Assembly (NCBI GenBank): GCA_947452455.1
Contig: CANGBX010000001.1
Coordinates: forward strand, 558,001-622,000
Direction: 5' to 3'
DNA length: 64,000 nucleotides
From: Beijerinckiaceae bacterium
GTDB taxonomy: Bacteria > Pseudomonadota > Alphaproteobacteria > Rhizobiales > Beijerinckiaceae
A program made the position numbers and the translations under genes. Shown here in pieces: positions 1-64,000 of this stretch (positions are counted from its first letter, which is position 1; each line of letters opens with the position of its first letter). The notes beneath the pieces are model-generated. The model ran no database searches. It had not been told where the DNA came from and saw only the letters and a list, made by a program, of their open reading frames with translations.

Positions 1-1
1 C

Positions 2-619
2 TTTGTGGTTGAACATGCCGCGAGCGGTGCCGAAGGTGAGCTCCGGCTGATTGAAAATCCGCCTGATCTGGTTGTTCTCGACTGGATGTTACCGGGTGTT
101 TCCGGCATTGAAATCTGCCGGCGGTTGCGTGCGCGCGAAGAAACCAAGAATTTGCCCGTCATTATGCTCACAGCACGGGGCCAAGAAGATGAACGCGTGC
201 GCGGGCTTTCCACCGGTGCGGATGATTATATCGTCAAGCCCTTCTCTGTGCCCGAGCTTGTCGCCCGTATCCGTGCGCTATTGCGCCGCTCCAGCCCGGA
301 ACGTGTCGCCGATCAATTGAGTGCGGGCGATATTGTACTTGATCGCACCAACAAGCGCGTTCATCGCGGTCTGCGCGAGGTCAATCTCGGGCCGACGGAA
401 TTCCGCCTTCTGGAACATTTGATGGAAAAGCCGGGCCGCGTTTATACCCGCGCGCAATTATTGGATGCAGTGTGGGGCATGAGTGTCGAAATCGACGAGC
501 GCACGGTGGATGTGCATGTTGGCCGCTTGCGCAAGGAACTCTCGTTTGGCCGCGAAAAAGACCCGATCCGCACAGTGCGCGGAGCGGGTTATGGTTTTGA
601 CGATATGTTCGGGAAGTGA
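2..619 (+). CDS. phoB: PhoB-type phosphate regulon response regulator (5' end outside window)
   Basis: An OmpR/PhoB-family DNA-binding response regulator. The reading frame is open to the window edge, so roughly the first 20 residues (first beta strand and acidic pocket) are missing. Visible in the receiver are the phospho-acceptor Asp in VVLDWMLPG, the switch Thr in IMLTARG and the conserved Lys in YIVKPF. A winged-helix output domain follows, with LGPTEFRLLEHL and the recognition region ERTVDVHVGRLRKEL, ending in RGAGYGF. This pattern, especially the GPTEF entry to the winged helix, fits PhoB, which activates the Pho regulon under phosphate limitation together with PhoR. The sensor kinase and pst genes would lie upstream, outside the window. 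A closely related OmpR-family regulator cannot be excluded. Confidence 0.85.
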   Translation, partial: FVVEHAASGAEGELRLIENPPDLVVLDWMLPGVSGIEICRRLRAREETKNLPVIMLTARGQEDERVRGLSTGADDYIVKPFSVPELVARIRALLRRSSPERVADQLSAGDIVLDRTNKRVHRGLREVNLGPTEFRLLEHLMEKPGRVYTRAQLLDAVWGMSVEIDERTVDVHVGRLRKELSFGREKDPIRTVRGAGYGFDDMFGK

Positions 620-621
620 TG

Positions 622-1329
622 TTACGCTTTGACGAGAGTGCCCAAATGCGTGAGCACATCTTCCACATGCATGACATCGGCATATTTATGATGCATGTCG
701 AAAAGATTGACCTTGTGCGTCAGTGGCGCGCGGTCAAAGGTACATTCCTCAACGACATTGATGTGATAGCCCGCTGAAAAGCCTTCCACCACGCTTGCGC
801 GCACGCAGCCCGATGTGGCTTCGCCCAGAACGATCAGCGTGCGCACGCCCATCAGCGCCAGATGCGATTTCAAAGGTGTGCCTTCAAAAATGCTGGCGCG
901 CTGTTTGCGGATGACAATGTCTTCCTTGCGCACCTCGAACTCGTGGTAAATGTCGTAATCATCCGGACCCGGCGCCCATTGGCGGCGCTTGGTGGAAATG
1001 GCATCAGCCGGGCGATTGTTAGGTGCAACATCCTTGGTGCAGAAAATGATCGGCACGCCAGCCGCACGTGCCGCAGCGAGCACTTTCTTGGTAGGTTCGA
1101 TCGCCTGATGCGCATATATGCCGCAGGAATTGGGGAATTTCTCTTCCAGCTCATAGGGCGAATGCGGCCCGCCGCGATAGACGATGTTGTAAAGGTCGAT
1201 GGCGAGAATGGCGGCATCGGGGCCAATAAAAGTCTCGCGGTGATAGGTCTCATAGAGTTTGAGATCTTCCGGTGGGACGACATCCTTCCAGCAATGATCT
1301 TCGAAGCGTTCCTTCGGTACCCGCACCAT
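622..1329 (-). CDS. isochorismatase-fold cysteine hydrolase
   Basis: A cysteine hydrolase of the isochorismatase-like superfamily, which hydrolyses amides such as maleamate, N-carbamoylsarcosine or nicotinamide. The family triad is visible: Asp45 (AILAIDLYN), Lys142 (IVIRKQRAS) and Cys175 (EATSGCVRASV), with the usual cis-peptide region before the Cys. The product is 235 residues. I chose the ATG at 1329 because GAGGAG lies 9 bases before it, whereas the ATG at 1338 directly abuts that Shine-Dalgarno. It is convergent with phoB and divergent from the hydrolase at 1466. The substrate cannot be read from sequence. The two neighbouring hydrolases suggest a small catabolic group. Confidence 0.85.
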   Translation of the reverse strand: MVRVPKERFEDHCWKDVVPPEDLKLYETYHRETFIGPDAAILAIDLYNIVYRGGPHSPYELEEKFPNSCGIYAHQAIEPTKKVLAAARAAGVPIIFCTKDVAPNNRPADAISTKRRQWAPGPDDYDIYHEFEVRKEDIVIRKQRASIFEGTPLKSHLALMGVRTLIVLGEATSGCVRASVVEGFSAGYHINVVEECTFDRAPLTHKVNLFDMHHKYADVMHVEDVLTHLGTLVKA

Positions 1330-1465
1330 GTCCGGCATCTCCTCTTTTGTTGCTTTTCTGGAAGCCTTTTTAGGCTGGACAGACGGAAAGTTCTAGCCGC
1401 AGCCCATGGACAAGGGCGCTTCTCCCGATGACAATTGCGACAAAAGCAAAAGAACAGGGGAGGGG

Positions 1466-2626
1466 ATGATGAAACGCCATATTTTGGGACTGGGGCTTGC
1501 CATGTTAGCGGCGACGACGACTTCAGCAAGCGCACAGGAAAAGACGCATACGATTGATCGTTTGGTCGCCCATGTTTCGACAGTGCCTGCTATCGCTGGA
1601 AAGCCGATTGATCTCTTCGTGCGCGAGAAAGTGCCTGAGTCCATTTTCAAGCGCGCGGATGGCAAAGCACCGTCAGGCAAAGTCGTGCTGATGGTGCATG
1701 GCGGCTATTCGCCGTCCACGCTTGCCTTCGATGTGCCGTTCAAAAATTATTCCTGGATGGATTATCTGGCGCAGCGTGGCTATGACGTCTTTGCGATGGA
1801 TATGACGGGCTATGGCCGCTCTGGTCATCCGATGATGGATGATCCCTGCAATCTGGATCCCAAGCAGCAGGACTTGCTCGTTCCCAAAAATTTGCCTGCC
1901 AAATGCGACCCCAAATATAAGTTCGAACTCGTCAACAGTGACAGCGAGAGCGATGATATCAATGCGGTTGTTGATTACATCCGCAAGCTTCGCGGCGTCG
2001 ACAAGATTGCACTGATCGGTTGGTCGGGCGGTGGTATCCGCACGGGCTCTTTCATTGGGCGTCATCCCGAGAAGGTCGAGAAATATGTGATCTTTGCATC
2101 GTCGAATTACGATCGCAAAAATCCGTCTGCCAAGCCTGCGGATTTGCCCAAAGCCGGCGCGCCGATGACCATTCAGACGCGCGATGTCGGCATCGACAAG
2201 CGTTGGCTCGGCACATCCAAATTCCCGCAGACCATTGAACCCGGCATGCCGGAAATGATCTGGGCCATGAATGTGCAGCATGATCCGCTGGGCGCTACTT
2301 GGGGCACGGGTGGCCTGCGCGCACCGACCCGCACTTATTGGGGCTGGAATGCGCAAGGTGCGGCCAAGGTCAAAATCCCGACCCTCATTATGGTGGGCGA
2401 GCAGGATGATCTGACGCGCTCGAACAATGAATTGTTCGATGATCTGGGCACGCAGCACAAAGCCTTTATCGGCATTTCTCAGGCGACCCATTTCATGGTC
2501 TGGGAAAAGCAATCGCGTGTCTTGCATGCGGCGTCTTATGAATGGCTGCAAACGCAAACCGTAAAGGGCCAGAAGACAGGCCGTTTCCGCGCCGATGAAA
2601 ATGGCGTTGTGAAACCGGTGAAGTGA
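1466..2626 (+). CDS. exported alpha/beta-hydrolase
   Basis: An alpha/beta-hydrolase fold protein with an N-terminal signal peptide (MMKRHILGLGLAML, cleavage near SAQ), so probably periplasmic. The oxyanion motif is LMVHGGYSP and the nucleophile elbow is IGWSGGG (Ser187). An Asp in GEQDD near 314 and a His in ATHFMVW near 342 complete a plausible Ser-Asp-His triad. I chose the start at 1466 because GGGGAGGGG precedes it and the signal peptide begins there; an in-frame ATG at 1406 would add an unlikely hydrophilic extension. One base separates its stop from the next hydrolase, so the two are almost certainly cotranscribed. The substrate is unknown; esterases, epoxide hydrolases and haloalkane-type enzymes share this fold. 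Confidence 0.82.
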   Translation: MMKRHILGLGLAMLAATTTSASAQEKTHTIDRLVAHVSTVPAIAGKPIDLFVREKVPESIFKRADGKAPSGKVVLMVHGGYSPSTLAFDVPFKNYSWMDYLAQRGYDVFAMDMTGYGRSGHPMMDDPCNLDPKQQDLLVPKNLPAKCDPKYKFELVNSDSESDDINAVVDYIRKLRGVDKIALIGWSGGGIRTGSFIGRHPEKVEKYVIFASSNYDRKNPSAKPADLPKAGAPMTIQTRDVGIDKRWLGTSKFPQTIEPGMPEMIWAMNVQHDPLGATWGTGGLRAPTRTYWGWNAQGAAKVKIPTLIMVGEQDDLTRSNNELFDDLGTQHKAFIGISQATHFMVWEKQSRVLHAASYEWLQTQTVKGQKTGRFRADENGVVKPVK

Positions 2627-2627
2627 G

Positions 2628-3692
2628 ATGAGCCTGCCGCCGCTGGAAATTGCCGAACAGGGATATTTTTTCTGCGGCGGCAGCTATTTTGATGCGCCGG
2701 ATGGACGTTTCATGTCCGGACAAATGTATGTGGACTTTCAAATCCCCCATCATCGCAAGCACGCTTTGCCTGTGGTTATGTTTTCAGGCGGTGGGCAAAG
2801 CGGCTTGAATTATGCGGGCACGCCGGACGGGCGCCCCGGCTTTCGGGATTATTTTCTGCGACAGGGTTATGCGGTCTATCTGTGTGACCAGCCTTCGCGC
2901 GCCCGCTCTCCCCATCAAGCTGAGGCTGGCCAGCAGTCGCGCCATTCAACCGCGCGTGTCGAACAGCAATTCACCGCGCCTGCGCGCGCCAAACTCTGGC
3001 CGCAGGCGCATCTGCACACGCAATGGCCGGGCGATGGTGTCGCGGGTGATCCGATCTTCGATCAATATTATGCGCAGAGCTTTCCCTCGCTCGCCAGTTT
3101 CCCGCAACAGCAAGCGCTCAACCGTGATGCGGGTGCGGCTCTTCTGGATCGCATTGGTGACGCCATTCTGCTCACCCATTCGCAATCGGGCACATTTGGT
3201 TGGCTGATTGCCGATGCGCGCCCCGGCAAAGTGAAAGCCATTGTCGCGCTCGAACCCTCAGGCCCGCCCGTGCATGACATGCTGGCCAAAGGCGCACCTG
3301 ATTGGTGCAAAGATGGTGCCTTCACCAAGCCTTATGGGCTCACAGCCGAGCCCCTCACTTATGATCCACTTTTGCAAAATGGCGAGACGCTACAATTTGT
3401 GCGGCAGGACAAGGCAGACGGGCCCGATCTCATGCCGGGTTGGCTGCAATCAGAACCCGCACGCAAGCTCGCGCATTTGCAAGATGTGAAAGTTCTCGTC
3501 GTGCAGGGCGAGGCCTCTTATCACGCGCCTTATGATCACAATACGGTCGCTTATCTGAGACAGGCGGGTGTGCCGACAGATTTCATCCGCCTTGCCGATC
3601 GTGGTCTCCATGGCAATGGCCATATGCTCATGCTTGAGAAGAACAATGGCGAGATTGCCGCGCTCGTGATGGATTGGCTCGCCGCGCTTTAA
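2628..3692 (+). CDS. alpha/beta-hydrolase / esterase-like protein
   Basis: A second alpha/beta-hydrolase, 354 residues, with no signal peptide. It shows an oxyanion region VMFSGGGQSG, a nucleophile elbow THSQSGTFG (Ser187), an acid candidate in QGEASYHAPYDH, and a His in LHGNGHMLMLE near the C-terminus. A long insert between about residues 85 and 165 forms a cap. It starts one base after the preceding hydrolase stop, so the pair forms a two-gene operon with one exported and one cytoplasmic enzyme. Its stop overlaps by 4 bases the stop of the convergent phosphopantetheinyl transferase gene. The substrate is not predictable. Confidence 0.82.
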   Translation: MSLPPLEIAEQGYFFCGGSYFDAPDGRFMSGQMYVDFQIPHHRKHALPVVMFSGGGQSGLNYAGTPDGRPGFRDYFLRQGYAVYLCDQPSRARSPHQAEAGQQSRHSTARVEQQFTAPARAKLWPQAHLHTQWPGDGVAGDPIFDQYYAQSFPSLASFPQQQALNRDAGAALLDRIGDAILLTHSQSGTFGWLIADARPGKVKAIVALEPSGPPVHDMLAKGAPDWCKDGAFTKPYGLTAEPLTYDPLLQNGETLQFVRQDKADGPDLMPGWLQSEPARKLAHLQDVKVLVVQGEASYHAPYDHNTVAYLRQAGVPTDFIRLADRGLHGNGHMLMLEKNNGEIAALVMDWLAAL

Positions 3693-4408
3693 AGCGCAAA
3701 GCCTTTGACCAAGAGGCTCGGGCTCGCAGCGCAAATTGCGGCTTGCCCGTCACCAAAGGCTGCAAAGGCGTGCAAGGTCCATTCGCGCGCAGCCGCTTCA
3801 TTGCCATCAATCGACAAAAGCTGCGCCTCTTCATCCGCGCGCAATGTGACGCGGTAGCGATGCAAGCCTCCCGCAATTCCTTCGCCTGTGGCTTTCAGGC
3901 AAGCTTCCTTGCGTGTCCAAGCAGCGAGAAAGGCTTGCGCGCGCTGATCATCAGGAAGTGCTGTGAGAATTTTTGCTTCCTCTGGTGCGAAATAATTTTC
4001 GACCAACCGATCAAGATTACGAACCGAGCGCGCAAATTCGAGATCAATCCCCACAGCAACAGGCGCCACAGCAATCAGCGCTTTGCCACGCGCATGGGTG
4101 AGGTTGAATTGCGGGGCATCCGGCACATCGAGAAAGGGCTTGCCTTGGGCAGCGGTTGCCAGTGGCAGCTTTTCGGGCGCGATCTCGACATATCTGGACA
4201 GGATCAGCCGCAGGGCCGAGCGGGCCGCAATAAAGTGGCGCTGTTTTTCAGCATGGCGCATGGTGGCTGCGCGCTCCTGCTCGAGCGGGCTCAGCCAATT
4301 GTCACAAGCAGCTTCGAGATCGACCTGCCACACATGCGCTTCATCTGCACCGGGCTTTAGAAGCCGGTCCAGCGGGCAGGGCGCAAAGGTCAGGTGAAGC
4401 AGGGCCAT
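3689..4408 (-). CDS. 4'-phosphopantetheinyl transferase, Sfp type
   Basis: Transfers 4'-phosphopantetheine from CoA to a carrier-protein serine. Diagnostic motifs are AVGIDLEFA (Mg-binding Asp122, Glu124) and WTRKEACLKATGEG (Lys167, Glu168, Lys172), plus FNLTHARG before the first. At 239 residues it is the two-lobed Sfp/AcpT type rather than the short AcpS type. No polyketide, peptide synthetase or siderophore genes lie in the window, so the partner carrier protein is elsewhere. GGAAG sits 4 bases before the ATG. It is convergent with the hydrolase upstream in coordinates, with overlapping stops and no terminator between, and divergent from msrQ. Confidence 0.9.
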   Translation of the reverse strand: MALLHLTFAPCPLDRLLKPGADEAHVWQVDLEAACDNWLSPLEQERAATMRHAEKQRHFIAARSALRLILSRYVEIAPEKLPLATAAQGKPFLDVPDAPQFNLTHARGKALIAVAPVAVGIDLEFARSVRNLDRLVENYFAPEEAKILTALPDDQRAQAFLAAWTRKEACLKATGEGIAGGLHRYRVTLRADEEAQLLSIDGNEAAAREWTLHAFAAFGDGQAAICAASPSLLVKGFAL

Positions 4409-4503
4409 GGTGCTTCCATATCATCGCTCCCGCTGATCGGCCAAACGCGCCCTTTCGTAACTGCCTCAGACATGAGACAAGGGCTCGCTCAGGAGAGACA
4501 AAA

Positions 4504-5340
4504 TTGGCGCCGTGGACTGATTATCAGGGTCGGATCATACCGTTGAAGGCTGCGACATTTGTCGCGCTCTTTGCGCCGGGCCTTTGGATCATCTGGCAAT
4601 GGGTGCAGGGTGATCTGGCGCCCAAGCCCGTCACGGAAGCTTTGCATCAGACGGGCACATGGTCTGTCCATCTTCTCTTGATCTCGCTGGCGATCACACC
4701 TTTGCGCACCATCGCGCATTGGCCGCGTCTTGTTGATGTTCGCCGCATGGTCGGCGTGGCGGCCTGCCTTTATCTGGTCATTCATTTCGCTCTTTATATT
4801 TATGACCAGAAGGGCGACCTGCTGCGTGTGGCATCAGAAATTGCGCTGCGCTTTTATCTCACCATCGGTTTTATCGCTCTTCTGGGCATTGTGGCGCTTG
4901 GCATCACCTCGACAGATGGCTGGGTGCGCCGCTTGGGTGCGGTCCGCTGGAACAAATTACATCGTATGATTTACGGGCTCACGGTGCTCGCTTTCATCCA
5001 TGCTTTTTTGCAATCCAAAATCGACGTCAGCGATTGGGTCATGCTGAGTGGCCTGTTCTTCGCCATGATGATGTGGCGCTTTGCCAAGAAGCGTGGACAG
5101 GCTGGATTTGTGCCATTGGCAATCATTGCTCTGGTCGCGAGCCTCGCCACAGCTCTTGTCGAAGCGCTTTGGTATTGGGGCAAGACGGGCGTCATGGCCT
5201 CGCGCGTGCTGAGCGCCAATTTTGATCCGGATATGGCCATGCGCCCCGCCCAATGGGTGCTGGTGTTCCTGCTGCTTGTCCTGCCATTGCAGGCTTTTGG
5301 GCGCTGGCGTGACCCGAAAAGGCGCAAAGCCGCGCTTTGA
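4504..5340 (+). CDS. msrQ: MsrQ heme-binding membrane subunit of the periplasmic methionine sulfoxide reductase
   Basis: A ferric-reductase-like transmembrane protein of the YedZ/MsrQ family. It carries electrons across the inner membrane to MsrP, which repairs oxidised methionine in periplasmic proteins. At least six hydrophobic segments are visible, with His residues suited to heme ligation in GTWSVHLLL, LVIHFALYIYD and NKLHRMIYG. ITPLR and RRMVGVAACLYLVIHF are typical of the family. The start is a TTG at 4504, supported by AGGAGAG 6 bases upstream; no in-frame ATG gives a full-length protein. The usual partner msrP is not adjacent on either side, which is unusual. The flanking genes are unrelated. 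Confidence 0.88.
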   Translation: MAPWTDYQGRIIPLKAATFVALFAPGLWIIWQWVQGDLAPKPVTEALHQTGTWSVHLLLISLAITPLRTIAHWPRLVDVRRMVGVAACLYLVIHFALYIYDQKGDLLRVASEIALRFYLTIGFIALLGIVALGITSTDGWVRRLGAVRWNKLHRMIYGLTVLAFIHAFLQSKIDVSDWVMLSGLFFAMMMWRFAKKRGQAGFVPLAIIALVASLATALVEALWYWGKTGVMASRVLSANFDPDMAMRPAQWVLVFLLLVLPLQAFGRWRDPKRRKAAL

Positions 5341-5463
5341 CTCGCTTTTGATGTGGTCTTTTTAAGGAAAGGGGCCTAGAAGGGCGAGATCGTGGGGCCT
5401 CGTCCTCGCCTCTGCTGCGCCTATGCTTCATGCATCGCGCCTTGAACGATTTAAGGTTTCTTC

Positions 5464-7344
5464 TTGCCCTTTCCTGCGACCATTCCGAGCCTCGCGCGCG
5501 CGCTGGCTGCGCGTGACTATCATGAGCCGACACCTGTTCAGCTCGCCGTCCTCGATGAAGCCACCCAAGCCCGCGATTTGCTCGTCTCTGCCCAAACCGG
5601 CTCCGGCAAGACCGTGGCTTTCGGTCTGGCCATTGCCCCAACGCTCATGGGTGAGGCAGAACATTTTGGTGCCGCTGGCGCACCGCTCGCCTTGATCGTC
5701 GCACCGACGCGCGAACTGGCTTTGCAAGTGCATCGTGAACTCACCTGGCTCTTTGGTGATGCGCGCGGTCGCATCATCTCTTGCGTGGGCGGCATGGAGC
5801 CGCGCCGCGAGCGCATGATGCTCCAACAGGGTGCGCATATTGTGGTGGGCACGCCGGGCCGCTTGCGCGATCACATCGAGCGCAAGGCGCTGAATCTGTC
5901 AGCCATTCGCGCCGTCGTGCTCGACGAAGCTGATGAAATGCTCGATCTCGGCTTCCGCGAAGATCTCGAGGAAATTCTGAAAGCCATGCCGGAAGAAAAG
6001 CGCACTTTGCTTTTCTCCGCGACTTTGCCCAAGGGCATTGTTTCGCTCGCCCGCGATTTCCAGAAAGACGCGATGCGTCTCAATGTGGGTGGTGGCGAAC
6101 AGGCGCACGCCGACATTGATTACCGCGCTGTGCGCGTATTGCCCCATGAGATCGAACATGCGGCGGTCAATCTGCTGCGCTTCCATGATCCCGAATGTGC
6201 GATCATCTTTTTGAACACGCGTGAAGCTGTGCGTCATATGCAATCAGCCTTGATGGAGCGCGGCTTCAATGCTGTCGCTTTGTCGGGTGAGCTCAGCCAG
6301 AACGAGCGCAACCATGCACTGCAGGCTTTGCGTGATGGGCGTGCACGCATTTGCGTGGCAACCGATGTGGCCGCGCGCGGCATTGATTTGCCCAATCTCA
6401 ACCTCGTCATTCATGCCGATCTTCCCCATGATGCGGAAGTCTTGAAGCATCGCTCGGGCCGCACCGGTCGCGCAGGGCGCAAGGGCATTGCTGTTTTGCT
6501 CGTGCCCGTGTCGCGCCGTCGCAAGGCCGAGCGCATGTTGGTGGATGCCGGCTTGTCGCCAGAATGGAGCGGCCCGCCGTCCGCCGAAGACATTCGCAAG
6601 CTCGACCAGCAGCGCTTGCTGCAAGATGAGATTTTCAAAGAAGAAACCAGCGAAGAAGATCTGGCACTCGCACGCGCGCTTCTCGAAGGCCGCTCGGCTG
6701 AAGATATTGCCAGCGCCTTGGTGCGTCTGCACCGCCTGCAATTGCCAGCACCCGAAGAAGTCAGCGATCCGGGTTTCCGCGCTGACATGCGCCCTGCGCG
6801 CTCAGATCGCCCGATGCGCGAACCCACAGGCGGCGCGCCATCTGCGCCGATGCGTCACCGTGGTGATGGCGGTGTTTGGTTCCATATCAACATTGGTCGT
6901 CGTGCCAGTGCCGATCCGAAATGGCTTTTGCCGGTGATTTGCAAGCGGGGCGGTGTCTCGCGCGAAGCGATTGGTTCGATCCGCATTTTCGACAATGAGA
7001 CCAAGTTTGAAGTCTCGGCCGATTTTGCCGAGAGCTTTGCACAGGCCATGAAGGCTCCTGTGAAGCCGCGTAAGGGCGAGGCTGAATTGTTCTTCACGCG
7101 TCTGGACGGCGGTGCGCCGGGACGCGAAGAAAAGCCGCGCTTTGAAAAGGGTGACAAAAAGCCTTTCGAGAAGAAGTCTTTTGAAAAGAAACCCTTCGAG
7201 AAAAAACCCTTCGAGAAAAAACCTTTTGAGAAGAAGCCTTTCGAAAAGAAGGCTTTTGGCGACAAGCCTGCTGGCAAGCCTCCGTTCAAGGACAAGGACA
7301 AGGGCAAGCCCAAGTTCAAGAAGAAGCCCAACAAAGAGGGCTGA
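5464..7344 (+). CDS. DEAD-box RNA helicase with DbpA-type RNA-binding domain and KKPFE repeat tail
   Basis: An ATP-dependent RNA helicase of the DbpA/CsdA type, 626 residues. Motifs in order: Q-motif region ending TPVQ, AQTGSGKT (43-50), PTRELA, TPGR, DEAD (154-157), SAT (185-187), DVAARGID and HRSGRTGR (329-336). A DbpA-like RNA-binding domain spans about 470-535 (VWFHINIGR to FAESFAQAM). The tail is basic and dominated by a five-residue KKPFE repeat. The start must lie after the stop at 5452, and the TTG at 5464, with AAGG 7 bases upstream, gives the expected MPFPATIPSLARALA beginning. Likely roles are ribosome assembly or RNA turnover in the cold. I assign no specific symbol. Confidence 0.92.
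   Translation: MPFPATIPSLARALAARDYHEPTPVQLAVLDEATQARDLLVSAQTGSGKTVAFGLAIAPTLMGEAEHFGAAGAPLALIVAPTRELALQVHRELTWLFGDARGRIISCVGGMEPRRERMMLQQGAHIVVGTPGRLRDHIERKALNLSAIRAVVLDEADEMLDLGFREDLEEILKAMPEEKRTLLFSATLPKGIVSLARDFQKDAMRLNVGGGEQAHADIDYRAVRVLPHEIEHAAVNLLRFHDPECAIIFLNTREAVRHMQSALMERGFNAVALSGELSQNERNHALQALRDGRARICVATDVAARGIDLPNLNLVIHADLPHDAEVLKHRSGRTGRAGRKGIAVLLVPVSRRRKAERMLVDAGLSPEWSGPPSAEDIRKLDQQRLLQDEIFKEETSEEDLALARALLEGRSAEDIASALVRLHRLQLPAPEEVSDPGFRADMRPARSDRPMREPTGGAPSAPMRHRGDGGVWFHINIGRRASADPKWLLPVICKRGGVSREAIGSIRIFDNETKFEVSADFAESFAQAMKAPVKPRKGEAELFFTRLDGGAPGREEKPRFEKGDKKPFEKKSFEKKPFEKKPFEKKPFEKKPFEKKAFGDKPAGKPPFKDKDKGKPKFKKKPNKEG
7156..7260 (+). repeat. tandem 15-bp coding repeat (KKPFE units)
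   Basis: Seven consecutive 15-base units inside the helicase gene: six encode KK(P/S)FE and the last decays to KKAFG. Wobble positions differ between units (AAG/AAA, CCT/CCC, TTC/TTT), so the array is old or under protein-level selection rather than a fresh slippage product. The next residues are also Lys/Pro-rich, making the whole tail a disordered cationic segment that probably adds non-specific RNA affinity. Confidence 0.93.
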
Positions 7345-7394
7345 CCGGTCTTTCGCCCATTGTGCCGCTGCTGAGGCGGGTCTATAGGGGCGCC

Positions 7395-8165
7395 ATGTGT
7401 GAACTTCTCGGCATGAATGCGAATGTCCCCACAGACATTCGCTTTTCCTTTGCAGCGCTGGCCCGTCGGGGCGGCGCGACGGGTCCCCATCGCGATGGCT
7501 GGGGCATTTCCTTCTATGAAGGACGTGGAGCGCGCATGTTCCACGATCCACAGCCTTCAGCCCATTCCGAGATTGCGCGTCTGTTGCGCGACTATCCGCT
7601 CAAAAGCGAGATCGTCATTGCCCATGTGCGCCGCGCCAATCGTGGCCGCGTGGCGCTTGAAAACACGCATCCCTTTTCGCGCGAGATTTGGGGCCGCACC
7701 ATCACCTTCGCGCATAATGGCCAGCTGAAGGGTGTGAAGCAGAAACCGCTCGGACTTTATCGCCCCATCGGGACGACCGACAGCGAATATGCTTTTTGCT
7801 GGATCATCGGGCGCCTGCACAAACAATTTCCGGACTTGCCAAGCCATGCGCAATTGCAAGCAGCGCTAGAGAAACTTTGCAAAGAACTCGCCAAGCTTGG
7901 CGTGTTCAATATTCTGATGAGTGACGGGCGCTCGCTTTATGCTTTCTGCACCAAGAAACTCTACTACATCGTGCGCAAGGCGCCCTTTGGTGTGGCAACG
8001 CTGGTCGATGAGGATTTGCGCGTCGATTTTTCCAAAGAGACGACGCCCAAAGATCGTGTGGCAGTGATCGCATCCAATCCGCTGACGCGCGATGAAGTGT
8101 GGAGCACATTGCCGCTTGGACAATTGACAGTCTTCAGAAATGGAGCGCCGTCATTGCGAGCGTAG
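7395..8165 (+). CDS. class II glutamine amidotransferase (YafJ-like)
   Basis: An Ntn-hydrolase-fold glutaminase domain. After removal of Met1 the nucleophile is Cys2 (MCELLGMN). Other conserved pieces are RDGWGISFYEG, AHVRRANRG, ENTHPF and FAHNGQLKG, which bind glutamine and form the oxyanion hole. There is no attached synthase domain, so this is a stand-alone GATase II of the YafJ type; the acceptor is unknown. The start at 7395 is fixed by the need for Cys2. The last codons (encoding roughly PSLRA) and the stop lie inside a palindromic repeat element, so the C-terminus has been rewritten by that element. A strong terminator follows. Confidence 0.88.
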   Translation: MCELLGMNANVPTDIRFSFAALARRGGATGPHRDGWGISFYEGRGARMFHDPQPSAHSEIARLLRDYPLKSEIVIAHVRRANRGRVALENTHPFSREIWGRTITFAHNGQLKGVKQKPLGLYRPIGTTDSEYAFCWIIGRLHKQFPDLPSHAQLQAALEKLCKELAKLGVFNILMSDGRSLYAFCTKKLYYIVRKAPFGVATLVDEDLRVDFSKETTPKDRVAVIASNPLTRDEVWSTLPLGQLTVFRNGAPSLRA

Positions 8166-8179
8166 AGAAGCAATGACGG
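8148..8179. repeat. short palindromic repeat, CCGTCATTGC-type (deleted copy)
   Basis: Begins CCGTCATTGC and ends GCAATGACGG, perfect inverted 10-mers separated by 12 bases. The same ends bound the two longer copies at 32481 and 52108, so this looks like an internally deleted member of the family. It overlaps the 3' end of the amidotransferase gene and supplies its stop codon. Confidence 0.8.
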
Positions 8180-8191
8180 CACAGTTGCAAT

Positions 8192-8220
8192 AAAAAAGGC
8201 CCCGTTTCCGGGGCCTTTTT
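8192..8220. terminator. bidirectional intrinsic terminator
   Basis: GGCCCCG and CGGGGCC form a 7-bp GC stem around a TTTC loop, flanked by A-runs on the left and T-runs on the right. It can therefore stop both the amidotransferase transcript and the convergent cupin transcript. Confidence 0.93.
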
Positions 8221-8230
8221 CTTGTGTGGC

Positions 8231-9466
8231 TTACACCACCGATTTTGTTGTGTCCGCATCAGCGGGCTTGTCGTACCACTTGCCATCCATGCGGCATGGC
8301 ACGCCGTTCTGCTTCAGCGTTTCTTCGTATTCATTGCGGATATACGGATCTTCCATCCAGTACGGAATGGCCGTACCGCCCTGATTGACGTCGATGGCTG
8401 TGTAATCGGTGTGCTTGGCACCCGGCGCACCCGGATCACGACCCGGATTATGCGGGCCGAACCATGCGGTGAGGCGGAAGTCTTCCTTAGAGACCGAGAA
8501 GTGCTGGTGGTACCAGCGCGCGCCACCCGGTGCTGCCGTCACAAGACCCACGGGTTCGTAGTCGAGACGGTTGACCTGATCGGCCATGCCGTTTTCCCAC
8601 GGGCGTTCGCCGCACTTTTCCGGCCAGGAATAAGTGTAGCCCTTGCCCTTCAAGCAAACGAGCACGGCAGCCGATGTATGCGCATGACCCTTGGAATAGC
8701 GGCCATTCTCGTGCTGACCGATCCAGAAATAGAATTGGTTGTTGGTCATTGCGGGTTCGACGCGGCGATAGCCGACCGAGCGGCGGTTATCGAGCGGCAA
8801 TTCGCAATTGATCACGTCCGGAATGAAGTTGGTCTTGCGCTGGGCAAGGCCGCGCACGGGATCGGGCTCGATCTCGTCCTTGGGCTTGAAGAAATCTTCG
8901 TCGCCCGAGAAACGATCACGGAAGATGAAGGGGTTGTTGAACACGGCTTCAACATTGTTGAGCTGGTTCAGAACATTGGGTGCCGTATTGCCGGCGAGCA
9001 GCAAAGCGCCGCCTGATGTCGCGTTGACGTGGCGATACCAGGCGTTCATCGGGATCGAGAACATCGAACCCTTCTGCCATTCGAAAACGACTTTCTTCTT
9101 GTCCCCGTCCTGCCAGACTTCCGTGGTGCCACGGCCTTCGACGACGAGGAAGATTTCCTCATACATGTGCTTTTCAGGATTGAGTGCGCCACCCGGGGGC
9201 ACTTCAATCACATAGCAACCCCATTTCGTTTCCGTGCCGTAGAGCTGGATGAAATGGCCTTTGCCACCACGACGCTTCCAGTCAAAGAGCGGCAGATTCT
9301 GCACCTTGCTGATGCCAATGCCGCGGAACACCGGAATGCCTTCGGCTTCCATCCAGGCATCATAGGGGGTCGGCTGTTTCTTGAACTCGCCGAAGCCCGC
9401 TTTGCGGGTGCCTGACGGCTCGTGCCAATGCTGGACGCCGTCCTTCTCGCCGGGATCATGGGGCAT
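8231..9466 (-). CDS. double-cupin domain protein
   Basis: A 411-residue protein with two cupin barrels. The first, about residues 85-170, has PGGALNPEKHMYEEIFLV and a later WYRHVN as metal-ligand candidates. The second, about 265-350, has YSKGHAHTSAAVLV and WYHQHFSV. This resembles bicupin dioxygenases such as gentisate or hydroxynaphthoate dioxygenases in layout, but the detailed sequence is not one I can assign. AGGAGA lies 5 bases before the ATG. It follows the sox-like operon on the same strand with a gap of about 105 bases, so readthrough from soxA is possible. No signal peptide is seen. Confidence 0.8.
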   Translation of the reverse strand: MPHDPGEKDGVQHWHEPSGTRKAGFGEFKKQPTPYDAWMEAEGIPVFRGIGISKVQNLPLFDWKRRGGKGHFIQLYGTETKWGCYVIEVPPGGALNPEKHMYEEIFLVVEGRGTTEVWQDGDKKKVVFEWQKGSMFSIPMNAWYRHVNATSGGALLLAGNTAPNVLNQLNNVEAVFNNPFIFRDRFSGDEDFFKPKDEIEPDPVRGLAQRKTNFIPDVINCELPLDNRRSVGYRRVEPAMTNNQFYFWIGQHENGRYSKGHAHTSAAVLVCLKGKGYTYSWPEKCGERPWENGMADQVNRLDYEPVGLVTAAPGGARWYHQHFSVSKEDFRLTAWFGPHNPGRDPGAPGAKHTDYTAIDVNQGGTAIPYWMEDPYIRNEYEETLKQNGVPCRMDGKWYDKPADADTTKSVV

Positions 9467-9571
9467 GTCTGTCTCCTCTTATCGTTTTTGATTGCGTGGC
9501 GAAAAACTGCCACAGCCTGCCCCAAAAGTCTAATCCAACCCAATGGAATCAAGGCACTTGTCCCTGCCATA

Positions 9572-10333
9572 TCAGGGCCGAACGGCGGGCGTCTCGAGGC
9601 GCATGCCCGCGGCACGGTCCATCAGGAAGAGTTCCAGAGCGATGGCGTCCTGAGAACCAGCCGCAATCGGCTCGGCCCGCATGCCCGACAGGCAATTGCG
9701 GAAGCGCCGCTGGAGGGAGCCGAGCGCCTGCCACTCCAGCCGATAGAGCGGGTAACCGGTCGGATGGGATTGGGGAATGGGGGCAGCACCCAAATGACCG
9801 CCCGCATTGTCATCGTGACATTGCGCGCAGGAGAAATTGAGCTGGCCCATACGGGTGGAATAAAGCGCGGCCCCCTGTGCGCGGGCTGCGGTGAGGCGCG
9901 CGTCTTTTGGGGGCGCGATGGGTAGGTCACGTGATTGATGTGCGACATAGCTGGTGAGCGCCAGCAATTCGCGCCCTTCGCGTTGGGGCGCGGGGGCTGC
10001 TTGGCGCTCCGTGCGGCATTGAAGGATGCGACCTGCCAGATCGAGTGGCGCTTGTGTTGTCTCATCGAAAGCCGGGTAGCGCGCGGCCACGCCCTTCATG
10101 CTTTGGGCCGCATCACCATGGCAGGAAGCGCAGGATTTTTGCGATGTGCCAGCATTGGCTTTCCAGAGCGCCTCGCCCTCCAGCACTGACAGCATGCCCG
10201 GATTAGCGAGGTCGTCTTTCTGCATGGCCTGCGTATCCGGCCCCATAAAATCAAAGCCGGATTTGCGCGCATCCTGCGCGACAGCTGGCAGAGCCGTGCC
10301 GATTATTAAAACGAGGCAGGCGAGCCTATTCAA
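9572..10333 (-). CDS. soxA: SoxA, diheme cytochrome c of the Sox sulfur-oxidation system
   Basis: The larger subunit of the SoxAX cytochrome, which forms the disulfide between a sulfur substrate and the SoxY arm cysteine in the periplasm. Two heme c sites are visible, CASCH (68-72) and CAQCH (169-173). The catalytic, persulfide-forming cysteine is in NCLSGMRAEP (Cys214). The N-terminus (NRLACLVLIIGTALPAVAQ) is a signal peptide. The only sensible start is a TTG at 10333 overlapping the end of soxZ; the in-frame ATG at 10486 would lie deep inside soxZ. It is the last gene of the eight-gene operon. No soxB or soxCD is present nearby. Confidence 0.88.
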   Translation of the reverse strand: MNRLACLVLIIGTALPAVAQDARKSGFDFMGPDTQAMQKDDLANPGMLSVLEGEALWKANAGTSQKSCASCHGDAAQSMKGVAARYPAFDETTQAPLDLAGRILQCRTERQAAPAPQREGRELLALTSYVAHQSRDLPIAPPKDARLTAARAQGAALYSTRMGQLNFSCAQCHDDNAGGHLGAAPIPQSHPTGYPLYRLEWQALGSLQRRFRNCLSGMRAEPIAAGSQDAIALELFLMDRAAGMRLETPAVRP

Positions 10334-10646
10334 CTTGAATGCTCGCAGTCTGCACCTGCGTCTCGCCCTTATTATCCGTCCAGGAAAAAACCAATGTCCC
10401 GCTGTCTGTCGCAATGGTGGTGAAAGAGATGAAGGGATTGGCTGTGATGGCGGGATGAAGCTGCGCCGAAAAAACCACCTCGCCATTATAGGTGCAGACG
10501 AATTTCTCGATAATGTCGCGCGGGATCAGCTGGCCATCCATGCCGGGACGAAAGCCCGTTTCCATCGGATGCGACATCAGCGTCTTGATCTCGATGATCT
10601 CGCCACGCTTGGATTTTTGCGGAACATTGATGAGCGCGCGGGCCAT
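10326..10646 (-). CDS. soxZ: SoxZ, sulfur carrier subunit
   Basis: The partner of SoxY in the periplasmic SoxYZ carrier. About 106 residues, starting MARALINVPQKSKRGE and containing the family stretches SHPMETGFRPG, IPRDIIEKF, CTYNGE, PAITANPF and FSWTDNKGE, and ending in the usual beta-strand rich immunoglobulin fold. No signal peptide, as usual: it is co-exported with Tat-dependent SoxY. The ATG at 10646 is 2 bases after the soxY stop, and the Shine-Dalgarno GGAGGAA lies within the last soxY codons. An upstream ATG at 10664 would overlap soxY more and lacks this spacing. Confidence 0.93.
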   Translation of the reverse strand: MARALINVPQKSKRGEIIEIKTLMSHPMETGFRPGMDGQLIPRDIIEKFVCTYNGEVVFSAQLHPAITANPFISFTTIATDSGTLVFSWTDNKGETQVQTASIQVE

Positions 10647-10648
10647 GT

Positions 10649-11092
10649 CTATTCCTCCACACAAGCAGGCATGGTGACAATGACTTCGCTTTTTGCGCTG
10701 AAATAAGTCCCGTCCGACATTTCCGCGATAGCGGTGATGAATTGCGTGTCGTTGAGCCGCATGCGGGTGGCAATTTGTGCGCGCCCACTGCGTGGCGTCA
10801 GGTTGAAGATCGCGACATCAGGCAGCGGGTTCTTCTCGTTGAAAATGCCGATGCGCGTGACGTGATTGTCCTTCGTCATCGGGCTGTCGACCAGCACGCT
10901 GAGTGGCACGGAATTGCCATTCTCGACCAGCAGGGAAATATCGAATTTGACGCGGCCCTCTTTCACAGGCTTGCCGCCCGTGAAGGCTTGAATGGAGGCC
11001 TTCATACTGTCTGGTGTGGCGCGTGCAGGCGCCACCAGCGCGAAGCTTGCGCCTGCGGCCAGAAGAGAGAATTGGCGGCGTGTCGTGTTCAT
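10649..11092 (-). CDS. soxY: SoxY-like carrier with non-canonical Cys arm (PACVEE instead of GGCGG)
   Basis: A 147-residue SoxY-family protein: Tat-type leader (NTTRRQFSLLAAGASFAL), then the beta-sandwich core with DISLLVENGNSVPL and ending in a strand followed by the swinging arm. In canonical SoxY the arm ends GGCGG and its Cys carries the sulfur substrate. Here the protein ends IVTMPACVEE, with the only arm Cys at 144 flanked by Pro-Ala and Val-Glu-Glu. This matches what I recall of a described SoxY-related group with an AACIE-type arm. The reading frame is intact into the soxZ Shine-Dalgarno, so this is not a frameshift. ATGA overlap with soxX. The cargo is likely to differ from that of true SoxY, but this is inference. 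Confidence 0.9.
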   Translation of the reverse strand: MNTTRRQFSLLAAGASFALVAPARATPDSMKASIQAFTGGKPVKEGRVKFDISLLVENGNSVPLSVLVDSPMTKDNHVTRIGIFNEKNPLPDVAIFNLTPRSGRAQIATRMRLNDTQFITAIAEMSDGTYFSAKSEVIVTMPACVEE

Positions 11093-11538
11093 TTCTGCGT
11101 GTCGTCTTTCAGGGTGACGAGAAAGGCAATGACATCTTCGATCTCTTGGGCCGAGAGCAATGTCTTGCCCTTGTAATTGGCAGCCACCCGCTCAAGCCCC
11201 TCGGTCTTATAATAGGGCGGCATGATCGTTTTTTCATTCACTTTGGTGCTATCGACCATGCGCAGGCGAATTTCACCTTCGCTCAGGCGCGATCCTGTGC
11301 CCACAAGGCTTGGCGCGAGATCGCCCTGAAAACGCTCTTCCGGAAAGGGGCCGGAATGGCAGAGCAGGCAGAGGCCCTTTTGTCGCTCGACGACAATGGC
11401 GCGGCCTTTGGCGGTATCGCCTTTCACACCCGTGAGCGATTGTGCAATGGCGCCGTTCTCGATGCGATAGGGCACAAGCGCTTGCGCTTGCGCTTGTGCG
11501 CTCACCAGCACAGCTATAAAACCAACAGCGCGCCACAT
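11089..11538 (-). CDS. soxX: SoxX, monoheme cytochrome c
   Basis: The small subunit of SoxAX, which accepts electrons from SoxA and passes them to a soluble cytochrome. A short signal peptide (MWRAVGFIAVLVSAQAQAQA) precedes heme site CLLCH (57-61), and IMPPYYKTEGL carries the probable axial Met. FQGDLAPSLVGTGSR and LRMVDSTKVN are typical of the family. Length 149 residues. Its ATG overlaps by one base the stop of the flavoprotein gene, and its stop overlaps soxY in ATGA, so translation is coupled along the operon. Confidence 0.93.
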   Translation of the reverse strand: MWRAVGFIAVLVSAQAQAQALVPYRIENGAIAQSLTGVKGDTAKGRAIVVERQKGLCLLCHSGPFPEERFQGDLAPSLVGTGSRLSEGEIRLRMVDSTKVNEKTIMPPYYKTEGLERVAANYKGKTLLSAQEIEDVIAFLVTLKDDTQK

Positions 11539-12785
11539 CAGCCGAACACTTCCTGCGTGATCGTCTTGTACCAGCCATCGGCATATTGCGCTTCAGCTGC
11601 GCGCACGCTGGCGGATGCATTGGCGGCACTCACGCCGCCAGCCCCTTGCACATCCGCAAGCAGACCTTTGGCTGGCGCATAAACACCGGCAACAGAAATG
11701 GCATAGTCAGGCTTCACCAGCGAATAGCAGGTGTTGATCAGTTTGGGTTCAGCCGGATTTTCGCCGCGCAGCAGCGTTCCAATCGCATAAGCGCAGGCCT
11801 TGGCTTGTGCATTGGCCGAAAAGGCTGATTTGGGCATGCCGCCACCCACACAAGCATCGCCGATGACATGAATATGGGGCGCTAGTTTGGCTTCAAACGT
11901 TACAGGATCAATCGGGCACCAGCCTGTCTGGTCGGCAATGCCTGCGCTGATCGCAATTTTTCCGGCTCGTTGCGGAGGAATGACATTGCCGACATCAGCT
12001 TTATGTTCGCCAAATTCCGTGACGAAGATTTTGTCCTTCGCCTTCACTTCTATGACTTTGCCGCCACCAGACAGACCGATCCATTCGACGCGGTCGCCAT
12101 AAATCTCTTTCCACGCTGCGGTGAAGAGCGATTGTTTCGAAAAAGCATCCTTGGAATCAAGGATCAGCAATTTCGACTTCGGCTTGTTGTTTTTAAGATA
12201 CCAGGCAATGAGGCTGGCGCGTTCATAAGGTCCGGGCGGGCAGCGGAAGGGATTGGCAGGCGCAGAAATAATGACCGTGCCGCCATCATTCATGGCTTCA
12301 AGTTGCTGGCGCAACAGCATGGTCTGTGCACCCGCTTTCCACGCATGCGGCATGAGGTTGCTAGCGGCTTCATCATAGCCGGGCAGGGCTTCGAAATTGA
12401 GATCAATGCCGGGTGCAAGCACGAGACGATCATAAGAAATCATCACGCCATCAGCCAAAGTTACGCGGCGAACGGAATTGTCGATTTTGCTCGCCATCTG
12501 CCGCACCAAACGAATGCCTTGGCGCTCCAATGCGGCGTAGGTGAACGTCTGCTGAGACAGATCACGAAGCCCCGCAATCACGGCATTGCTGAAGGGGCAG
12601 GAGATATATTGCGCATTGGGCTCGATCAGCGTGACGTCGAGCCCCATTCTGTGCAGGAAGCGTGCGGCCGATGCACCGCCAAAGCCGCCACCAATCACCA
12701 CGACTTTGCCTTGCGTCTGCGCCAAAGCGGGCGCGGCAAGGGCTGCGGCAGATGCGGCGAGAAGCGTGCGGCGTGTGAGCCTCAT
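11538..12785 (-). CDS. fccB: flavocytochrome c sulfide dehydrogenase, flavoprotein subunit (FccB/SoxF)
   Basis: Periplasmic FAD protein that oxidises sulfide to sulfur (or releases sulfur from a carrier), giving electrons to cytochrome c. It has a Tat signal (RLTRRTLLAASAAA), FAD-binding VIGGGFGGASAARF, and the two redox cysteines of the family, Cys182 in RCPPGPYERAS and Cys353 in INTCYSLV. A second FAD motif is VIGDACVGGGMPKS. The C-terminus has the FCSD flavin-lid domain. I start at 12785 because the ATG overlaps the cytochrome stop as ATGA and opens the Tat leader; an ATG at 12812 would add nine residues. 415 residues. Confidence 0.92.
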   Translation of the reverse strand: MRLTRRTLLAASAAALAAPALAQTQGKVVVIGGGFGGASAARFLHRMGLDVTLIEPNAQYISCPFSNAVIAGLRDLSQQTFTYAALERQGIRLVRQMASKIDNSVRRVTLADGVMISYDRLVLAPGIDLNFEALPGYDEAASNLMPHAWKAGAQTMLLRQQLEAMNDGGTVIISAPANPFRCPPGPYERASLIAWYLKNNKPKSKLLILDSKDAFSKQSLFTAAWKEIYGDRVEWIGLSGGGKVIEVKAKDKIFVTEFGEHKADVGNVIPPQRAGKIAISAGIADQTGWCPIDPVTFEAKLAPHIHVIGDACVGGGMPKSAFSANAQAKACAYAIGTLLRGENPAEPKLINTCYSLVKPDYAISVAGVYAPAKGLLADVQGAGGVSAANASASVRAAEAQYADGWYKTITQEVFG

Positions 12786-13114
12786 TTGGCGTGCCCCTGC
12801 GTGGCAAGCCATTGCGCGATGGCGCGCGATTCTTCCGGCGTGAAACCTTTGGCGATGCGGTTCATCAGTGTGGCGTCGCGCCCACCCGAGCGAAACGCAT
12901 CCATGGCGGTTTCAATGTCGAGCGCGGAGAGAGCTTTTAAAGAGGGTAGTTCTGTTTCGCCCGCGCTGTGGCAGCCAAGGCAGGCCGATGCGCCGGGCGG
13001 CGATTGGGAAACATCTTGCGGCGCTGCAAGTGAAGAGCCGCAAAGGCAGAAGAGGAGCGCTGTAAGCGCTCCTCCTGTTGTCGTCGCGAAGCGAAATGTC
13101 TTTCGCTCCTTCAT
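12782..13114 (-). CDS. small c-type cytochrome (FccA/SoxE-like)
   Basis: A 110-residue exported monoheme cytochrome c. Signal peptide with hydrophobic core TTGGALTALLFCLCG; heme site CLGCH (45-49); axial Met84 in DATLMNRIAKGF, a spacing typical of the cytochrome subunit of flavocytochrome c. It lies between the Mo enzyme (3-base gap to iorB stop) and the FCSD flavoprotein (ATGA overlap). It could therefore serve as electron acceptor for either. The FccA-like axial-ligand motif favours the flavoprotein; small cytochromes also accompany exported IorAB-type dehydrogenases. Confidence 0.88.
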   Translation of the reverse strand: MKERKTFRFATTTGGALTALLFCLCGSSLAAPQDVSQSPPGASACLGCHSAGETELPSLKALSALDIETAMDAFRSGGRDATLMNRIAKGFTPEESRAIAQWLATQGHAK

Positions 13115-13117
13115 GGA

Positions 13118-15289
13118 TCAAGCCTTGCGCAGGTCGAAGTTTTTCAACGGCACGTCACGCAGACGCTTGCCCGTTGCTGCGAAAATGGCGTTGAGCACGG
13201 CGGGGGCTGCGACGAAAATCGTCGGTTCGCCCACACCGCCCCAGAATCCGCCCGAAGGTACAGGGTAAGATTCGACCGGCGGCATGTCTGCCATTTTCAT
13301 CACTTCGTAAGTGTCGAAGTTTTCCTGCTCCATGCGGCCATTCTTGACTGTCATTTCGCCGTAGAGAAGTGCGGACAGACCATAGGCAAAAGAGCCTTCA
13401 ATCTGGGCTGCAACTTGCTGCGGATTAACGACATGGCCGCAATCGGTGGCAGCAACAATGCGATGGATTTTCAACGCACCCTTGTCGCTGACTGAGACTT
13501 CAGCCACAGCAGCGACATAAGAGCCATAGCCCATATGTTGTGAAATGCCGCGGAAGACGCCCGGTGCTGTGGGTTTGCCCCAGCCTGATTTCTCCGCAAC
13601 CGTATTCAGCACCGCCAGATGTTTCGGATAATTCTTCATCATCTTGCGGCGGAATTCGAGCGGATCTTGTCCGGCGGCATGCGCCATCTCATCGATGAAA
13701 CATTCCAGATAGATCGAGTTCTGGTTGTTGTTCACACCACGCCAGAAACCCGGACGGAAGGGCGGGTTACGCATCGCATGATCAACGAGCAGGTTTGGAA
13801 TCTCATAGCCAAACTGACCTTCCGGTCCCTGCGCATTGAGACCCTGGAATGTGCCGGGATCACGCCCTTCGACAAGCGCTTCAGGACGCAGGCCCGCCAG
13901 AATGGACTGGCCGGAAATGCGCATATGCAGGCCCACCACATTGCCCTTGTCATCCAGCGCACCTGTGAGCTTGCACATGGTGGTGGGATGATAGGTGCCA
14001 TGCGTGACATCCTGCTCGCGCGACCAGATGAGTTTGACCGGCGTGCCGGGCATTTCTTTGGCAACGAGCACGGTCTGGCGCACATAGTCGTGGCTGGAGG
14101 AGCGTCGACCAAAACCGCCGCCCAGATTCATGCGGATGACATCGCATTTTTCAATCGGCAGGCCGGAGGCTGGCACCGCTGTGGCAAGGGCAGCTTCGGC
14201 ATTTTGCGTTGAGGTCCAGACCATGCACTTGTCTGGCGTCCATTGCGCCGTGGCGTTCATGGGCTCCATGGTCATGTGATGCTGATAGGGATAGCGATAG
14301 ACCGCTTCCACTTTCTTGGTCGCGCCGGCAATGGCGGTTTCGACATCGCCTTTCTTGTTGCCGACAAATGCCTGCTTGGCATCCAGACCTTCGGTCAGCA
14401 TGGCCTTGATGGATGCGGTCGAGACAGAAGCGTTTGCGCCTTCATCCCAGACGATGTTCACCACATCGAGCGCGGTCTTGGCGCGGTACCATGTGTCGGC
14501 GACGACGACGACGGCATTGCCATCAATCACCAAAACCTTTTTGACGCCGCGCATTTTTTCGGCTTTCGCGGCATCAAAGCTTTTCACCTTGCCACCCGGC
14601 ACAGGTGTTTCCTTGATGGCAGCATTCAGCATGCCCGGCATTTTGAAATCGATGGAATAGATCTGCGAACCATCGAGTTTGGCTTTGGTGTCAAGACGCG
14701 GCAACGGCTTGCCAGCAATGGTCCAATCTTTCGGATCCTTGATCTTCACATCCTTAGGCGCTTCGAGCTTGCCAGCAGCCAGCGCGACTTTGCCATAGCG
14801 CAAGGAGCGGCCTGAGGCCTTGTGCGTGATCACACCTTTGCTGGTGGTGACTTCGCCAACCGGCACTTTCCACTGATTGGCAGCTGCCTGCATCAGCATG
14901 AGGCGCGCCGCTGCGCCGCCCTTGCGGACGTAATCTTCGGAACCGCGAATACCGCGCGAGCCAGCGGTCTGGAAATCACCCCAGATGCGCTTGCGCGCAA
15001 CGTTCTGTCCCGGTGTCGGATATTCGGTCGTCACTTTCGACCAATCGGCATCAAGCTCTTCGGCCACAAGCTGGGCGAGGCCTGTGAGTGTGCCTTGGCC
15101 CATTTCAACACGCGCCACGCGGATCACCACCGTGTCGTCTGGTTTCACGACAACCCAGGCATTGATTTCAGGCGTGTCACCAACAGCCGCTTCGGCGGTG
15201 GGAATATGAAAGCCAATGGACAGTCCGCCCGTGGCCACAGCAGCGCCGGCCAGGAAGCCGCGACGCGAAAGTTTTTGCGCAATCGTCAT
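13118..15289 (-). CDS. iorB: xanthine-dehydrogenase-family molybdopterin subunit, IorB-like, Tat-exported
   Basis: Large catalytic subunit of an exported molybdenum hydroxylase/aldehyde dehydrogenase, about 723 residues. A Tat leader (KLSRRGFLAGAAVATGG) opens the protein; then come VARVEMGQGTLTGL, LGGGFGRRSS (Mo-cofactor loop), a substrate-pocket region RGVNNNQNSIYLE and the catalytic Glu in GGVGEPTIFVAAPAVLNAIF. This is the arrangement of isoquinoline 1-oxidoreductase beta and of periplasmic aldehyde dehydrogenases that pass electrons to cytochrome c. The start at 15289 follows GGGGAGGA by 5 bases. Cotranscribed with iorA upstream and the cytochrome downstream. The symbol marks family only; isoquinoline is not implied. 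Confidence 0.88.
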   Translation of the reverse strand: MTIAQKLSRRGFLAGAAVATGGLSIGFHIPTAEAAVGDTPEINAWVVVKPDDTVVIRVARVEMGQGTLTGLAQLVAEELDADWSKVTTEYPTPGQNVARKRIWGDFQTAGSRGIRGSEDYVRKGGAAARLMLMQAAANQWKVPVGEVTTSKGVITHKASGRSLRYGKVALAAGKLEAPKDVKIKDPKDWTIAGKPLPRLDTKAKLDGSQIYSIDFKMPGMLNAAIKETPVPGGKVKSFDAAKAEKMRGVKKVLVIDGNAVVVVADTWYRAKTALDVVNIVWDEGANASVSTASIKAMLTEGLDAKQAFVGNKKGDVETAIAGATKKVEAVYRYPYQHHMTMEPMNATAQWTPDKCMVWTSTQNAEAALATAVPASGLPIEKCDVIRMNLGGGFGRRSSSHDYVRQTVLVAKEMPGTPVKLIWSREQDVTHGTYHPTTMCKLTGALDDKGNVVGLHMRISGQSILAGLRPEALVEGRDPGTFQGLNAQGPEGQFGYEIPNLLVDHAMRNPPFRPGFWRGVNNNQNSIYLECFIDEMAHAAGQDPLEFRRKMMKNYPKHLAVLNTVAEKSGWGKPTAPGVFRGISQHMGYGSYVAAVAEVSVSDKGALKIHRIVAATDCGHVVNPQQVAAQIEGSFAYGLSALLYGEMTVKNGRMEQENFDTYEVMKMADMPPVESYPVPSGGFWGGVGEPTIFVAAPAVLNAIFAATGKRLRDVPLKNFDLRKA

Positions 15290-15306
15290 GTCATTCCTCC
15301 CCGTGT

Positions 15307-15795
15307 TCAAGCGCGCTGCGCTTTGTTGTTGCTTTTTGCACCCTTGGCATTTTTGGCCGCGAGCTTCACGCCCGCGCGAATGCGGTTGTAGGTGCCGCAG
15401 CGGCAGATGTTGCTCATCTCTTCATTGATCTGCGCATCGGTCGGCTCGGGATGTTTCACGAGCAAAGCGGCAGCGGCCATGATCTGGCCGGACTGGCAAT
15501 AGCCGCATTGGGGCACATCGAGCTCAAGCCAAGCCTTTTGGATGGGATGCGTGACGGTCTTGGACAGACCTTCAATCGTGACGATCTTCTGCTTCTCGGT
15601 GAAAGAGCTGACCGGTAGCGAGCAGGAGCGCGTCGGCACGCCATCGACATGCACGGTGCAAGCACCACATGCAGCAACGCCACAGCCATATTTGGTGCCG
15701 GTCAGGCCGATCTGTTCGCGGATGGCCCAGAGCAATGGTGTGTCTGGCTCGACGTCAATATTATGAATTTTGCCGTTGATGTTCAGGCGCGCCAT
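15307..15795 (-). CDS. iorA: [2Fe-2S] subunit of the IorAB-like Mo hydroxylase
   Basis: A two-cluster iron-sulfur protein of 162 residues that carries electrons from the Mo site of IorB. The N-terminal plant-ferredoxin cluster uses Cys38, 43, 46 and 58 ([16 protein letters not shown]). The second cluster uses Cys97, 100, 131 and 133 ([16 protein letters not shown]). It has no signal peptide and presumably rides out through Tat bound to IorB. GGGAGGG lies 4 bases before the ATG. It is the promoter-proximal gene of the eight-gene operon, 17 bases before iorB. Confidence 0.9.
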
Positions 15796-15823
15796 TCATC
15801 CCTCCCGATGGTGCTGGCTTGGA

Positions 15824-15893
15824 GGCGGAGTGCCGGTTGTTCTGGCTGACTCTACCGTTGGGCGTGAGATTACAAGAATTGCAGGACTCCGCC
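15824..15893. promoter_or_regulatory. inverted repeat in the leader of the Mo hydroxylase-sox operon
   Basis: GGCGGAGT (15824-15831) and ACTCCGCC (15886-15893) are perfect 8-base inverted arms 54 bases apart, just upstream of iorA on the minus strand. They could pair in the leader RNA or be two half-sites for a regulator. No specific factor can be named. Confidence 0.4.
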
Positions 15894-15901
15894 ATAAAAA
15901 T

Positions 15902-15931
15902 ACGCGCCCGGTAAACCGGGCGCGTGTTTTT
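15902..15931. terminator. intrinsic terminator after the TauD-family gene
   Basis: ACGCGCCCGGT and ACCGGGCGCGT form an 11-bp stem around AA. The minus-strand product ends in a U-rich tract (from AAAAAT at 15896-15901). It closes the transcript ending at 15953 and insulates it from the iorA promoter region. Confidence 0.9.
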
Positions 15932-15952
15932 CCCAATACGTAATTGTGAAGC

Positions 15953-16774
15953 TTATTGAAGCGGGGGCACCGTATCACCGATGGTGACGCGCTTCATGAG
16001 GCGGCGTTCCTTATCGGAAAAGTCAGTGCGCGCATGGCTGGTGCAGCGATTGTCCCAGACGATAATGTCGCCAACTTTCCACTGATGCGCGTAAATCAGG
16101 CCTGTGTTTTCAATGTGATCGCACAGTTCATCAATCAAAGCGCGGCTCTCAGCTGCATCCATGCCGACAATGTGGTCCGTCATCAGACGGCAGACATAGA
16201 GAGACTTTTTGCCGGTTTCTGGAATGCGCCGCACAATGGGATGAATGGCATGGGGGCCGAGCTCGTTCTTGCCATCCGGCTTGGTCGCACCATAGGTGAA
16301 AGTGTTGAGCGCCTTCAGGCCTTCGATGCGCTTTTTGGTCGCCTCGGGCAGCGTCTCATAGGCGCGCACCATATTGGCAAAGCAGGTGTCGCCACCTTCC
16401 GAGGGGATTTCCAGACCATGCAGCGCTGCGCCCTTGCAGGGCTGGACCTGATGGATGCGGTCAAAATGGAAATCCATCTCGCCATCGGGGAGGGATCCGA
16501 CGAGCTCACCATTTTCGCGGATGTTGGAGATCACCATAATATCGTCGCGGTGCGACAGCGGCGACTTCTTGCGCGCCTTTTCTATATGGCCAAAAACCTT
16601 GCCGAATTCCACCAGCTCGTCGTCATTGATGGTCGGGCCATGGACGACAAGGACATGATATTGGTTGAAGGCGTCGAGAATGGCCTTGGAATCTTCGGGC
16701 GTGATGTTGCGCACGTCGAGCCCGACAATCTCCGCACCCAAAGGCGCGTCGAGGGGCTTCACCGAAATCGTCAT
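15953..16774 (-). CDS. TauD/TfdA-family Fe(II)/2-oxoglutarate dioxygenase
   Basis: A 273-residue non-heme iron oxygenase. Iron ligands are His103 and Asp105 (DFHFDRIHQ) and distal His248 (CTSHARTDF); the 2-oxoglutarate-binding Arg follows in DKERRLMKRVTI. Family members remove taurine, alkyl-sulfates, 2,4-D and similar groups by hydroxylation; the real substrate is not evident. GGGAGG lies 5 bases before the ATG. It sits between the sox-like operon and the outer-membrane protein, on the same strand but with its own terminator. A second family member lies at 61871. Confidence 0.87.
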   Translation of the reverse strand: MTISVKPLDAPLGAEIVGLDVRNITPEDSKAILDAFNQYHVLVVHGPTINDDELVEFGKVFGHIEKARKKSPLSHRDDIMVISNIRENGELVGSLPDGEMDFHFDRIHQVQPCKGAALHGLEIPSEGGDTCFANMVRAYETLPEATKKRIEGLKALNTFTYGATKPDGKNELGPHAIHPIVRRIPETGKKSLYVCRLMTDHIVGMDAAESRALIDELCDHIENTGLIYAHQWKVGDIIVWDNRCTSHARTDFSDKERRLMKRVTIGDTVPPLQ

Positions 16775-16874
16775 ATTGTCCTCCCGTTAGCCGGATTCTT
16801 ATTGGTCTAAGGGCTAGGTTAGCGGCCTGCTCGCAGGATGACAACTGGGCGGGGCTTTGTCCTGCCCAAAGAAA

Positions 16875-16900
16875 AAGGACGGTGCCAAGGCACCGTCCTT
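16875..16900. terminator. intrinsic terminator after the outer-membrane protein gene
   Basis: AAGGACGGTGCC and GGCACCGTCCTT form a 12-bp inverted repeat around AA. On the minus strand it is followed by a T-run (complement of GAAAAA), placed 27 bases after the stop of the gene at 16927. Confidence 0.9.
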
Positions 16901-16926
16901 CTTAAAAGTTTCAGCTGACCGTGGGA

Positions 16927-17838
16927 TCAGAGGTGATAGGCGAGGCCCACATAGATCTGGTTCTCGATCGCGCCACCAGCCGAAGCGGCCTTGCTGTCGT
17001 TGCCGAACTTGTTCAGCCAGTAACGATAGCCCACGAATGTATCGATCTTGTTGGCCTGATAGCCAACGACCTTGCCGAAATCGAGGGTCAGGCGGTTATC
17101 CGAGAGGATTTCCGTCTTGGTCTTGGCGCCCGAGCCGTCCTTGCCCTTCGGCGTGACGAAGTTTGTGTAGCCCGAGAACTTGAGCGGCAGGCCGGTGAAG
17201 GCCAGCGGCTGCATGTAGTTCACTTCGATATGAGCATTCATGTCGAACACCGGATCGGAGGTCTTGCCAGCGCCGACGCAGATCGCGTTCACGCCGCAAT
17301 GGTTCCATTCCTTGCCAGCAAGCAGTGCCACGCTGAAGTTGCCAGGCACGTTGAAGTCAACCTGAACACCGCCGACGAGCAGCTTCTTCTGCGCGTTGAA
17401 TTCGGTGTTCTTGTTGTTCAAGTCGCCACCGAAGGCGAGGGAAACGTCCTTGATCAGGCCCATCGAAAAAGTCTTCGAGCCGGTCAGGTAGTTGCCCGAA
17501 ACCGTGCCGCGATAGAGGCCGTAAACTTCCGTGGCGCCCATTGACGAAGCATTTGCCGGGTCAGCGCTGTTCGACTTCAGAACGTCGATATTGACGAAGT
17601 TCGTGCCCCATTTGGTGACGTCGAAATGCGTCAGCGAGACAACATTCTTCGTGACCGGATTCTGGATCGACGGCTCTTTTGCACGAGTTTCAAAACGATA
17701 AGAAATCGTCGTGTCAGCGAAAAGGAAATAGGGAGCCGGAGCAGGCGCAGCAGCCTTCTTCTTGGAAGCGAGGTCGGCAGCGCCGGCCTGCGAAGCGAAG
17801 GCGACGAGAGCGGCGCCGAGCAGGAACTTGGTCTTCAT
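16927..17838 (-). CDS. outer-membrane beta-barrel protein, possibly Tsx-like
   Basis: A 303-residue exported protein: signal peptide MKTKFLLGAALVAFASQAGA, then a short Ala/Pro/Lys linker and a body of alternating amphipathic strands rich in aromatic and Gly/Asn residues, ending in a strand with Tyr-His-Leu. Strand motifs such as VGYRYWLNKFGN and VNIDVLKSN resemble the Tsx nucleoside-channel family, but I cannot confirm this. The next gene upstream on the same strand is a BMP-family (purine nucleoside type) binding protein, which supports a nucleoside-uptake role. The leader has strong competing hairpins that include the start codon (see 17836-17945). Confidence 0.72.
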   Translation of the reverse strand: MKTKFLLGAALVAFASQAGAADLASKKKAAAPAPAPYFLFADTTISYRFETRAKEPSIQNPVTKNVVSLTHFDVTKWGTNFVNIDVLKSNSADPANASSMGATEVYGLYRGTVSGNYLTGSKTFSMGLIKDVSLAFGGDLNNKNTEFNAQKKLLVGGVQVDFNVPGNFSVALLAGKEWNHCGVNAICVGAGKTSDPVFDMNAHIEVNYMQPLAFTGLPLKFSGYTNFVTPKGKDGSGAKTKTEILSDNRLTLDFGKVVGYQANKIDTFVGYRYWLNKFGNDSKAASAGGAIENQIYVGLAYHL

Positions 17839-17945
17839 GGGTAAGCCTCAAATGTAAAATCTGGAACAGAAAAGCCAAAGCAGAGTTGGCGCTTTTCTTG
17901 AGGAGGTGATTACCCATTCTTCTTGGGTAAAAAAACCCATCAGCA
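17836..17945 (-). promoter_or_regulatory. structured 5' leader with mutually exclusive hairpins over the start codon
   Basis: Reading the minus strand toward the ATG at 17838, segments TGGGT (from 17939), TTACCCA (17930-17924), ATGGGTAA (17917-17910) and TTACCCAT (17844-17837, containing the first two bases of the start codon) are mutually complementary. ATGGGTAA can pair either with the nearby TTACCCA or, over 8 bp, with the start-codon segment. In the second fold CCTCAA (17903-17898) also pairs with TTGAGG (17851-17846), which holds the Shine-Dalgarno. A small GCCAA/TTGGC hairpin (17890-17874) sits in the loop. This geometry suggests translation control by refolding; no trigger is identified. 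Confidence 0.6.
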
Positions 17946-18031
17946 TCAAAAGCTTGGCGATAAGGCGCCAAAAGCTTGTTTTGGCTCGATTCCTTAGCGG
18001 GCTGTGGCTGAATTGTCACAAATCGGTGATG

Positions 18032-18059
18032 AAAAAAGGCCCCTCCGAAGAGGGGCCTT
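18032..18059. terminator. intrinsic terminator after the BMP-family gene
   Basis: AAGGCCCCTC and GAGGGGCCTT form a 10-bp stem with loop CGAA. On the minus strand the stem is followed by a run of six T, so it ends the transcript whose coding region stops at 18093. Confidence 0.93.
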
Positions 18060-18092
18060 GGGTCATCTTTTCAGGAAGTGATTCCCGGTAAC

Positions 18093-19163
18093 TTATTGCG
18101 GGACTTTGTCCTCGATGCCCTGGACGTACCAGTTCATGCTGAGGATCTGCTCGTCCGAGAGGCCCTTGCCGCCCTTGCACTCGACCGTCTTGCCGGCCTG
18201 GTCAACGACCGGGCAGGCGAAGGGAAGGATCGAACCGTCGGTCACGCCCTTGGCGGTCTTGTCGGCCAGAGCCTTCACATCATCAGGCATGTTGGTGAAA
18301 GGCGCCATGACGACCATTTTGGCGGCGAGGCCACCCCAGGTGTCATCAGCCTTCCACTTATTGTCCAGAACCGCCTTGGTGCGGGCAATGTAGTACTGCG
18401 ACCAATCATCGACGATGGCGGTCAACTGCGCCTTCGGAGCGAAGCGGGTCATGTCAGAAGCCTGACCGAAGCCGAGCTTGCCGGCCTTTTCTGCTTCCTG
18501 GATCGGAGCGGCGGAGTCGGTGTGCTGCGAGATAATGTCAGCACCCTGCGCCATGAGCGCCTTGGCTGCATCGGCTTCTTTACCCGGATCGAACCAGGTG
18601 TTCGCCCAGACGATCTTCACCTTCACATTCGGGTTCACCGACTTGGCGCCGAGATAGAAAGCATTGATGCCGCCGATCACTTCCGGAATCGGCAGAGCCG
18701 CGACATAGCCGAGCACGTTCGACTTGGTCATTTTGCCGGCGATCACGCCCTGGATGTAGCGGCCTTCATAGAAGCGAGCCGAATAGGTCGCGACATTGGT
18801 CGAGCGCTTGAAGCCGGTGGCATGTTCGAACTTGATGTTCGGATATTTCTTGGCGACCTTGAGGGTCGGCTCCATAAAGCCGAAAGAGGTCGTGAAGATC
18901 AGTTTGTGGCCGGTGCGAGCCAGCTGTTCGATCGAACGCTCGCTGTCATTTTCTGGCACGTTTTCCAGAAATGTCGTCTCGACCTTGTCGCCGAGCGCCT
19001 TCTGCAGAGCCAAGCGGCCCTGATCATGCTGCCAGGAATAGCCATAGTCGCCGACTGGGCCGACGTAGATAAAACCGACTTTCAGCTTTTCGGCAGCGGC
19101 AGCGCCGCTGACCAGACCAACGACGGCAAATGCCGCGGCGGCCAATTTAAAAATGCTCTTCAT
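18093..19163 (-). CDS. BMP-family ABC transporter substrate-binding protein
   Basis: A 356-residue periplasmic binding protein of the basic-membrane-protein/PnrA type, whose characterised members bind purine nucleosides. Signal peptide MKSIFKLAAAAFAVVGLVSGAAA, then KVGFIYVGPVGDYGYSW, HDQGRLAL, FTTSFGFMEPTLKVAKKYP, GFKRSTNVATYSARFYEGRY and QHTDSAAPIQEAEKAG, all family hallmarks. The start at 19163 has AAGGAC 7 bases upstream; a longer frame to 19238 would bury the signal peptide. No permease or ATPase gene is in the neighbourhood. The adjacent outer-membrane barrel gene may be the uptake partner. Confidence 0.88.
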   Translation of the reverse strand: MKSIFKLAAAAFAVVGLVSGAAAAEKLKVGFIYVGPVGDYGYSWQHDQGRLALQKALGDKVETTFLENVPENDSERSIEQLARTGHKLIFTTSFGFMEPTLKVAKKYPNIKFEHATGFKRSTNVATYSARFYEGRYIQGVIAGKMTKSNVLGYVAALPIPEVIGGINAFYLGAKSVNPNVKVKIVWANTWFDPGKEADAAKALMAQGADIISQHTDSAAPIQEAEKAGKLGFGQASDMTRFAPKAQLTAIVDDWSQYYIARTKAVLDNKWKADDTWGGLAAKMVVMAPFTNMPDDVKALADKTAKGVTDGSILPFACPVVDQAGKTVECKGGKGLSDEQILSMNWYVQGIEDKVPQ

Positions 19164-19282
19164 GGGACTTGTCCTTGGCTCGAAAGGGCGGACGAGCCGA
19201 GCCCAGACCGCCGAAAAACCTCGGTGACCCTGCTGCATTCACAAGGCATTTGCCAGCGGCAAAGCTTGTGTTCTTGAAACTG

Positions 19283-20251
19283 TCACCAGCGAAATAGAAG
19301 GGCGCCGCCCGACAGGCCCGCCCCAACCGCGCTCATCAGGACAAGATCGCCCACATGGAGGCCGCGGTTCCGCCCGGCGGTTGAAAGGGTCAGGGGAATG
19401 GTTGCGGCCGACGAATTGCCGAAGGTTTTGAGGCTGGAGAGCCCGCGCGCCGGATCAAGCCCGAGACGGCGCTCGACAGCTGCCGTGATGCGCAAGTTTG
19501 CCTGATGGGGTGCCCAATGGGTGATGTCAGCGGCGCTGACGCCTGCTTGTGCCATCACGCGCGCGGAGCTTGTCACCATTGTGTCGACCGCTTTGCTGAA
19601 CAGGCCGCGACCATCGGGCATGTGCATATAAAGCTCGTCTGCGCCGAGCTCTTTCGAAAAAGGCTTGCGGCTGCCGCCCGCCGGAATGTTGATGAAATCA
19701 TAGCCTGCGCCATCCGACACAAGATCAGCTGCCACAATGCCGCTGTGTCCTGATGCTGGCGAGACGACAACAGCGCCCGCTGCATCAGCAAAAAGTGCGG
19801 AGGTAGAGGGATCAGCCGGATTGATCCGGCGCGAGAGAATATTCGCGGCCACGACCAAAACGCTTTTGCCATGCACGCGCACCATTGAATCGGCGAGTGT
19901 CAGCGCATTGATGAAACCCGCGCAGGCGCCAGCCAGATCACTCGCGCCGCACGAGAGACCAAGCTGATGCGCCAGTAGAGGCGCTGATGGCGGCAAAAGG
20001 TGATCGGGCGTTGAAGTTGCCAGAATGAGAAACCCAATCTCGGGATGCCCCGCTTCCTCAAGCGCCATGTGTGCGGCCGGGCGTGCAAGATCGGTCAGCG
20101 CTTGCGTATCATCGGCATAATAGCGCGAGGTGATACCCACGCGCGATTCAATCCAGCCGTCTTCGAGGCCCAAGCGCGTTTCGATCTCGCGATTGGTGAC
20201 AAGGCGGTCGGGCACATAATGACCCATGCCGGAAATGCGCGTGCCGCTCAT
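19283..20251 (-). CDS. bioZ: BioZ, KAS III-like ketosynthase for the biotin pimeloyl precursor
   Basis: A FabH-fold ketosynthase of 322 residues with catalytic Cys110 (LAGACAGF), His249 (WAPHQAN) and Asn279 (TFGNSSAA). Position as the last gene of bioB-F-D-A-Z identifies it as BioZ. In alphaproteobacteria such as Agrobacterium and Brucella, BioZ condenses a C5 dicarboxyl-CoA (glutaryl-CoA, from lysine degradation) with malonyl-ACP to start pimeloyl-ACP, replacing BioC/BioH. ATGA overlap with bioA confirms coupling. By sequence alone it could be a housekeeping FabH; the operon decides. Confidence 0.9.
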   Translation of the reverse strand: MSGTRISGMGHYVPDRLVTNREIETRLGLEDGWIESRVGITSRYYADDTQALTDLARPAAHMALEEAGHPEIGFLILATSTPDHLLPPSAPLLAHQLGLSCGASDLAGACAGFINALTLADSMVRVHGKSVLVVAANILSRRINPADPSTSALFADAAGAVVVSPASGHSGIVAADLVSDGAGYDFINIPAGGSRKPFSKELGADELYMHMPDGRGLFSKAVDTMVTSSARVMAQAGVSAADITHWAPHQANLRITAAVERRLGLDPARGLSSLKTFGNSSAATIPLTLSTAGRNRGLHVGDLVLMSAVGAGLSGGALLFRW

Positions 20252-21507
20252 GCGCGTGCTCCGAATGTGTCGGCAGCTTCTTTGATTGCCTCATAAAGCG
20301 AGGCGAGTTCATCACGCGTGATGCAATAGGGCGGCATGATGTAGATTGTATTGCCGAGCGGGCGTAGCAGCAGACCACGCGACAAGAAGAAGTTGTAAAG
20401 TTTGGGGCCGATGGACGCGAGATAGCCTTCATCAGCCACGCGCAGATCACAGGCGGCGATGGTTCCGCACAGACGCACATCAGAAAAGCGCGGGTCTTGT
20501 TGCAAAGCCCCGCTCATCTCGCGCTGCCATTGCGCAATCTCAGCAATGCGGGCTTGCACAGGCTCATTTTGCCAGACATCGAGATTGGCGACCGCTGCCG
20601 CGCAAGCGATGGGGTTGGCTGTATAGGATGAAGAATGGAAAAAGGTCTTGCGGCGATCTTGCGAATAATGCGCTTCAAAAATCGGCGCGCTGGCAAGCGT
20701 GACAGCGAGCGGCGTTGAACCGCCGGTAATGCCTTTGGCAAGGCAGAGAATGTCAGGCGTGACATTGGCCTGTTCGCAAGCCAAAAATGTGCCCGTGCGG
20801 CCAAAGCCCGTCATGACTTCATCAGCAATGAAGAGTGTTTGCGTCTCACGACAGATGCGCGCCATCTCTGCGAGAATGTCTGGCGCATAGGTCAGCATAC
20901 CGCCCGCACCAAGGATGAGCGGCTCGACAATCAGTGCGGCTGCTTGTCCATCAGCGGTCGCAGCGCGCAGAGCAGAGAGCGTGTCTTGCTCTTTGCCTTT
21001 GGCGGGGAAAGGCAGACGCATCACATCGAACAGCAAAGGGTCATAGGGTGCGTTGAACACACCGCGCGCGCCCGCCGACATCGTGCCGATCGTGTCGCCA
21101 TGATAGGCATGTTCAAAGGCAATGATGCGTGTGCGGTTGATGTTTTGATTGCGCCAAAAGCCCAGCGCCATTTTCAAAGCGACTTCGACCGCTGTTGAGC
21201 CGCTATCTGAAAAGAAAGCATGCGGCAGGCCGACAATTTTGGTGAGCCGTGCGGCGAGTTCTTCTGCCGGGCGATGGGTGAAGCCTGCAAAAATGACCTG
21301 ATCGAGCTGGTCAGCTTGCGCCTTCATCGCCGCGATGATGCGCGGATGCCGATGGCCGTGTGTGATGACCCACCAGGATGAGATCGCATCCAGAATGCGT
21401 GTGCCGTCCGCGCGCTCAAGCCAAGCGCCTTCTGCGCGCGCAATCTCGATGGCGCCGGGTTGCAACGCATGCTGTGTGAAAGGATGCCAGATGGGGCCGT
21501 GGCTCAC
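20248..21507 (-). CDS. bioA: adenosylmethionine-8-amino-7-oxononanoate aminotransferase
   Basis: Class III PLP aminotransferase of 419 residues that uses S-adenosylmethionine as amino donor to convert KAPA to DAPA. Visible are HPFTQHAL at the N-terminus, [14 protein letters not shown] (characteristic of BioA), [13 protein letters not shown], the [14 protein letters not shown] motif with the PLP-contacting Asp, and the Schiff-base Lys in [23 protein letters not shown] near the end is also typical. It overlaps bioD by 4 bases upstream and bioZ by 4 bases downstream. Confidence 0.96.
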
Positions 21508-22136
21508 AGCTCCACCCCGAAATCAGCGAGATTGAAATTGTCGCGGAACGCATCTGTCAAAGACATCGCATCGAGTTTGTCGAGATGCGGCAGGCGACCC
21601 AGACGGCGCACGCCGCCCATCGTGCAGATGGTGCGCTCGCTGTCCTCATTGGCCTCACCGATGAAAGCAATGCCGGTGATGTAAATGTCGCGCAGACGCA
21701 GAGCTTCAATCGAGAGAAGCGAATGGTTGATCGTGCCCAGTGCCGTGCGTGCACACAGAACCACGGGCAAATGCCAATCGGCAAAGAGATCGATCATCAG
21801 CCAATCGCGACTGAGCGGCACCATCAGACCGCCCGCACCTTCAATCACCAGCTGATCGACGGCGGGTAATTGCAAGAGACGCTTGCGGCTGATTTCCATA
21901 TCATCCAGCTCGGCGGCGCGATGGGGCGAAAGTGGTGCGGTGAGTTTGTAGGTTTCGGGCAGAATTTTGTGGCGCGGCAGGCCTGACAAGCGCCCGACAA
22001 TCTCGCTATCCGTTTCGCCTTCAAGGCCCGATTGCACAGGCTTCCAATAATGCGCTTGCAAGGCGCCAGCCAGTGCGGCTGAAAAAACAGTCTTTCCGAT
22101 ATTCGTATCTGTGCCCGTGACAATGAATCCGCTCAT
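21504..22136 (-). CDS. bioD: dethiobiotin synthetase
   Basis: ATP-dependent carboxylase that closes the ureido ring of dethiobiotin from DAPA. 210 residues; P-loop [15 protein letters not shown] at the N-terminus, Lys/Glu contacts in YWKPVQSG, the [11 protein letters not shown] loop and [12 protein letters not shown]. The family is normally 210-240 residues, so it is complete. ATGA overlaps with bioF before it and bioA after it. Confidence 0.96.
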
Positions 22137-23263
22137 GCTGCGCGCTCCTGCATCAGACGGGAGAGTGCTGCACCCAAAGCATCGATATTGTCGTGCGTCA
22201 GATTGGCCGAGAGCGTGATGCGCAAACGTGCTGTGCCTTCCGGCACGGTCGGTGGTCGAATGGCGCGAATGTCAAAGCCTTCACGTGCCAGTGCTTGCGC
22301 CATGTCGAGCGCGTGCCGATCTGCGCCCAGCACAATCGGCTGGATCTGTGTGCCGGTGACGGGCAGGCCCATTTTCTGCAAATGCCCATTCAGTTGGCCA
22401 ATGCGCTCTTGCAAGCGCGCGCGACGATCATCGGCTTTTGCGCAAATCTTCAAAGCGGTCCGCACACCTGCCGCCATAAGCGGCGAAGGCGCTGTGGCAT
22501 AGATGAAGGCGCGCGAGCGATTGATCATGAAACGACGCAAGAGTTCGGGCATGAGAACGAGTGCGCCCGAGACCCCGAGTGCCTTGCCGCATGTATGCAG
22601 GCTGATGATGTTTGCTTGGCCTTCAAGATCGGCCGAGAGCCCGCGCCCCTGCAGGCCTTGCACGCCTGTCGCATGGGCTTCATCAATGAACAAAATGGCG
22701 TCATAGCGTGCGGCGAGCTTGGCGATCTCTGCGATTGGCGCGAGATCGCCATCCATCGAATAGAGGCTTTCAATCGCAATGAAGCAACGCGCATCTTTAT
22801 TGCCGACACGAAAAGCGCGCAGCTTGTCTTCAAGCTGCATGATATCGTTGTGAGCAAAAAAATCTGTCTGGGCTTTGGTCAGGCCGAGACCCTCATGTGT
22901 GCTCGCATGCACCAGCTCGTCATATAAAACGAGATCGCCACGTTGCGGCAGCGTCGAGATCAGCGCGGCATTGGCGGCAAAGCCGGCGCCAAAGTACAGC
23001 GCGCTTTCGGCCCCGAAAAATGCGCAAGCTTCTGCTTCAAGCGCTTCATGTTCGGGATGATTGCCGCGCAAGAGGCGTGAGCCGCCAGCACCCACGGGCA
23101 CGCCACGTACCAATGCTTCTTGCAGGGCATGCGTCAGCTCGGGCGATTCCGCGAGGCCCAGATAATCATTGGAGGTGAAATCAACACCGGCGCGGCCTTC
23201 AAGCTTGCGCAAACGTCCGCGACGGTTCAGGGCTTCGAGCGCCTGTTCATACCTCGACAGCAT
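22133..23263 (-). CDS. bioF: 8-amino-7-oxononanoate synthase
   Basis: PLP-dependent condensation of pimeloyl-ACP/CoA with alanine to KAPA. Motifs: [53 protein letters not shown] and the PLP-Lys region [11 protein letters not shown]. 376 residues from the ATG at 23263, which has GAAGAG just upstream and overlaps the bioB end by 17 bases. A longer frame to 23326 would add a non-homologous extension inside bioB. Confidence 0.95.
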
Positions 23264-24251
23264 GGCGCTCTTCGCCCATCTGCGCATTGCGCAAGCCGAG
23301 GCGGCGGAACAGGGCCGCATCTTCATCTTCGCCCGGATTGTCTTTGGTCAGCAGGCATTCGCCGGCAAAAATCGAATTGGCACCAGCAAAGAAACAGAGC
23401 GCTTGCATTTCCGCACTCATTTCTGTGCGCCCCGCTGACAAGCGCACGTCAGAGGCAGGCATGAGAATGCGCGCCAGCGCAATGGTGCGGATGAATTCGA
23501 TCGGATCGATTTTGCCTTCCTGCTCGAGCGGCGTGCCCTCGACAGGGATGAGCAGATTCACCGGCACGCTTTCGGGATGTTCCGGCAGATTGGCGAGCGT
23601 CAACAGCATATCGACGCGGTCCATTTTTTCTTCGCCCATGCCGACAATGCCGCCACAGCAGACTTTGATGCCCGCTTCGCGCACATGGGCGAGTGTTTTA
23701 AGGCGGTCTGCAAAGGTGCGCGTCGTGATCACCTTTTCATAATGGCGCTCTGACGTGTCGATATTGTGGTTGTAATAATCGAGCCCCGCTTCTTTCAAAC
23801 GGATCGTGTCTTGCGCCGAGAGCATGCCGAGCGTCATGCAGGTTTCCATGCCGAGCGCTTTCACGCCCTTGACCATGGCGACAATGCTTTCCATGTCGCG
23901 CTCTTTCGGGCTGCGCCAAGCGGCACCCATGCAATAGCGCGTGGAACCAGAGGCGCGCGCCTTTTTGGCTTCTTCCAGCACGCGCTCGACTTCGATCAGT
24001 TTTGAAGCTTTCAAGCCGGTCTGGTGATGAGCCGATTGGCTGCAATAGCCGCAATCTTCGGGGCAGCCGCCGGTTTTGATGGAGAGCAGCTGGCTGCGCT
24101 GGACGGTATTGGGGTCGAACATGGCGCGATGTGTCAGATGCGCGCGAAACAGGAGATCGTTGAAGGGCAGGTCATAAAGCGCCTGCGCTTCCGCGCGTGT
24201 CCAATCGTGGCGGATCTCCGGCCTCTGGCCGATCGGGGCATGCATGTTCAT
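23247..24251 (-). CDS. bioB: biotin synthase
   Basis: Radical-SAM enzyme that inserts sulfur into dethiobiotin. The [4Fe-4S] motif is CPEDCGYC (Cys63, 67, 70). Ligands for the sacrificial [2Fe-2S] cluster appear as the Cys in [15 protein letters not shown] and [12 protein letters not shown] and the Arg in RLSAGRTEM. The ATG at 24251 is preferred, with AAAGG about 10 bases upstream; a TTG at 24260 is too close to that site. It is the first gene of the operon. I see no BioR-type operator (TTATCTATAA) or other known switch in the 120 bases before it. Confidence 0.96.
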
Positions 24252-24380
24252 CTGCGGCAAACCTTTGTGCGAGGCCTCGCGGGCCTGACCTCAGTCCTAA
24301 CGGCCTGAGCTTCGCCTCGCAATCCCGCCAGAGGGTGAAGAATGCGACTATCTCCGCCTCAATTTTACATCAGGGGTGTT

Positions 24381-26507
24381 TCAGCCCTTAGCCTTGGCCT
24401 CGCGGCGCCGCGCGTGGAGGACGAATTCCGTATAGCCATTGGGCTGCTCGCGACCCTTGAAAACGAGGTCGCAGGCGGCGGCAAAGGCCACACCATGGAA
24501 TGTCGGCGCCATCGGCTTGTAGAGCGGATCGCCGGCATTCTGCCGGTCAACGACGGCGGCCATGCGCTTCATGGCTTCCATCACCTGAGCTTCGCTCACC
24601 ACGCCATGCAAGAGCCAATTGGCAATATGCTGGGAGGAGATTCGCAAAGTGGCGCGGTCTTCCATCAGGCCCACATCATGAATGTCGGGCACTTTCGAGC
24701 AGCCCACACCCTGATCAATCCAGCGCACAACATAGCCCAAAATGCCTTGGGCATTATTATCGAGTTCCTGTTTCACATCTTCGGGCGCGAAATTGGATTG
24801 GGCGAGCGGAATGGTGAGAATGTCATCAAGGGAAGCCGCCTTGCGTGACTTCAGAGCGCCCTGCGTCGCAAACACATCGACATCGTGATAGTGCAACGCA
24901 TGCAGAGTTGCGGCAGTGGGTGAGGGCACCCAAGCCGTGGTCGCGCCAGATTTCGGATGACCGATCTTCTGGGCCAGCATGTCAGCCATGCGGTCGGGTG
25001 CGGCCCACATGCCCTTGCCGATTTGTGCGTGACCGGGCAGGCCGCAGGCCATACCCACATCGACATTATTATCTTCGTAAGCCTTGATCCAGGCGGTCGC
25101 GCGCATGTCATTTTTGCGCACGACGGGGCCCGCTTCGATGGACGTGTGGATTTCATCGCCCGTGCGGTCGAGGAAGCCCGTGTTGATGAAGACCACACGC
25201 TCGGCAGCGGCATGAATACAGGCGGCGAGGTTGATCGTTGTGCGACGCTCCTCATCCATAATGCCCATTTTCACCGTGTTGCGCTTCAAGCCCAGCATGT
25301 CTTCGACGCGGCCGAAGAGCTCGTTGGCAAAAGCCACTTCATCGGGCCCGTGCATTTTGGGCTTCACAATATAGACCGAACCGGCGCGCGAATTCTTCAC
25401 CGAACTCTTGCCGTTGAGATCATGCATCGCAATCATGAAAGACACTGCGGCATCGAGAATGCCTTCGGGAATCTCATGTCCTGCATCATCCAGCACGGCA
25501 TCTGTGAACATGTGATGGCCGACATTGCGCACCAGCATCAGCGAGCGGCCATGCAACGTGACTTTGCCTTTTGCGCTCTCATAGACGCGATCAGCATTGA
25601 GCTTGCGCTCCAGCACCTTTCCGCCCTTGTCGAAAGAAGCTGTGAGTGTGCCCTTCATCAGGCCGAGCCAATTGCGATAGACGTCGATCTTGTCTTGCGC
25701 ATCCACAGCCGCAACCGAGTCTTCCATGTCCATAATGGTCGAGAGCGCGGATTCGAGCACCACATCGGCAACGCCCGCTTTGTCATCCTTGCCGATGACA
25801 TGGGCGCGGTTGATGTGGATCTCGGCATGAATGCCGTTGTTCTGAAGCAGAATGACGGCGGGCGCATCGGGCGTACCCTGCCAGCCCGCGAGTTTGGACG
25901 GATCTTTCAGCGCCGGAACAAGCGCGCCATCCTTGATCGCATAGCCTGTCACATCCGCATGCGAGCCGGAGGCGAGTGGCGCTATTTTGTCGAGCGCGGC
26001 TTTGGCCGTGGCGATCACCTTGTTGCCGCGTGCTTTGTCATAGCCCTTGGCGGGTGCTTCAGCGACAACCGCATCGGTGCCATAGAGCGCATCATAGAGC
26101 GAACCCCAGCGCGCATTGGCAGCGTTCAGCGCATAGCGTGCATTGGACATGGGCACGACGAGCTGCGGGCCAGCCATGGTCGCAATTTCCGCATCCACAT
26201 TCTGCGTCTTGATCGCGAAGGTCGCGGGGGCGGCTCGCAAATAACCGATTTCTTGCAGCATGGCTTTGTAAGCCACCGGATCATGCGCCTGACCTTTGCG
26301 CGCCTTATGCCAAGCATCGATCTTGAGCTGCAGCTCATCTCGCAATGTGAGCAGCGCTTTATTTTTAGGCGCGAGGTCGCGCACCAAAGCTCCCAGTCCC
26401 TCGAAGAAAGCCTGTTCGCTCACCCCCGTGCCGGGCAGGGCCTCTTTGGCAATGAAATCATGCAGAGCTGCATCGACCGCGAGACCGGAAATCTGGATGC
26501 GTGACAT
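24381..26507 (-). CDS. glcB: malate synthase G
   Basis: Condenses glyoxylate and acetyl-CoA to malate. 708 residues, close to the usual length of about 720. Diagnostic pieces: [14 protein letters not shown] (acidic metal-site region), [53 protein letters not shown], and [26 protein letters not shown] with the catalytic region that follows. Isocitrate lyase is not nearby. Possible glyoxylate sources include glycolate oxidation or the malyl-CoA lyase encoded at 56634. Confidence 0.96.
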
Positions 26508-26842
26508 GGAGCTGATCCTAGGAAAAGGTGGCGGGCAGGCAGGCCCATGGAGCCGATGCCCTTCATTGTCCAGACATGCACCTTCGCCGTCGGTGGATCA
26601 AGGCATCCACGAGGCTCAGTCATATGGTTTGGTGCAGTTTTGGGATTTTCAGAGGGATTTTTGCACGAAATATCGCGTGAGGGCGGTGATTTTGGCTATT
26701 TCCCCCCGCTCAATGATCAAAAAACCCCAGATTTCTCAATTTCCGGTGAGGCTTGAGCCCGAGGGCAACGGGAACATTCGCAGCCCGTGCACGTTGTTCT
26801 TAATGCCTCGGTCCATATCCTCCCCCAGCCCCGGACCTTGGC
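26508..26842. other. intergenic region of about 335 bp with no gene recognised
   Basis: The region between the glcB start and the terminator of the TPP-enzyme gene is less GC-rich than its surroundings and contains several AT-rich runs. It probably holds the glcB promoter on the minus strand. I find no convincing coding frame, known riboswitch or tRNA. Confidence 0.5.
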
Positions 26843-26870
26843 AGAAAGCCCGGCTTTGGCCGGGCTTTCT
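26843..26870. terminator. intrinsic terminator after the TPP-dependent enzyme gene
   Basis: AGAAAGCCCGGC and GCCGGGCTTTCT form a perfect 12-bp stem with loop TTTG, 13 bases after the stop of the minus-strand gene at 26883. The U-rich 3' side is part of the stem. Confidence 0.85.
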
Positions 26871-26882
26871 CCTGTTCAAGCG

Positions 26883-28643
26883 TCAGGTGGCGCGATGGCC
26901 TGTTGTGGCCGCGCCGCGCTCTTCGCCCGGCGTCACATGCACGTCGATCAGCACGACGCCGCCCTTGGCCAGAATCTCCGCACCGCGTTTCATCGCAGGT
27001 CCAAGATCGGCGGGGTTGGTGATCGGGCCGATACCGACCACACCCTGCGCTTCGGCAAATTTGGCGAGATCAACATCGGGATCGGAAATGCGCTGACCGA
27101 TCCAGCGGTTTTCCAACGGACGATTGCGTTTTTTGGCGACCGTCTCCTGATGCAATTCATCATTGAAATAGGAGCGGTTGTTGTTGATGACGAGCATCAG
27201 CGGAATCTGGTGACGCGCGGCCGACCAGATCGCATGGCCACCCATCAAAAAGTCACCATCGCCCAAAACGCCAACCGTTTTGCGGCCCTTGTCCTGCATG
27301 GCCAGCGCAATGCCGATGGAGATTGAGGGCATGCCGCCAATGCCGCCGCCGCCATCCTTGCCCATATAGGCGAGTGGCGAATGTGCGGGCCAGACATCCA
27401 TCGGGAATTTGCGGCACACGCCGGTGAGCGTCACTTCATCCTGATCGGGGAAGGCTTCGCGCAGTGCGAGTGCCATTTGATCCACATTGATGCGGCTTTC
27501 ATCGCGCGTCGGGATTTTGCGGATTTCTTCATGCCAGCATTTGGTTTTGCCGGGGCCGAGTTCTGCCACCAGATCAGCAATCACCGCATCGGGAGAAGCC
27601 GCCATGAATATATCAAGCTCGGGGAGTGCGAGATAATTGGCATGCGCGCCATTGTGCAAATGCTGATCAAGCGAAACATGAATGGCCTTGGCCTTCAGTT
27701 TCTCTCCCTTGATCCGCAGCGCAGAATCGAGATCGACCCAATCAAAAGCCAAGATCACATCGGCATCGCGCAGCATGTCGCGCACATATTCAGCCGAGCG
27801 GCCGACCTGTTCGAGGGGGGCGACCACATGGCAAGGATGATCGGTCGGGAAGGATGTGCGGTTTTTCAAGTCGGTGAAAACCACAGCGCCCAGACGCTCC
27901 GCCAGCGCGATGCGATTGTTCCAGCCAGATTCCGTCCAATCCGTCTTGCCGATGAGCAGGACTGGTTTTTTGGCGCCCTGCAGAAGTTTCGCGGTCGCCT
28001 CAATATCGACCTTGGCGGCGCGGGGCGGGGCGGGTGGCTGAAGGCGGGCGAGATCAGGAAAGTCAGGGGCTTTTTCGAGAGCTGCTTCCTGCAGGCCTGC
28101 ATCAAGGCAGATATAGACCGGCGCCTTGGGTTCCGAGCGCGTCATAATATTGGCGCGTGCCATGGCTTCGACGAGCGCATCGGCGGAGGAGGGCTGGTTA
28201 TCCCATTTCACAAAGTCACGGATCATCCCGCCCTGATCGGCGGAGGTGTGGATCCAGTCGATCCAAGGGCGGCGCTGGCTGGCATCCACCGGGCCGGTAG
28301 CACCCAGCACGAACATGGGCGCGCGGTCGCACCAGGCATTGTAGAGGCCCATCATGCCGTGCAGCAGGCCGACATTGGAGTGGAGCACGCAGGCCATGGG
28401 CTCGCCGGTGGCTTTGGCATAGCCATGGGCAATGCCCACCGCATGGTCTTCATGCAGGCACAAAACCATCGAGGGGGTCATATTCCCCAGATGATTGACG
28501 ATGGAATCATGCAGGCCGCGGTAGCTCGCGCCCGGGTTGAGGCTCACATATTTGAAGCCGAAGCGGCGCAGCATCTGGGCGGCCACATCGCTGCCAAACC
28601 CCACTTTATCGTCGATTTTCCCAACCGGGCGGTCAGCGCGCAT
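26883..28643 (-). CDS. thiamine-diphosphate-dependent enzyme (acetolactate synthase / benzoylformate decarboxylase fold)
   Basis: A 586-residue protein with the three-domain layout of this superfamily: N-terminal PYR domain with the cofactor-activating Glu65 (CLHEDHAVGIAHGYAKATG), central domain (LLQGAKKPVLLIGKTDW), and C-terminal PP domain with GDGDFLMGGHAIWSA and NNNRSYFND binding Mg-ThDP. Substrate residues do not match acetolactate synthase closely, so a 2-oxoacid decarboxylase or carboligase is equally likely. The ATG at 28643 has AGGGAGAG 4 bases before it, which excludes the ATG at 28661. It is divergent from the CoxL-type operon across about 180 bases, suggesting shared control and a common catabolic pathway. 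Confidence 0.82.
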   Translation of the reverse strand: MRADRPVGKIDDKVGFGSDVAAQMLRRFGFKYVSLNPGASYRGLHDSIVNHLGNMTPSMVLCLHEDHAVGIAHGYAKATGEPMACVLHSNVGLLHGMMGLYNAWCDRAPMFVLGATGPVDASQRRPWIDWIHTSADQGGMIRDFVKWDNQPSSADALVEAMARANIMTRSEPKAPVYICLDAGLQEAALEKAPDFPDLARLQPPAPPRAAKVDIEATAKLLQGAKKPVLLIGKTDWTESGWNNRIALAERLGAVVFTDLKNRTSFPTDHPCHVVAPLEQVGRSAEYVRDMLRDADVILAFDWVDLDSALRIKGEKLKAKAIHVSLDQHLHNGAHANYLALPELDIFMAASPDAVIADLVAELGPGKTKCWHEEIRKIPTRDESRINVDQMALALREAFPDQDEVTLTGVCRKFPMDVWPAHSPLAYMGKDGGGGIGGMPSISIGIALAMQDKGRKTVGVLGDGDFLMGGHAIWSAARHQIPLMLVINNNRSYFNDELHQETVAKKRNRPLENRWIGQRISDPDVDLAKFAEAQGVVGIGPITNPADLGPAMKRGAEILAKGGVVLIDVHVTPGEERGAATTGHRAT

Positions 28644-28821
28644 CCGTCTCTCCCTTGTCATTTATCTGTGGCCCCTTGGCGGGGCTCGTCGAGGGGGCCG
28701 ATTTGGGACGCGCGGCGCCCCCAAGTCAACTGAAGCCCGGACTTGCCGGGGGGATGATCTCTCTTTAGGAACAGTGATCAGGAGACCCGGGACCACTGGG
28801 CACGAGGAGAGGCAAGCGACT

Positions 28822-31155
28822 ATGGGACAGTTCGGTATCGGCCAGCCCGTCCGCCGCAAAGAAGACGTCCGCCTTCTGACCGGCAAGGGCCAATATACGG
28901 ATGATGTGAATTTTGACGGTCAGACTTGGGCCGCTTTTGTTCGCTCTCCGCAAGCGCATGCGAAAATTCTGTCGATTGACACATCGGCCGCGAAAGCAGC
29001 ACCCGGTGTCGTCGGCGTTTTCACAGGCACTGATATGAAGGCCGATGGCGTTGGCACGCTGATCACCGATGTCGAATTCAAAGATCTGGCCGGCAAGGAC
29101 ATGTTCCGCCCCAAGCGCGACTTCATGACGATTGATCGTGTGCGCTTCGTCGGCGAGATCGTCGCTGTTGTTCTCGCCAATACGCAGGCACAAGCCAAAG
29201 CCGCCGCCGAACTCGTCATGGTTGATTATGATGGGTTGCCTGCTGTGGGCTCGACAGCCTTTGCGGCCTCGCCCGACAGCCCGGTGATCTGGGAAGAGCA
29301 TGGCAGCAATGTCGGCATCCATTGGGAAAACCGTCCCGAAGCCGAAATTGATGTGCATATGGCCAAAGCCAAGACGCGCGTCACGGTCGACATCGTCAAC
29401 AATCGCGTTGTGCCAAACCCGATGGAGCCGCGCTGCGCCGTGTCGAAATGGGAGAATGGCGAACTCACCATGTATGCGCCGACCCAAGGTGGCCGCCGCA
29501 TTCAGCAGGGCATTGCCAAAATCGTCATGAATCTTCCCGCCGACAAGGTGCGGATTATTTCACCCGATGTCGGTGGTGGCTTTGGTATTCGCGGCAAACT
29601 TTATCCGGAACTCGGCGTCGTGGCTTGGGCCGCCCGCAAGATTGATCGCCCTGTCAAATGGCGCGGTGATCGCTCGGAAACTTTCGTGTCCGATTATCAT
29701 GGTCGCGACCAGATCAACCATGCCGAGCTTGGCCTTGATGCCAATGGTCGCGTGGTGGCGCTGAAAGTGCGCACAATTGTGAATTGCGGCGCTTACTTTG
29801 CTGAAAACGGTCCGCGTCTGCCCATCAACGGCGGTGGTCGTATCATTCCCGGTGTCTATGACATCGAGAATTTCTATTTCTCGGTGCGACCCGTTCTCTC
29901 CAACACGGTGCCGACAGACACGTATCGTGGCGCTGGCCGTCCGGAAGCCAACTTCCTGATGGAACGCCTGATGGATGCTGCGGCTGATGCCACGGGTCTG
30001 GCGCGCGATGAAATTCGCCGCCGCAATGTCATCAAGCCGGAGCAATTCCCCTATCGTACGCAGATGGGCATGCTGATCGATTCCGGTGATTTCATCGGCA
30101 ATATGGATATGGCGATGAAGGCGGCTGATTGGGCGGGCTTCGATGCGCGCCGCGCAGAGAGCGCCAAGCGCGGCAAGCTGCGCGGCATCGGCCTGTCGAA
30201 TTTCGTCGAACCGTCAGGTGGTCGCCCGACCGAAGAAATGCGCATTGCCGTTTCACCGGAAGGCAAGGCGACTGTTTATGCGGGCACCCATTCACATGGT
30301 CAGGGCCATGAAACAGTCTGGGCACAATTGCTCGAAAGCTTCTTGGGCATTCCGTTTGAAAATGTGACGCTCGTGCAAGGCGACACGAAGATCATGCCGA
30401 AGGAAGCTGCGGGTACATTCGGCTCTCGCTCGTCATGGATGGGTGGCGTTGGTCTGCAACGCTCGGCCAAGCGCATTGTCGAGAAGGGCACGAAGATCGC
30501 CGCCAATCTCATGCAGTCTGAGCCTGAGAAGGTAAGCTTTGATGCGGGTGTTTTCCGCGCTGGCACATCGTCTGTCACGCTCGCCGAAGTGGCGAAAGCG
30601 TCTTACGAGCCCAAGAACCTGCCGGACGGAATGGAGCCGGGCTTGGATGAAAGCTATTTCCTCAAGCGCGATCCGGAAGAATTCAACTATCCCAACGGCA
30701 CGCATGTGATCGAAGTGGAAGTGGATCCTGATCTCGGCAAGATTGAAATGCTGAATTACATCGCGGTGGATGATTGCGGCAAAGTGCTCAATCCTTTCAT
30801 CGTCCATGGACAGGTCTATGGCGGTGTCGCCCAAGGCATTGGTCAGGCCATGACAGAAATGACCGTTTACGATGACGAAGGTCAGCTCGTGACGGGGTCT
30901 TTCATGGATTACGGCATGCCGCGTGCCGAACATCTCTCCATGATCGATGCGCTCTTCAATGAAGTGCCGTGCAAGACCAATGATCTGGGCGTCAAGGGTG
31001 CTGGCGAAGCCGGTGCTTGCGGTGCGCCGGGCGCTTTCGTCTCGGCCGTCTGCGATGCGCTGAAAGGTTATGGCATCCGCCACATCGACATGCCGATGAC
31101 GCCTGATCGCGTCTGGGCGACCATTCAAAAGGCCAAAGCTGGAAAAGCGGCCTGA
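28822..31155 (+). CDS. CoxL-type (form II) molybdopterin subunit of a molybdenum hydroxylase
   Basis: A 777-residue large subunit of the aerobic CO-dehydrogenase/xanthine-oxidase family. It opens GIGQPVRRKEDVRLLTGKG, typical of CoxL-like proteins. The active-site loop reads TYRGAGRPEAN (near residue 368), the form II signature, not the AYxCSFR of genuine CO dehydrogenase. SPDVGGGFGIRGK and the catalytic Glu in GVKGAGEAGACGAP are present. The true oxidised substrate (aldehyde, N-heterocycle or other) is unknown. The start at 28822 has GAGGAGAGG 9 bases upstream. It leads an L-S-M operon. No Tat signal, so cytoplasmic, unlike the IorB-like protein at 13118. Confidence 0.9.
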   Translation: MGQFGIGQPVRRKEDVRLLTGKGQYTDDVNFDGQTWAAFVRSPQAHAKILSIDTSAAKAAPGVVGVFTGTDMKADGVGTLITDVEFKDLAGKDMFRPKRDFMTIDRVRFVGEIVAVVLANTQAQAKAAAELVMVDYDGLPAVGSTAFAASPDSPVIWEEHGSNVGIHWENRPEAEIDVHMAKAKTRVTVDIVNNRVVPNPMEPRCAVSKWENGELTMYAPTQGGRRIQQGIAKIVMNLPADKVRIISPDVGGGFGIRGKLYPELGVVAWAARKIDRPVKWRGDRSETFVSDYHGRDQINHAELGLDANGRVVALKVRTIVNCGAYFAENGPRLPINGGGRIIPGVYDIENFYFSVRPVLSNTVPTDTYRGAGRPEANFLMERLMDAAADATGLARDEIRRRNVIKPEQFPYRTQMGMLIDSGDFIGNMDMAMKAADWAGFDARRAESAKRGKLRGIGLSNFVEPSGGRPTEEMRIAVSPEGKATVYAGTHSHGQGHETVWAQLLESFLGIPFENVTLVQGDTKIMPKEAAGTFGSRSSWMGGVGLQRSAKRIVEKGTKIAANLMQSEPEKVSFDAGVFRAGTSSVTLAEVAKASYEPKNLPDGMEPGLDESYFLKRDPEEFNYPNGTHVIEVEVDPDLGKIEMLNYIAVDDCGKVLNPFIVHGQVYGGVAQGIGQAMTEMTVYDDEGQLVTGSFMDYGMPRAEHLSMIDALFNEVPCKTNDLGVKGAGEAGACGAPGAFVSAVCDALKGYGIRHIDMPMTPDRVWATIQKAKAGKAA

Positions 31156-31182
31156 TCCCGATATTTAAAAACGAGGTTTATC

Positions 31183-31665
31183 GTGCTCATCAATGTGAAC
31201 ATGACCATCAACGGGAAGGCCGTTTCGGGACAAGTCGAAGCGCGCACTTTGCTGGTTGAATTTATCCGCGACCATCAGCGCCTCACCGGCACGCATGTCG
31301 GTTGCGACACCACGCAATGTGGTTGCTGCACCGTGCATGTCGACGGCAAGGCAGTGAAGAGCTGCACCATGCTGGCTGTGCAGGCGACTGGCAAAAGCGT
31401 GATCACCATCGAAGGTCTCGCGCAGGCCGACGGCACATTGCATCCGGTGCAGGAAGCTTTCCGTGAACATCACGGCCTGCAATGCGGTTTCTGCACGCCG
31501 GGCATGGTGATGATGGGTGTCGATATTTGCCGTCGTCATCCCAATGCGGATGAACACACTGTGCGCCAAGAGCTTGAAGGCAATATCTGCCGCTGCACGG
31601 GCTATCAGGGCATTGTCGAAGCAATCATGGATGCAAGCGCGAAAATGGCGGGAGGGAAGGCCTGA
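31183..31665 (+). CDS. CoxS-type [2Fe-2S] subunit
   Basis: A 160-residue two-cluster ferredoxin-like subunit. Cluster I ligands lie in [18 protein letters not shown] and SCTMLA, cluster II in [13 protein letters not shown] and NICRCTGYQ. It connects the Mo site of the large subunit with FAD of the medium subunit. The start is GTG at 31183 with GAGG 6 bases upstream; an ATG at 31201 is an alternative. It lies 27 bases after the large-subunit stop and overlaps the medium-subunit start in TGATG. Confidence 0.93.
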
Positions 31666-32456
31666 TGGAAAATTTTGGCTACCACACTCCGGCTTCTGTG
31701 GCTGATGCAGCAAAGCTGCTCGACGCGAATGAAGATGCCAAGCTGATGTCGGGCGGCATGACGCTTCTGCCGACCTTGAAGCAGCGTTTGGCCGCGCCCT
31801 CCGATCTCATCGATCTGGCGAAGATCCCTGATATCAAGGGCGTCTGCCGCGATGGTGATGAACTCGTCATCGGTGCGATGACAACCCATGCCGAAGTGCA
31901 TGAAAATGCGCTCGTGCGTGAATTGATCCCCGGTCTTGCGTCGCTCGCTGGCCAGATTGGTGATCCGGCTGTGCGCCATCGCGGCACGATTGGCGGCTCT
32001 TGCGCCAATGCCGATCCGGCGGCTGATTATCCCGCTGGCACGCTTGGCCATGGCGCGACCTTTGTGACCAACAAGCGCAAGATCGCAGCTGATGATTTCT
32101 TCCTCGGCCTGTTCGAGACAGCGCTTGAGCCGGGCGAAATCATTGTCGGCGTGCGCTTCCCGATCCCAGTCTGGTCGCATTACCAGAAGTTGCGTCATCC
32201 GGCATCCGGCTATGCGGTTGTCGGCGTGCTTGTTGCGCAGACAAAGTCTGGTGTGCGTGTGGCTGTGACGGGCGCTGGTCCCTCGGCCTTCCGTGCAACA
32301 GCGATGGAAGAGGCGCTGGCCAAAGATTTCTCCGTGAAAGCCATTGAAGGCATCACGGTGGATGCAGATGATCTCAACAATGACATTCACGCCAGCGCTG
32401 CTTATCGCGCCCATGTCGTGACCGTCTTGGCCAAGCGCGCAGTGGCTGCGCGCTAA
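31665..32456 (+). CDS. CoxM-type FAD subunit
   Basis: A 263-residue FAD-binding protein of the xanthine dehydrogenase/CoxM family. FAD motifs are AKLMSGGMTLLPTLK near the N-terminus and HRGTIGGSCANADPAADYPA in the middle, followed by the C-terminal CO-dehydrogenase flavoprotein domain. It passes electrons from CoxS to an acceptor, probably quinone or cytochrome. Its ATG overlaps the coxS stop. The L-S-M order differs from the M-S-L order of form I CO dehydrogenase operons. Confidence 0.92.
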   Translation: MENFGYHTPASVADAAKLLDANEDAKLMSGGMTLLPTLKQRLAAPSDLIDLAKIPDIKGVCRDGDELVIGAMTTHAEVHENALVRELIPGLASLAGQIGDPAVRHRGTIGGSCANADPAADYPAGTLGHGATFVTNKRKIAADDFFLGLFETALEPGEIIVGVRFPIPVWSHYQKLRHPASGYAVVGVLVAQTKSGVRVAVTGAGPSAFRATAMEEALAKDFSVKAIEGITVDADDLNNDIHASAAYRAHVVTVLAKRAVAAR

Positions 32457-32480
32457 AACACAATCGTCGCTTCGCTCGCT

Positions 32481-32567
32481 CCGTCATTGCAAGGAGCGAA
32501 GCGACGAAGCATCCCAAGGGTCTCGCGTGAGGCTTTCTGGTTTGCTTCGCTTCGCTCGCAATGACGG
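32481..32567. repeat. palindromic intergenic repeat, CCGTCATTGC type (full copy)
   Basis: An 87-bp imperfect palindrome with ends CCGTCATTGC and GCAATGACGG. Its reverse complement matches the copy at 52108-52192 over nearly the full length, including the GAGCGAAGCGAAGCAAACCAG arm. It fills the gap between the coxM-like gene and the VWA gene and can form a long RNA hairpin. No coding capacity. It looks like a small non-autonomous (MITE- or REP-like) element. Confidence 0.88.
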
Positions 32568-32578
32568 CGGGAGGCGTT

Positions 32579-33262
32579 ATGCAGCGTTGGTTTGTTGCGC
32601 TCCTCATTTTCCTCTCCGCTCTCCTTGCGCGGCCTGTCGAGACACGTGCCGAAGAGGTCGATCTCGCCCTTGTGCTGGCGGTCGATGCCTCGGGCAGCGT
32701 CAATCAACAACGCTTTGAAATGCAAAAGCGCGGCTATGTGGAAGCCTTCCGCAATCCGCGCGTCTGGCGCGCCATTCAATCTGGCATGCGCGGGGCCATT
32801 GCCGTGCAAATGTTCCAATGGACAGGCCCGTTCTTGCAGCGCGAGGCTGTGGGCTGGACGATCATCCGTGATCAAGCCAGTGCGGAAGCCTTTGCGCGCG
32901 CCATCGAACAGGGCGAGCGCCAGCTCTTTGGTGGCGGCACCTCGATCAGCGGCGCGATTGATCATGGCGTGCGCGTGCTCGAAGAAATGCCTCATCAGGC
33001 CGCGCGTAAAGTGATTGATGTGTCGGGTGATGGTGAGAATTCGAGCGGACGGCCCGCGCGTGTGGCTCGTGATGCGGCCGTGGCGCAGGGGATCATCATC
33101 AACGGCCTGCCGATTCTCGCTTTCGAGCCCTTTCTTGACCAGCATTATGAGCAGGAGGTCATCGGTGGCGAGGGCTCCTTCATGATTGTGGCCAAGAATT
33201 TCGAGACATTTGGGGATGCAGTGTTGCGTAAACTCATTGCAGAGATTGCGGATTTGCGCTGA
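32579..33262 (+). CDS. exported von Willebrand factor A domain protein (DUF1194)
   Basis: A 227-residue protein with signal peptide MQRWFVALLIFLSALLARP followed by a VWA domain. The metal-ion-dependent adhesion site is VDASGSV (DxSxS), with further MIDAS residues in GGGTSISGAIDHG and VIDVSGDGENSSG. The family is common in Hyphomicrobiales and has no known function. The Shine-Dalgarno GGGAGG directly follows the repeat element end, so the gene probably has its start region shaped by the insertion. A link to the upstream Mo hydroxylase is positional only. Confidence 0.85.
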   Translation: MQRWFVALLIFLSALLARPVETRAEEVDLALVLAVDASGSVNQQRFEMQKRGYVEAFRNPRVWRAIQSGMRGAIAVQMFQWTGPFLQREAVGWTIIRDQASAEAFARAIEQGERQLFGGGTSISGAIDHGVRVLEEMPHQAARKVIDVSGDGENSSGRPARVARDAAVAQGIIINGLPILAFEPFLDQHYEQEVIGGEGSFMIVAKNFETFGDAVLRKLIAEIADLR

Positions 33263-33343
33263 CTGGCCTTAAACTAACCAAATCGCGATTGAGCGCCCGC
33301 CAGAGGTGCCATCAAGAACAAGAAGAAAAGGGAGAGGCCCGAA

Positions 33344-35422
33344 ATGGCGAGTGATGAGTTCCGGTCGGCCGAACATACATTGCGTGCGCGCTCCATTGCC
33401 TTTGTCGGTGCCTCCGAGCGCGGGCGTTGGCCAGGCCAAATTCTGGGCGCGATGCGCGACCAAGGCTATACCGGCAAAATCTTTCTCATCAATCCGCGTC
33501 AGGCCGAAGTGTTCGGGCAAAAAGCCTATCCGTCTTTGCGCGATCTGCCTGAGCCTGTCGAACATGCCATTGTCATTGTGCCAGCTCCCGCTGTGCCGGA
33601 GGTGGTGGCAGATGCCGCGGCAGTTGGTCTGCGCTCATTGACCATTTATGCGGGTGGCGTGGGCGATGGGGCTGATGAAGCCTCGCAAGCCCGCGGGCGT
33701 GATGTGCGCGAAGTTCTCGCGCGCTCGAACCTGCGTCTGGCAGGCCCCAATTGCATGGGCGCTTTTTCTTATCGCGAAAAGCTCTTTGCCTATCCCAATC
33801 CTGAGCTTGCCAAATTGGAGCCGGGCTCGACGGGCTGCGTGTTCCAATCGGGTGGCACGTTGCAATTTTTCATGAAGACGGGTGCCACGCGCGGGCTTCG
33901 TTATTCCTACGGCATTTCGTCAGGCAACGAGCTTGATCTCGATCTGGCTGATTACATCAACTTTCTCGTTGATGATGAACATACCAAGCAGATCGTCTGC
34001 TTTGTCGAAGGCATTCGTCGCCCGAAAGCTTTCATGAAGGCGGCTGCGCGCGCGCTCGAAGCAGGCAAGCCGATCCTCACACTCAAAACCGGCCAGACGC
34101 AGAATTCGCGTGAGGCTGCGCAATCACACACAGGCGCCATTGCAGGCGATTATACTGCCTATCTCGCCATGTGTGAGCGCCACGGCATCATCCGCTGCGA
34201 AAATCTCGATGATATGGTCGAAGCGACACTCGCGTTCCAATCGCCACGTCGACCAAAAGGTCCGCGCATCGGCTTTGTCACCACATCGGGTGGCACGGTT
34301 GATATGCTCTATGATTATGTCGAGAGCGAAGGCGCGACGCTGGCGCAATTCTCGCCTGAGACCGATCAGGCTTTGCGTCCCTATATGCAGGATGAAATCA
34401 AGCCGCGGAATCCGCTCGATGTTGGTATTCCGTCCAACTTGAAAGCGGCAGCTGATCTCTGCGCCATTGTTGCGGCGGACAAGAATGTCGACATTCTCGC
34501 TTGGGCCGCGCAATTGCCGGGCAAGCGCACGAAAGTCTGGGAAGAGAGCCATTTGTTGCGCGCCATGTATGAGGCGACCGACAAGCCTGTGATCGGCTTT
34601 GCGCGCATGTCCTATCTCATGACGCAAGAAGCGCAGGGCATGCAGGAGGAAGCGGGTTTCCCCTTCTTGCAGGAATTGCAGCCGTCACTGCGCGCGATCA
34701 ATGCTTTGTGGTTCCATGCGCAGCGCACGGGCAAAACGCCGCTGCTTCCGGGGCCTGCACCGAAATCTGATCTGAGCCCTGAAAATCTGAACGAGAAACT
34801 GGCGGCCTTTGGCATTCACGCGCCCAAAGTCGCGCTCGCCAAAACACCGAAGGATGCAGCCCAGCTTGCAGCCCAGATCGGTTTCCCGGTTGTCTTGAAA
34901 ATCCGCTCGCCCGATATTTTGCACAAGACGGAAGCAGGCGGTGTGGCACTTGATCTGCGCGATGGCGCGGCGGTCGAGGCGGCGGCCCAAAAAATTCTCG
35001 ACAGCGCCAAAGCCTATAAGACCGATGCGCGGATTGAGGGCGTTGAAGTGCATGAAATGGTCAGCGGTGGTGTCGAGGCCATTGTTGGTGCGCGTGAAGA
35101 TGCGCTTTATGGCCCGATGCTGCTGGTCGGATCCGGCGGCGTGCTGGTCGAGCTTCTGGAAGATGTGTCGCTCGGCATGTTGCCGCTTGATGCTGCGGAG
35201 ATTGCGCAGCGCATTTCTGGTTTGAAGCTCGCCAAATTGCTCGACGGTTATCGCGGTCGTCCCGCAGCCGATGCGGCAGCGCTTGCCACAGCGGCAGAAG
35301 GCCTCGGTCGTTTCTTCCTCGCCCATCGCGAGAAGATTGCCGACATCGAGATCAATCCGCTGGTTGCCCGCGAGGCAGGCAAAGGTGTTGTTGCCCTCGA
35401 CATTCGCGTGCTCTGGAGCTAG
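33344..35422 (+). CDS. NDP-forming acyl-CoA synthetase (acetyl-CoA synthetase type)
   Basis: A 692-residue fused enzyme: CoA-binding domain (IAFVGASERGRWPGQ), succinyl-CoA-synthetase-like domains with the phosphorylated His262 (SHTGAIAGDYTAY), and C-terminal ATP-grasp domain (FPVVLKIRSPDILHKTEAGGV to DIEINPLV). Such enzymes activate acetate or other acids to CoA esters with ADP or GDP formation, or run in reverse to conserve energy. GGGAGAGG is 7 bases before the ATG. It lies in the catabolic block downstream of the CoxLSM-type enzyme and 34 bases before the MFS gene. Substrate unknown. Confidence 0.9.
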   Translation: MASDEFRSAEHTLRARSIAFVGASERGRWPGQILGAMRDQGYTGKIFLINPRQAEVFGQKAYPSLRDLPEPVEHAIVIVPAPAVPEVVADAAAVGLRSLTIYAGGVGDGADEASQARGRDVREVLARSNLRLAGPNCMGAFSYREKLFAYPNPELAKLEPGSTGCVFQSGGTLQFFMKTGATRGLRYSYGISSGNELDLDLADYINFLVDDEHTKQIVCFVEGIRRPKAFMKAAARALEAGKPILTLKTGQTQNSREAAQSHTGAIAGDYTAYLAMCERHGIIRCENLDDMVEATLAFQSPRRPKGPRIGFVTTSGGTVDMLYDYVESEGATLAQFSPETDQALRPYMQDEIKPRNPLDVGIPSNLKAAADLCAIVAADKNVDILAWAAQLPGKRTKVWEESHLLRAMYEATDKPVIGFARMSYLMTQEAQGMQEEAGFPFLQELQPSLRAINALWFHAQRTGKTPLLPGPAPKSDLSPENLNEKLAAFGIHAPKVALAKTPKDAAQLAAQIGFPVVLKIRSPDILHKTEAGGVALDLRDGAAVEAAAQKILDSAKAYKTDARIEGVEVHEMVSGGVEAIVGAREDALYGPMLLVGSGGVLVELLEDVSLGMLPLDAAEIAQRISGLKLAKLLDGYRGRPAADAAALATAAEGLGRFFLAHREKIADIEINPLVAREAGKGVVALDIRVLWS

Positions 35423-35456
35423 AGCCCGAGATCAAGACAGGACAAGGGCGAAGAAA

Positions 35457-36686
35457 ATGGCAGAGAGTGATCCGAAAGGTGGGCGCGCGGTTTTCCGCCA
35501 CCATGATTTCTGCGCCTTTGTCATTTGCCGCTTTCTCTGGACGCTCGGCCTGCAAGTGCAGAATGTCGCCATTGCTTGGCTCGTCTATCTCGTCACCAAT
35601 GATACTTTGGCGCTGGGCCTGATCGGTCTGTGCGCTTTCATTCCGACGGTTCCTTTGTCGCTTGTCACGGGCCCCGCAGCAGATCGCTATGATCGGCGCA
35701 GGATCATCGTCATCTCTTGCATCGTCATGGTTGTCTGCGGCTTGACCATGCTGAGCCTCGTGCTCGGCGGCGCGCTTGCGCCGGGACGCATGTTGCCCAT
35801 CTATCTCACAGTGGTGGTGCTGGGCTCGGCTCGCGCTTTCGCCAATCCGGCTGGTCAAGCCTTGATGACCAATCTCGTGCCGGATGAGGAATATCAAAGC
35901 GCGGTCGCTTGGAACAATACGACCAATCAAATCGCGAGCGTCGCTGGTCCTGCATTGGGTGGCTTGCTTGTCGCTTTCGATACGGCTGTGCCTTTTGCTT
36001 TTGCTTCGGGTTGTTTCGTGCTCGCTGTGATCGGCGCTTGGGTCATTCGGGCACGCCCGCCGCGGGCCGAAAAAATCCGTGCCACATGGTCGGTGATTGT
36101 CGCGGGTTATAAATTCATCTGGACGCAGCCGGTCATTCTGGGCGCGATTACGCTTGATCTCGTCGCAGTCTTGCTCGGCGGCGCGACGGCATTGTTGCCG
36201 GTCTATGCCAAGGATATTTTCGAGACAGATGCCTGGGGGCTGGGCCTGTTGCGCTCCATGTCATCGGTGGGTTCGATCTGCGCAGCGCTGGTCCTTGCGC
36301 ATTATCCTTTGCGCACGCATGCCGGTCGCACCATGTTCATCTGCGTGATGATTTATGGGGCTTGCACCATAGGTTTCGGCCTCTCAACCCATATTATACC
36401 TGCCGCACTCTTCCTGCTGACGCTAGGGGCGGCAGATATGGTGAGCGTCGTCATCCGCCAATCGCTTATCCAGAGCGAGACGCCCAATGAAATGCGCGGA
36501 CGCGTCATTGCCGTGCATACAATTCTGACTGGCACATCCAACCAGCTCGGCGAATTTGAGTCGGGCGCGCTTGCCATGTTCATCGGCGCCGTGCCCACCG
36601 TCATTTTCGGTGGTGTGAGCGCGATTGTGGCCGCGCTCGTCTGGATGCGGCTCTTCCCGGATCTGCGCAATCGCGAGAAAATCTAA
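35457..36686 (+). CDS. MFS transporter
   Basis: A 409-residue major facilitator of the MFS_3 / enterobactin-exporter-like group, with about 11-12 hydrophobic segments. The conserved inter-helix 2-3 loop is seen as GPAADRYDRRRII, and helix 4-5 as RAFANPAGQALMTNLVP, typical of this group. QSETPNEMRGRVIAVHTI in the second half is also conserved. The start at 35457 gives the usual short hydrophilic N-terminus; the longer frame to 35271 runs inside the synthetase gene. Its stop overlaps the convergent CBS-BON gene by 4 bases. Cargo unknown. Confidence 0.88.
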   Translation: MAESDPKGGRAVFRHHDFCAFVICRFLWTLGLQVQNVAIAWLVYLVTNDTLALGLIGLCAFIPTVPLSLVTGPAADRYDRRRIIVISCIVMVVCGLTMLSLVLGGALAPGRMLPIYLTVVVLGSARAFANPAGQALMTNLVPDEEYQSAVAWNNTTNQIASVAGPALGGLLVAFDTAVPFAFASGCFVLAVIGAWVIRARPPRAEKIRATWSVIVAGYKFIWTQPVILGAITLDLVAVLLGGATALLPVYAKDIFETDAWGLGLLRSMSSVGSICAALVLAHYPLRTHAGRTMFICVMIYGACTIGFGLSTHIIPAALFLLTLGAADMVSVVIRQSLIQSETPNEMRGRVIAVHTILTGTSNQLGEFESGALAMFIGAVPTVIFGGVSAIVAALVWMRLFPDLRNREKI

Positions 36687-37387
36687 GCGGTCGAGCCCAT
36701 ATAAGTGCCGCTCGTCGGCTCAACCCAGATCATGTCGTCGCTGACATGTGTGACGCCCGGCTGGTTTTCAGCGCAGACACGGATCGCATCGCGTTCGCGC
36801 TCATCAAAAATTGTGCCCACCAGAGTGACATGCCCGTCGGCCACTTTGACATGGATGGAGCCTGCGGGAGCCCAGCCCTCTTGTTCAATCGTGTCGTAAA
36901 TCTTCTTCTGGATCTCATCGTCGCTGATGGCAGTTTCCCGCGCGGCGCTCATTTTGAGAAAAGCGCGCAGCAGGTCTGAGCGCGTCACAATGCCAGACAC
37001 ACCGCCATCGCGCACCACGGGCACACGTTTGATGCGCCGCTTCTCCATGATTTGCACGACCTCTTCGAGCGGTGTTGCTTCTTGCACAGTCACAATGTCG
37101 GTGGTCATCACATCCGCCACACGGCGTGAGTGGGATTGGACATAATCACTCGCACTGCGGCCTGGGCCGACGAGAAAGTCGAGCCATTTGGAGCGGTGTT
37201 TTTCCGTGCCCAGTTCAGAGCGATGCAAGAGATCGCCTTCGCTGATGAGGCCGACGAGCTGGCCGATCTCATTGACCACGGGCAGGCCGCTCACGCGTTT
37301 TTCGAGCATCATCTCAATCGCCTGACGCAGGCTAGCGCCGGGTGAAATGGTGAGAATGGGCGATGTCATAACCTGACGGGCTTCCAT
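36683..37387 (-). CDS. CBS-pair protein with C-terminal BON domain
   Basis: A 234-residue protein: CBS1 (about 5-60, VMTSPILTISPGASLRQAIEMM), CBS2 (about 90-145, VMTTDIVTVQEATPLEEVV) and a BON domain (about 155-222, IHVKVADGHVTLVGTIFDE). CBS pairs sense adenine nucleotides or similar ligands; BON domains bind membranes or lipid surfaces. GGGAGG lies 6 bases before the ATG. A perfect FNR/FixK-type box is centred about 66 bases upstream, so expression under low oxygen is likely. CBS proteins of this kind are known members of hypoxia regulons. No catalytic domain is present. Confidence 0.9.
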   Translation of the reverse strand: MEARQVMTSPILTISPGASLRQAIEMMLEKRVSGLPVVNEIGQLVGLISEGDLLHRSELGTEKHRSKWLDFLVGPGRSASDYVQSHSRRVADVMTTDIVTVQEATPLEEVVQIMEKRRIKRVPVVRDGGVSGIVTRSDLLRAFLKMSAARETAISDDEIQKKIYDTIEQEGWAPAGSIHVKVADGHVTLVGTIFDERERDAIRVCAENQPGVTHVSDDMIWVEPTSGTYMGSTA

Positions 37388-37446
37388 ATGCGCCTCCCTG
37401 ATTTGCCGCTTCAGGGGGAGCTTGCGCCTTTGGGGCGCGGGCCGCC

Positions 37447-37460
37447 TTGATAAATATCAA
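37447..37460. promoter_or_regulatory. FNR/FixK-type box
   Basis: TTGATAAATATCAA fits the TTGAT-N4-ATCAA consensus at every defined base. It lies between the mdoH end and the CBS-BON gene, centred about 66 bases before that gene's ATG on the minus strand. A class II position (-41.5) would place the transcript start near 37412. The flanking GCCGC/GCGGC bases also make it part of an imperfect hairpin, which is an alternative reading. Confidence 0.7.
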
Positions 37461-37476
37461 AAGCGGCTACCTGATT

Positions 37477-39654
37477 TCAGGCTTCGCTTTTGGTCGCGGG
37501 CAGGCGGGTCAGCATGTCGATCAGCGCACGATCATGCAGTACGACCATGCGCTCTTTGGGCTTGAGCCAGCTGATCGCCTCATCCAGCGTTTGCGCATCG
37601 CTCAGCTTGGCCTCGGCCAGAGCACGATCCGTGTCGATGTGCCCGCGCAAACGGGGCAGGGCGGCGGGGAGAAAGAGGTCATGGCTTTCGCGCAAATGCG
37701 CATCGTCATGAATGGCGCGGATCCCGTCGGATTCATCGCCGCCTTCTGCCGCAAGCTGGCTTGTCAGTGCATTGGCGCGGGTCGCAATGGCAGGCGGGGT
37801 CGCTTCTTCTGGCGTCAGCAATAGGCCCATGCGCTTCAGGCCAAGGCCAATGCCGAGCTGTCCGCTCGCCCATGAAATCGGAATGGCGAGAATGAGGCCG
37901 GCAATCGTCGGCGACATCCATGCCACCAGCGAGGGCGAGATCAGCATGCCCGCGATCAACGTCACGACGCCCAAGCCCACATGCGAACGGTGACGACGGA
38001 TAATATCGCGCAGAGGAATAGATCCGTCATCGCGGCGTTGCGGATTCCAGCCCGTGTCGCGCCCGAAAATAATCTGCATCACCGAGCCTGTCTGGATCAC
38101 CATCATGATTGGTGCGAGCAGCGCCGACATCAGCACTTCGAGCAGCGTTGAGACAATGAGACGCAGCGCGCCGCCGCAGGCTTTGCGCGTCTCGCTTTCC
38201 CACAATGCGATGATGAGGCCGAAAAGTTTTGGTGCAAGCAGCACTGCCATGGTGACACCGAACAGCGCCAGCGCGCGTTCCGCGTCAAATCGCGGCCAAG
38301 CGGGGAAGAGGCGGAATTCATCGGTGAAATATTCGGGACGGATATAAGTCGATTGCAGCACCAGCACGATACCGACGATCAACTGCGCCATCCAGAAAGG
38401 CGAGGCGAGATAGCCCATAATGCCGGTGGCAAAATGCTGGCGCGTGGGCAGCACAAAACCCTTACCCATCATGATGCGCGAATGTTGCAGATTGCCCTGG
38501 CACCAACGCCGGTCGCGGGTCGCCAAATCAATCAGCGAGGGCGGGCTTTCTTCATAAGAGCCACCGAGCACGGGAAGCATATAGACGGCATAGCCCGCAC
38601 GGCGAATGAGGGCTGCTTCGACAAAGTCATGGCTCAGCACATGGCCGCCAAAGGGCGGGCGTCCTCGCAAATCGGGCAGGCCGCAATGATCGGCAAATGC
38701 TTTCGTGCGGATGATGGCATTATGGCCCCAATAATTGCCATCGCGTCCCGACCAGACGGCAAGACCCGACGCAATCACAGGCCCATAAATGCGTGCGGCA
38801 AATTGTTGGACGCGCGCAAACATCGTGTTGCGATTGATGATGAGCGGCAAGGTCTGGATGATGCCGGAATCGGGATCGGCTTCCATCGCGGCAGCCAGCG
38901 ACACAATGGAATGTCCCGTCATCAGGCTGTCGGCATCGAGCACGACCATATGGGCATAAGCGCCGCCCCAGCGGGAGACGAAGTCGCCGATATTGCCGGC
39001 CTTGCGCGCGGTATTTTTGGGTCGGTGGCGATAGAATATACGCGCGCGATCACCAAGCCGCGCACGCATCGCCAGAAAGGCGCGCTCTTCGGCAATCCAC
39101 ACATCAGGATTGGTCGTGTCGGACAGGAAGAACCAGTCGAAATGATCTGCTAATCCCGTGCGCTCGACATCTTCGATCATCGCCTGCACCGCGCCGAAGA
39201 CGCGGCTCGGGGCTTCATTGTAGATCGGCATGGCGACAGCCGTGCGCTCACGCAATTGCGTCGGCAGGCTAGGGACTTTCGGTGCGGCAAAAAGCAGCCA
39301 GAAGAAGCCGAGCACACCGCTCGTAAAGGCAATGGCGATCCAGGAGAAATTGGCCACGAAGAGAACGAGCAATGCCCATTTCAATGTGGTGATCGTGCCG
39401 ACATTCACGACCGCATACATTTCCATTGCGCCATAAACCGTCAGCAGCAATCCGCCACCAAAGACGAGCAGGCGTGCGAGCCACGGTGTCGTGGCAAGGC
39501 TTGGTGCACTCCAGCTGCGTCTTTCACGTTTCGAAAAACGCCGGAAGCTTTGCACCGGCATGGGGAGCGGCGCTTCAATGGGCATGCAAGCGCGCGGATG
39601 TGCCTGTGCGGCATCATCATCATGCAGCGAGGCTTCGGTCGTTACGGTGTCCAT
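37477..39654 (-). CDS. mdoH: glucans biosynthesis glucosyltransferase MdoH/OpgH
   Basis: Inner-membrane GT2 enzyme that makes the linear beta-1,2-glucan backbone of osmoregulated periplasmic glucans from UDP-glucose. Several transmembrane segments flank a cytosolic catalytic domain with AMPIYNEAP, FFLSDTTNPDVW, MVVLDADSLMTG, LSHDFVEAALI and RDRRWCQGNLQH (the RxxRW acceptor motif). The start is uncertain: ATG 39654 overlaps mdoG by 13 bases, while ATG 39720 would overlap it by 79; neither has a strong Shine-Dalgarno. It follows mdoG in one operon. Confidence 0.93.
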   Translation of the reverse strand: MDTVTTEASLHDDDAAQAHPRACMPIEAPLPMPVQSFRRFSKRERRSWSAPSLATTPWLARLLVFGGGLLLTVYGAMEMYAVVNVGTITTLKWALLVLFVANFSWIAIAFTSGVLGFFWLLFAAPKVPSLPTQLRERTAVAMPIYNEAPSRVFGAVQAMIEDVERTGLADHFDWFFLSDTTNPDVWIAEERAFLAMRARLGDRARIFYRHRPKNTARKAGNIGDFVSRWGGAYAHMVVLDADSLMTGHSIVSLAAAMEADPDSGIIQTLPLIINRNTMFARVQQFAARIYGPVIASGLAVWSGRDGNYWGHNAIIRTKAFADHCGLPDLRGRPPFGGHVLSHDFVEAALIRRAGYAVYMLPVLGGSYEESPPSLIDLATRDRRWCQGNLQHSRIMMGKGFVLPTRQHFATGIMGYLASPFWMAQLIVGIVLVLQSTYIRPEYFTDEFRLFPAWPRFDAERALALFGVTMAVLLAPKLFGLIIALWESETRKACGGALRLIVSTLLEVLMSALLAPIMMVIQTGSVMQIIFGRDTGWNPQRRDDGSIPLRDIIRRHRSHVGLGVVTLIAGMLISPSLVAWMSPTIAGLILAIPISWASGQLGIGLGLKRMGLLLTPEEATPPAIATRANALTSQLAAEGGDESDGIRAIHDDAHLRESHDLFLPAALPRLRGHIDTDRALAEAKLSDAQTLDEAISWLKPKERMVVLHDRALIDMLTRLPATKSEA

Positions 39655-41204
39655 CGATAAAGCCAAGTCTCGCTGATCGGCTTGCCTTGCGATTCCAGAA
39701 CAAGGCGCAATTCGCTCCATGTGTCCGCACCCGCATCCATGTCAAAAATGACACGCATGCTTTTGCGATCACGATCAAGGAAAGAACGCACGGAGGAAAT
39801 CGTGCCGGGGGAGGCCGTCAAATTCGGGGTGATCTCTTGTGTGCGTTGCAGGTCGCTAAAAATATCGCCTGCAAAATCGACCAAAAAACGGCGACGCTTG
39901 CCACCGGGCTGTCCACCTGTGGAGCGGCCCGAGCGCGACACTGCCACTTGCGCCATGGGCGGGCGGCTTGGTGCCTGCCAGCACCAGAATTGGCGATAGG
40001 CGAAAGAGGTTTCAGAGCCCGCCGTCAGCGGTGCTTTGGGCCGCCAATAGGCGACCATATTGTCATTCACTTCGGACTCGGAGGGGATTTCAACAAGCGT
40101 CACTTCGCCCGCGCCCCATTCGCCAATCGGCTCGATCCAAAGTGAAGGACGCCATTCCCAATGTGCGACATCATCCTGATAGGCGCTAAAATTGCGCTCG
40201 CGTTGCAAGAAGCCGAAGCCCTTCGGATTGGTATCGACAAAGGCCGAGGCTTGCAGCGTCTCGCGGTTCGAAACCGGGCGCCAAATCCATTCATCATTGC
40301 CGTTGAGAATTTGCAGACCGCCGATTTCATGGACTGAGGGGCGAATATCATCGCGGCGGCGATCTAGCGGGCCATAGACGAAAGTGCTCGCCATGGTTGC
40401 CAGCCCGTAATGATCGACATTGACGCGCGCAAACAGCGTGCATTCCGTATCGATGATCGTCGCATCACCGGGGCGCATGGTGAAACGATAAGCCCCCGTC
40501 ACGCTCTCGGAATCGAGCAAGGCGTGAATGACGACTGCATTGGAGGCCAGATTGGGCTTTTCGATCCAGACCTGACGGAAGGCGGGCGTTTCTTCGCCGC
40601 GCGGATCGGCTGTGCGGATGGAAAGGCCGCGTGCGACCGTGCCGAAAAGCTGGAAGCTGGCGCGTGCCCGGAAAAAGCTGGCGCCTTGGAAAACGGCTAC
40701 TTCGCGCAGATCCCCTTCAAAGGGCACCAGTATGCGAATGCCGGAAAAGCCGATGTCGCCGACATTGGCGGGCGGGGTGATTTTGCCGAAATCGAACAGA
40801 TCGGCTGAATAGGTGAGGCGGCGCTCAAAGCCGTTTTCGATCAGGCTGACGCCCATTGGGGCGGTAAAGACCGAGCCACGATGCAGCGGCTCCAGCACAA
40901 AGCCTATATTCTCACCCGCCCAAATCTTGCTCTCGGGCTTGGCGCGGATGCCCGCATAGGCCTCTTGGTTCAGATTGGCAAAGCTGTCGGGTAGGGCGCT
41001 TGAAGGGGCCTTATAGGGCTTTTTCGAGAGGGCGCGGGCCAGATCCACGACGCTGGAGGGGTCAAATTGGGCGGGGGTCGGCTCGCTAGCAGGGGCGCCA
41101 GAAGGGGCGGCTGCGCCTTGGGCGAGCACAAAGGGCGCGTCCAGCGTGGCGGCCGCAGCAACTGAGCCCGCGGCTATTTTCAGCAGATCCCTACGCTTCA
41201 GCAT
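39642..41204 (-). CDS. mdoG: glucan biosynthesis protein MdoG/OpgG, Tat-exported
   Basis: Periplasmic partner of MdoH, needed for beta-1,6 branching or release of osmoregulated glucans. 520 residues, with a Tat leader (LKRRDLLKIAAGSVAAAAT) and the paired beta-sandwich domain from about residue 50 (FDPSSVVDLARALSKKPYKAP). Conserved stretches include YDDVAHWEWRPSLWIEP-type sequence (here YQDDVAHWEWRPSLW), FVDTNPKGFGFLQRERNF, and FAYRQFWCW. The Tat leader makes it closer to OpgD in export route, but operon position with mdoH favours the OpgG role. It is divergent from glmU across 194 bases. Confidence 0.92.
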   Translation of the reverse strand: MLKRRDLLKIAAGSVAAAATLDAPFVLAQGAAAPSGAPASEPTPAQFDPSSVVDLARALSKKPYKAPSSALPDSFANLNQEAYAGIRAKPESKIWAGENIGFVLEPLHRGSVFTAPMGVSLIENGFERRLTYSADLFDFGKITPPANVGDIGFSGIRILVPFEGDLREVAVFQGASFFRARASFQLFGTVARGLSIRTADPRGEETPAFRQVWIEKPNLASNAVVIHALLDSESVTGAYRFTMRPGDATIIDTECTLFARVNVDHYGLATMASTFVYGPLDRRRDDIRPSVHEIGGLQILNGNDEWIWRPVSNRETLQASAFVDTNPKGFGFLQRERNFSAYQDDVAHWEWRPSLWIEPIGEWGAGEVTLVEIPSESEVNDNMVAYWRPKAPLTAGSETSFAYRQFWCWQAPSRPPMAQVAVSRSGRSTGGQPGGKRRRFLVDFAGDIFSDLQRTQEITPNLTASPGTISSVRSFLDRDRKSMRVIFDMDAGADTWSELRLVLESQGKPISETWLYRWTP

Positions 41205-41398
41205 TTTGACTGTTGTGGCTCCGATACGCAGGAGCGCCCAAATGCTTTGGGAACGCGCCTTGCTTATCTAATCGTAAAAATGCCATTTCGCGAGCCGGAT
41301 TTTATCTTAGTCGCGATTCACGATGTGTTTAGGTTAACCAGCCAACGTGCCGGCGGGGGATGACTATTCCCGCCGCCTCTGACCGGAGCTTTTGTGGG

Positions 41399-42757
41399 AT
41401 GAGCCCGACCCGTACCTGCCTTGCTATCGTCCTTGCCGCCGGTGAGGGCACACGTATGAAATCGGCGCGCCCAAAAGTGCTGCATGAGATTGGTGGACAA
41501 TCCATGCTGGCGCATGTGTTGAGCGCCGTTGCGGATGCGGGCGCGCAGGCGACCGCCGTGGTGATCGGGCCCGACCGTGCCGATGTGGCAGCGGCCGCCC
41601 AGAAGGCGGCGCCCCATGCCCAGATTTTCACGCAGACCGAGCGACTGGGCACAGCCCATGCGGTGCTCGCCGCCAAAGCGGCTTTGGCGCAGCCCCATGA
41701 TGATGTGCTCGTGCTCTTTGCCGATACGCCGCTTGTGACAGCGCAAACCTTGCAGCAATTGCGTGCGGCTTTGGCTGAGGGTGCGGCACTCGCCGCCCTT
41801 GGTTTCGAGCCGGATGATCCCGCAGGCTATGGCCGCTTGCTTGTCGCGGATGGCGAATTGGTTGCCATCCGCGAGCATAAGGATGCGAGCGAGGCCGAGC
41901 GCAAAGTGGGGCTTTGCAATGCAGGGCTGATGGCACTGTCAGGCAAGCACGCATTGTCGCTGCTGGAAGCGATCGGCAACAACAATGTGCAGAAAGAATT
42001 TTATCTGACCGATGCTGTGGAAGTAGCGCGCAAGGCCAAATTGAAAGCCGTGCATGTGGTCGCCAGCGCGCAAGAGGTCATGGGCGTCAATGATCGCGTG
42101 CAATTGGCAGCTGCTGAAGCCGTCTTCCAAAATCGCATGCGCGAAAATGCCATGCGCGAAGGCGCGACTTTGACGGCGCCCGAGACGGTGTTCTTTTCGC
42201 ATGACACGAAACTGGGCCGTGATGTGCTGATCGAGCCCAATGTTGTTTTCGGCCCCGGTTGCGTGATCGAAGATGGCGCGATTATTCATGCCTTCTCGCA
42301 TCTCGAAGGCGCGATGGTTCGCAGTGGCGCAACAGTCGGTCCTTTTGCGCGCTTGCGTCCCGGCGCCGATTTGGGCAAAGGCGCGAAGGTCGGCAATTTT
42401 GTCGAGATCAAATCCGCACTTGTCGGTGCGGGCGCAAAGATCAGCCATCTCACCTATATTGGTGATGCGAGCATCGGCGCTGAAGCCAATATCGGGGCTG
42501 GTACGATTACCTGCAATTATGACGGCTACAATAAGTTCAAGACGGAGATCGGCGCAGGCGCCTTTATCGGCTCCAATTCTTCGCTCGTGGCTCCGGTCAA
42601 AATTGGCGATGGCGCTTATGTGGGTTCGGGCTCTGTCATCACCAAGGATGTGCCGGCCGATTCCCTAGCGCTGGCGCGCGGGCAGCAGGTCGAAAAAGCC
42701 GGATGGGCCGCCCGTTTTCGTGCGGATATGGCCAATAGCCCAAAAAAGCGTCCGTAA
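41399..42757 (+). CDS. glmU: bifunctional N-acetylglucosamine-1-phosphate uridyltransferase / glucosamine-1-phosphate acetyltransferase
   Basis: Makes UDP-GlcNAc for peptidoglycan and lipid A. The N-terminal pyrophosphorylase has [22 protein letters not shown]; the C-terminal half is a left-handed beta-helix of hexapeptide repeats with [30 protein letters not shown] and [10 protein letters not shown] containing acetyltransferase residues. 452 residues from the ATG at 41399, the usual length. GGAG is 10 bases upstream; an alternative ATG at 41360 would add 13 non-conserved residues. It is followed by glmS, the preceding enzyme of the same pathway. Confidence 0.96.
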
Positions 42758-42777
42758 AATTATGTAACGCAAAGTGT

Positions 42778-42818
42778 CTTGAGCCTCTGGCCTGTGCAGT
42801 CTAGCAAAGTGGCTCAAG
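42778..42818 (+). promoter_or_regulatory. leader hairpin before glmS
   Basis: CTTGAGCC (42778-42785) and GGCTCAAG (42811-42818) form a perfect 8-bp stem with a 25-base loop, ending two bases before the GGAG at 42820 that probably serves glmS. It has no T-run, so it is not a simple terminator. It could be a processing site or attenuate translation. It is not the glmS ribozyme. Confidence 0.45.
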
Positions 42819-42834
42819 CGGAGATGGAACGCAA

Positions 42835-44661
42835 ATGTGCGGAATTGTTGGCATTGTTGGCGCGGCCCCGGTGGCGGGCGAGATTGTGGAATCTCTCCGC
42901 CGTCTTGAATATCGCGGCTATGATTCCGCAGGCGTTGCCACACTCGAAAATGGCCATCTCACCCGCGTGCGTGCCGAAGGCAAACTGAAAAATCTGGCGG
43001 CCAAACTGGCTGCTTCTCCACTCCAGGGTACGGTTGGTATTGGCCATACGCGCTGGGCGACCCACGGCCGCCCGACCGAAAACAATGCCCATCCCCATGC
43101 GACCGATAAAGTTGCCGTGGTCCATAACGGCATTATCGAAAACTTCCGCGAATTGCGTGAAGAGCTGACGGCCAAAGGTCATGTCTTTGTCACTGAGACG
43201 GATACGGAGACGGTCGCCCATCTCGTGACCGATGAAATGCGCAAGGGCCACGGGCCGCGCGAGGCTGTGGCTGCGGCTCTGCCCAAATTGCGCGGCGCAT
43301 TTGCGCTGGCTTTTATTTTCGAAGGTGCGAACGATCTTCTGATTGGTGCGCGCCAAGGTGCACCGCTTGCCGTTGGTTATGGCGATGGTGAAATGTATGT
43401 GGGTTCTGATGCGCTCGCGCTCGCCCCTTTCACCGACACAATCACTTATTTGGAAGATGGCGATTGGGTGGTGCTTACTCCCAAGAGCGCGGAGTTCCAT
43501 GATGCGCAAGGCCGCCCCGTCAAACGCGCCAAAGTGAAGACGCAAGCCTCTGCCTTTTTGGTCGACAAGGGCAATCACCGCCATTTCATGGCGAAGGAAA
43601 TTCACGAGCAGCCGGAAGTCGTGGGGCGCACGCTTGCGCATTATCTCGACATGTCGGGCGGCGCGGTTCGTCTGCCCTTCGATTTGCCGTTTGATCTGAC
43701 AAAACTCTCGCGCATCACAATCTCGGCTTGCGGTACGGCCTATTATGCCGGGCTAGTCGCCAAATATTGGTTCGAGCGCTATGCGCGCTTGCCGGTTGAA
43801 ATCGATGTGGCAAGCGAATTCCGCTACCGCGATGCGCCGATGAGCGAGAATGGTCTGATGATCGTCGTCTCGCAATCGGGCGAGACAGCCGACACGCTCG
43901 CCTCACTGCGCTATGCGAAAGAGCAGGGCCAGCACATTCTCTCCGTGGTCAACGTGCCGACCTCGACCATTGCGCGCGAAAGCGATGTTGTGGCCCCCAC
44001 TTTGGCAGGCCCAGAAATCGGCGTGGCTTCGACCAAAGCTCTCACTTGCCAGCTCGCAGTGCTCGCCTGTCTGGCTGTGGCCTTTGGCCGCGCACGTGGG
44101 GCTTTGGATGCCAAGCGCGAGCAGGCCCTCGTCTCCGAACTGATGGCGACGCCCGGTCTGATGGCGGAAGCTTTGAAGCGCGAACCGTCAATTGAAACGC
44201 TTGCCCGCGATCTCGCCAAGGCCACGGATGTTCTTTATCTCGGCCGAGGCACCAATTATCCGCTGGCGATGGAAGGTGCGCTCAAGCTCAAGGAAATTTC
44301 CTACATCCATGCCGAAGGCTATGCGGCGGGTGAGCTGAAACATGGGCCGATTGCGCTGATCGACGAAAAAATGCCGGTGATTGTTCTGGCTCCCTTCGAC
44401 AGCGTCTTCGAAAAGACCGTCTCCAACATGCAGGAAGTGGCAGCGCGCGGCGGTAAAATCATCTTGATTGGCGACCAGCGTGCCGAGCATGAATCGGCTG
44501 TGCGCTTCTTCAAGGCCATTACCATGCCGGATATGGCGCCCGATTTTGCTGCCATTCCCTATGCTGTGCCTGTTCAAATGCTCGCATATCACACAGCTGT
44601 GGTTATGGGTAAGGACGTTGACCAGCCGAGAAACCTCGCCAAGAGCGTCACGGTAGAATAG
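42835..44661 (+). CDS. glmS: glutamine--fructose-6-phosphate aminotransferase (isomerizing)
   Basis: First step of hexosamine synthesis. 608 residues: N-terminal glutaminase with Cys2 (MCGIVGIVG), LEYRGYDSAG, GHTRWATHG and HNGIIENF; then two SIS domains with ISACGTAYYAGLV, VSQSGETADTLASLR and GRGTNYPLAMEGALKLKEISY, and the C-terminal PRNLAKSVTVE with the catalytic Lys. Complete. It lies 77 bases after glmU, with a hairpin in the gap, and 50 bases before the DUF502 gene. Confidence 0.97.
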   Translation: MCGIVGIVGAAPVAGEIVESLRRLEYRGYDSAGVATLENGHLTRVRAEGKLKNLAAKLAASPLQGTVGIGHTRWATHGRPTENNAHPHATDKVAVVHNGIIENFRELREELTAKGHVFVTETDTETVAHLVTDEMRKGHGPREAVAAALPKLRGAFALAFIFEGANDLLIGARQGAPLAVGYGDGEMYVGSDALALAPFTDTITYLEDGDWVVLTPKSAEFHDAQGRPVKRAKVKTQASAFLVDKGNHRHFMAKEIHEQPEVVGRTLAHYLDMSGGAVRLPFDLPFDLTKLSRITISACGTAYYAGLVAKYWFERYARLPVEIDVASEFRYRDAPMSENGLMIVVSQSGETADTLASLRYAKEQGQHILSVVNVPTSTIARESDVVAPTLAGPEIGVASTKALTCQLAVLACLAVAFGRARGALDAKREQALVSELMATPGLMAEALKREPSIETLARDLAKATDVLYLGRGTNYPLAMEGALKLKEISYIHAEGYAAGELKHGPIALIDEKMPVIVLAPFDSVFEKTVSNMQEVAARGGKIILIGDQRAEHESAVRFFKAITMPDMAPDFAAIPYAVPVQMLAYHTAVVMGKDVDQPRNLAKSVTVE

Positions 44662-44711
44662 AATAAGCCCAGCGCGCCGCTCTCTTCCTCGCGCGCTTTC
44701 ACGGGCAAGTC

Positions 44712-45431
44712 ATGAATCAGATTGAATTTCCCAATAGCGAAACCGTGAGCCGACCAAGCTTTGGGGCACGTGTGCGCGCTTGGTTTTTCACGGGCCTGAT
44801 CATTACAGGGCCGCTCGCTGTCACCATCTGGCTCGTCTGGTGGTTTGTCGACACGGTCGACAATTGGGTGAAGCCGGTGATGCCGCCCTTCCTGTCGCCC
44901 GATCCTTATCTGCCATTCCACGTGCCCGGAGTTGGCGTGCTGGTGGCGTTTTTGGGTCTCACGATCTTGGGATTTTTTGCGGCGAACTTTGCTGGCCGCG
45001 CTTTGATCCGCATTGGCGAGGCCATGCTCGACCGCATGCCCGTGGTGCGCGGTCTCTATAAAAGCGTGAAGCAGATTTTCGAGACGATTTTTTCGCAATC
45101 GGGCACAAGCTTCCGCAAGGTCGGGCTGGTGCAATTTCCGGCGCCCGGCATGTGGACGATTGTTTTCATCTCGGCCCCGCCGTCTGCTGCGATGACGAAC
45201 GCCCTGCCGCAGGGTGAGCATGTCTCGGTCTTTTTGCCCTGTACACCCAACCCGACCACAGGTTTCTACTTTTTCCTGCCGGCGAAGGATGTCATCGAAA
45301 TCCCGATGACTCCCGATGATGCCGCCAAACTCATCATGTCGGCGGGTTTGATCCAGCCCGAAACCCAAGCCGCCCTCGGCGCGCTGGCCGAACAGGCCAA
45401 GGCGAAGCAGGAGACGGAACAGGCGGGGTAA
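44712..45431 (+). CDS. DUF502 membrane protein
   Basis: A 239-residue inner-membrane protein with two strong transmembrane segments (WFFTGLIITGPLAVTIWLVW and VGVLVAFLGLTILGFFAA) and a soluble C-terminal domain with the family motif MPVVRGLYKSVKQIFETIF and PCTPNPTTGFYFFLP. DUF502 proteins are widespread in bacteria and plants and have no established function. In rhizobia the gene often sits near glmS and recG, as here. The stop codon lies within the loop of the following terminator. Confidence 0.9.
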   Translation: MNQIEFPNSETVSRPSFGARVRAWFFTGLIITGPLAVTIWLVWWFVDTVDNWVKPVMPPFLSPDPYLPFHVPGVGVLVAFLGLTILGFFAANFAGRALIRIGEAMLDRMPVVRGLYKSVKQIFETIFSQSGTSFRKVGLVQFPAPGMWTIVFISAPPSAAMTNALPQGEHVSVFLPCTPNPTTGFYFFLPAKDVIEIPMTPDDAAKLIMSAGLIQPETQAALGALAEQAKAKQETEQAG

Positions 45432-45442
45432 CCCGCCTTTTT
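45421..45442 (+). terminator. intrinsic terminator of the glmU-glmS-DUF502 operon
   Basis: AGGCGGG (45421-45427) and CCCGCCT (45432-45438) pair around GTAA and are followed by TTTTT. The hairpin begins inside the last codons of the DUF502 gene. Confidence 0.88.
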
Positions 45443-45457
45443 CTTGATTTGATTATT

Positions 45458-45477
45458 GATACTGAAAAGTGATACTG
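45458..45477 (+). promoter_or_regulatory. direct repeat GATACTG x2 before hicAB
   Basis: GATACTG occurs at 45458-45464 and 45471-45477, 13 bases apart (a little over one helical turn), in an AT-rich stretch directly before hicA. TTGATT/TTGATA and TACTGT could be promoter elements. HicB antitoxins repress their own operon, so these are candidate operator half-sites. Confidence 0.4.
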
Positions 45478-45505
45478 TAAGCTGTCTCGAAAGCACACGG
45501 CGGTT

Positions 45506-45736
45506 TTGCGCGCCGTTTTCGCCGACCCTGTGCGAGCAAATATCGCTTGGCGCGATATCGAAGTTCTCTTTGTCGCGCTTGGTGCTGAAGTAAGTGAGGG
45601 GAGCGGGTCGCGCGTGCGCGTCGCCTTTGGTGGCGTGCGGGCTGTCTTTCACCGACCGCATCCAGAAAAAGAAACGGATCGGGGTGCTGTTCGTTCAGTG
45701 CGACGCTTTCTGACTGAGGCTGGAGTTTCTCTATGA
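45506..45736 (+). CDS. hicA: HicA-family toxin (mRNA interferase), start codon uncertain
   Basis: A small double-stranded-RNA-binding-fold toxin that cleaves mRNA. Typical sequence: ADPVRANIAWRDIEVLFVALGAEV, GSGSRVRVAFGGVRAVFHRPHPEKET with the catalytic His, then GAVRSVRRFLTEAGV. The annotated TTG at 45506 omits conserved upstream residues: the frame remains open from 45473 and encodes LSRKHTAVLRAVF, which matches the usual start of HicA, yet no ATG, GTG or TTG is there, only CTG at 45482. The start may be CTG, or the canonical start has been lost. It overlaps hicB in ATGA. Confidence 0.82.
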   Translation: MRAVFADPVRANIAWRDIEVLFVALGAEVSEGSGSRVRVAFGGVRAVFHRPHPEKETDRGAVRSVRRFLTEAGVSL

Positions 45737-46065
45737 ATACGATGACCTACAAAGGCTATCAGGCCGCAGTTGCCTTCGATGAAGAGGCCGAGATTTTCCA
45801 TGGCGAGGTCGTCGATTTGCGTGATGTCATCACATTTCAGGGAAAGTCCGTCCGCGAATTGAAAAAAGCCTTGGCAGATTCTGTCGAAGATTATCTCGCC
45901 TTTTGCAAAGAGCGCGGCGAGGAACCCGAAAAACCTTTTTCAGGGCAGTTCATTGTGCGTGTAGACCCGCCAGTCCATCGCGCCGTTGTAACTGCTGCGA
46001 AGCGGGCCGGCTTGAGCTTGAACAAATGGGTTGCCGCGACACTGGAGCGCGCAGCTTCCCGCTGA
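45733..46065 (+). CDS. hicB: HicB-family antitoxin
   Basis: A 110-residue antitoxin. The N-terminal partially degraded RNase-H-like HicB domain (YKGYQAAVAFDEEAEIFHGEVVDLRDVITFQG, and SVRELKKALADSVEDYLAFC) neutralises HicA. The C-terminal ribbon-helix-helix (FIVRVDPPVHRAVV to LSLNKWVAATLERA) binds the operon promoter. It overlaps hicA by 4 bases, so the pair is translated together. It is convergent with recG with almost no gap. Confidence 0.93.
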   Translation: MNTMTYKGYQAAVAFDEEAEIFHGEVVDLRDVITFQGKSVRELKKALADSVEDYLAFCKERGEEPEKPFSGQFIVRVDPPVHRAVVTAAKRAGLSLNKWVAATLERAASR

Positions 46066-48171
46066 TCATCCCGCCCGTAGCAGCTTCACCGCTTCATCGC
46101 GACCAAACAAATAGAGCAACGTGCGCACAGCCTGACCGCGTGCGCTCGATAATTCCGGGTCTTTATCGACAATCATCCGCGCATCATCGCGCGCAATTGG
46201 CAAGAGTGCGCCGTGCACATCAAGGCTCGCCAAGCGAAAGCCCGGTGTGCCGGATTGGCGCGTGCCCAGCACTTCGCCTTCGCCGCGCAATTTCAAATCT
46301 TCTTCCGCGATACGAAAACCATCTTCCGTCTCTCGCATGATGGAAATGCGGGCTTCCGCCACTTCACCCAAGGGTGCTTTGTAAAGTAGCAAACAGGTCG
46401 AGCGGCCTTTGCCGCGACCTACACGGCCGCGCAATTGGTGCAATTGCGACAGACCGAAGCGCTCTGCATGTTCGATCACCATGATGGTGGCTTCTGGCAC
46501 ATCGACGCCCACTTCAATCACTGTGGTGGCCACCAGAATTTTCGTCTCGCCGCGCTGGAAAGCTTCCATTGCAGCATCTTTGTCTTTGCCCTTCATCTGG
46601 CCGTGCACGAGACCGACCTGTTCGCCAAAAAATTGTCGCAGAAGCTCTGCTCGCTCTGTAGCTGCGGCCAGATCCAATTCTTCGTTTTCATCGACGAGCG
46701 GGCAGACCCAATAAGCACGCGCCCCCGCTTGAATGGCGCGACCAATGCCGGCAACTACTTCATCGAGCCGCTCCAGCGGCAAGGCGCGCGTATCAATGGG
46801 TTGCCGACCCGCAGGCTTTTCCCGCAACATGGAAACATCCATGTCGCCGAAATAAGTCAGCACCAATGTGCGCGGAATGGGCGTAGCGGTCATCACCAGC
46901 ACATCGACTGCATCGCCTTTGGAGCCCAAGGCCAAACGTTGATGCACACCAAAGCGATGCTGTTCATCTACGACGGCAAGGCCCAGATCCTTGAAGGCAA
47001 CGGCCTCCTGGAACAGGGCATGCGTGCCGACCACAATATCGATGTCGCCCGACTCCAATGCGGCAAGCGTCTTTTTGCGCTCGGCGGCTTTGTCGCGCCC
47101 GGTGAGTAGCGCCAGTTTGACACGCGCCGCCTCGCACAAAGGCAGCATGCGCTCATAATGCTGGCGGGCCAGAATTTCTGTGGGCGCCATCATCGCCGCT
47201 TGGCGGCCTGCTTCCACCATGGTCGCCATGGCGAGCAGCGCGACGAGGGTTTTGCCCGAGCCCACATCACCTTGAACGAGGCGTAACATGCGCTCGTTGG
47301 ACGCCAGATCAGCGCGGATTTCTTTGAGTGCCTCGACCTGTGCGCCGGTCAGCGAGAAGGGAAGTTCTCCAAGAATTTTGTCAGAGATTTTTCCAGTGCC
47401 GACACTGGCGCGCCCGCCCAGTTTCTTCATCCGCGCGCGCACAAGGCCGAGCGCCACTTGGCTCGCCAGCAATTCATCATAGGCGAGCCGCAAGCGCGCC
47501 GCATGTTGCGGATCAAAAATCTGCGGTTCTTCGGGGCGATGCACAAGCTCCAAAGCTGCCTTGAAAGAGGGCCAGCGCTTTTGCGCAAACAGCGGCCCAT
47601 CAATCCATTCCGGCAGTTCCGGCAATTTGGAGAGCGCCGCTTCTGAAGCTTTTTGCACGGCGCGCTGGGTGAGGCCTTCGGTCAAACCATAGACGGGCTC
47701 AACGGGCGGCAATTTGGCAAGCGCAACTTCATCCAGAATTTTGTCGGGATGGACCATTTGCAAATGGCTCTCCCACAATTCGAGTTTTCCCGAGACCCAG
47801 CGTTTGGAGCCGATTGGCAGCGAGCGTTCGATCCATTGATGATTGGCGAGAAAGAAGACAAGCAACATGTCGCCGGTCTCATCTTCTACCAAAACGCGAT
47901 AGGGCGCTCTGGTGCGCGCATTGGGCGGTGGCTGATGATCGACAACGGTGACTTCGACCAAAACGATCTGGTCGCGCGGCGCATCCATGATTTTGGGCCG
48001 CGCGCGCCGGTCAATGCCGGAATGGGGCAGGTGGAAGAGCAAGTCCGCCACACGTGGCTCGCCACCATGGGGTGTCGCCAGCGCCCGCTCAAAGAGTGTG
48101 CACGTCTTGGGGCCGACGCCCGGCAGCGTGGCGACAGAGGCAAAAAGCGGGTTGAGGATATCGGGGCGCAT
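46066..48171 (-). CDS. recG: ATP-dependent DNA helicase RecG
   Basis: Superfamily 2 helicase that remodels stalled forks and Holliday junctions. 701 residues: N-terminal wedge/OB domain (TLPGVGPKTCTLFERAL, VLVEVTVVDHQPPPNARTRAPYRV), Walker A RLVQGDVGSGKTLVALLA, MMAPTEILARQHYE, DEQH box VVDEQHRFGVHQR, VMTATPIPRTL, and the C-terminal LRGRVGRG with RGEGEVLGTRQSG (TRG motif region). The ATG at 48171 follows AGGGGCGAA; the longer frame to 48264 is not supported. It is divergent from sdhE and mfd, a common alphaproteobacterial arrangement. Confidence 0.96.
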   Translation of the reverse strand: MRPDILNPLFASVATLPGVGPKTCTLFERALATPHGGEPRVADLLFHLPHSGIDRRARPKIMDAPRDQIVLVEVTVVDHQPPPNARTRAPYRVLVEDETGDMLLVFFLANHQWIERSLPIGSKRWVSGKLELWESHLQMVHPDKILDEVALAKLPPVEPVYGLTEGLTQRAVQKASEAALSKLPELPEWIDGPLFAQKRWPSFKAALELVHRPEEPQIFDPQHAARLRLAYDELLASQVALGLVRARMKKLGGRASVGTGKISDKILGELPFSLTGAQVEALKEIRADLASNERMLRLVQGDVGSGKTLVALLAMATMVEAGRQAAMMAPTEILARQHYERMLPLCEAARVKLALLTGRDKAAERKKTLAALESGDIDIVVGTHALFQEAVAFKDLGLAVVDEQHRFGVHQRLALGSKGDAVDVLVMTATPIPRTLVLTYFGDMDVSMLREKPAGRQPIDTRALPLERLDEVVAGIGRAIQAGARAYWVCPLVDENEELDLAAATERAELLRQFFGEQVGLVHGQMKGKDKDAAMEAFQRGETKILVATTVIEVGVDVPEATIMVIEHAERFGLSQLHQLRGRVGRGKGRSTCLLLYKAPLGEVAEARISIMRETEDGFRIAEEDLKLRGEGEVLGTRQSGTPGFRLASLDVHGALLPIARDDARMIVDKDPELSSARGQAVRTLLYLFGRDEAVKLLRAG

Positions 48172-48284
48172 TTCGCCCCTAGCTTTAGCCGACCCCCTGA
48201 CAGGCGCAAGCGCCTGCCCTATATAGGGGGCAACGCAGGGCGGTTTTCCCGTCCGGCGATGCATTGCTTTGCAGGAGTTGCCCC

Positions 48285-48581
48285 GTGACCGAATCCACGA
48301 TCTCCAGCGCCGGTCTCGATGACCGCCGCCGCGCCGCCTTTTACCGCGCCTGGCACCGGGGCATGCGCGAGATGGATATTCTTTACGGGAAATTCGCCGA
48401 TGCGGAATTGGCCAAAATCTCGGATGAGGAGCTCGAGCAATTCGAGCGCCTGATGGATTTGCCCGATCGTGATGTGCTGATGTTCATCACGGGCGAGGCG
48501 CCCACGCCCGACAATTACAACAATGCCCTCTTCAAAAAGCTGAAGGCTTTCCATACCCACGACGGCCCGATTTTCGGCTGA
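48285..48581 (+). CDS. sdhE: succinate dehydrogenase FAD assembly factor SdhE
   Basis: A 98-residue protein of the SdhE/DUF339 family that assists covalent flavinylation of the succinate dehydrogenase flavoprotein. Motifs: RRRAAFYRAWHRGMREMDILYGKFAD (containing the RGxxE-like flavinylation motif, here RGMRE) and DEELEQFERLMDLPDRDVLMFITGE. The start is GTG at 48285 with AGGAG 7 bases upstream. It lies 4 bases before mfd, so is cotranscribed with it. The location between recG and mfd is common in this group. Confidence 0.92.
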   Translation: MTESTISSAGLDDRRRAAFYRAWHRGMREMDILYGKFADAELAKISDEELEQFERLMDLPDRDVLMFITGEAPTPDNYNNALFKKLKAFHTHDGPIFG

Positions 48582-48585
48582 TCCA

Positions 48586-51500
48586 GTGACCCAATTCAAA
48601 CAAGCACTGGTTGAACTGGCCGCCCGGCGGCGCTTGACGCTTGCCAATGTTCCAGACGGGTTTGATGCCTTTGTGGCAGCAGATTTTGCACGCCTCATGG
48701 CAGGCGAAGCGCATGGGCGTGCGGCCGTGCTGGTACATGTGGCGCGTGACAGCCAACGTGCGCGCGCTTTTCAAGAGGCTTTCACCTTTGCAGCACCCGA
48801 TCTGGAGCTGCTCGATTTTCCCGAATGGGATTGCCAGCCCTATGATCGCGTTTCGCCCAATGCTGCCATTGCCGCGCGGCGCGTGACCGTCTTGGCGCGT
48901 CTGGCGCGCTCGCAATCATCGGAAGAGCGCCCGCGCGTCATCTCCACGACGGTAGCAGCTTTGCTTCAGCGCGTGTCGCCATTGAAATGGATTTCGGCCG
49001 AGAGTTTTTCAGCCGCGCCCGGCAATGCCGTGAATATGGATGAGCTGATCCGCTGGCTCGAGAACAACGGCTTCTTGCGTGCGTCCTCGGTGCGTGAGAC
49101 CGGCGAATATGCTGTGCGTGGCGGCATTCTGGATTTGCAGGCACCCGGCATGCTGGCGCCCGTGCGTCTCGATTTTTTTGGCGACACGCTGGAATCGATC
49201 CGCACCTTTGATCCGGAATCCCAGCGCACCACGGGCCAATTGCGTGCGCTTGATCTTGTGCCGATGAGTGAAGTGCAGCTGACCAGCGAGAGCATGCGTC
49301 GTTTTCGCCAAGCCTATGTCGCGCATTTTGGGGCCCAGACACGTGGCGACACGCTTTATGAAGCGATCAGCGAAGGCCGCCGCCATCCGGGCATGGAACA
49401 TTGGCTGCCGCTCTTCTTCCAAGAGACGGATACGCTGTTTGATTATGTCGGCGGAGCGCCGTTGTTCCTCGATCATCTGGTCGATGATGCGGCGGGCGAA
49501 CGTCTGTCGCTGATCAAAGATTATTATGATGCGCGCAAAGAGCAGCATGATGCTGATCCGGCGCGCTCACCCTATAAGCCGCTGCCGCCTGCTGCACTTT
49601 ATCTCTCCGCGGAAGATTGGCGTAAAACGCTGGACGAGAAAGTCTGCGTCAAAGTCACACCCTTTTCTGTGCCAGATGAAAAAGGCGTTTTTGATGCGGG
49701 CGGACATTTGGGTCGCAATTTCGCGCCCGAGCGGGCCGATGAAAACGCCAATGTGTTTGAAGCTGTGGTGGCGCATATCCGTGCGATGCAGGCCGATAAG
49801 CGCCGCGTCATACTGGCCGGCTGGTCGGATGGTTCGCGGGATCGTCTCGCCTCGGTCTTGGGCGAGCATGGCCTCAAAGGCACAGAGCCCGTCTCGTCTC
49901 TGACGCAAGCGCTCGGCGTGACGCCGCAAAAAGTCGCGCTGGCTGTGGCCGGTCTTGAGCAAGGTTTTGAAGCGAGCGATCTCGTTCTCATTTCCGAGCA
50001 AGATATTTTGGGCGACCGTTTGGTGCGCCAGCGCCGCCGCACCAAGCGCGCCGCGGATTTCCTGAGCGAAGTGGCCTCGCTATCGGCGGGCGATCTGGTG
50101 GTTCACGTCGATCACGGCATCGGTCGCTTTGAGGGCTTGCGCGCCATTGATGTGTCGGGCGCGCCGCATGATTGCTTAGAGATTCACTATTCCGGCGGCG
50201 ACAAGCTGTTCTTGCCCGTCGAAAATCTCGAATTGCTGTCGCGCTATGGATCGGAAGATACTGAAGCCCAGCTCGACAAGCTCGGCGGTGTGGGTTGGCA
50301 GACGCGCAAATCGCGGATGAAGAAGCGCATCCGCGATATGGCGCATGAGCTGATCAAAATTGCCGCCGCGCGCATGACGCGTGAAGCCGCCAAACTTCTG
50401 CCGCCCGAAGGGCTCTACGAAGAATTCTGTGCGCGCTTTCCTTATGATGAGACGGACGATCAGCTGAATGCGATCGACTCTGTGCTCGATGATCTGGGGG
50501 CAGGTCGTCCAATGGATCGGCTGGTGTGCGGTGACGTTGGCTTTGGCAAGACGGAAGTCGCGCTGCGCGCGGCATTTGCCGCGGCCATCAATGGCAAGCA
50601 GGTGGCGGTGGTGGTGCCCACCACCTTGCTCGCGCGCCAGCATTACAAGACTTTCTCGCAGCGTTTTGCAGGCCTGCCGATCAAAGTCGCGCAAATGTCG
50701 CGCATGGTCAGTGCAGGCGAGACGCGGGACGCGAAAAAGGGTCTGGCGGAGGGCTCCGTCGATATTATCGTCGGCACCCATGCGGTGCTTGGCAAGGGGA
50801 TCGAGTTCAAAGATCTCGGCCTCGTCATCGTCGATGAAGAACAGCATTTCGGCGTCGCGCATAAGGAGCGTCTGAAGACGTTGCAGGCCGAAGTGCATGT
50901 GCTGACGCTCTCAGCCACACCCATTCCGCGCACTTTGCAGCTTGCCATGACCGGTGTGCGTGAATTGTCGATCATTGCCACGCCACCTGTTGATCGTCTC
51001 GCCGTGCGCACCTTCATTGCGCCCTTCGATGAATTGCTGGTGCGCGAGGCTCTGCTGCGCGAGCGCTATCGTGGGGGTCAAAGCTTCTTCGTCTGTCCGC
51101 GCATCGAAGACTTGGAAGATGTCACGGCCTTCCTGCGCAAGAGCGTGCCGGAAGCGAAATTCGTGGTTGCCCATGGACAGATGGCAGCAGGCGAGCTCGA
51201 AGATAAAATGGCCGCCTTCTATGATGGCAAATATGACATTCTCGTTTCGACCTCGATTGTGGAATCGGGGCTCGATATTCCCACCGCCAATACGATGATC
51301 ATCTGGCGTGCGGATATGTTTGGTCTGGCCGCGCTCTATCAGCTGCGCGGACGTGTGGGTCGCTCCAAGACGCGCGCCTATGCTTTGTTTACGACGCCCG
51401 CCAATCGCACGATCACGCCACAGGCTGAGAAGCGACTGAAGGTTCTGCAATCGCTCGACACATTGGGCGCGGGCTTCCAGCTCGCTAGCCATGATCTGGA

Positions 51501-52101
51501 TATTCGCGGCGCTGGTAATCTGTTGGGCGACGAGCAATCGGGACATATCAAGGAAGTCGGTTACGAGCTCTATCAGCAAATGCTGCAAGATGCGGTCAAT
51601 GCGCTCAAGGCTGGCCTCGACATGCCGGAAGAAGAGCAATGGTCACCGACGATTACGGTCGGCACGCCTGTGATGATTCCGGAAGATTACGTGCCCGATC
51701 TGCCGCTGCGCATGAGCCTCTATCGCCGCATGTCGACGCTGCAGAGCGATGAAGAGATCGAAACGTTTGCCGCAGAAATGATCGACCGCTTCGGCCCGCC
51801 GCCGGAAGTGGTCGAGCAATTGTTCAAGCTTGTCGCGATCAAAGCGCTTTGCCGCCGTGCGCATGTTGAAAAAGTGGATGCCGGTCCGAAAGGCGCGATC
51901 CTCGCCTTCCGCGACAATTCCTTCGCCAATCCGCAAGGGCTCGTGCGTTATCTCGCCGAGCAGGGGCCGGATGCGAAAGTGCGTCCCGATATGCGTGTGG
52001 TTTTCATCCGTGATTTCGAGACGCCCGCCCAGCGGCTTGAAGGCACGCGCCAGATTTTGCGCACGCTGGTGGCGATTGCGGAAAAGAAAAAGGCGGCCTG
52101 A
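48586..52101 (+). CDS. mfd: transcription-repair coupling factor Mfd
   Basis: A 1171-residue ATPase that removes RNA polymerase stalled at DNA damage and recruits UvrA. Layout: UvrB-like N-terminal domains (EWDCQPYDRVSPN), RNA polymerase interaction domain around 490-550 (GDLVVHVDHGIGRFEGL), helicase motifs VCGDVGFGKTEVALRAAF, VVPTTLLARQHY, IVDEEQHFGVAHKERLK, LSATPIPRTL, VSTSIVESGLDIP, LRGRVGRS, and the C-terminal UvrA-masking domain. The start is GTG at 48586. Full length. A palindromic repeat begins 6 bases after the stop. Confidence 0.97.
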   Translation: MTQFKQALVELAARRRLTLANVPDGFDAFVAADFARLMAGEAHGRAAVLVHVARDSQRARAFQEAFTFAAPDLELLDFPEWDCQPYDRVSPNAAIAARRVTVLARLARSQSSEERPRVISTTVAALLQRVSPLKWISAESFSAAPGNAVNMDELIRWLENNGFLRASSVRETGEYAVRGGILDLQAPGMLAPVRLDFFGDTLESIRTFDPESQRTTGQLRALDLVPMSEVQLTSESMRRFRQAYVAHFGAQTRGDTLYEAISEGRRHPGMEHWLPLFFQETDTLFDYVGGAPLFLDHLVDDAAGERLSLIKDYYDARKEQHDADPARSPYKPLPPAALYLSAEDWRKTLDEKVCVKVTPFSVPDEKGVFDAGGHLGRNFAPERADENANVFEAVVAHIRAMQADKRRVILAGWSDGSRDRLASVLGEHGLKGTEPVSSLTQALGVTPQKVALAVAGLEQGFEASDLVLISEQDILGDRLVRQRRRTKRAADFLSEVASLSAGDLVVHVDHGIGRFEGLRAIDVSGAPHDCLEIHYSGGDKLFLPVENLELLSRYGSEDTEAQLDKLGGVGWQTRKSRMKKRIRDMAHELIKIAAARMTREAAKLLPPEGLYEEFCARFPYDETDDQLNAIDSVLDDLGAGRPMDRLVCGDVGFGKTEVALRAAFAAAINGKQVAVVVPTTLLARQHYKTFSQRFAGLPIKVAQMSRMVSAGETRDAKKGLAEGSVDIIVGTHAVLGKGIEFKDLGLVIVDEEQHFGVAHKERLKTLQAEVHVLTLSATPIPRTLQLAMTGVRELSIIATPPVDRLAVRTFIAPFDELLVREALLRERYRGGQSFFVCPRIEDLEDVTAFLRKSVPEAKFVVAHGQMAAGELEDKMAAFYDGKYDILVSTSIVESGLDIPTANTMIIWRADMFGLAALYQLRGRVGRSKTRAYALFTTPANRTITPQAEKRLKVLQSLDTLGAGFQLASHDLDIRGAGNLLGDEQSGHIKEVGYELYQQMLQDAVNALKAGLDMPEEEQWSPTITVGTPVMIPEDYVPDLPLRMSLYRRMSTLQSDEEIETFAAEMIDRFGPPPEVVEQLFKLVAIKALCRRAHVEKVDAGPKGAILAFRDNSFANPQGLVRYLAEQGPDAKVRPDMRVVFIRDFETPAQRLEGTRQILRTLVAIAEKKKAA

Positions 52102-52107
52102 TAACCG

Positions 52108-52192
52108 CCGTCATTGCGAGCGAAGCGAAGCAAACCAGAAGCCTCACGTGGGGCTCTGGGTTGCTTCGTCGCTTTGCTCCTCGCAATGACGG
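52108..52192. repeat. palindromic intergenic repeat, CCGTCATTGC type (full copy)
   Basis: An 85-bp imperfect palindrome with ends CCGTCATTGC and GCAATGACGG, in opposite orientation to the copy at 32481 and highly similar to it. It fills the gap between the convergent mfd and frnE-like genes. Its long hairpin could also act as a transcript-end stabiliser. Confidence 0.88.
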
Positions 52193-52207
52193 TCCATGGC
52201 GTGGCGA

Positions 52208-52846
52208 TTATTCGAGCTCGCTGCCGGCCTTCCAGATCACGCCCACCAATGCATCCACGGGCTGTGCACCTGAGACCGCATATTTGCCGCCGAAAATAAA
52301 AAACGGCACGCCGGAAATACCCATGCGGGCTGCGGTCGACATTTCTTCCTGCACGGGAACAATATCGACACTTTCGACAAAGAGCTTCGTGATTAGTTCA
52401 ACATCAAGCCCCGCTTGTTTTGCTATGTCGATCAGCACATCGCGGTCGCCAATATCCTGTCCTTCGACAAAATAAAGGTTGAACAAACGCTCTACGATTT
52501 CGCTCTGCTTGCCGCTCGGCTGTGCCCAGCGGATCAGGCGATGGGCATCCAGCGTATTGGGCGAGCGCGTGATCTTGTCGAAGGCAAAGGCGAGGCCTTC
52601 TTCTTGTCCCGCTTCCTCAAGCCGCGCGTGGATGGCGGCAATTTTCTCAGGCCCGAATTTGCGCGACATATATTCGGAACGCGCAATGCCTTCGGGCGGA
52701 ATGGTCGGGTCCAGTTGGAACGGCCGCCAACGCACATCATAGGCGAAAGCCTCGACTTGCTTCATGGCCGCGTCGAGTTTGCGCTTTCCCAAATAGCACC
52801 ACGGACAGACGACGTCGGAGATGACATCGATTTCAAGCTTTTGCAT
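52208..52846 (-). CDS. DsbA-family oxidoreductase, FrnE-like
   Basis: A 212-residue thioredoxin-fold protein with CPWC active site near the N-terminus (SDVVCPWCYLGKRKL) and the cis-Pro loop GISGVPFFIFGGKYAVSGAQ. There is no signal peptide, so it is the cytoplasmic FrnE group (related to 2-hydroxychromene-2-carboxylate isomerase) rather than periplasmic DsbA. Some FrnE proteins act as disulfide isomerases in stress. It is 9 bases after the yejA-like gene on the same strand and probably cotranscribed. Confidence 0.9.
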   Translation of the reverse strand: MQKLEIDVISDVVCPWCYLGKRKLDAAMKQVEAFAYDVRWRPFQLDPTIPPEGIARSEYMSRKFGPEKIAAIHARLEEAGQEEGLAFAFDKITRSPNTLDAHRLIRWAQPSGKQSEIVERLFNLYFVEGQDIGDRDVLIDIAKQAGLDVELITKLFVESVDIVPVQEEMSTAARMGISGVPFFIFGGKYAVSGAQPVDALVGVIWKAGSELE

Positions 52847-52855
52847 TTCAGTCTC

Positions 52856-54685
52856 TCACGGCGCCTTGCGCCACCATGTATCGAGTGTTGCGCCAAACAG
52901 CGGGGCTGCAAATTGCGCGCTGCGCTCTGGCCGCGCCAAAGCGGTGGAATAAGCAAACCACTGGTCAGGCGCATGATAGAGCGGGACGATGTAAAAACCC
53001 GAAAGCAGCACGCGGTCAAGTGCGCGCACGGCATCGGTAAAATCAGCCTTGCTCTTGGCATTGAGAATGGCTGCAATCATTGCATCAATGGCGGGTGAGG
53101 CCGCGCCCGTCAGATTGAAAGAGGCTTCTTGCGTGGCGCTGCTGGAGCCCCAACGCCCGCGCTGTTCTGCGCCCGGTGAGGCAGACGCCGCCCAAAAGCC
53201 CAGCATCATATCGAATTCGAATTTCTGGCGGCGGCGCTGGTATTGCACTTCGTCCACCAATCGCACGCGCGCAGTCACGCCAATGCGCTTCAGGGATTCC
53301 GCGTAATTGAGTGCAAGCCGTTCCTGATTGCGGTCTGTGACCATTATTTCAAATTCAAAGGGTTTGCCCGTGGCGCGCTCCACCAGCACGCCCTCGTTCA
53401 AAACAAAGCCGGCCTCTTTCAAGAGATCCAGCGCGCGGCGTGCCGCTGTCCGGTCACGGCCCGTTCCATCCGTTTTGGGCGGCGACCATTGTCCTTCGAG
53501 AATATCGGCGCGCACGGCATTTGGGAAAGGCGCCAGCAAAGCGCGTTCATGAGCAGATGCAGGGTGCCCGTGGGATGAGAGTTCACTCTCGTCAAAAAAG
53601 CTTTTCGTGCGGCTGTAGAGCCCGCCATAAAGCTTGGCATTGACCCATTCGAAGTCGAACATGAGGCCGAGTGCTTCACGCAAGCGCACATCTTTGAACA
53701 AGGGGCGGCGCGTGTTGAAGGCAAAGCCGGTCATGCCTTTGGGTACACCCAGCGGCAGACTTGCTTTCGCAAGCTTGCCATTTTTCATTGCCGGAAAATC
53801 ATAGCCTGTCAGCCAGCGTGTCGGGTTGGTCTCTTCGCGATAATCCACCAGCCCGCCTTTGAAGGCCTCGTAAAGCGCGGCAGCATCGCGAAAATATTCG
53901 ATGCGGATTTCATCGAAATTGAACAGGCCACGATGAATGGGCAAATCCTTCGCCCAATAATCAGGATTGCGTTTTAGGATCAGCAATTCGCCGGGCTTGA
54001 TGCTCTCAATCCGATAGGGGCCGGACGCCACAGGAATGTCGAGGCTGGTTTCAGCAAAGCGATCCGCATCCGCGTGCTTCTTTGAGAGCACTGGCATGAG
54101 CGCGAGCGTCAGGGGCAATTCGCGGTCATCCGCGCCCGACAGATCATAAGAGATCGTGCGGGTGTCTTTGGCTTCGATCTTTTTGACTTGTCCATAGGCG
54201 GCGCGCTGCTGCGGTCGGCCTTTGGTTTTCAAAAGCTCAAACGTGAACAGCACATCTTCAGCGGTGATCGGTGTGCCGTCTGAAAAGCGCGCACGCGGAT
54301 CAAGCCGGAAGGTTAGCTGTTCGCGCGCCTCATCTGTTTCGATGCTTTGCGCAATCAGGCCGTAAAGTGTGAAAGGCTCATCGAGCGAGCGCACCATGAG
54401 GGTCTGGAACACATTTGTGTTGAGCCCCTGCGCCGTGGAACCGGCTTTCAGATTGAACGGGTTCAGACTGTCGAATGTGCCTTGAAAGCCGATGGAGAGG
54501 CGCCCGCCCTTGGGGGCGTCCGGATTGGCATAGGGCAGATGGGTGAAATCGGCCGGCAAAGCGGGTTCGCCATGCATGGCGATGCCGTGGCTCGGGCGCG
54601 GGGTTTCTGCAGCCAAGGCAAGGGTTAGCTGTCCGGCAAAGGCCAGAAGGGCAGCGCAGGCAAGGCGAATCGCGGCGGGTCTCAT
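52856..54685 (-). CDS. extracellular solute-binding protein, peptide/microcin C type (YejA-like)
   Basis: A 609-residue family 5 solute-binding protein. Signal peptide (RPAAIRLACAALLAFAGQLTLALA), then HGIAMHGEPALP, YANPDAPKGGRLSIGFQGTFDSLNPF, LMVRSLDEPFTLYGLIAQSIE and RGLFNFDEIRIEYFRD, typical of YejA. These proteins feed oligopeptides or formylated antibiotics such as microcin C to the YejBEF ABC transporter. No yejBEF genes follow here; frnE follows instead. The ATG at 54685 is chosen because the signal peptide starts there; the longer frame to 54976 is not homologous and overlaps the opposite promoter region. Confidence 0.9.
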   Translation of the reverse strand: MRPAAIRLACAALLAFAGQLTLALAAETPRPSHGIAMHGEPALPADFTHLPYANPDAPKGGRLSIGFQGTFDSLNPFNLKAGSTAQGLNTNVFQTLMVRSLDEPFTLYGLIAQSIETDEAREQLTFRLDPRARFSDGTPITAEDVLFTFELLKTKGRPQQRAAYGQVKKIEAKDTRTISYDLSGADDRELPLTLALMPVLSKKHADADRFAETSLDIPVASGPYRIESIKPGELLILKRNPDYWAKDLPIHRGLFNFDEIRIEYFRDAAALYEAFKGGLVDYREETNPTRWLTGYDFPAMKNGKLAKASLPLGVPKGMTGFAFNTRRPLFKDVRLREALGLMFDFEWVNAKLYGGLYSRTKSFFDESELSSHGHPASAHERALLAPFPNAVRADILEGQWSPPKTDGTGRDRTAARRALDLLKEAGFVLNEGVLVERATGKPFEFEIMVTDRNQERLALNYAESLKRIGVTARVRLVDEVQYQRRRQKFEFDMMLGFWAASASPGAEQRGRWGSSSATQEASFNLTGAASPAIDAMIAAILNAKSKADFTDAVRALDRVLLSGFYIVPLYHAPDQWFAYSTALARPERSAQFAAPLFGATLDTWWRKAP

Positions 54686-54899
54686 GGGGGCGACACTAGG
54701 GGGAGGCGGGGCGAGGCGAAAGCCGGGTGGGGTCTTCCCGTGATTGTGGGCAGGCTTTTTGAGGATAGACGAGGGGAGGTCTGGAAAGCTTTCAGGGAAG
54801 GGGATAAAGAAGCGCCACGCCCATCTCTCGCCGCAATCAGTCGTGAAGAGCGGTGACGAAGTTTTCGGCCCCTTTTGGCCGGTCATGAAAGGAACGTCC

Positions 54900-55601
54900 A
54901 TGTCCCTGTCCACCAAGCGCCTTGGCGCAGCCGCGCTGGCCGCGAGCCTGATGTTTGCGGGCGCTTTTGAAGCCATCGCTCAGCAAAAGCCCGCGACGCC
55001 TCCGGCCGCGCCCGCACAGGCTGCGCCGCCCGCGCAGCCTCCGCAGGGACCGCTCCGTGTGGAACTGCAGCCCTCGCAGAGCGAATGGACCAAAGTTTGC
55101 GGTCGCGATCAGGCAGCGGGCAAAGACATTTGCTACACGACGCGTGATTTCGGTCAGGCTGCGGATCAGCCGCCTGTGCTCGCCGTCGCCGTCTATGACG
55201 TGAAGGGCGATGACCAGCGCATCGTGCGCTTGCTTCTGCCGGTGGCTCTGATGCTGCGTCCGGGTTTCCGCTTCTCGGTGGACAAGGGCGCCACGCAAGA
55301 TGGCGGCTTTGAAATCTGCTTCCCGAATGGTTGCTTCGCTGAATCCAAGGTGAAGGGCCCGACCATCGACCAGATGAAGAAGGGCAATTCGCTTAACGTG
55401 ATGGTGAAGAACCAGGCGAACAACGAAGTGAACTTCGTTCTGCCGCTGGCCGGCTTTGCCAAGGCTTTCGACGGCGCGCCGATTGATCCGAAGGTTCTCG
55501 AAGATCAGCAGCGCAAGCTCGAAGAAGAATTGCAGAAGCGTGCGGAAGAGCAGCGCAAGGCGCTCGAAGCCCAGCAGCCCCCGGCGGCAGGCGCGAAATA
55601 A
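54900..55601 (+). CDS. invasion-associated locus B (IalB) family protein
   Basis: A 233-residue exported protein. Signal peptide MSLSTKRLGAAALAASLMF with cleavage near IAQ; an Ala/Pro-rich linker; then the IalB domain with WTKVCGRDQAAGKDICYTTRDF, LLPVALMLRPGFRFSVDKG and FEICFPNGCFAE (four Cys, probably two disulfides), and a charged coiled-coil-like tail (LEEELQKRAEEQRKALEAQ). IalB proteins occur across Hyphomicrobiales, including free-living species, so no virulence role is implied. The start at 54900 has AAAGGA 6-7 bases upstream; an ATG at 54885 is in frame. Divergent from the yejA-like gene. Confidence 0.88.
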   Translation: MSLSTKRLGAAALAASLMFAGAFEAIAQQKPATPPAAPAQAAPPAQPPQGPLRVELQPSQSEWTKVCGRDQAAGKDICYTTRDFGQAADQPPVLAVAVYDVKGDDQRIVRLLLPVALMLRPGFRFSVDKGATQDGGFEICFPNGCFAESKVKGPTIDQMKKGNSLNVMVKNQANNEVNFVLPLAGFAKAFDGAPIDPKVLEDQQRKLEEELQKRAEEQRKALEAQQPPAAGAK

Positions 55602-55626
55602 GCCAAAACGTTTCACATGAAAGCAT

Positions 55627-55656
55627 AAAACGGCGGCTCTCGGGCCGCCGTTTTTT
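55627..55656. terminator. bidirectional intrinsic terminator
   Basis: AAAACGGCGGC and GCCGCCGTTTT form an 11-bp stem with loop TCTCGG and are followed by T's. It separates the convergent ialB-like and hspQ genes. Confidence 0.95.
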
Positions 55657-55661
55657 ATGGG

Positions 55662-55994
55662 TCAGGAGAATTTTTCTGTTGTGCGCAGTTTGTATGTGCC
55701 ATCGCGTTGCACATTGAACATCTGGCGCAATTGCGGATGGCGCAAAGGCTGTCTGCTGTCATCAGGCAGGAGATTCTGCTCGGAGACATAGGCGGTATAT
55801 TCCGTCTCTGCATTTTCAGCGAGCAGATGGTAATAGGGCTGGTCTTTCGTGGGGCGCACATCGGCTGGAATGGCAAGCCACCATTCTTCGGTATTGTTGA
55901 ACACCGGATCGACATCGAAGATCACGCCCCGGAAGGGAAACTTCCGGTGCTTCACAACTTGTCCGATGCTGAATTTGGCGACCCGACTTTCCAT
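55662..55994 (-). CDS. hspQ: heat shock protein HspQ (hemimethylated-DNA-binding fold)
   Basis: A 110-residue YccV/HspQ-family protein. Motifs: AKFSIGQVVKHRKFPFRGVIFDVDP, NNTEEWWLAIP, DQPYYHLLAEN and YTAYVSEQNLLPD. In enterobacteria HspQ promotes Lon-dependent degradation and binds hemimethylated oriC. The ATG at 55994 is preferred, with GGGGAG about 5 bases upstream; the frame remains open much further upstream but that extension is antisense to the antitoxin gene and not homologous. Confidence 0.92.
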   Translation of the reverse strand: MESRVAKFSIGQVVKHRKFPFRGVIFDVDPVFNNTEEWWLAIPADVRPTKDQPYYHLLAENAETEYTAYVSEQNLLPDDSRQPLRHPQLRQMFNVQRDGTYKLRTTEKFS

Positions 55995-56118
55995 AATGCT
56001 CCCCATACGGGGCGCTTGCGTAGGCCGCAGCGGGGGCAGTGTCAAATCGGATAGGGTCTTGACCCCTCCAGCGGGCAGGATCACTCTGTTGATAGAGATT
56101 TTTTGAAAGATTGCCCCC

Positions 56119-56355
56119 ATGGTTGCCCGAAAGATCGAACTGACTGAGACGCAGGCCGAGCGTTTGGACGCACTGGCCCGCAAGTTGGATATGTCCAGTG
56201 ATACTTTGGCTGCGACTGCCATCGAGGCGATGCTCGACCTCGGGGTCTGGCAGGCTGCTGAAATTGAGGCTGGGCTTAAAGACGCAGATGCAGGCGAGTT
56301 CGCAGAGCCCGCTGAAATTGAAGCGATCCTCAAGAAATACGCATCACATTCGTGA
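56119..56355 (+). CDS. ribbon-helix-helix antitoxin of a ParDE-type module
   Basis: A 78-residue protein whose N-terminal half (RKIELTETQAERLDALARKLDMSSDTLAATAIEAML) is a ribbon-helix-helix dimerisation/DNA-binding domain. The acidic C-terminal half (AAEIEAGLKDADAGEFAEPAEIEAILKKY) is suited to wrap a toxin. The downstream ParE-like gene overlaps by 4 bases (GTGA), the classic antitoxin-toxin order. The upstream 124 bases would hold an autoregulated promoter. Confidence 0.86.
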   Translation: MVARKIELTETQAERLDALARKLDMSSDTLAATAIEAMLDLGVWQAAEIEAGLKDADAGEFAEPAEIEAILKKYASHS

Positions 56356-56639
56356 TCCGTCTTCGCTGGACGAGGCGCGCAAGCGTCCATCTTGACGATA
56401 TCGGTCGTCACATTGCCGAAAATAACCCCGCAGCTGCCGGTCGCGTTGTCAAAAGAATAATTGATTTAGTCAGTAACCTCTCTGAGCAACCGAAGATGGG
56501 CCGATCAGGTCGTGTCAAGGGGACGAGAGAGCTCATCGTCCCAGAATTTCCCTACATTATCGCTTATCGTGAGCATGCGCAGGAGGTTCAGATCCTCGCT
56601 GTGTTCCACGCGTTGCGGCGTTGGCCGACCAAATTATAA
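56352..56639 (+). CDS. ParE/RelE-superfamily toxin
   Basis: A 95-residue toxin with [24 protein letters not shown] at the N-terminus (helical hairpin of ParE), [28 protein letters not shown] and a final [14 protein letters not shown]. This is the ParE pattern (DNA gyrase poison) more than RelE. The start is GTG at 56352, overlapping the antitoxin stop. The stop overlaps the convergent lyase gene by 6 bases. Confidence 0.9.
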
Positions 56640-57680
56640 CCCCGCCTTGGCGGCAAAATCCTTGTCGGTTGCGGCCACCTGACGTGCGAGATCGACGATG
56701 ACTTTGGCCTGTTTCCAGGTCGCATCATCCTGCATCTTGCCATCGATCATCACAGCGCCCGTGCCATTGGGCATGGCTTCGAGAATCCTCAAAGCAAAAG
56801 CAACTTCTTCCGGATCCGGCGAAAACACACGTTTGGCAATGGCGATCTGGCTCGGATGCAATGTCCATGCGCCAGCGCAGCCCATCAGAAAGGCATTGCG
56901 GAATTGCGCTTCGCAGGCAGCCGTATCCGAGAAATCACCAAACGGTCCATAGAAAGGCTTGATGCCGGCAGCCGCACAAGCATCGACCATTTTGGCGACT
57001 GTGTAATGCCATAGATCCTGCTGGAAGCTTGTACGTGGTGCATCTCCTTGCGCATCAGCGAGCACTTTATATTCAGGATGCCCGCCACCCACGCGCGTGG
57101 TTTTCATGGCGCGCGAGGCTGCGAGATCAGCAGGCCCCAGACTCATGCCATGCATGCGCGGTGATGCAGTGGCAATCTCTTCGACATTCTTCACGCCTTC
57201 GGCAGTTTCGAGAATGGCGTGGATGAGAATGGGCTTTTGCACGCTGTGGCGCGCTTCTAACTGGGCGAGCAATTGGTCGAGATAGTGAATGTCCCATGGG
57301 CCTTCGACTTTGGGCAGCATGATCACATCGAGCTTATGGCCGACGCTACCGACAATCTGCGTGATGTCATCAAGCACCCAAGGAGAGTTCAGCGCATTGA
57401 TGCGCGTCCACACACCCGCCGTACCAAAGTCAGTCGCTTTCAGCATTTCGATGAAACCAGAGCGTGCTGCTTCTTTTGCTTCCACTGGCACAGCATCTTC
57501 GAGATTGCCGAGAACAACGTCGACCTCTTTGGCGAGGTCGCCTGCACGTGCGCGTAATTTTTCGATATGGGGCGGCACGAAATGAATCATGCGCTCAAGC
57601 CGCACGGGAAGCTCGCGATAGGGCGCGGGCGCACCAGCGGCGAGGGGTTCGAAAAATTTGCGCGGCGTCTTGCTGACCAT
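56634..57680 (-). CDS. mcl: malyl-CoA / citramalyl-CoA lyase (HpcH/HpaI-CitE family)
   Basis: A 348-residue Mg-dependent CoA-ester lyase. Conserved pieces: [16 protein letters not shown] (Mg-ligand region), [54 protein letters not shown] with the catalytic Glu, [21 protein letters not shown] and [19 protein letters not shown]. From memory, length and sequence resemble the trifunctional lyase of Chloroflexus (malyl-, beta-methylmalyl- and citramalyl-CoA) more than the 320-residue Rhodobacter Mcl1. It yields acetyl-CoA or propionyl-CoA plus glyoxylate, or pyruvate. The start at 57680 has GGAG 7 bases upstream. Malate synthase G is also encoded in the window. Confidence 0.85.
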
Positions 57681-57790
57681 CGTAGAGCTCCGGTTTCGCA
57701 GTGCAGCATGGCCGAGATCAGGCTGCGCGTCTATTTCGTCTTTTTGTGGGGTCGCTTGCGCCAAGGGCTTTGAGGCACCACCATGGCCTT

Positions 57791-59365
57791 ATGACCAGCC
57801 TGCCGATCCATTGGCCCCAGACGCTTGAATTGCTCACCCCCGACGAGATGGGCCGCGCGGATGCGGCGGCCATTGCGGGCGGTGTGCCGGGTTTTGCTTT
57901 GATGGAAAAGGCGGGCGAGGCGGTGGCGGATGCCGCGGCACAGCTCATTTTGGCCCAGAGCCGCCATACGCCGCGCATCGGCGTGCTCTGCGGACCGGGG
58001 AATAATGGCGGCGATGGCTATGTGGCGGCGCGCTTTCTCGCCAAACGGGGTTTTGCCGTCACTTGCTTTGCTTGGGGTGATCGCGCGGCACTGAAAGGCG
58101 ATGCAGCCGAAGCCGCGCGGGCTTGGACGGGGACAACGCAGAATCTGGCGGTCTTCGCCCCCAAAAGCTTCGATCTCGTTATTGATGCCTTGTTCGGCGC
58201 GGGTCTCACCCGTGCGCTGGATGGTGCGGCGGCAACGGCCGTGAACGCGCTCAATGCTTGGCGCAAGGAGAGTGGCGGGCGTGTGCTCGCCGTTGATGTG
58301 CCCTCGGGGCTAGACGGCGCAAGCGGGCAGGTGCGGGGCGTTGCTGTCGAGGCAGATGCGACCGTGACGTTTTTCCGGTTGAAGCCGGGGCATGTGTTGA
58401 TGCCTGGCCGGCGCCTCTGTAGCGATTTGCATCTCGCGCATATCGGCATTCCCGACCATGTGCTTGGGTCTCTCGCACCTGCAACATTTTTGAATGGTCC
58501 GGCGTTGTGGTCGGGCCTTCTCCCAAGCCTTGATTGTGAGGGGCATAAATATACCCGCGGCCATGTGTTGGTGGTCTCGGGGCCCGAATTTCATACGGGC
58601 GCGGCGCGGCTATGCGCGCGCGCTGCCGCACGGGCTGGCGCTGGTCTGGTGACTATTGGCGGTGCGCCTGCCGCGTTGAAAGACCACGCTGCGCAAGTCA
58701 CCGCGATCATGCTGGCCCCCATGTCGGGCGCGTCCGATTTTGTTCGCCTGCTCACGGATCAGCGCAAGAATACGCTGGTCATCGGGCCGGGCTTGGGGCT
58801 TGGGACCCAGGCGCGTGATCTGCTTGAAGTGGCTTTACAAGATGCGACCGCACGCGCTTTGGTGCTGGATGCGGATGCACTCACTTTGATGGCAGATGAT
58901 CTGCCGCGTGCCTCTAAGCTGATCAAAGACCGGCTCGGGCCCGTCATCCTCACCCCGCATGAAGGCGAATTTTCAAGACTTGCAAAGCCTTTGGCACGCT
59001 CACTTGAATCACATTCACAAGCACCGGACTCAAAACTTGAACGCGCGCGCTGGCTCGCCAAGGCGACGGGCGCCGTGGTTTTGCTGAAAGGTCCCGACAC
59101 GATTGTCGCGGCGCCCGATGGCCTTGCGTCCATCTCTGCTGATCTGCCAGCGAGCCTCGCCACAGCAGGTTCGGGAGATGTCTTGGCGGGTGTGATTGCA
59201 GGATTACTGGCCCAAGGCATGCCGGCTTTCGAGGCGGCTTCTGCGTCCGTCTGGCTGCACGGGCAGGCCGCTTTGCAGGCCGCTTGGGAGGTCGGGCGCG
59301 GGCTCACAGCGGATGATCTGCCTGATGCCTTGGCGGAGATTTTGAATGGCTGGAAAGGCCCCTAG
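57791..59365 (+). CDS. nnr: bifunctional NAD(P)H-hydrate epimerase / ADP-dependent dehydratase
   Basis: Repairs hydrated NAD(P)H. The N-terminal epimerase (YjeF_N, about 1-215) has GPGNNGGDGYVAARFL, FDLVIDALFGAGLTR and VDVPSGLDGASG. The C-terminal dehydratase (about 235-520) has YTRGHVLVVSGPEFHTGAARL, VIGPGLGLG, LDADALTLM, LTPHEGEFSRL and ATAGSGDVLAGVIAGL. 524 residues, the usual fused length. The ATG at 57791 opens the conserved region; no strong Shine-Dalgarno is seen, so the start is approximate. Confidence 0.95.
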   Translation: MTSLPIHWPQTLELLTPDEMGRADAAAIAGGVPGFALMEKAGEAVADAAAQLILAQSRHTPRIGVLCGPGNNGGDGYVAARFLAKRGFAVTCFAWGDRAALKGDAAEAARAWTGTTQNLAVFAPKSFDLVIDALFGAGLTRALDGAAATAVNALNAWRKESGGRVLAVDVPSGLDGASGQVRGVAVEADATVTFFRLKPGHVLMPGRRLCSDLHLAHIGIPDHVLGSLAPATFLNGPALWSGLLPSLDCEGHKYTRGHVLVVSGPEFHTGAARLCARAAARAGAGLVTIGGAPAALKDHAAQVTAIMLAPMSGASDFVRLLTDQRKNTLVIGPGLGLGTQARDLLEVALQDATARALVLDADALTLMADDLPRASKLIKDRLGPVILTPHEGEFSRLAKPLARSLESHSQAPDSKLERARWLAKATGAVVLLKGPDTIVAAPDGLASISADLPASLATAGSGDVLAGVIAGLLAQGMPAFEAASASVWLHGQAALQAAWEVGRGLTADDLPDALAEILNGWKGP

Positions 59366-59464
59366 AAAGAAAGGAGGCCGCCGGTTTGCACCAGCGGCCC
59401 AAGTCTAGGGAGGAAACGCCCAAGGAGGGCGAGGTCGGCGAAAACGCCAGACCGTGAAAACAAT
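59366..59464. other. non-coding segment with a hairpin and a shared 18-bp motif
   Basis: Directly after nnr. GGCCGC and GCGGCC form a hairpin (about 59375-59396) that on the minus strand is followed by a T/C-rich tract, so it may terminate a transcript coming from the multicopper-oxidase-like gene. The 18-mer GAGGAAACGCCCAAGGAG (59410-59427) recurs exactly at 61844-61861, where it supplies the Shine-Dalgarno of the second TauD-family gene. Confidence 0.5.
59410..59427 (+). repeat. 18-bp direct repeat, copy 1
   Basis: GAGGAAACGCCCAAGGAG, identical to 61844-61861. It is followed here by GG, giving AAGGAGG, but by no well-placed start codon of a known gene. Confidence 0.75.
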
Positions 59465-59572
59465 ATGGATTTTGCGGCGCACAAGAACCAGCAGAAAGTT
59501 CGCATGGCCGTTATGCGCCAAGTGCAGACCTTGGGGGTGCAGCTGGTCTCTTTTGGGGGCATCTCTGCCTAA
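59465..59572 (+). CDS. possible 35-residue small protein, unrecognised
   Basis: An ATG frame of 35 codons (MDFAAHKNQQKVRMAVMRQ...GGISA) in the gap between nnr and the multicopper-oxidase-like gene. It has no convincing Shine-Dalgarno: the AAGGAGG of the 18-bp repeat is 38 bases upstream. I recognise no homology. It is noted because the gap otherwise has no gene and is preceded by a repeated translation-start-like motif. It may well be chance. Confidence 0.15.
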   Translation: MDFAAHKNQQKVRMAVMRQVQTLGVQLVSFGGISA

Positions 59573-59587
59573 ATTGCAGGCCTCAGC

Positions 59588-60826
59588 CTAGGTCACTTTG
59601 AACCAGACGAGGGGCCCGTCACGGCCATCCAATCCACCTGAGATGGCCCAGCTGCCCGGATTATCCGCCACAAAGGCGACCCGCATGGTGCGCCCTTCCG
59701 GCACGATGATCGTGTCACGCCAATAGGGGTCCCAGCCGTCATCGTAGAGATGAACATGGCGCATGACATGGCCATGGGGGTGGATGAGCTGGGGGCGTCC
59801 GGTCTTGTTGATGAAGCCCAAAACGATGGGCGTCCCCTTTTTCACCGACAGGAGCGGGGTCGGCCCAAAGCCATCGGCGGGGGTACCGTTGATAAGCCAG
59901 CCGCCTTTTGGCGCACGCCCCAAAGTCAGGTCGCGGCGCGTGGCCCGTTGCAAAGCGATTTTTTCTGGAAGAAGCGGGTTTGCTGGCAGGCCCGTAAAGG
60001 GTGCTCGCGCTTCCAGGGCTTCACCCATTGTGCGCAGCATAGCCAGCGTCGTCGGTTTGTCGGTGTCATTCCCCAGAACACGGACGTTGAGCGCTGTTGT
60101 TTGGCCCTCTGTGCGTGGCAGATCGAAGAAGAGATCATAACGTTGGGCCGGCGCGAGCGGCACGGTTTGCCGCTCCGGTTCAAACAGACCGCAAGGCTGG
60201 CCATCAATGGCCGCGACATAACTGCGCGCGCCATCCAAAGTCACCGACATCATTTGTTGTGTGGAGGCGCTGAACAGGCGCAAGCGCAGGCGCGTTCCGG
60301 GCCGCAGATCATGCTTGAGTGGCTGATCGCTGCCATTGATCAGCAGGCGTGGCGCGGTTTTTTCTTCTGATGTTTTGTCTTGCAGCAGACAGATGAGATC
60401 GAGATCGACGGCGGGATCTTTTCTCTCTTCGACGATGAATGGGAAGATCACGCCATCGGCAATCTGTCGGCCGGAGTTTTCACGCCAATTGGCATGACAG
60501 AGAAAGCTTCCCGCATCGGGTGGCGTAAATATAATTTCGGCAGTCTCGCCCGGTTCGATGGGTTTTTGCGTGAGTGGTGCTGCGCCATCCATATCATTGC
60601 GCAAGCGTACGCCTCGCCAATGCAAAGCTGTAGGCTCTCGCTTCTCATTTTTCACCCGCAGCCGGAACGGCTCTGCGCGTTTGGCTTTGAGCGGTGGCAA
60701 GATGAGTGGGCCATCATGCAGAACAAGATCAGCCGCTTCTTGCGCCTGCAAAGAGAGTGGCAACAGAGTGGCTGAAAGACTTCCGGTCAGGAGAGATCGT
60801 CTTGTGGGAGAGAGATATCTCACCAT
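59588..60826 (-). CDS. multicopper-oxidase-like cupredoxin protein lacking most copper ligands, Tat-exported
   Basis: A 412-residue three-cupredoxin protein with a Tat leader (SPTRRSLLTGSLSATLL). The fold is that of laccase/CueO/CumA, e.g. ALHWRGVRLRNDMDG, DAGSFLCHANW, LIHPHGHVMRHVHL and RDTIIVPEGRTMRVAFVADNPGSWAISGG. The usual four motifs are degraded: HWHG is HWR, WYHSH is LCHAN, and the final HCHxxxHxxxM segment, with the T1 copper Cys, is replaced by AISGGLDGRDG. It therefore cannot hold a normal T1 or trinuclear site. SufI/FtsP is a known copper-free relative with a structural role in division. It overlaps the LysR gene by 7 bases. Confidence 0.85.
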   Translation of the reverse strand: MVRYLSPTRRSLLTGSLSATLLPLSLQAQEAADLVLHDGPLILPPLKAKRAEPFRLRVKNEKREPTALHWRGVRLRNDMDGAAPLTQKPIEPGETAEIIFTPPDAGSFLCHANWRENSGRQIADGVIFPFIVEERKDPAVDLDLICLLQDKTSEEKTAPRLLINGSDQPLKHDLRPGTRLRLRLFSASTQQMMSVTLDGARSYVAAIDGQPCGLFEPERQTVPLAPAQRYDLFFDLPRTEGQTTALNVRVLGNDTDKPTTLAMLRTMGEALEARAPFTGLPANPLLPEKIALQRATRRDLTLGRAPKGGWLINGTPADGFGPTPLLSVKKGTPIVLGFINKTGRPQLIHPHGHVMRHVHLYDDGWDPYWRDTIIVPEGRTMRVAFVADNPGSWAISGGLDGRDGPLVWFKVT

Positions 60827-61722
60827 TTTTGTTTCCGCACATAGGCTCGCAGAAAATCGATGAAGAGGCGCGTCTTGAGCGGAAGATAGCGGGCATGCGG
60901 GTACAGAATATAGATCGGGCGGCGTGGCGCCCCATAGTCTGGAAAAAGCTCGATCAATTTGCCGCTCTCAATTTCATCTTGAATGAAATAGGTCGGTAGA
61001 AGCGTCACACCCACACCCGCCAGTGCAGAAGCGCGTAACGCAAAGACGCTATTGGTAAGGAGCGGGCCCGCCACTTTCACATTGACCGTGTCATCTGCGC
61101 CGGAAAAACGCCAGATGCTGTCGGGCGAGATGGAACGATGGATGAGGCATGTATGCTGTTCGAGTTCTTGCGGATGTTTGGGCGTGCCATGCTCAGCGAG
61201 ATAAGCGGGGCTTGCCAGAGCGGGCCAGCGCACCTCACCCAGTTTGGTCGATATAATGCTCATATCTTCGATGGGGCGCATCCAGACCGCCAGATCATAG
61301 CCTTGGTCGATGAGTTCAAAGGGCGAGAAGCTCGTATCGGTCGTGATCAGCGACAGTTTGATTTCGGGATGTGCGAGAGAGAATTCGGCTGCCACAGGCG
61401 CCAGATGAATATTTGCGAAAGCCATCGAGGCCAGAATTTTCAATGTGCCGCGCGGTTCCTCTAACGAGCGGGCGAGCGATTGCTCGGCCTCGTCAAAAGC
61501 AGCCAGCGTTGATTGGCAGAAAGCGAGATATTCCTGCCCGCTTTCAGTGATTGATAATTGGCGCGTTGTGCGATTGATGAGCCGCACACCCAAATGATCT
61601 TCAAGCTGCTTCAAATGGCTCGAAATCAGCGCGCGCGACGTGCCCAGATCCTGCGCCGCCTTCGACAGGCTGCCCGTCTGGGCAATGCGGACGAAACTCT
61701 CGATTGCTTTCAGCCGGTCCAT
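60820..61722 (-). CDS. LysR-family transcriptional regulator
   Basis: A 300-residue LTTR. The N-terminal winged helix-turn-helix reads MDRLKAIESFVRIAQTGSLSKAAQDLGTSRALISSHLKQLE with the usual RTTRQLSITESG wing. The effector domain continues from about residue 90 (TLKILASMAFANIHL). It resembles the CrgA/AaeR-like group. The start at 61722 has AGGAAAGG 6 bases upstream; an ATG at 61791 would overlap the divergent promoter. It is cotranscribed with the multicopper-oxidase-like gene and divergent from the TauD-family gene at 61871, its likely target. Confidence 0.93.
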   Translation of the reverse strand: MDRLKAIESFVRIAQTGSLSKAAQDLGTSRALISSHLKQLEDHLGVRLINRTTRQLSITESGQEYLAFCQSTLAAFDEAEQSLARSLEEPRGTLKILASMAFANIHLAPVAAEFSLAHPEIKLSLITTDTSFSPFELIDQGYDLAVWMRPIEDMSIISTKLGEVRWPALASPAYLAEHGTPKHPQELEQHTCLIHRSISPDSIWRFSGADDTVNVKVAGPLLTNSVFALRASALAGVGVTLLPTYFIQDEIESGKLIELFPDYGAPRRPIYILYPHARYLPLKTRLFIDFLRAYVRKQKW

Positions 61723-61779
61723 GGAACGCCTTTCCTGTCCCTCATCATGGGATGGGGGACGGGGGATTGTCAAAAAATA

Positions 61780-61796
61780 CTGACCAATCATGTCAG
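61780..61796. promoter_or_regulatory. dyad in the LysR/TauD divergent promoter region
   Basis: CTGAC-CAATCAT-GTCAG, perfect 5-base arms around 7 bases, lies between the divergent LysR and TauD-family genes. LysR proteins bind such interrupted dyads (T-N11-A type); the spacing here is slightly longer. It is a candidate operator. Confidence 0.45.
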
Positions 61797-61843
61797 CAGG
61801 AAGCGTCTATGCGACTCCCCAGCGCCTGTTAACCTCTGCTTCC

Positions 61844-61861
61844 GAGGAAACGCCCAAGGAG
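61844..61861 (+). repeat. 18-bp direct repeat, copy 2
   Basis: GAGGAAACGCCCAAGGAG, identical to 59410-59427. Here its AAGGAG forms the Shine-Dalgarno of the TauD-family gene starting at 61871. Confidence 0.75.
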
Positions 61862-61870
61862 AGGACATCA

Positions 61871-62719
61871 ATGTCCCTGTCACTGTTACCGCTTTCCCCC
61901 GCCTGCGGGGTGGAAGTCCGGGGTTTGGACCTGCGCCAGCCCTTGGATGCTGCAACAGTGAATGCGGTCCGGAAAGCCTTTGACGAGAATATCGTCTTGG
62001 TCTTTCGTGAGCAGGAACTGACTGAATCAGATCAACTCCGGGCTGCCGAGATGTTCGGCAAGGTCGCCCTTCGCAAGAGACCGGTGAACGGTCCTGGGCC
62101 CGGAGGCGATTTTGATACCCCCTTCATGCTCGTCACCAACATTGTCGAGAACGGCAAATCGATCGGCGCCTTTGGCGACGGCGAAATGTGGTTCCACCAT
62201 GACACGAGTTATTATCCCGAGCCCCATCGCGCGACGCTTCTTTATGCGATGAAGCTGACCAGCTGGGGCGGCGAGACCTGCTTCTCCAATATGTACAAAG
62301 CCTATGAGATGATCCCGCGCGCCTTGCGCGACCGTCTGGAAGGCAAAAAAGTGCTGCAAATGCACGATTACAAGCGCCGCGAGCGGTTGGATCTCGACTC
62401 GGTCGATATTTCAAAAATCCGCCATCACGAGCAGCCGATTGTTGTGACCCATCCTGCGACCGGCAAGAAGGCGCTTTATGTGAGCCGCCTGATGACCGCA
62501 CGCATCGAGGGTTTCTCGCGCGCAGACAGCGATGCCATCCTCGAAGATCTGTTCGACATTTCTGAAGATCCCTCCATCGTCTACGAGCACAAGTGGGAGC
62601 TCGGCGACATGGTGATCTGGGACAATTGGTGCTCCATCCACGCGCGCAAGGATTTCCCGCGCGAGGAGCCGCGCCTGATGCGTCGCCTGACCATTGAAGG
62701 GCAGTCGATGCAGTTTTGA
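61871..62719 (+). CDS. TauD/TfdA-family Fe(II)/2-oxoglutarate dioxygenase
   Basis: A 282-residue relative of the protein at 15953. Iron ligands are the His and Asp of MWFHHDTSYYPEP and the distal His of WCSIHARKDFP; the 2-oxoglutarate-binding Arg follows in EPRLMRRLTIEG. GKKALYVSRLMTARI parallels the same region of the first paralogue. Start at 61871 with AAGGAGAGG about 7 bases upstream; the frame is open to 61790 but that extension is not conserved. It is divergent from a LysR gene, the usual layout for an inducible catabolic enzyme. Substrate unknown. Confidence 0.88.
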   Translation: MSLSLLPLSPACGVEVRGLDLRQPLDAATVNAVRKAFDENIVLVFREQELTESDQLRAAEMFGKVALRKRPVNGPGPGGDFDTPFMLVTNIVENGKSIGAFGDGEMWFHHDTSYYPEPHRATLLYAMKLTSWGGETCFSNMYKAYEMIPRALRDRLEGKKVLQMHDYKRRERLDLDSVDISKIRHHEQPIVVTHPATGKKALYVSRLMTARIEGFSRADSDAILEDLFDISEDPSIVYEHKWELGDMVIWDNWCSIHARKDFPREEPRLMRRLTIEGQSMQF

Positions 62720-62768
62720 GTTCTGTGCTGATGGATCAATCCCGGGATACATCGGGACCATCAGGACA

Positions 62769-62807
62769 AGCGCCCGGGCCGTAGGGAGGCGGTCCGGGCG
62801 CTTTTTT
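62769..62807 (+). terminator. intrinsic terminator after the second TauD-family gene
   Basis: AGCGCCCGG (62769-62777) and CCGGGCGCT (62794-62802) pair, extended by CC/GG inside, with a 10-base loop and six T's after the stem. It lies 50 bases after the stop codon. Confidence 0.92.
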
Positions 62808-62921
62808 ATTGGGGGGCGCTGATGCCGCACTTTTTTGTCGCATCTGCCCCGCTCCATTGGTATAGAGCCCCACCCGAAGCAGTGAGTGGCCGGGATCCGT
62901 CCCGAAGGGGAAGGTTTCCAA

Positions 62922-63006
62922 GCGGGCGTGGCGGAATTGGTAGACGCAGTGGATTTAGGTTCCACCGCCGAAAAGCGTGGGGGTTCGAGTCCCTCCGCCC
63001 GCACCA
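62922..63006 (+). tRNA. tRNA-Leu (anticodon TAG)
   Basis: An 85-base tRNA with acceptor stem GCGGGCG/CGCCCGC, D-arm GCGGAATTGGTAGACGC, anticodon arm GTGGA-TTTAGGT-TCCAC giving TAG, a long variable arm (class II, typical of Leu), T-arm with GGTTCGAGTCC, discriminator A and an encoded CCA end. It lies between a terminator and the trigger factor gene. Confidence 0.98.
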
Positions 63007-63096
63007 AAAACCAGGCTAACTCACGGATTTCGAACAGTTTCTCCATCGCGCGCGGGGTTCGCCCCGTTCGCCGCCGTTCTGAAGAAGGCAAAAACA

Positions 63097-64000
63097 ATGC
63101 AGGTGACTGAAACCCTGTCGCAGGGCCTGAAGCGCGAATATAAAGTGGTCTTCCCGGCCAAGGATCTCGCACAGCGCCTCGACGGCCAGCTGGCTGATAT
63201 GAAGGACAAAGTCCGCATCAACGGCTTTCGTCCGGGCAAAGTGCCCGCCGCTCACCTGAAGCGCCTCTATGGCCGCTCGGTGATGGCCGATGTGCTCCAG
63301 AACGCCATTGGCGAAGCCAATCGCAAGATTATCGAGGACAACAGCCTCAAGGTCGCGATGGAGCCCAAGATCGATTTCCCTGAAAATCAGGCGGAAGTTG
63401 AAGCAGCGCTCGAAGCCAAGGGCGATCTCGCGATTTCCGTGAAGATCGAAATCATTCCCGACTTTGATGTCGGTTCTTTCGCCGATGTCGAAATCACCCG
63501 TCCGAAGGCCGATGTGCCGGAAGAAGAAATTCAGCAGGCCATTGATCGCATGGCCTCGCAGAACCAAAGCTACACGCCGAAGGCGGAAGGTGCAGCTTCT
63601 GAAAAGTCTGACAAGCTCACCATCGATTTCGTCGGCAAGATTGGCGATGAAGTTTTTGAAGGTGGCACGGGCACTGACATTGATCTCGTTCTCGGCTCGG
63701 GCCAGTTCATCCCCGGTTTTGAAGATCAGCTGATGGGCGCCAAGGCTGGCGACCAGCGCACGGTCAATGTGAAATTCCCTGATGATTATGCATCTGCCAA
63801 GCTCGCTGGCCGCGATGCTTCTTTCGATGTGACGGTGAAAGTCGTTGCAGCGCCGGGCGAAATGAAAATCGATGACGAATTTGCCAAGCAATTCGGTTTC
63901 GATGCGCTCGACAAGTTGAAGGACGCGATCAAGTCGAACATCGAACGCGATTTCATCCGCGCATCGCGCGACAAGGTGAAGCGCTCGCTGCTTGATGCGC
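63097..64000 (+). CDS. tig: trigger factor (3' end outside window)
   Basis: Ribosome-associated chaperone and prolyl isomerase. The ATG at 63097 follows AGAAGG by about 8 bases. The ribosome-binding domain carries GFRPGKVP; the FKBP-type PPIase domain follows ([39 protein letters not shown]); the C-terminal chaperone domain begins at [13 protein letters not shown]. About 301 codons are visible and the frame is open at the window end. In many bacteria clpP-clpX-lon follow tig. Confidence 0.96.

Follow-up and report, generated by a model that had tools for sequence, protein, structure and literature searches.

A widespread operon linking an IorAB-type molybdenum enzyme with SoxXA, AACIE-arm SoxYZ and a sulfide dehydrogenase-type flavoprotein: a possible organosulfur pathway

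The 64,000-nucleotide stretch analysed here (the window) carries eight intact, tightly spaced genes on the minus strand at 9572-15795, in the order iorA-iorB-cytochrome c-fccB-soxX-soxY-soxZ-soxA. This is the order given in the preliminary description, whose coordinates hold, and every gene could be matched to its family, the small cytochrome falling below the Pfam cut-off. The spacing it reported, gaps of 17 and 3 bases followed by overlaps or 2-base gaps, agrees with the sequence, and the layout supports a transcript-like unit, as would be expected of the single transcript it proposed. Between a TauD gene and iorA lies a terminator-like hairpin, also on the minus strand (15902..15925; 10-bp stem with 9 GC pairs, ATTTTT tail). 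Because the region holds 11 terminator-like sites against 8.7 expected, we treat this hairpin as a consensus match only. The host is a freshwater bacterium.

The first two genes encode an enzyme of the xanthine dehydrogenase family, IorAB type, recognised by Mo-cofactor domains, a [2Fe-2S] subunit and a C-terminal GxGE glutamate. The [2Fe-2S] small subunit, IorA (15307..15795, 162 aa), scores over cut-off for Pfam Fer2 and Fer2_2, and at least eight cysteines occur in all 76 of its relatives of length 140 or more. It has no signal peptide of its own and is probably exported together with IorB. The molybdenum-cofactor large subunit, IorB (13118..15289, 723 aa), matches Pfam MoCoBD_1/2 and is predicted to be Tat-exported, its TAT signal (TIGR01409) being over cut-off. 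Its best PDB match and closest solved structure is the large subunit of an aldehyde dehydrogenase (8gy3 chain C, 254 bits). Subunit make-up, Mo-cofactor domains and the GxGEP motif, the latter common to 79/79 IorB relatives, are shared with isoquinoline 1-oxidoreductase and the membrane aldehyde dehydrogenase 8gy3. Unlike the isoquinoline 1-oxidoreductase type, the window IorB belongs to a Sox-linked clade with near-invariant columns of its own, 33 in number and absent from the host's other IorB proteins (26-29% identical). An AlphaFold model of IorB, built from a shallow 15-row alignment, was too poor for use (mean pLDDT 58.3, pTM 0.52).

The third gene (12782..13114) encodes a small mono-haem cytochrome c of 110 aa with the haem motif CLGCH. 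Its match to Pfam Cytochrome_CBB3 is weak (21.8 bits, below the cut-off of 27), and CxxCH is present in all 62 relatives. FccB (11538..12785; Pfam FCSD_central and FCSD-flav_bind) is a flavoprotein of the flavocytochrome c sulfide dehydrogenase type that aligns over nearly its whole length to 5n1t and 1fcd and retains the redox cysteine motifs CPPGPYER and TCYS. The former is present in 68/75 relatives and missing in 7/75; several misses of the second motif are pattern misses. The Allochromatium flavocytochrome c sulfide dehydrogenase has a di-haem cytochrome subunit, whereas the partner cytochrome here, at 110 aa, has a single CxxCH.

The remaining four genes encode Sox proteins. SoxX (11089..11538) is a mono-haem cytochrome (TIGR04485, 73.3 bits, cut-off 61) with CxxCH in 99/99 relatives. 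The sulfur carrier SoxY (10649..11092) has an AACIE-type arm (TIGR04487, 187.2 bits, cut-off 172), and its partner SoxZ (10326..10646) is over cut-off for both TIGR04490 (99.4 bits, cut-off 76) and Pfam SoxZ. SoxA (9572..~10333, with a probable TTG start at 10333) is a di-haem cytochrome with an active-site cysteine (TIGR04484, 219.2 bits, cut-off 110); aligned to 1h31 and 2c1d, it keeps both haem motifs and this cysteine. All 101 SoxA relatives have two CxxCH motifs. A pattern search picked up the active-site cysteine in 98 of them, and inspection showed it in the remaining 3, which are pattern misses.

Set beside a canonical Sox system (SoxXA, SoxYZ and SoxB, with or without SoxCD), the window operon thus has SoxX, SoxZ and SoxA over the cut-offs of the thiosulfate-Sox models and a SoxA with its active-site residues. 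It differs in having iorAB within the operon, in lacking SoxB, and in the SoxY arm, which ends in PACVEE rather than GGCGG. Indeed, the window SoxY scores below the cut-off of the GGCGG-type model TIGR04488 (94.8 bits, cut-off 125). The xAC arm motif was found in 102/102 SoxY relatives and C-x-E/D in 100/102. In a SoxY tree built without the arm columns, AACIE-arm proteins form a group of their own and GGC-arm SoxY is set apart by one change. None of 12 GGC-arm SoxY loci, hand-picked from match lists, had iorB nearby.

The absence of SoxB noted earlier for the window extends to the whole host genome (95.6% complete), in which none was found. As a property of carriers it did not hold up: SoxB is encoded in 15 of 34 distinct genomes with a SoxY over the AACIE cut-off, always at another locus and never within this operon, and it occurs elsewhere in 2/21 carriers of a class draw and 14/15 of a phylum draw. 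A general lack of SoxB among carriers was accordingly rejected. The reported absence of SoxCD stands for the operon and the window and is not supported for the genome, where a SoxC-family gene on another contig scores over its cut-off (490 bits against 420) and is accompanied by two c-type cytochromes.

The same arrangement of genes is found again in Alphaproteobacteria, Burkholderiales, Steroidobacter and Rokuibacteriota, and the cultured Methylobacterium sp. NMS14P has all eight genes annotated in order. We named the best 80 of 386 loci, which lean to AACIE arms since the search patterns included the arm and the LVENGN stretch. Among them, 61 extended 3.2 kb or more upstream of soxY, of which 60 contained iorB and 54 fccB; the FccB and small-cytochrome pair was absent from 6 of the 60 with iorB. 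The linkage of iorAB to soxXYZA is therefore conserved across several classes, a point that the preliminary description had proposed to check. It had also asked whether the set could be a duplicated piece of a canonical cluster, and a duplicated or decaying fragment beside an unrelated oxidase would fit an operon without soxB and the SoxB clusters found elsewhere in other carriers. We give this reading almost no credence. The order is kept across classes, SoxY forms its own group, and the host has no other SoxY or SoxZ. Moreover, the eight intact genes are under purifying selection, with dN/dS of 0.03-0.31 against locus L034; the least constrained, the small cytochrome, reaches 0.51 when compared with L032, a very close relative. 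These results contradict the view that the set is left over from a canonical sox cluster.

To examine the association at the genome level, we used a class draw of 385 alphaproteobacterial genomes, the host included; genomes that are related to one another do not count as independent here. A SoxY above the AACIE cut-off occurred in 21 of the 385 and IorB of the Sox-linked clade (at least 60% identity) in 31. All 21 AACIE-SoxY genomes encoded such an IorB, against 10 of the 364 others (Fisher p 2e-27, ignoring kinship). In contrast, SoxB showed no association with AACIE SoxY (2/21 against 36/364; p 1.0, again ignoring kinship). AACIE SoxY thus depends on this IorB clade at the genome level and is independent of SoxB. 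Two genomes, G091 and G127, encode both the sox set and IorB, although at separate places. Sox-linked IorB falls at three separate points in the IorB tree; the 20 unlinked IorB loci examined were hand-picked from match lists. A first tree, built without unlinked IorB proteins of 36-45% identity, had given a single clade; the fuller tree replaced it, and a single origin of all Sox-linked IorB was rejected.

The linkage is not strict in the other direction. In the class draw, clade IorB stood without adjoining sox genes at 4 of its 31 places, and the same holds for the two Sinorhizobium plasmids examined. One complete genome (G066) has iorA-iorB-soxX-soxA without SoxY and SoxZ. IorAB is the constant core, to which SoxXA and AACIE-arm SoxYZ are genetically linked, and FccB with the small cytochrome is an optional module. 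The exceptions count against the strict form of the earlier proposal, in which SoxYZ presents a substrate to the molybdenum enzyme or the flavoprotein. They also favour two enzymes working in parallel, IorAB on a free aldehyde or heterocycle and SoxXA/SoxYZ/FccB scavenging sulfide or thiols that either appear alongside the substrate or would be toxic to the enzyme, with no shared protein-bound intermediate. That the closest solved relative of IorB is an aldehyde dehydrogenase points the same way. We nevertheless regard this alternative as rather improbable, given the confinement of AACIE SoxY to genomes with this IorB clade, the three separate positions of sox-linked proteins in the IorB tree and an arm consistently unlike GGCGG.

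From the gene content, the retained catalytic motifs, the conserved order and the three-place linkage, we tentatively favour, with somewhat less than even confidence, an intact and widely inherited periplasmic organosulfur pathway apart from canonical thiosulfate oxidation, in which the Sox parts act on sulfur and IorAB on carbon. The substrate would be a small organic compound bearing a thiol or sulfane sulfur. In an oxidative step, SoxXA would join this sulfur to the cysteine of the SoxY arm; in carriers that have lost SoxYZ, a small thiol would take the place of that cysteine. IorAB, as a Tat-exported oxidase handing electrons to c-type cytochromes, would oxidise the substrate carbon, either an aldehyde or a C-H adjoining the sulfur. 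The flavoprotein would re-oxidise the sulfur remaining on the carrier. In such a pathway the SoxB step would be unneeded because no sulfone group is formed. A more specific version, in which the SoxXA-loaded AACIE arm enters IorAB and its cargo is oxidised at carbon, so that a xanthine-dehydrogenase-family enzyme acts on a carrier-held substrate, seems to us doubtful. IorB relatives act on free aldehydes or heterocycles, and one locus (L092) keeps soxXYZA with no iorB nearby; both count against a coupled pathway. Against the organosulfur reading as a whole stand the IorAB loci that lack SoxYZ or adjoining sox genes, the FccB relatives missing CPPGPYER, and the host's SoxC-like enzyme, which makes sulfur oxidation by another route possible. 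Clustering of neighbour genes for a clue to the substrate returned TauD, a cupin gene and others common to near relatives only.

IorAB might instead replace SoxCD, oxidising SoxY-bound sulfane sulfur in a pathway for inorganic sulfide or polysulfide. It occupies the position of the molybdenum enzyme SoxCD in the scheme, the flavoprotein is frequent in the named loci, and SoxC is over cut-off in only 2/21 AACIE-SoxY carriers. The xanthine dehydrogenase family is, however, known for hydroxylating carbon rather than sulfur, no hydrolase for product release is linked, and the host has its own SoxC-like enzyme. We consider this replacement unlikely.

In a literature search, no paper describing an iorAB-soxXYZA operon was found. 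NCBIfam TIGR04487, "SoxY-related AACIE arm protein", is a name that PGAP applies in other genomes, and no description of an operon or function was found with it. The operon is thus widespread and itself apparently unstudied, its SoxY variant having already been named. According to the accessible text of a large SoxY survey, sequences without the GGC motif were removed, so that the AACIE type would drop out (PMC11237559). As portrayed in that text, the quinoprotein-dehydrogenase-associated SoxYZ of TIGR04557 likewise places a Sox-type carrier beside a periplasmic carbon dehydrogenase (PMC11237559). Those systems have fused SoxYZ and PQQ enzymes, unlike the window operon, whose SoxY (60.1 bits) and SoxZ (47.6 bits) stay below the TIGR04557 cut-off of 140.

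In conclusion, soxX, soxY, soxZ and soxA are usually taken to indicate thiosulfate oxidation, and this operon points to another use of them, which is independent of SoxB and linked to a molybdenum hydroxylase. It makes testable whether organic substrates can ride on SoxYZ. If the favoured reading is true, a SoxB-independent periplasmic organosulfur pathway would be widespread in soil and freshwater bacteria, where it has so far been liable to count as partial thiosulfate oxidation.

Tightly packed on the minus strand at 9572-15795 lie iorA, iorB, a gene for a small cytochrome c, fccB, soxX, soxY, soxZ and soxA. Family scans and the sequence bear out these eight genes on one strand, and the gene spacings of the preliminary description agree with the sequence. 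Seven of the eight scored over the curated cut-off of their family, while the small cytochrome c was recognized by its CLGCH motif together with a Pfam match below the threshold. Between iorA and an upstream gene for a TauD-family dioxygenase (15953-16774, minus strand) there is a terminator-like hairpin matching the consensus (15925-15902); such sites in the region numbered 11 versus 8.7 expected. A TauD gene also adjoins the operon in the near relatives L032, L034, L035, L041 and L042, and in distant ones it does not.

Signs of function are kept in the operon. SoxA, aligned to a solved SoxA, retains the two haem motifs as well as the active-site cysteine; FccB, aligned to a solved flavocytochrome c sulfide dehydrogenase (FCSD), retains both redox cysteine motifs; and IorB retains its GxGEP motif. 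Relative to L034, dN/dS of the eight genes ranged from 0.03 to 0.31, and the small cytochrome, compared with that of the very near L032, gave 0.51, its dS there being only 0.05. In seven loci (L081, L088, L093, L096, L112, L052 and L074) FccB is without the CPPGPYER redox-cysteine motif and so may not be a sulfide dehydrogenase there. Because a model predicts a Tat signal in IorB and twin-arginine stretches are seen by eye at the N-termini of SoxY and FccB, we read the operon machinery as probably periplasmic, IorA presumably being exported together with IorB.

The SoxY of the window scored 187.2 against TIGR04487, "SoxY-related AACIE arm protein" (cut-off 172), and 94.8 against the GGCGG SoxY model, under the cut-off of 125; its arm ends in PACVEE. 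The SoxY variant of this operon is already named in NCBIfam. The window's SoxY and SoxZ are the sole SoxY and SoxZ matches of the host genome (3.05 Mb, 95.6% complete), and no SoxB was found in that genome, so that the operon's reported lack of SoxB holds at the level of the host as well. The accompanying claim that SoxCD is missing stands for the operon and the window but not for the genome, where a SoxC-family sulfite dehydrogenase gene (490 against a cut-off of 420) lies away from the operon, between two c-type cytochrome genes (G000 contig C2, 504196-505437; locus L162, 6644-9552).

Two further features of the window concern other functions. A second xanthine-dehydrogenase-family large subunit is encoded at 28537-31155 on the plus strand; its best NCBIfam matches, to glyceraldehyde dehydrogenase alpha (584.6 bits, cut-off 790) and to aerobic CO dehydrogenase, stay below the cut-off of either model. 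Four adjacent biotin-synthesis-type genes on the minus strand (19283-23326; class I/II aminotransferase, AAA_26, class III aminotransferase and FabH-like synthase) we take to be bioF-bioD-bioA-bioZ.

A pattern scan for SoxY relatives returned 386 loci. Among the best 80 of these, 61 extended 3.2 kb or more upstream of soxY and could be tested for upstream genes; iorB was present there in 60 of the 61 and fccB in 54. The iorAB-sox linkage is conserved in relatives, in support of the earlier reading. The sole exception, L092 of Methylobacterium sp. WSM2598, has soxXYZA and no iorB within 10-kb flanks. A six-gene form without the cytochrome and fccB accounted for 6 of the 60 iorB-carrying loci and was seen in several further genomes. 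Named carriers include Microvirga, Bradyrhizobium, Paracoccus, Azospirillum, Chelatococcus, Steroidobacter, Rubrivivax, Curvibacter and a Rokuibacteriota MAG. The same operon is present on the conjugative plasmid pNgVX of Neorhizobium galegae VafX2 (L284), where both iorB and the small cytochrome gave matches in two reading frames and are apparently frame-broken in that record. In L290 (genome G200), a second IorA/IorB pair, its IorB only 29% identical, directly follows soxA of an iorAB-type sox set.

Of 385 alphaproteobacterial genomes drawn, the host among them, 21 had a SoxY over the AACIE cut-off, 38 had SoxB, 41 had SoxC over its cut-off, and 31 encoded an IorB sharing 60% identity or more with that of the window (29 whole and 2 partial places). 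This IorB clade was represented in 21/21 AACIE genomes versus 10/364 others (Fisher p 2e-27, kinship uncorrected). No association was seen for SoxB (2/21 versus 36/364; p 1.0, kinship uncorrected) or SoxC (2/21 versus 39/364); SoxC did co-occur with SoxB (27/38 versus 14/347). At the genome level, AACIE SoxY depends on this IorB clade, not on SoxB. A phylum-wide draw gave 15 of 398 genomes over the AACIE cut-off, two of which (the host and G361) were common to both draws. In all 13 remaining carriers iorAB adjoins the AACIE sox set, and all 13 have SoxB, either on a different contig or no closer than 289 kb. Nine of the 13 belong to the same taxonomic order as the window, and the three of these placed in the tree group with a named Bradyrhizobium; four of the 13 are from a single genus that lies outside the class and has 1.7-2.1 Mb genomes. 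SoxB is therefore found in 15 of the 34 carriers over both draws, and the expectation that soxB would be absent from genomes with the operon was not upheld. Since SoxB is present in some carriers and never tied to the operon, the system neither replaces SoxB nor belongs to the SoxB pathway.

Seen from IorB, 24 of the 31 clade genomes have SoxY on a contig that also carries IorB or part of it. In G071 and G093 the contig ends inside or just past fccB. The complete, single-contig genome G066 has iorA-iorB-soxX-soxA with haem and cysteine motifs intact (L247), and neither a SoxY nor a SoxZ match. Four IorB places are without adjoining sox genes (G370 C87, G292 C63, G127 C175 and G091 C24); G370 and G292 each contain another IorB copy that is sox-linked (49-51% identity), and G091 and G127 an xAC-arm sox set elsewhere in the genome (L128, L138). 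IorB matches occurred in 256 plasmid records, of which two Sinorhizobium meliloti plasmids were examined: in both, a cytochrome c lies upstream of iorA-iorB, and sox genes are missing within 8 kb. A further such plasmid (strain T073) has a soxY-soxZ-cytochrome-fccB set with an NGCL arm about 436 kb from iorB. The same set and arm, without adjoining soxXA or iorAB, are found on S. meliloti pSymA (L292, L293). Given that both Sinorhizobium IorB rows nest among Sox-linked forms (in one tree, one of the two again in a second), loss or relocation is the simpler reading for these plasmids.

A SoxY tree computed without the arm columns separated GGC arms from the rest by a single change (support 90/89 and 92% of bootstraps, the bootstrap not having settled), and iorB was near none of the 12 GGC-arm SoxY examined. 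In the main group, the arm reads xAC in 102/102 loci and C-x-E/D in 100/102. Four fetched loci (L256, L261-L263) have arms ending in GACS and no iorAB, and therefore a non-GGC arm is by itself no sign of iorAB. L261, L262 and L263 have soxX-soxY-soxZ-soxA, and iorAB is not in the vicinity; their genomes (G286, G364 and G191) lack SoxB, and SoxC is over cut-off in G286 and G364.

Sox-linked forms appear in three places of the IorB tree: the main clade, L148/L255 (iorAB, soxYZ, then fccB-soxX-soxA) and L253/L254 (soxYZ, then iorAB). Either the Sox-IorAB association originated more than once, or IorAB was swapped within an old association, and both count in favour of a functional link. Beside unlinked-type IorB (36-45% identity), sox genes were found in 0/20 fetched loci. 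A protein with an FGE-sulfatase domain accompanies iorAB, soxYZ and an FCSD-type flavoprotein in L148, L255 and L253, two divergent forms of the association. Placing all Sox-linked and formerly linked IorB in one group was rejected (p-AU 1.6e-64, on a quick tree with some long branches).

Our literature search found no paper on this operon; its coverage of subscription journals was thin, and an earlier description is possible. A survey of SoxY diversity deleted sequences without GGC and discussed other divergent SoxY adjoining carbon dehydrogenases (PMC11237559). A paper on SAR324 describes SoxYZ with a flavocytochrome, proposes that an incomplete Sox complex works there by a novel mechanism and reports isoquinoline 1-oxidoreductase genes separately (PMC4782131), and two other papers present further Sox arrangements, SoxB included (PMC12262181, PMC12423496).

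In conclusion, the operon is a module derived from Sox and linked to a molybdenum hydroxylase. The preliminary description is confirmed in its observation and supported in part in its interpretation, and SoxYZ might, as it proposed, present a compound bound to the SoxY arm to the molybdenum enzyme or the flavoprotein. In the protein families concerned, SoxXA couples a sulfur compound oxidatively to the arm cysteine of SoxY, and SoxB takes the sulfone group off as sulfate; enzymes of the xanthine-dehydrogenase family hydroxylate carbon and hand electrons onward via [2Fe-2S] centres, and FCSD oxidises sulfide or persulfide. In the absence of SoxB, the host could not process SoxY-bound thiosulfate further, and every part of the operon would be used if the substrate combined a thiol sulfur with a carbon open to oxidation. 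The pattern of the module, with IorAB constant, SoxXYZA nearly so and FccB optional, fits carbon oxidation as its core and sulfur handling as its support.
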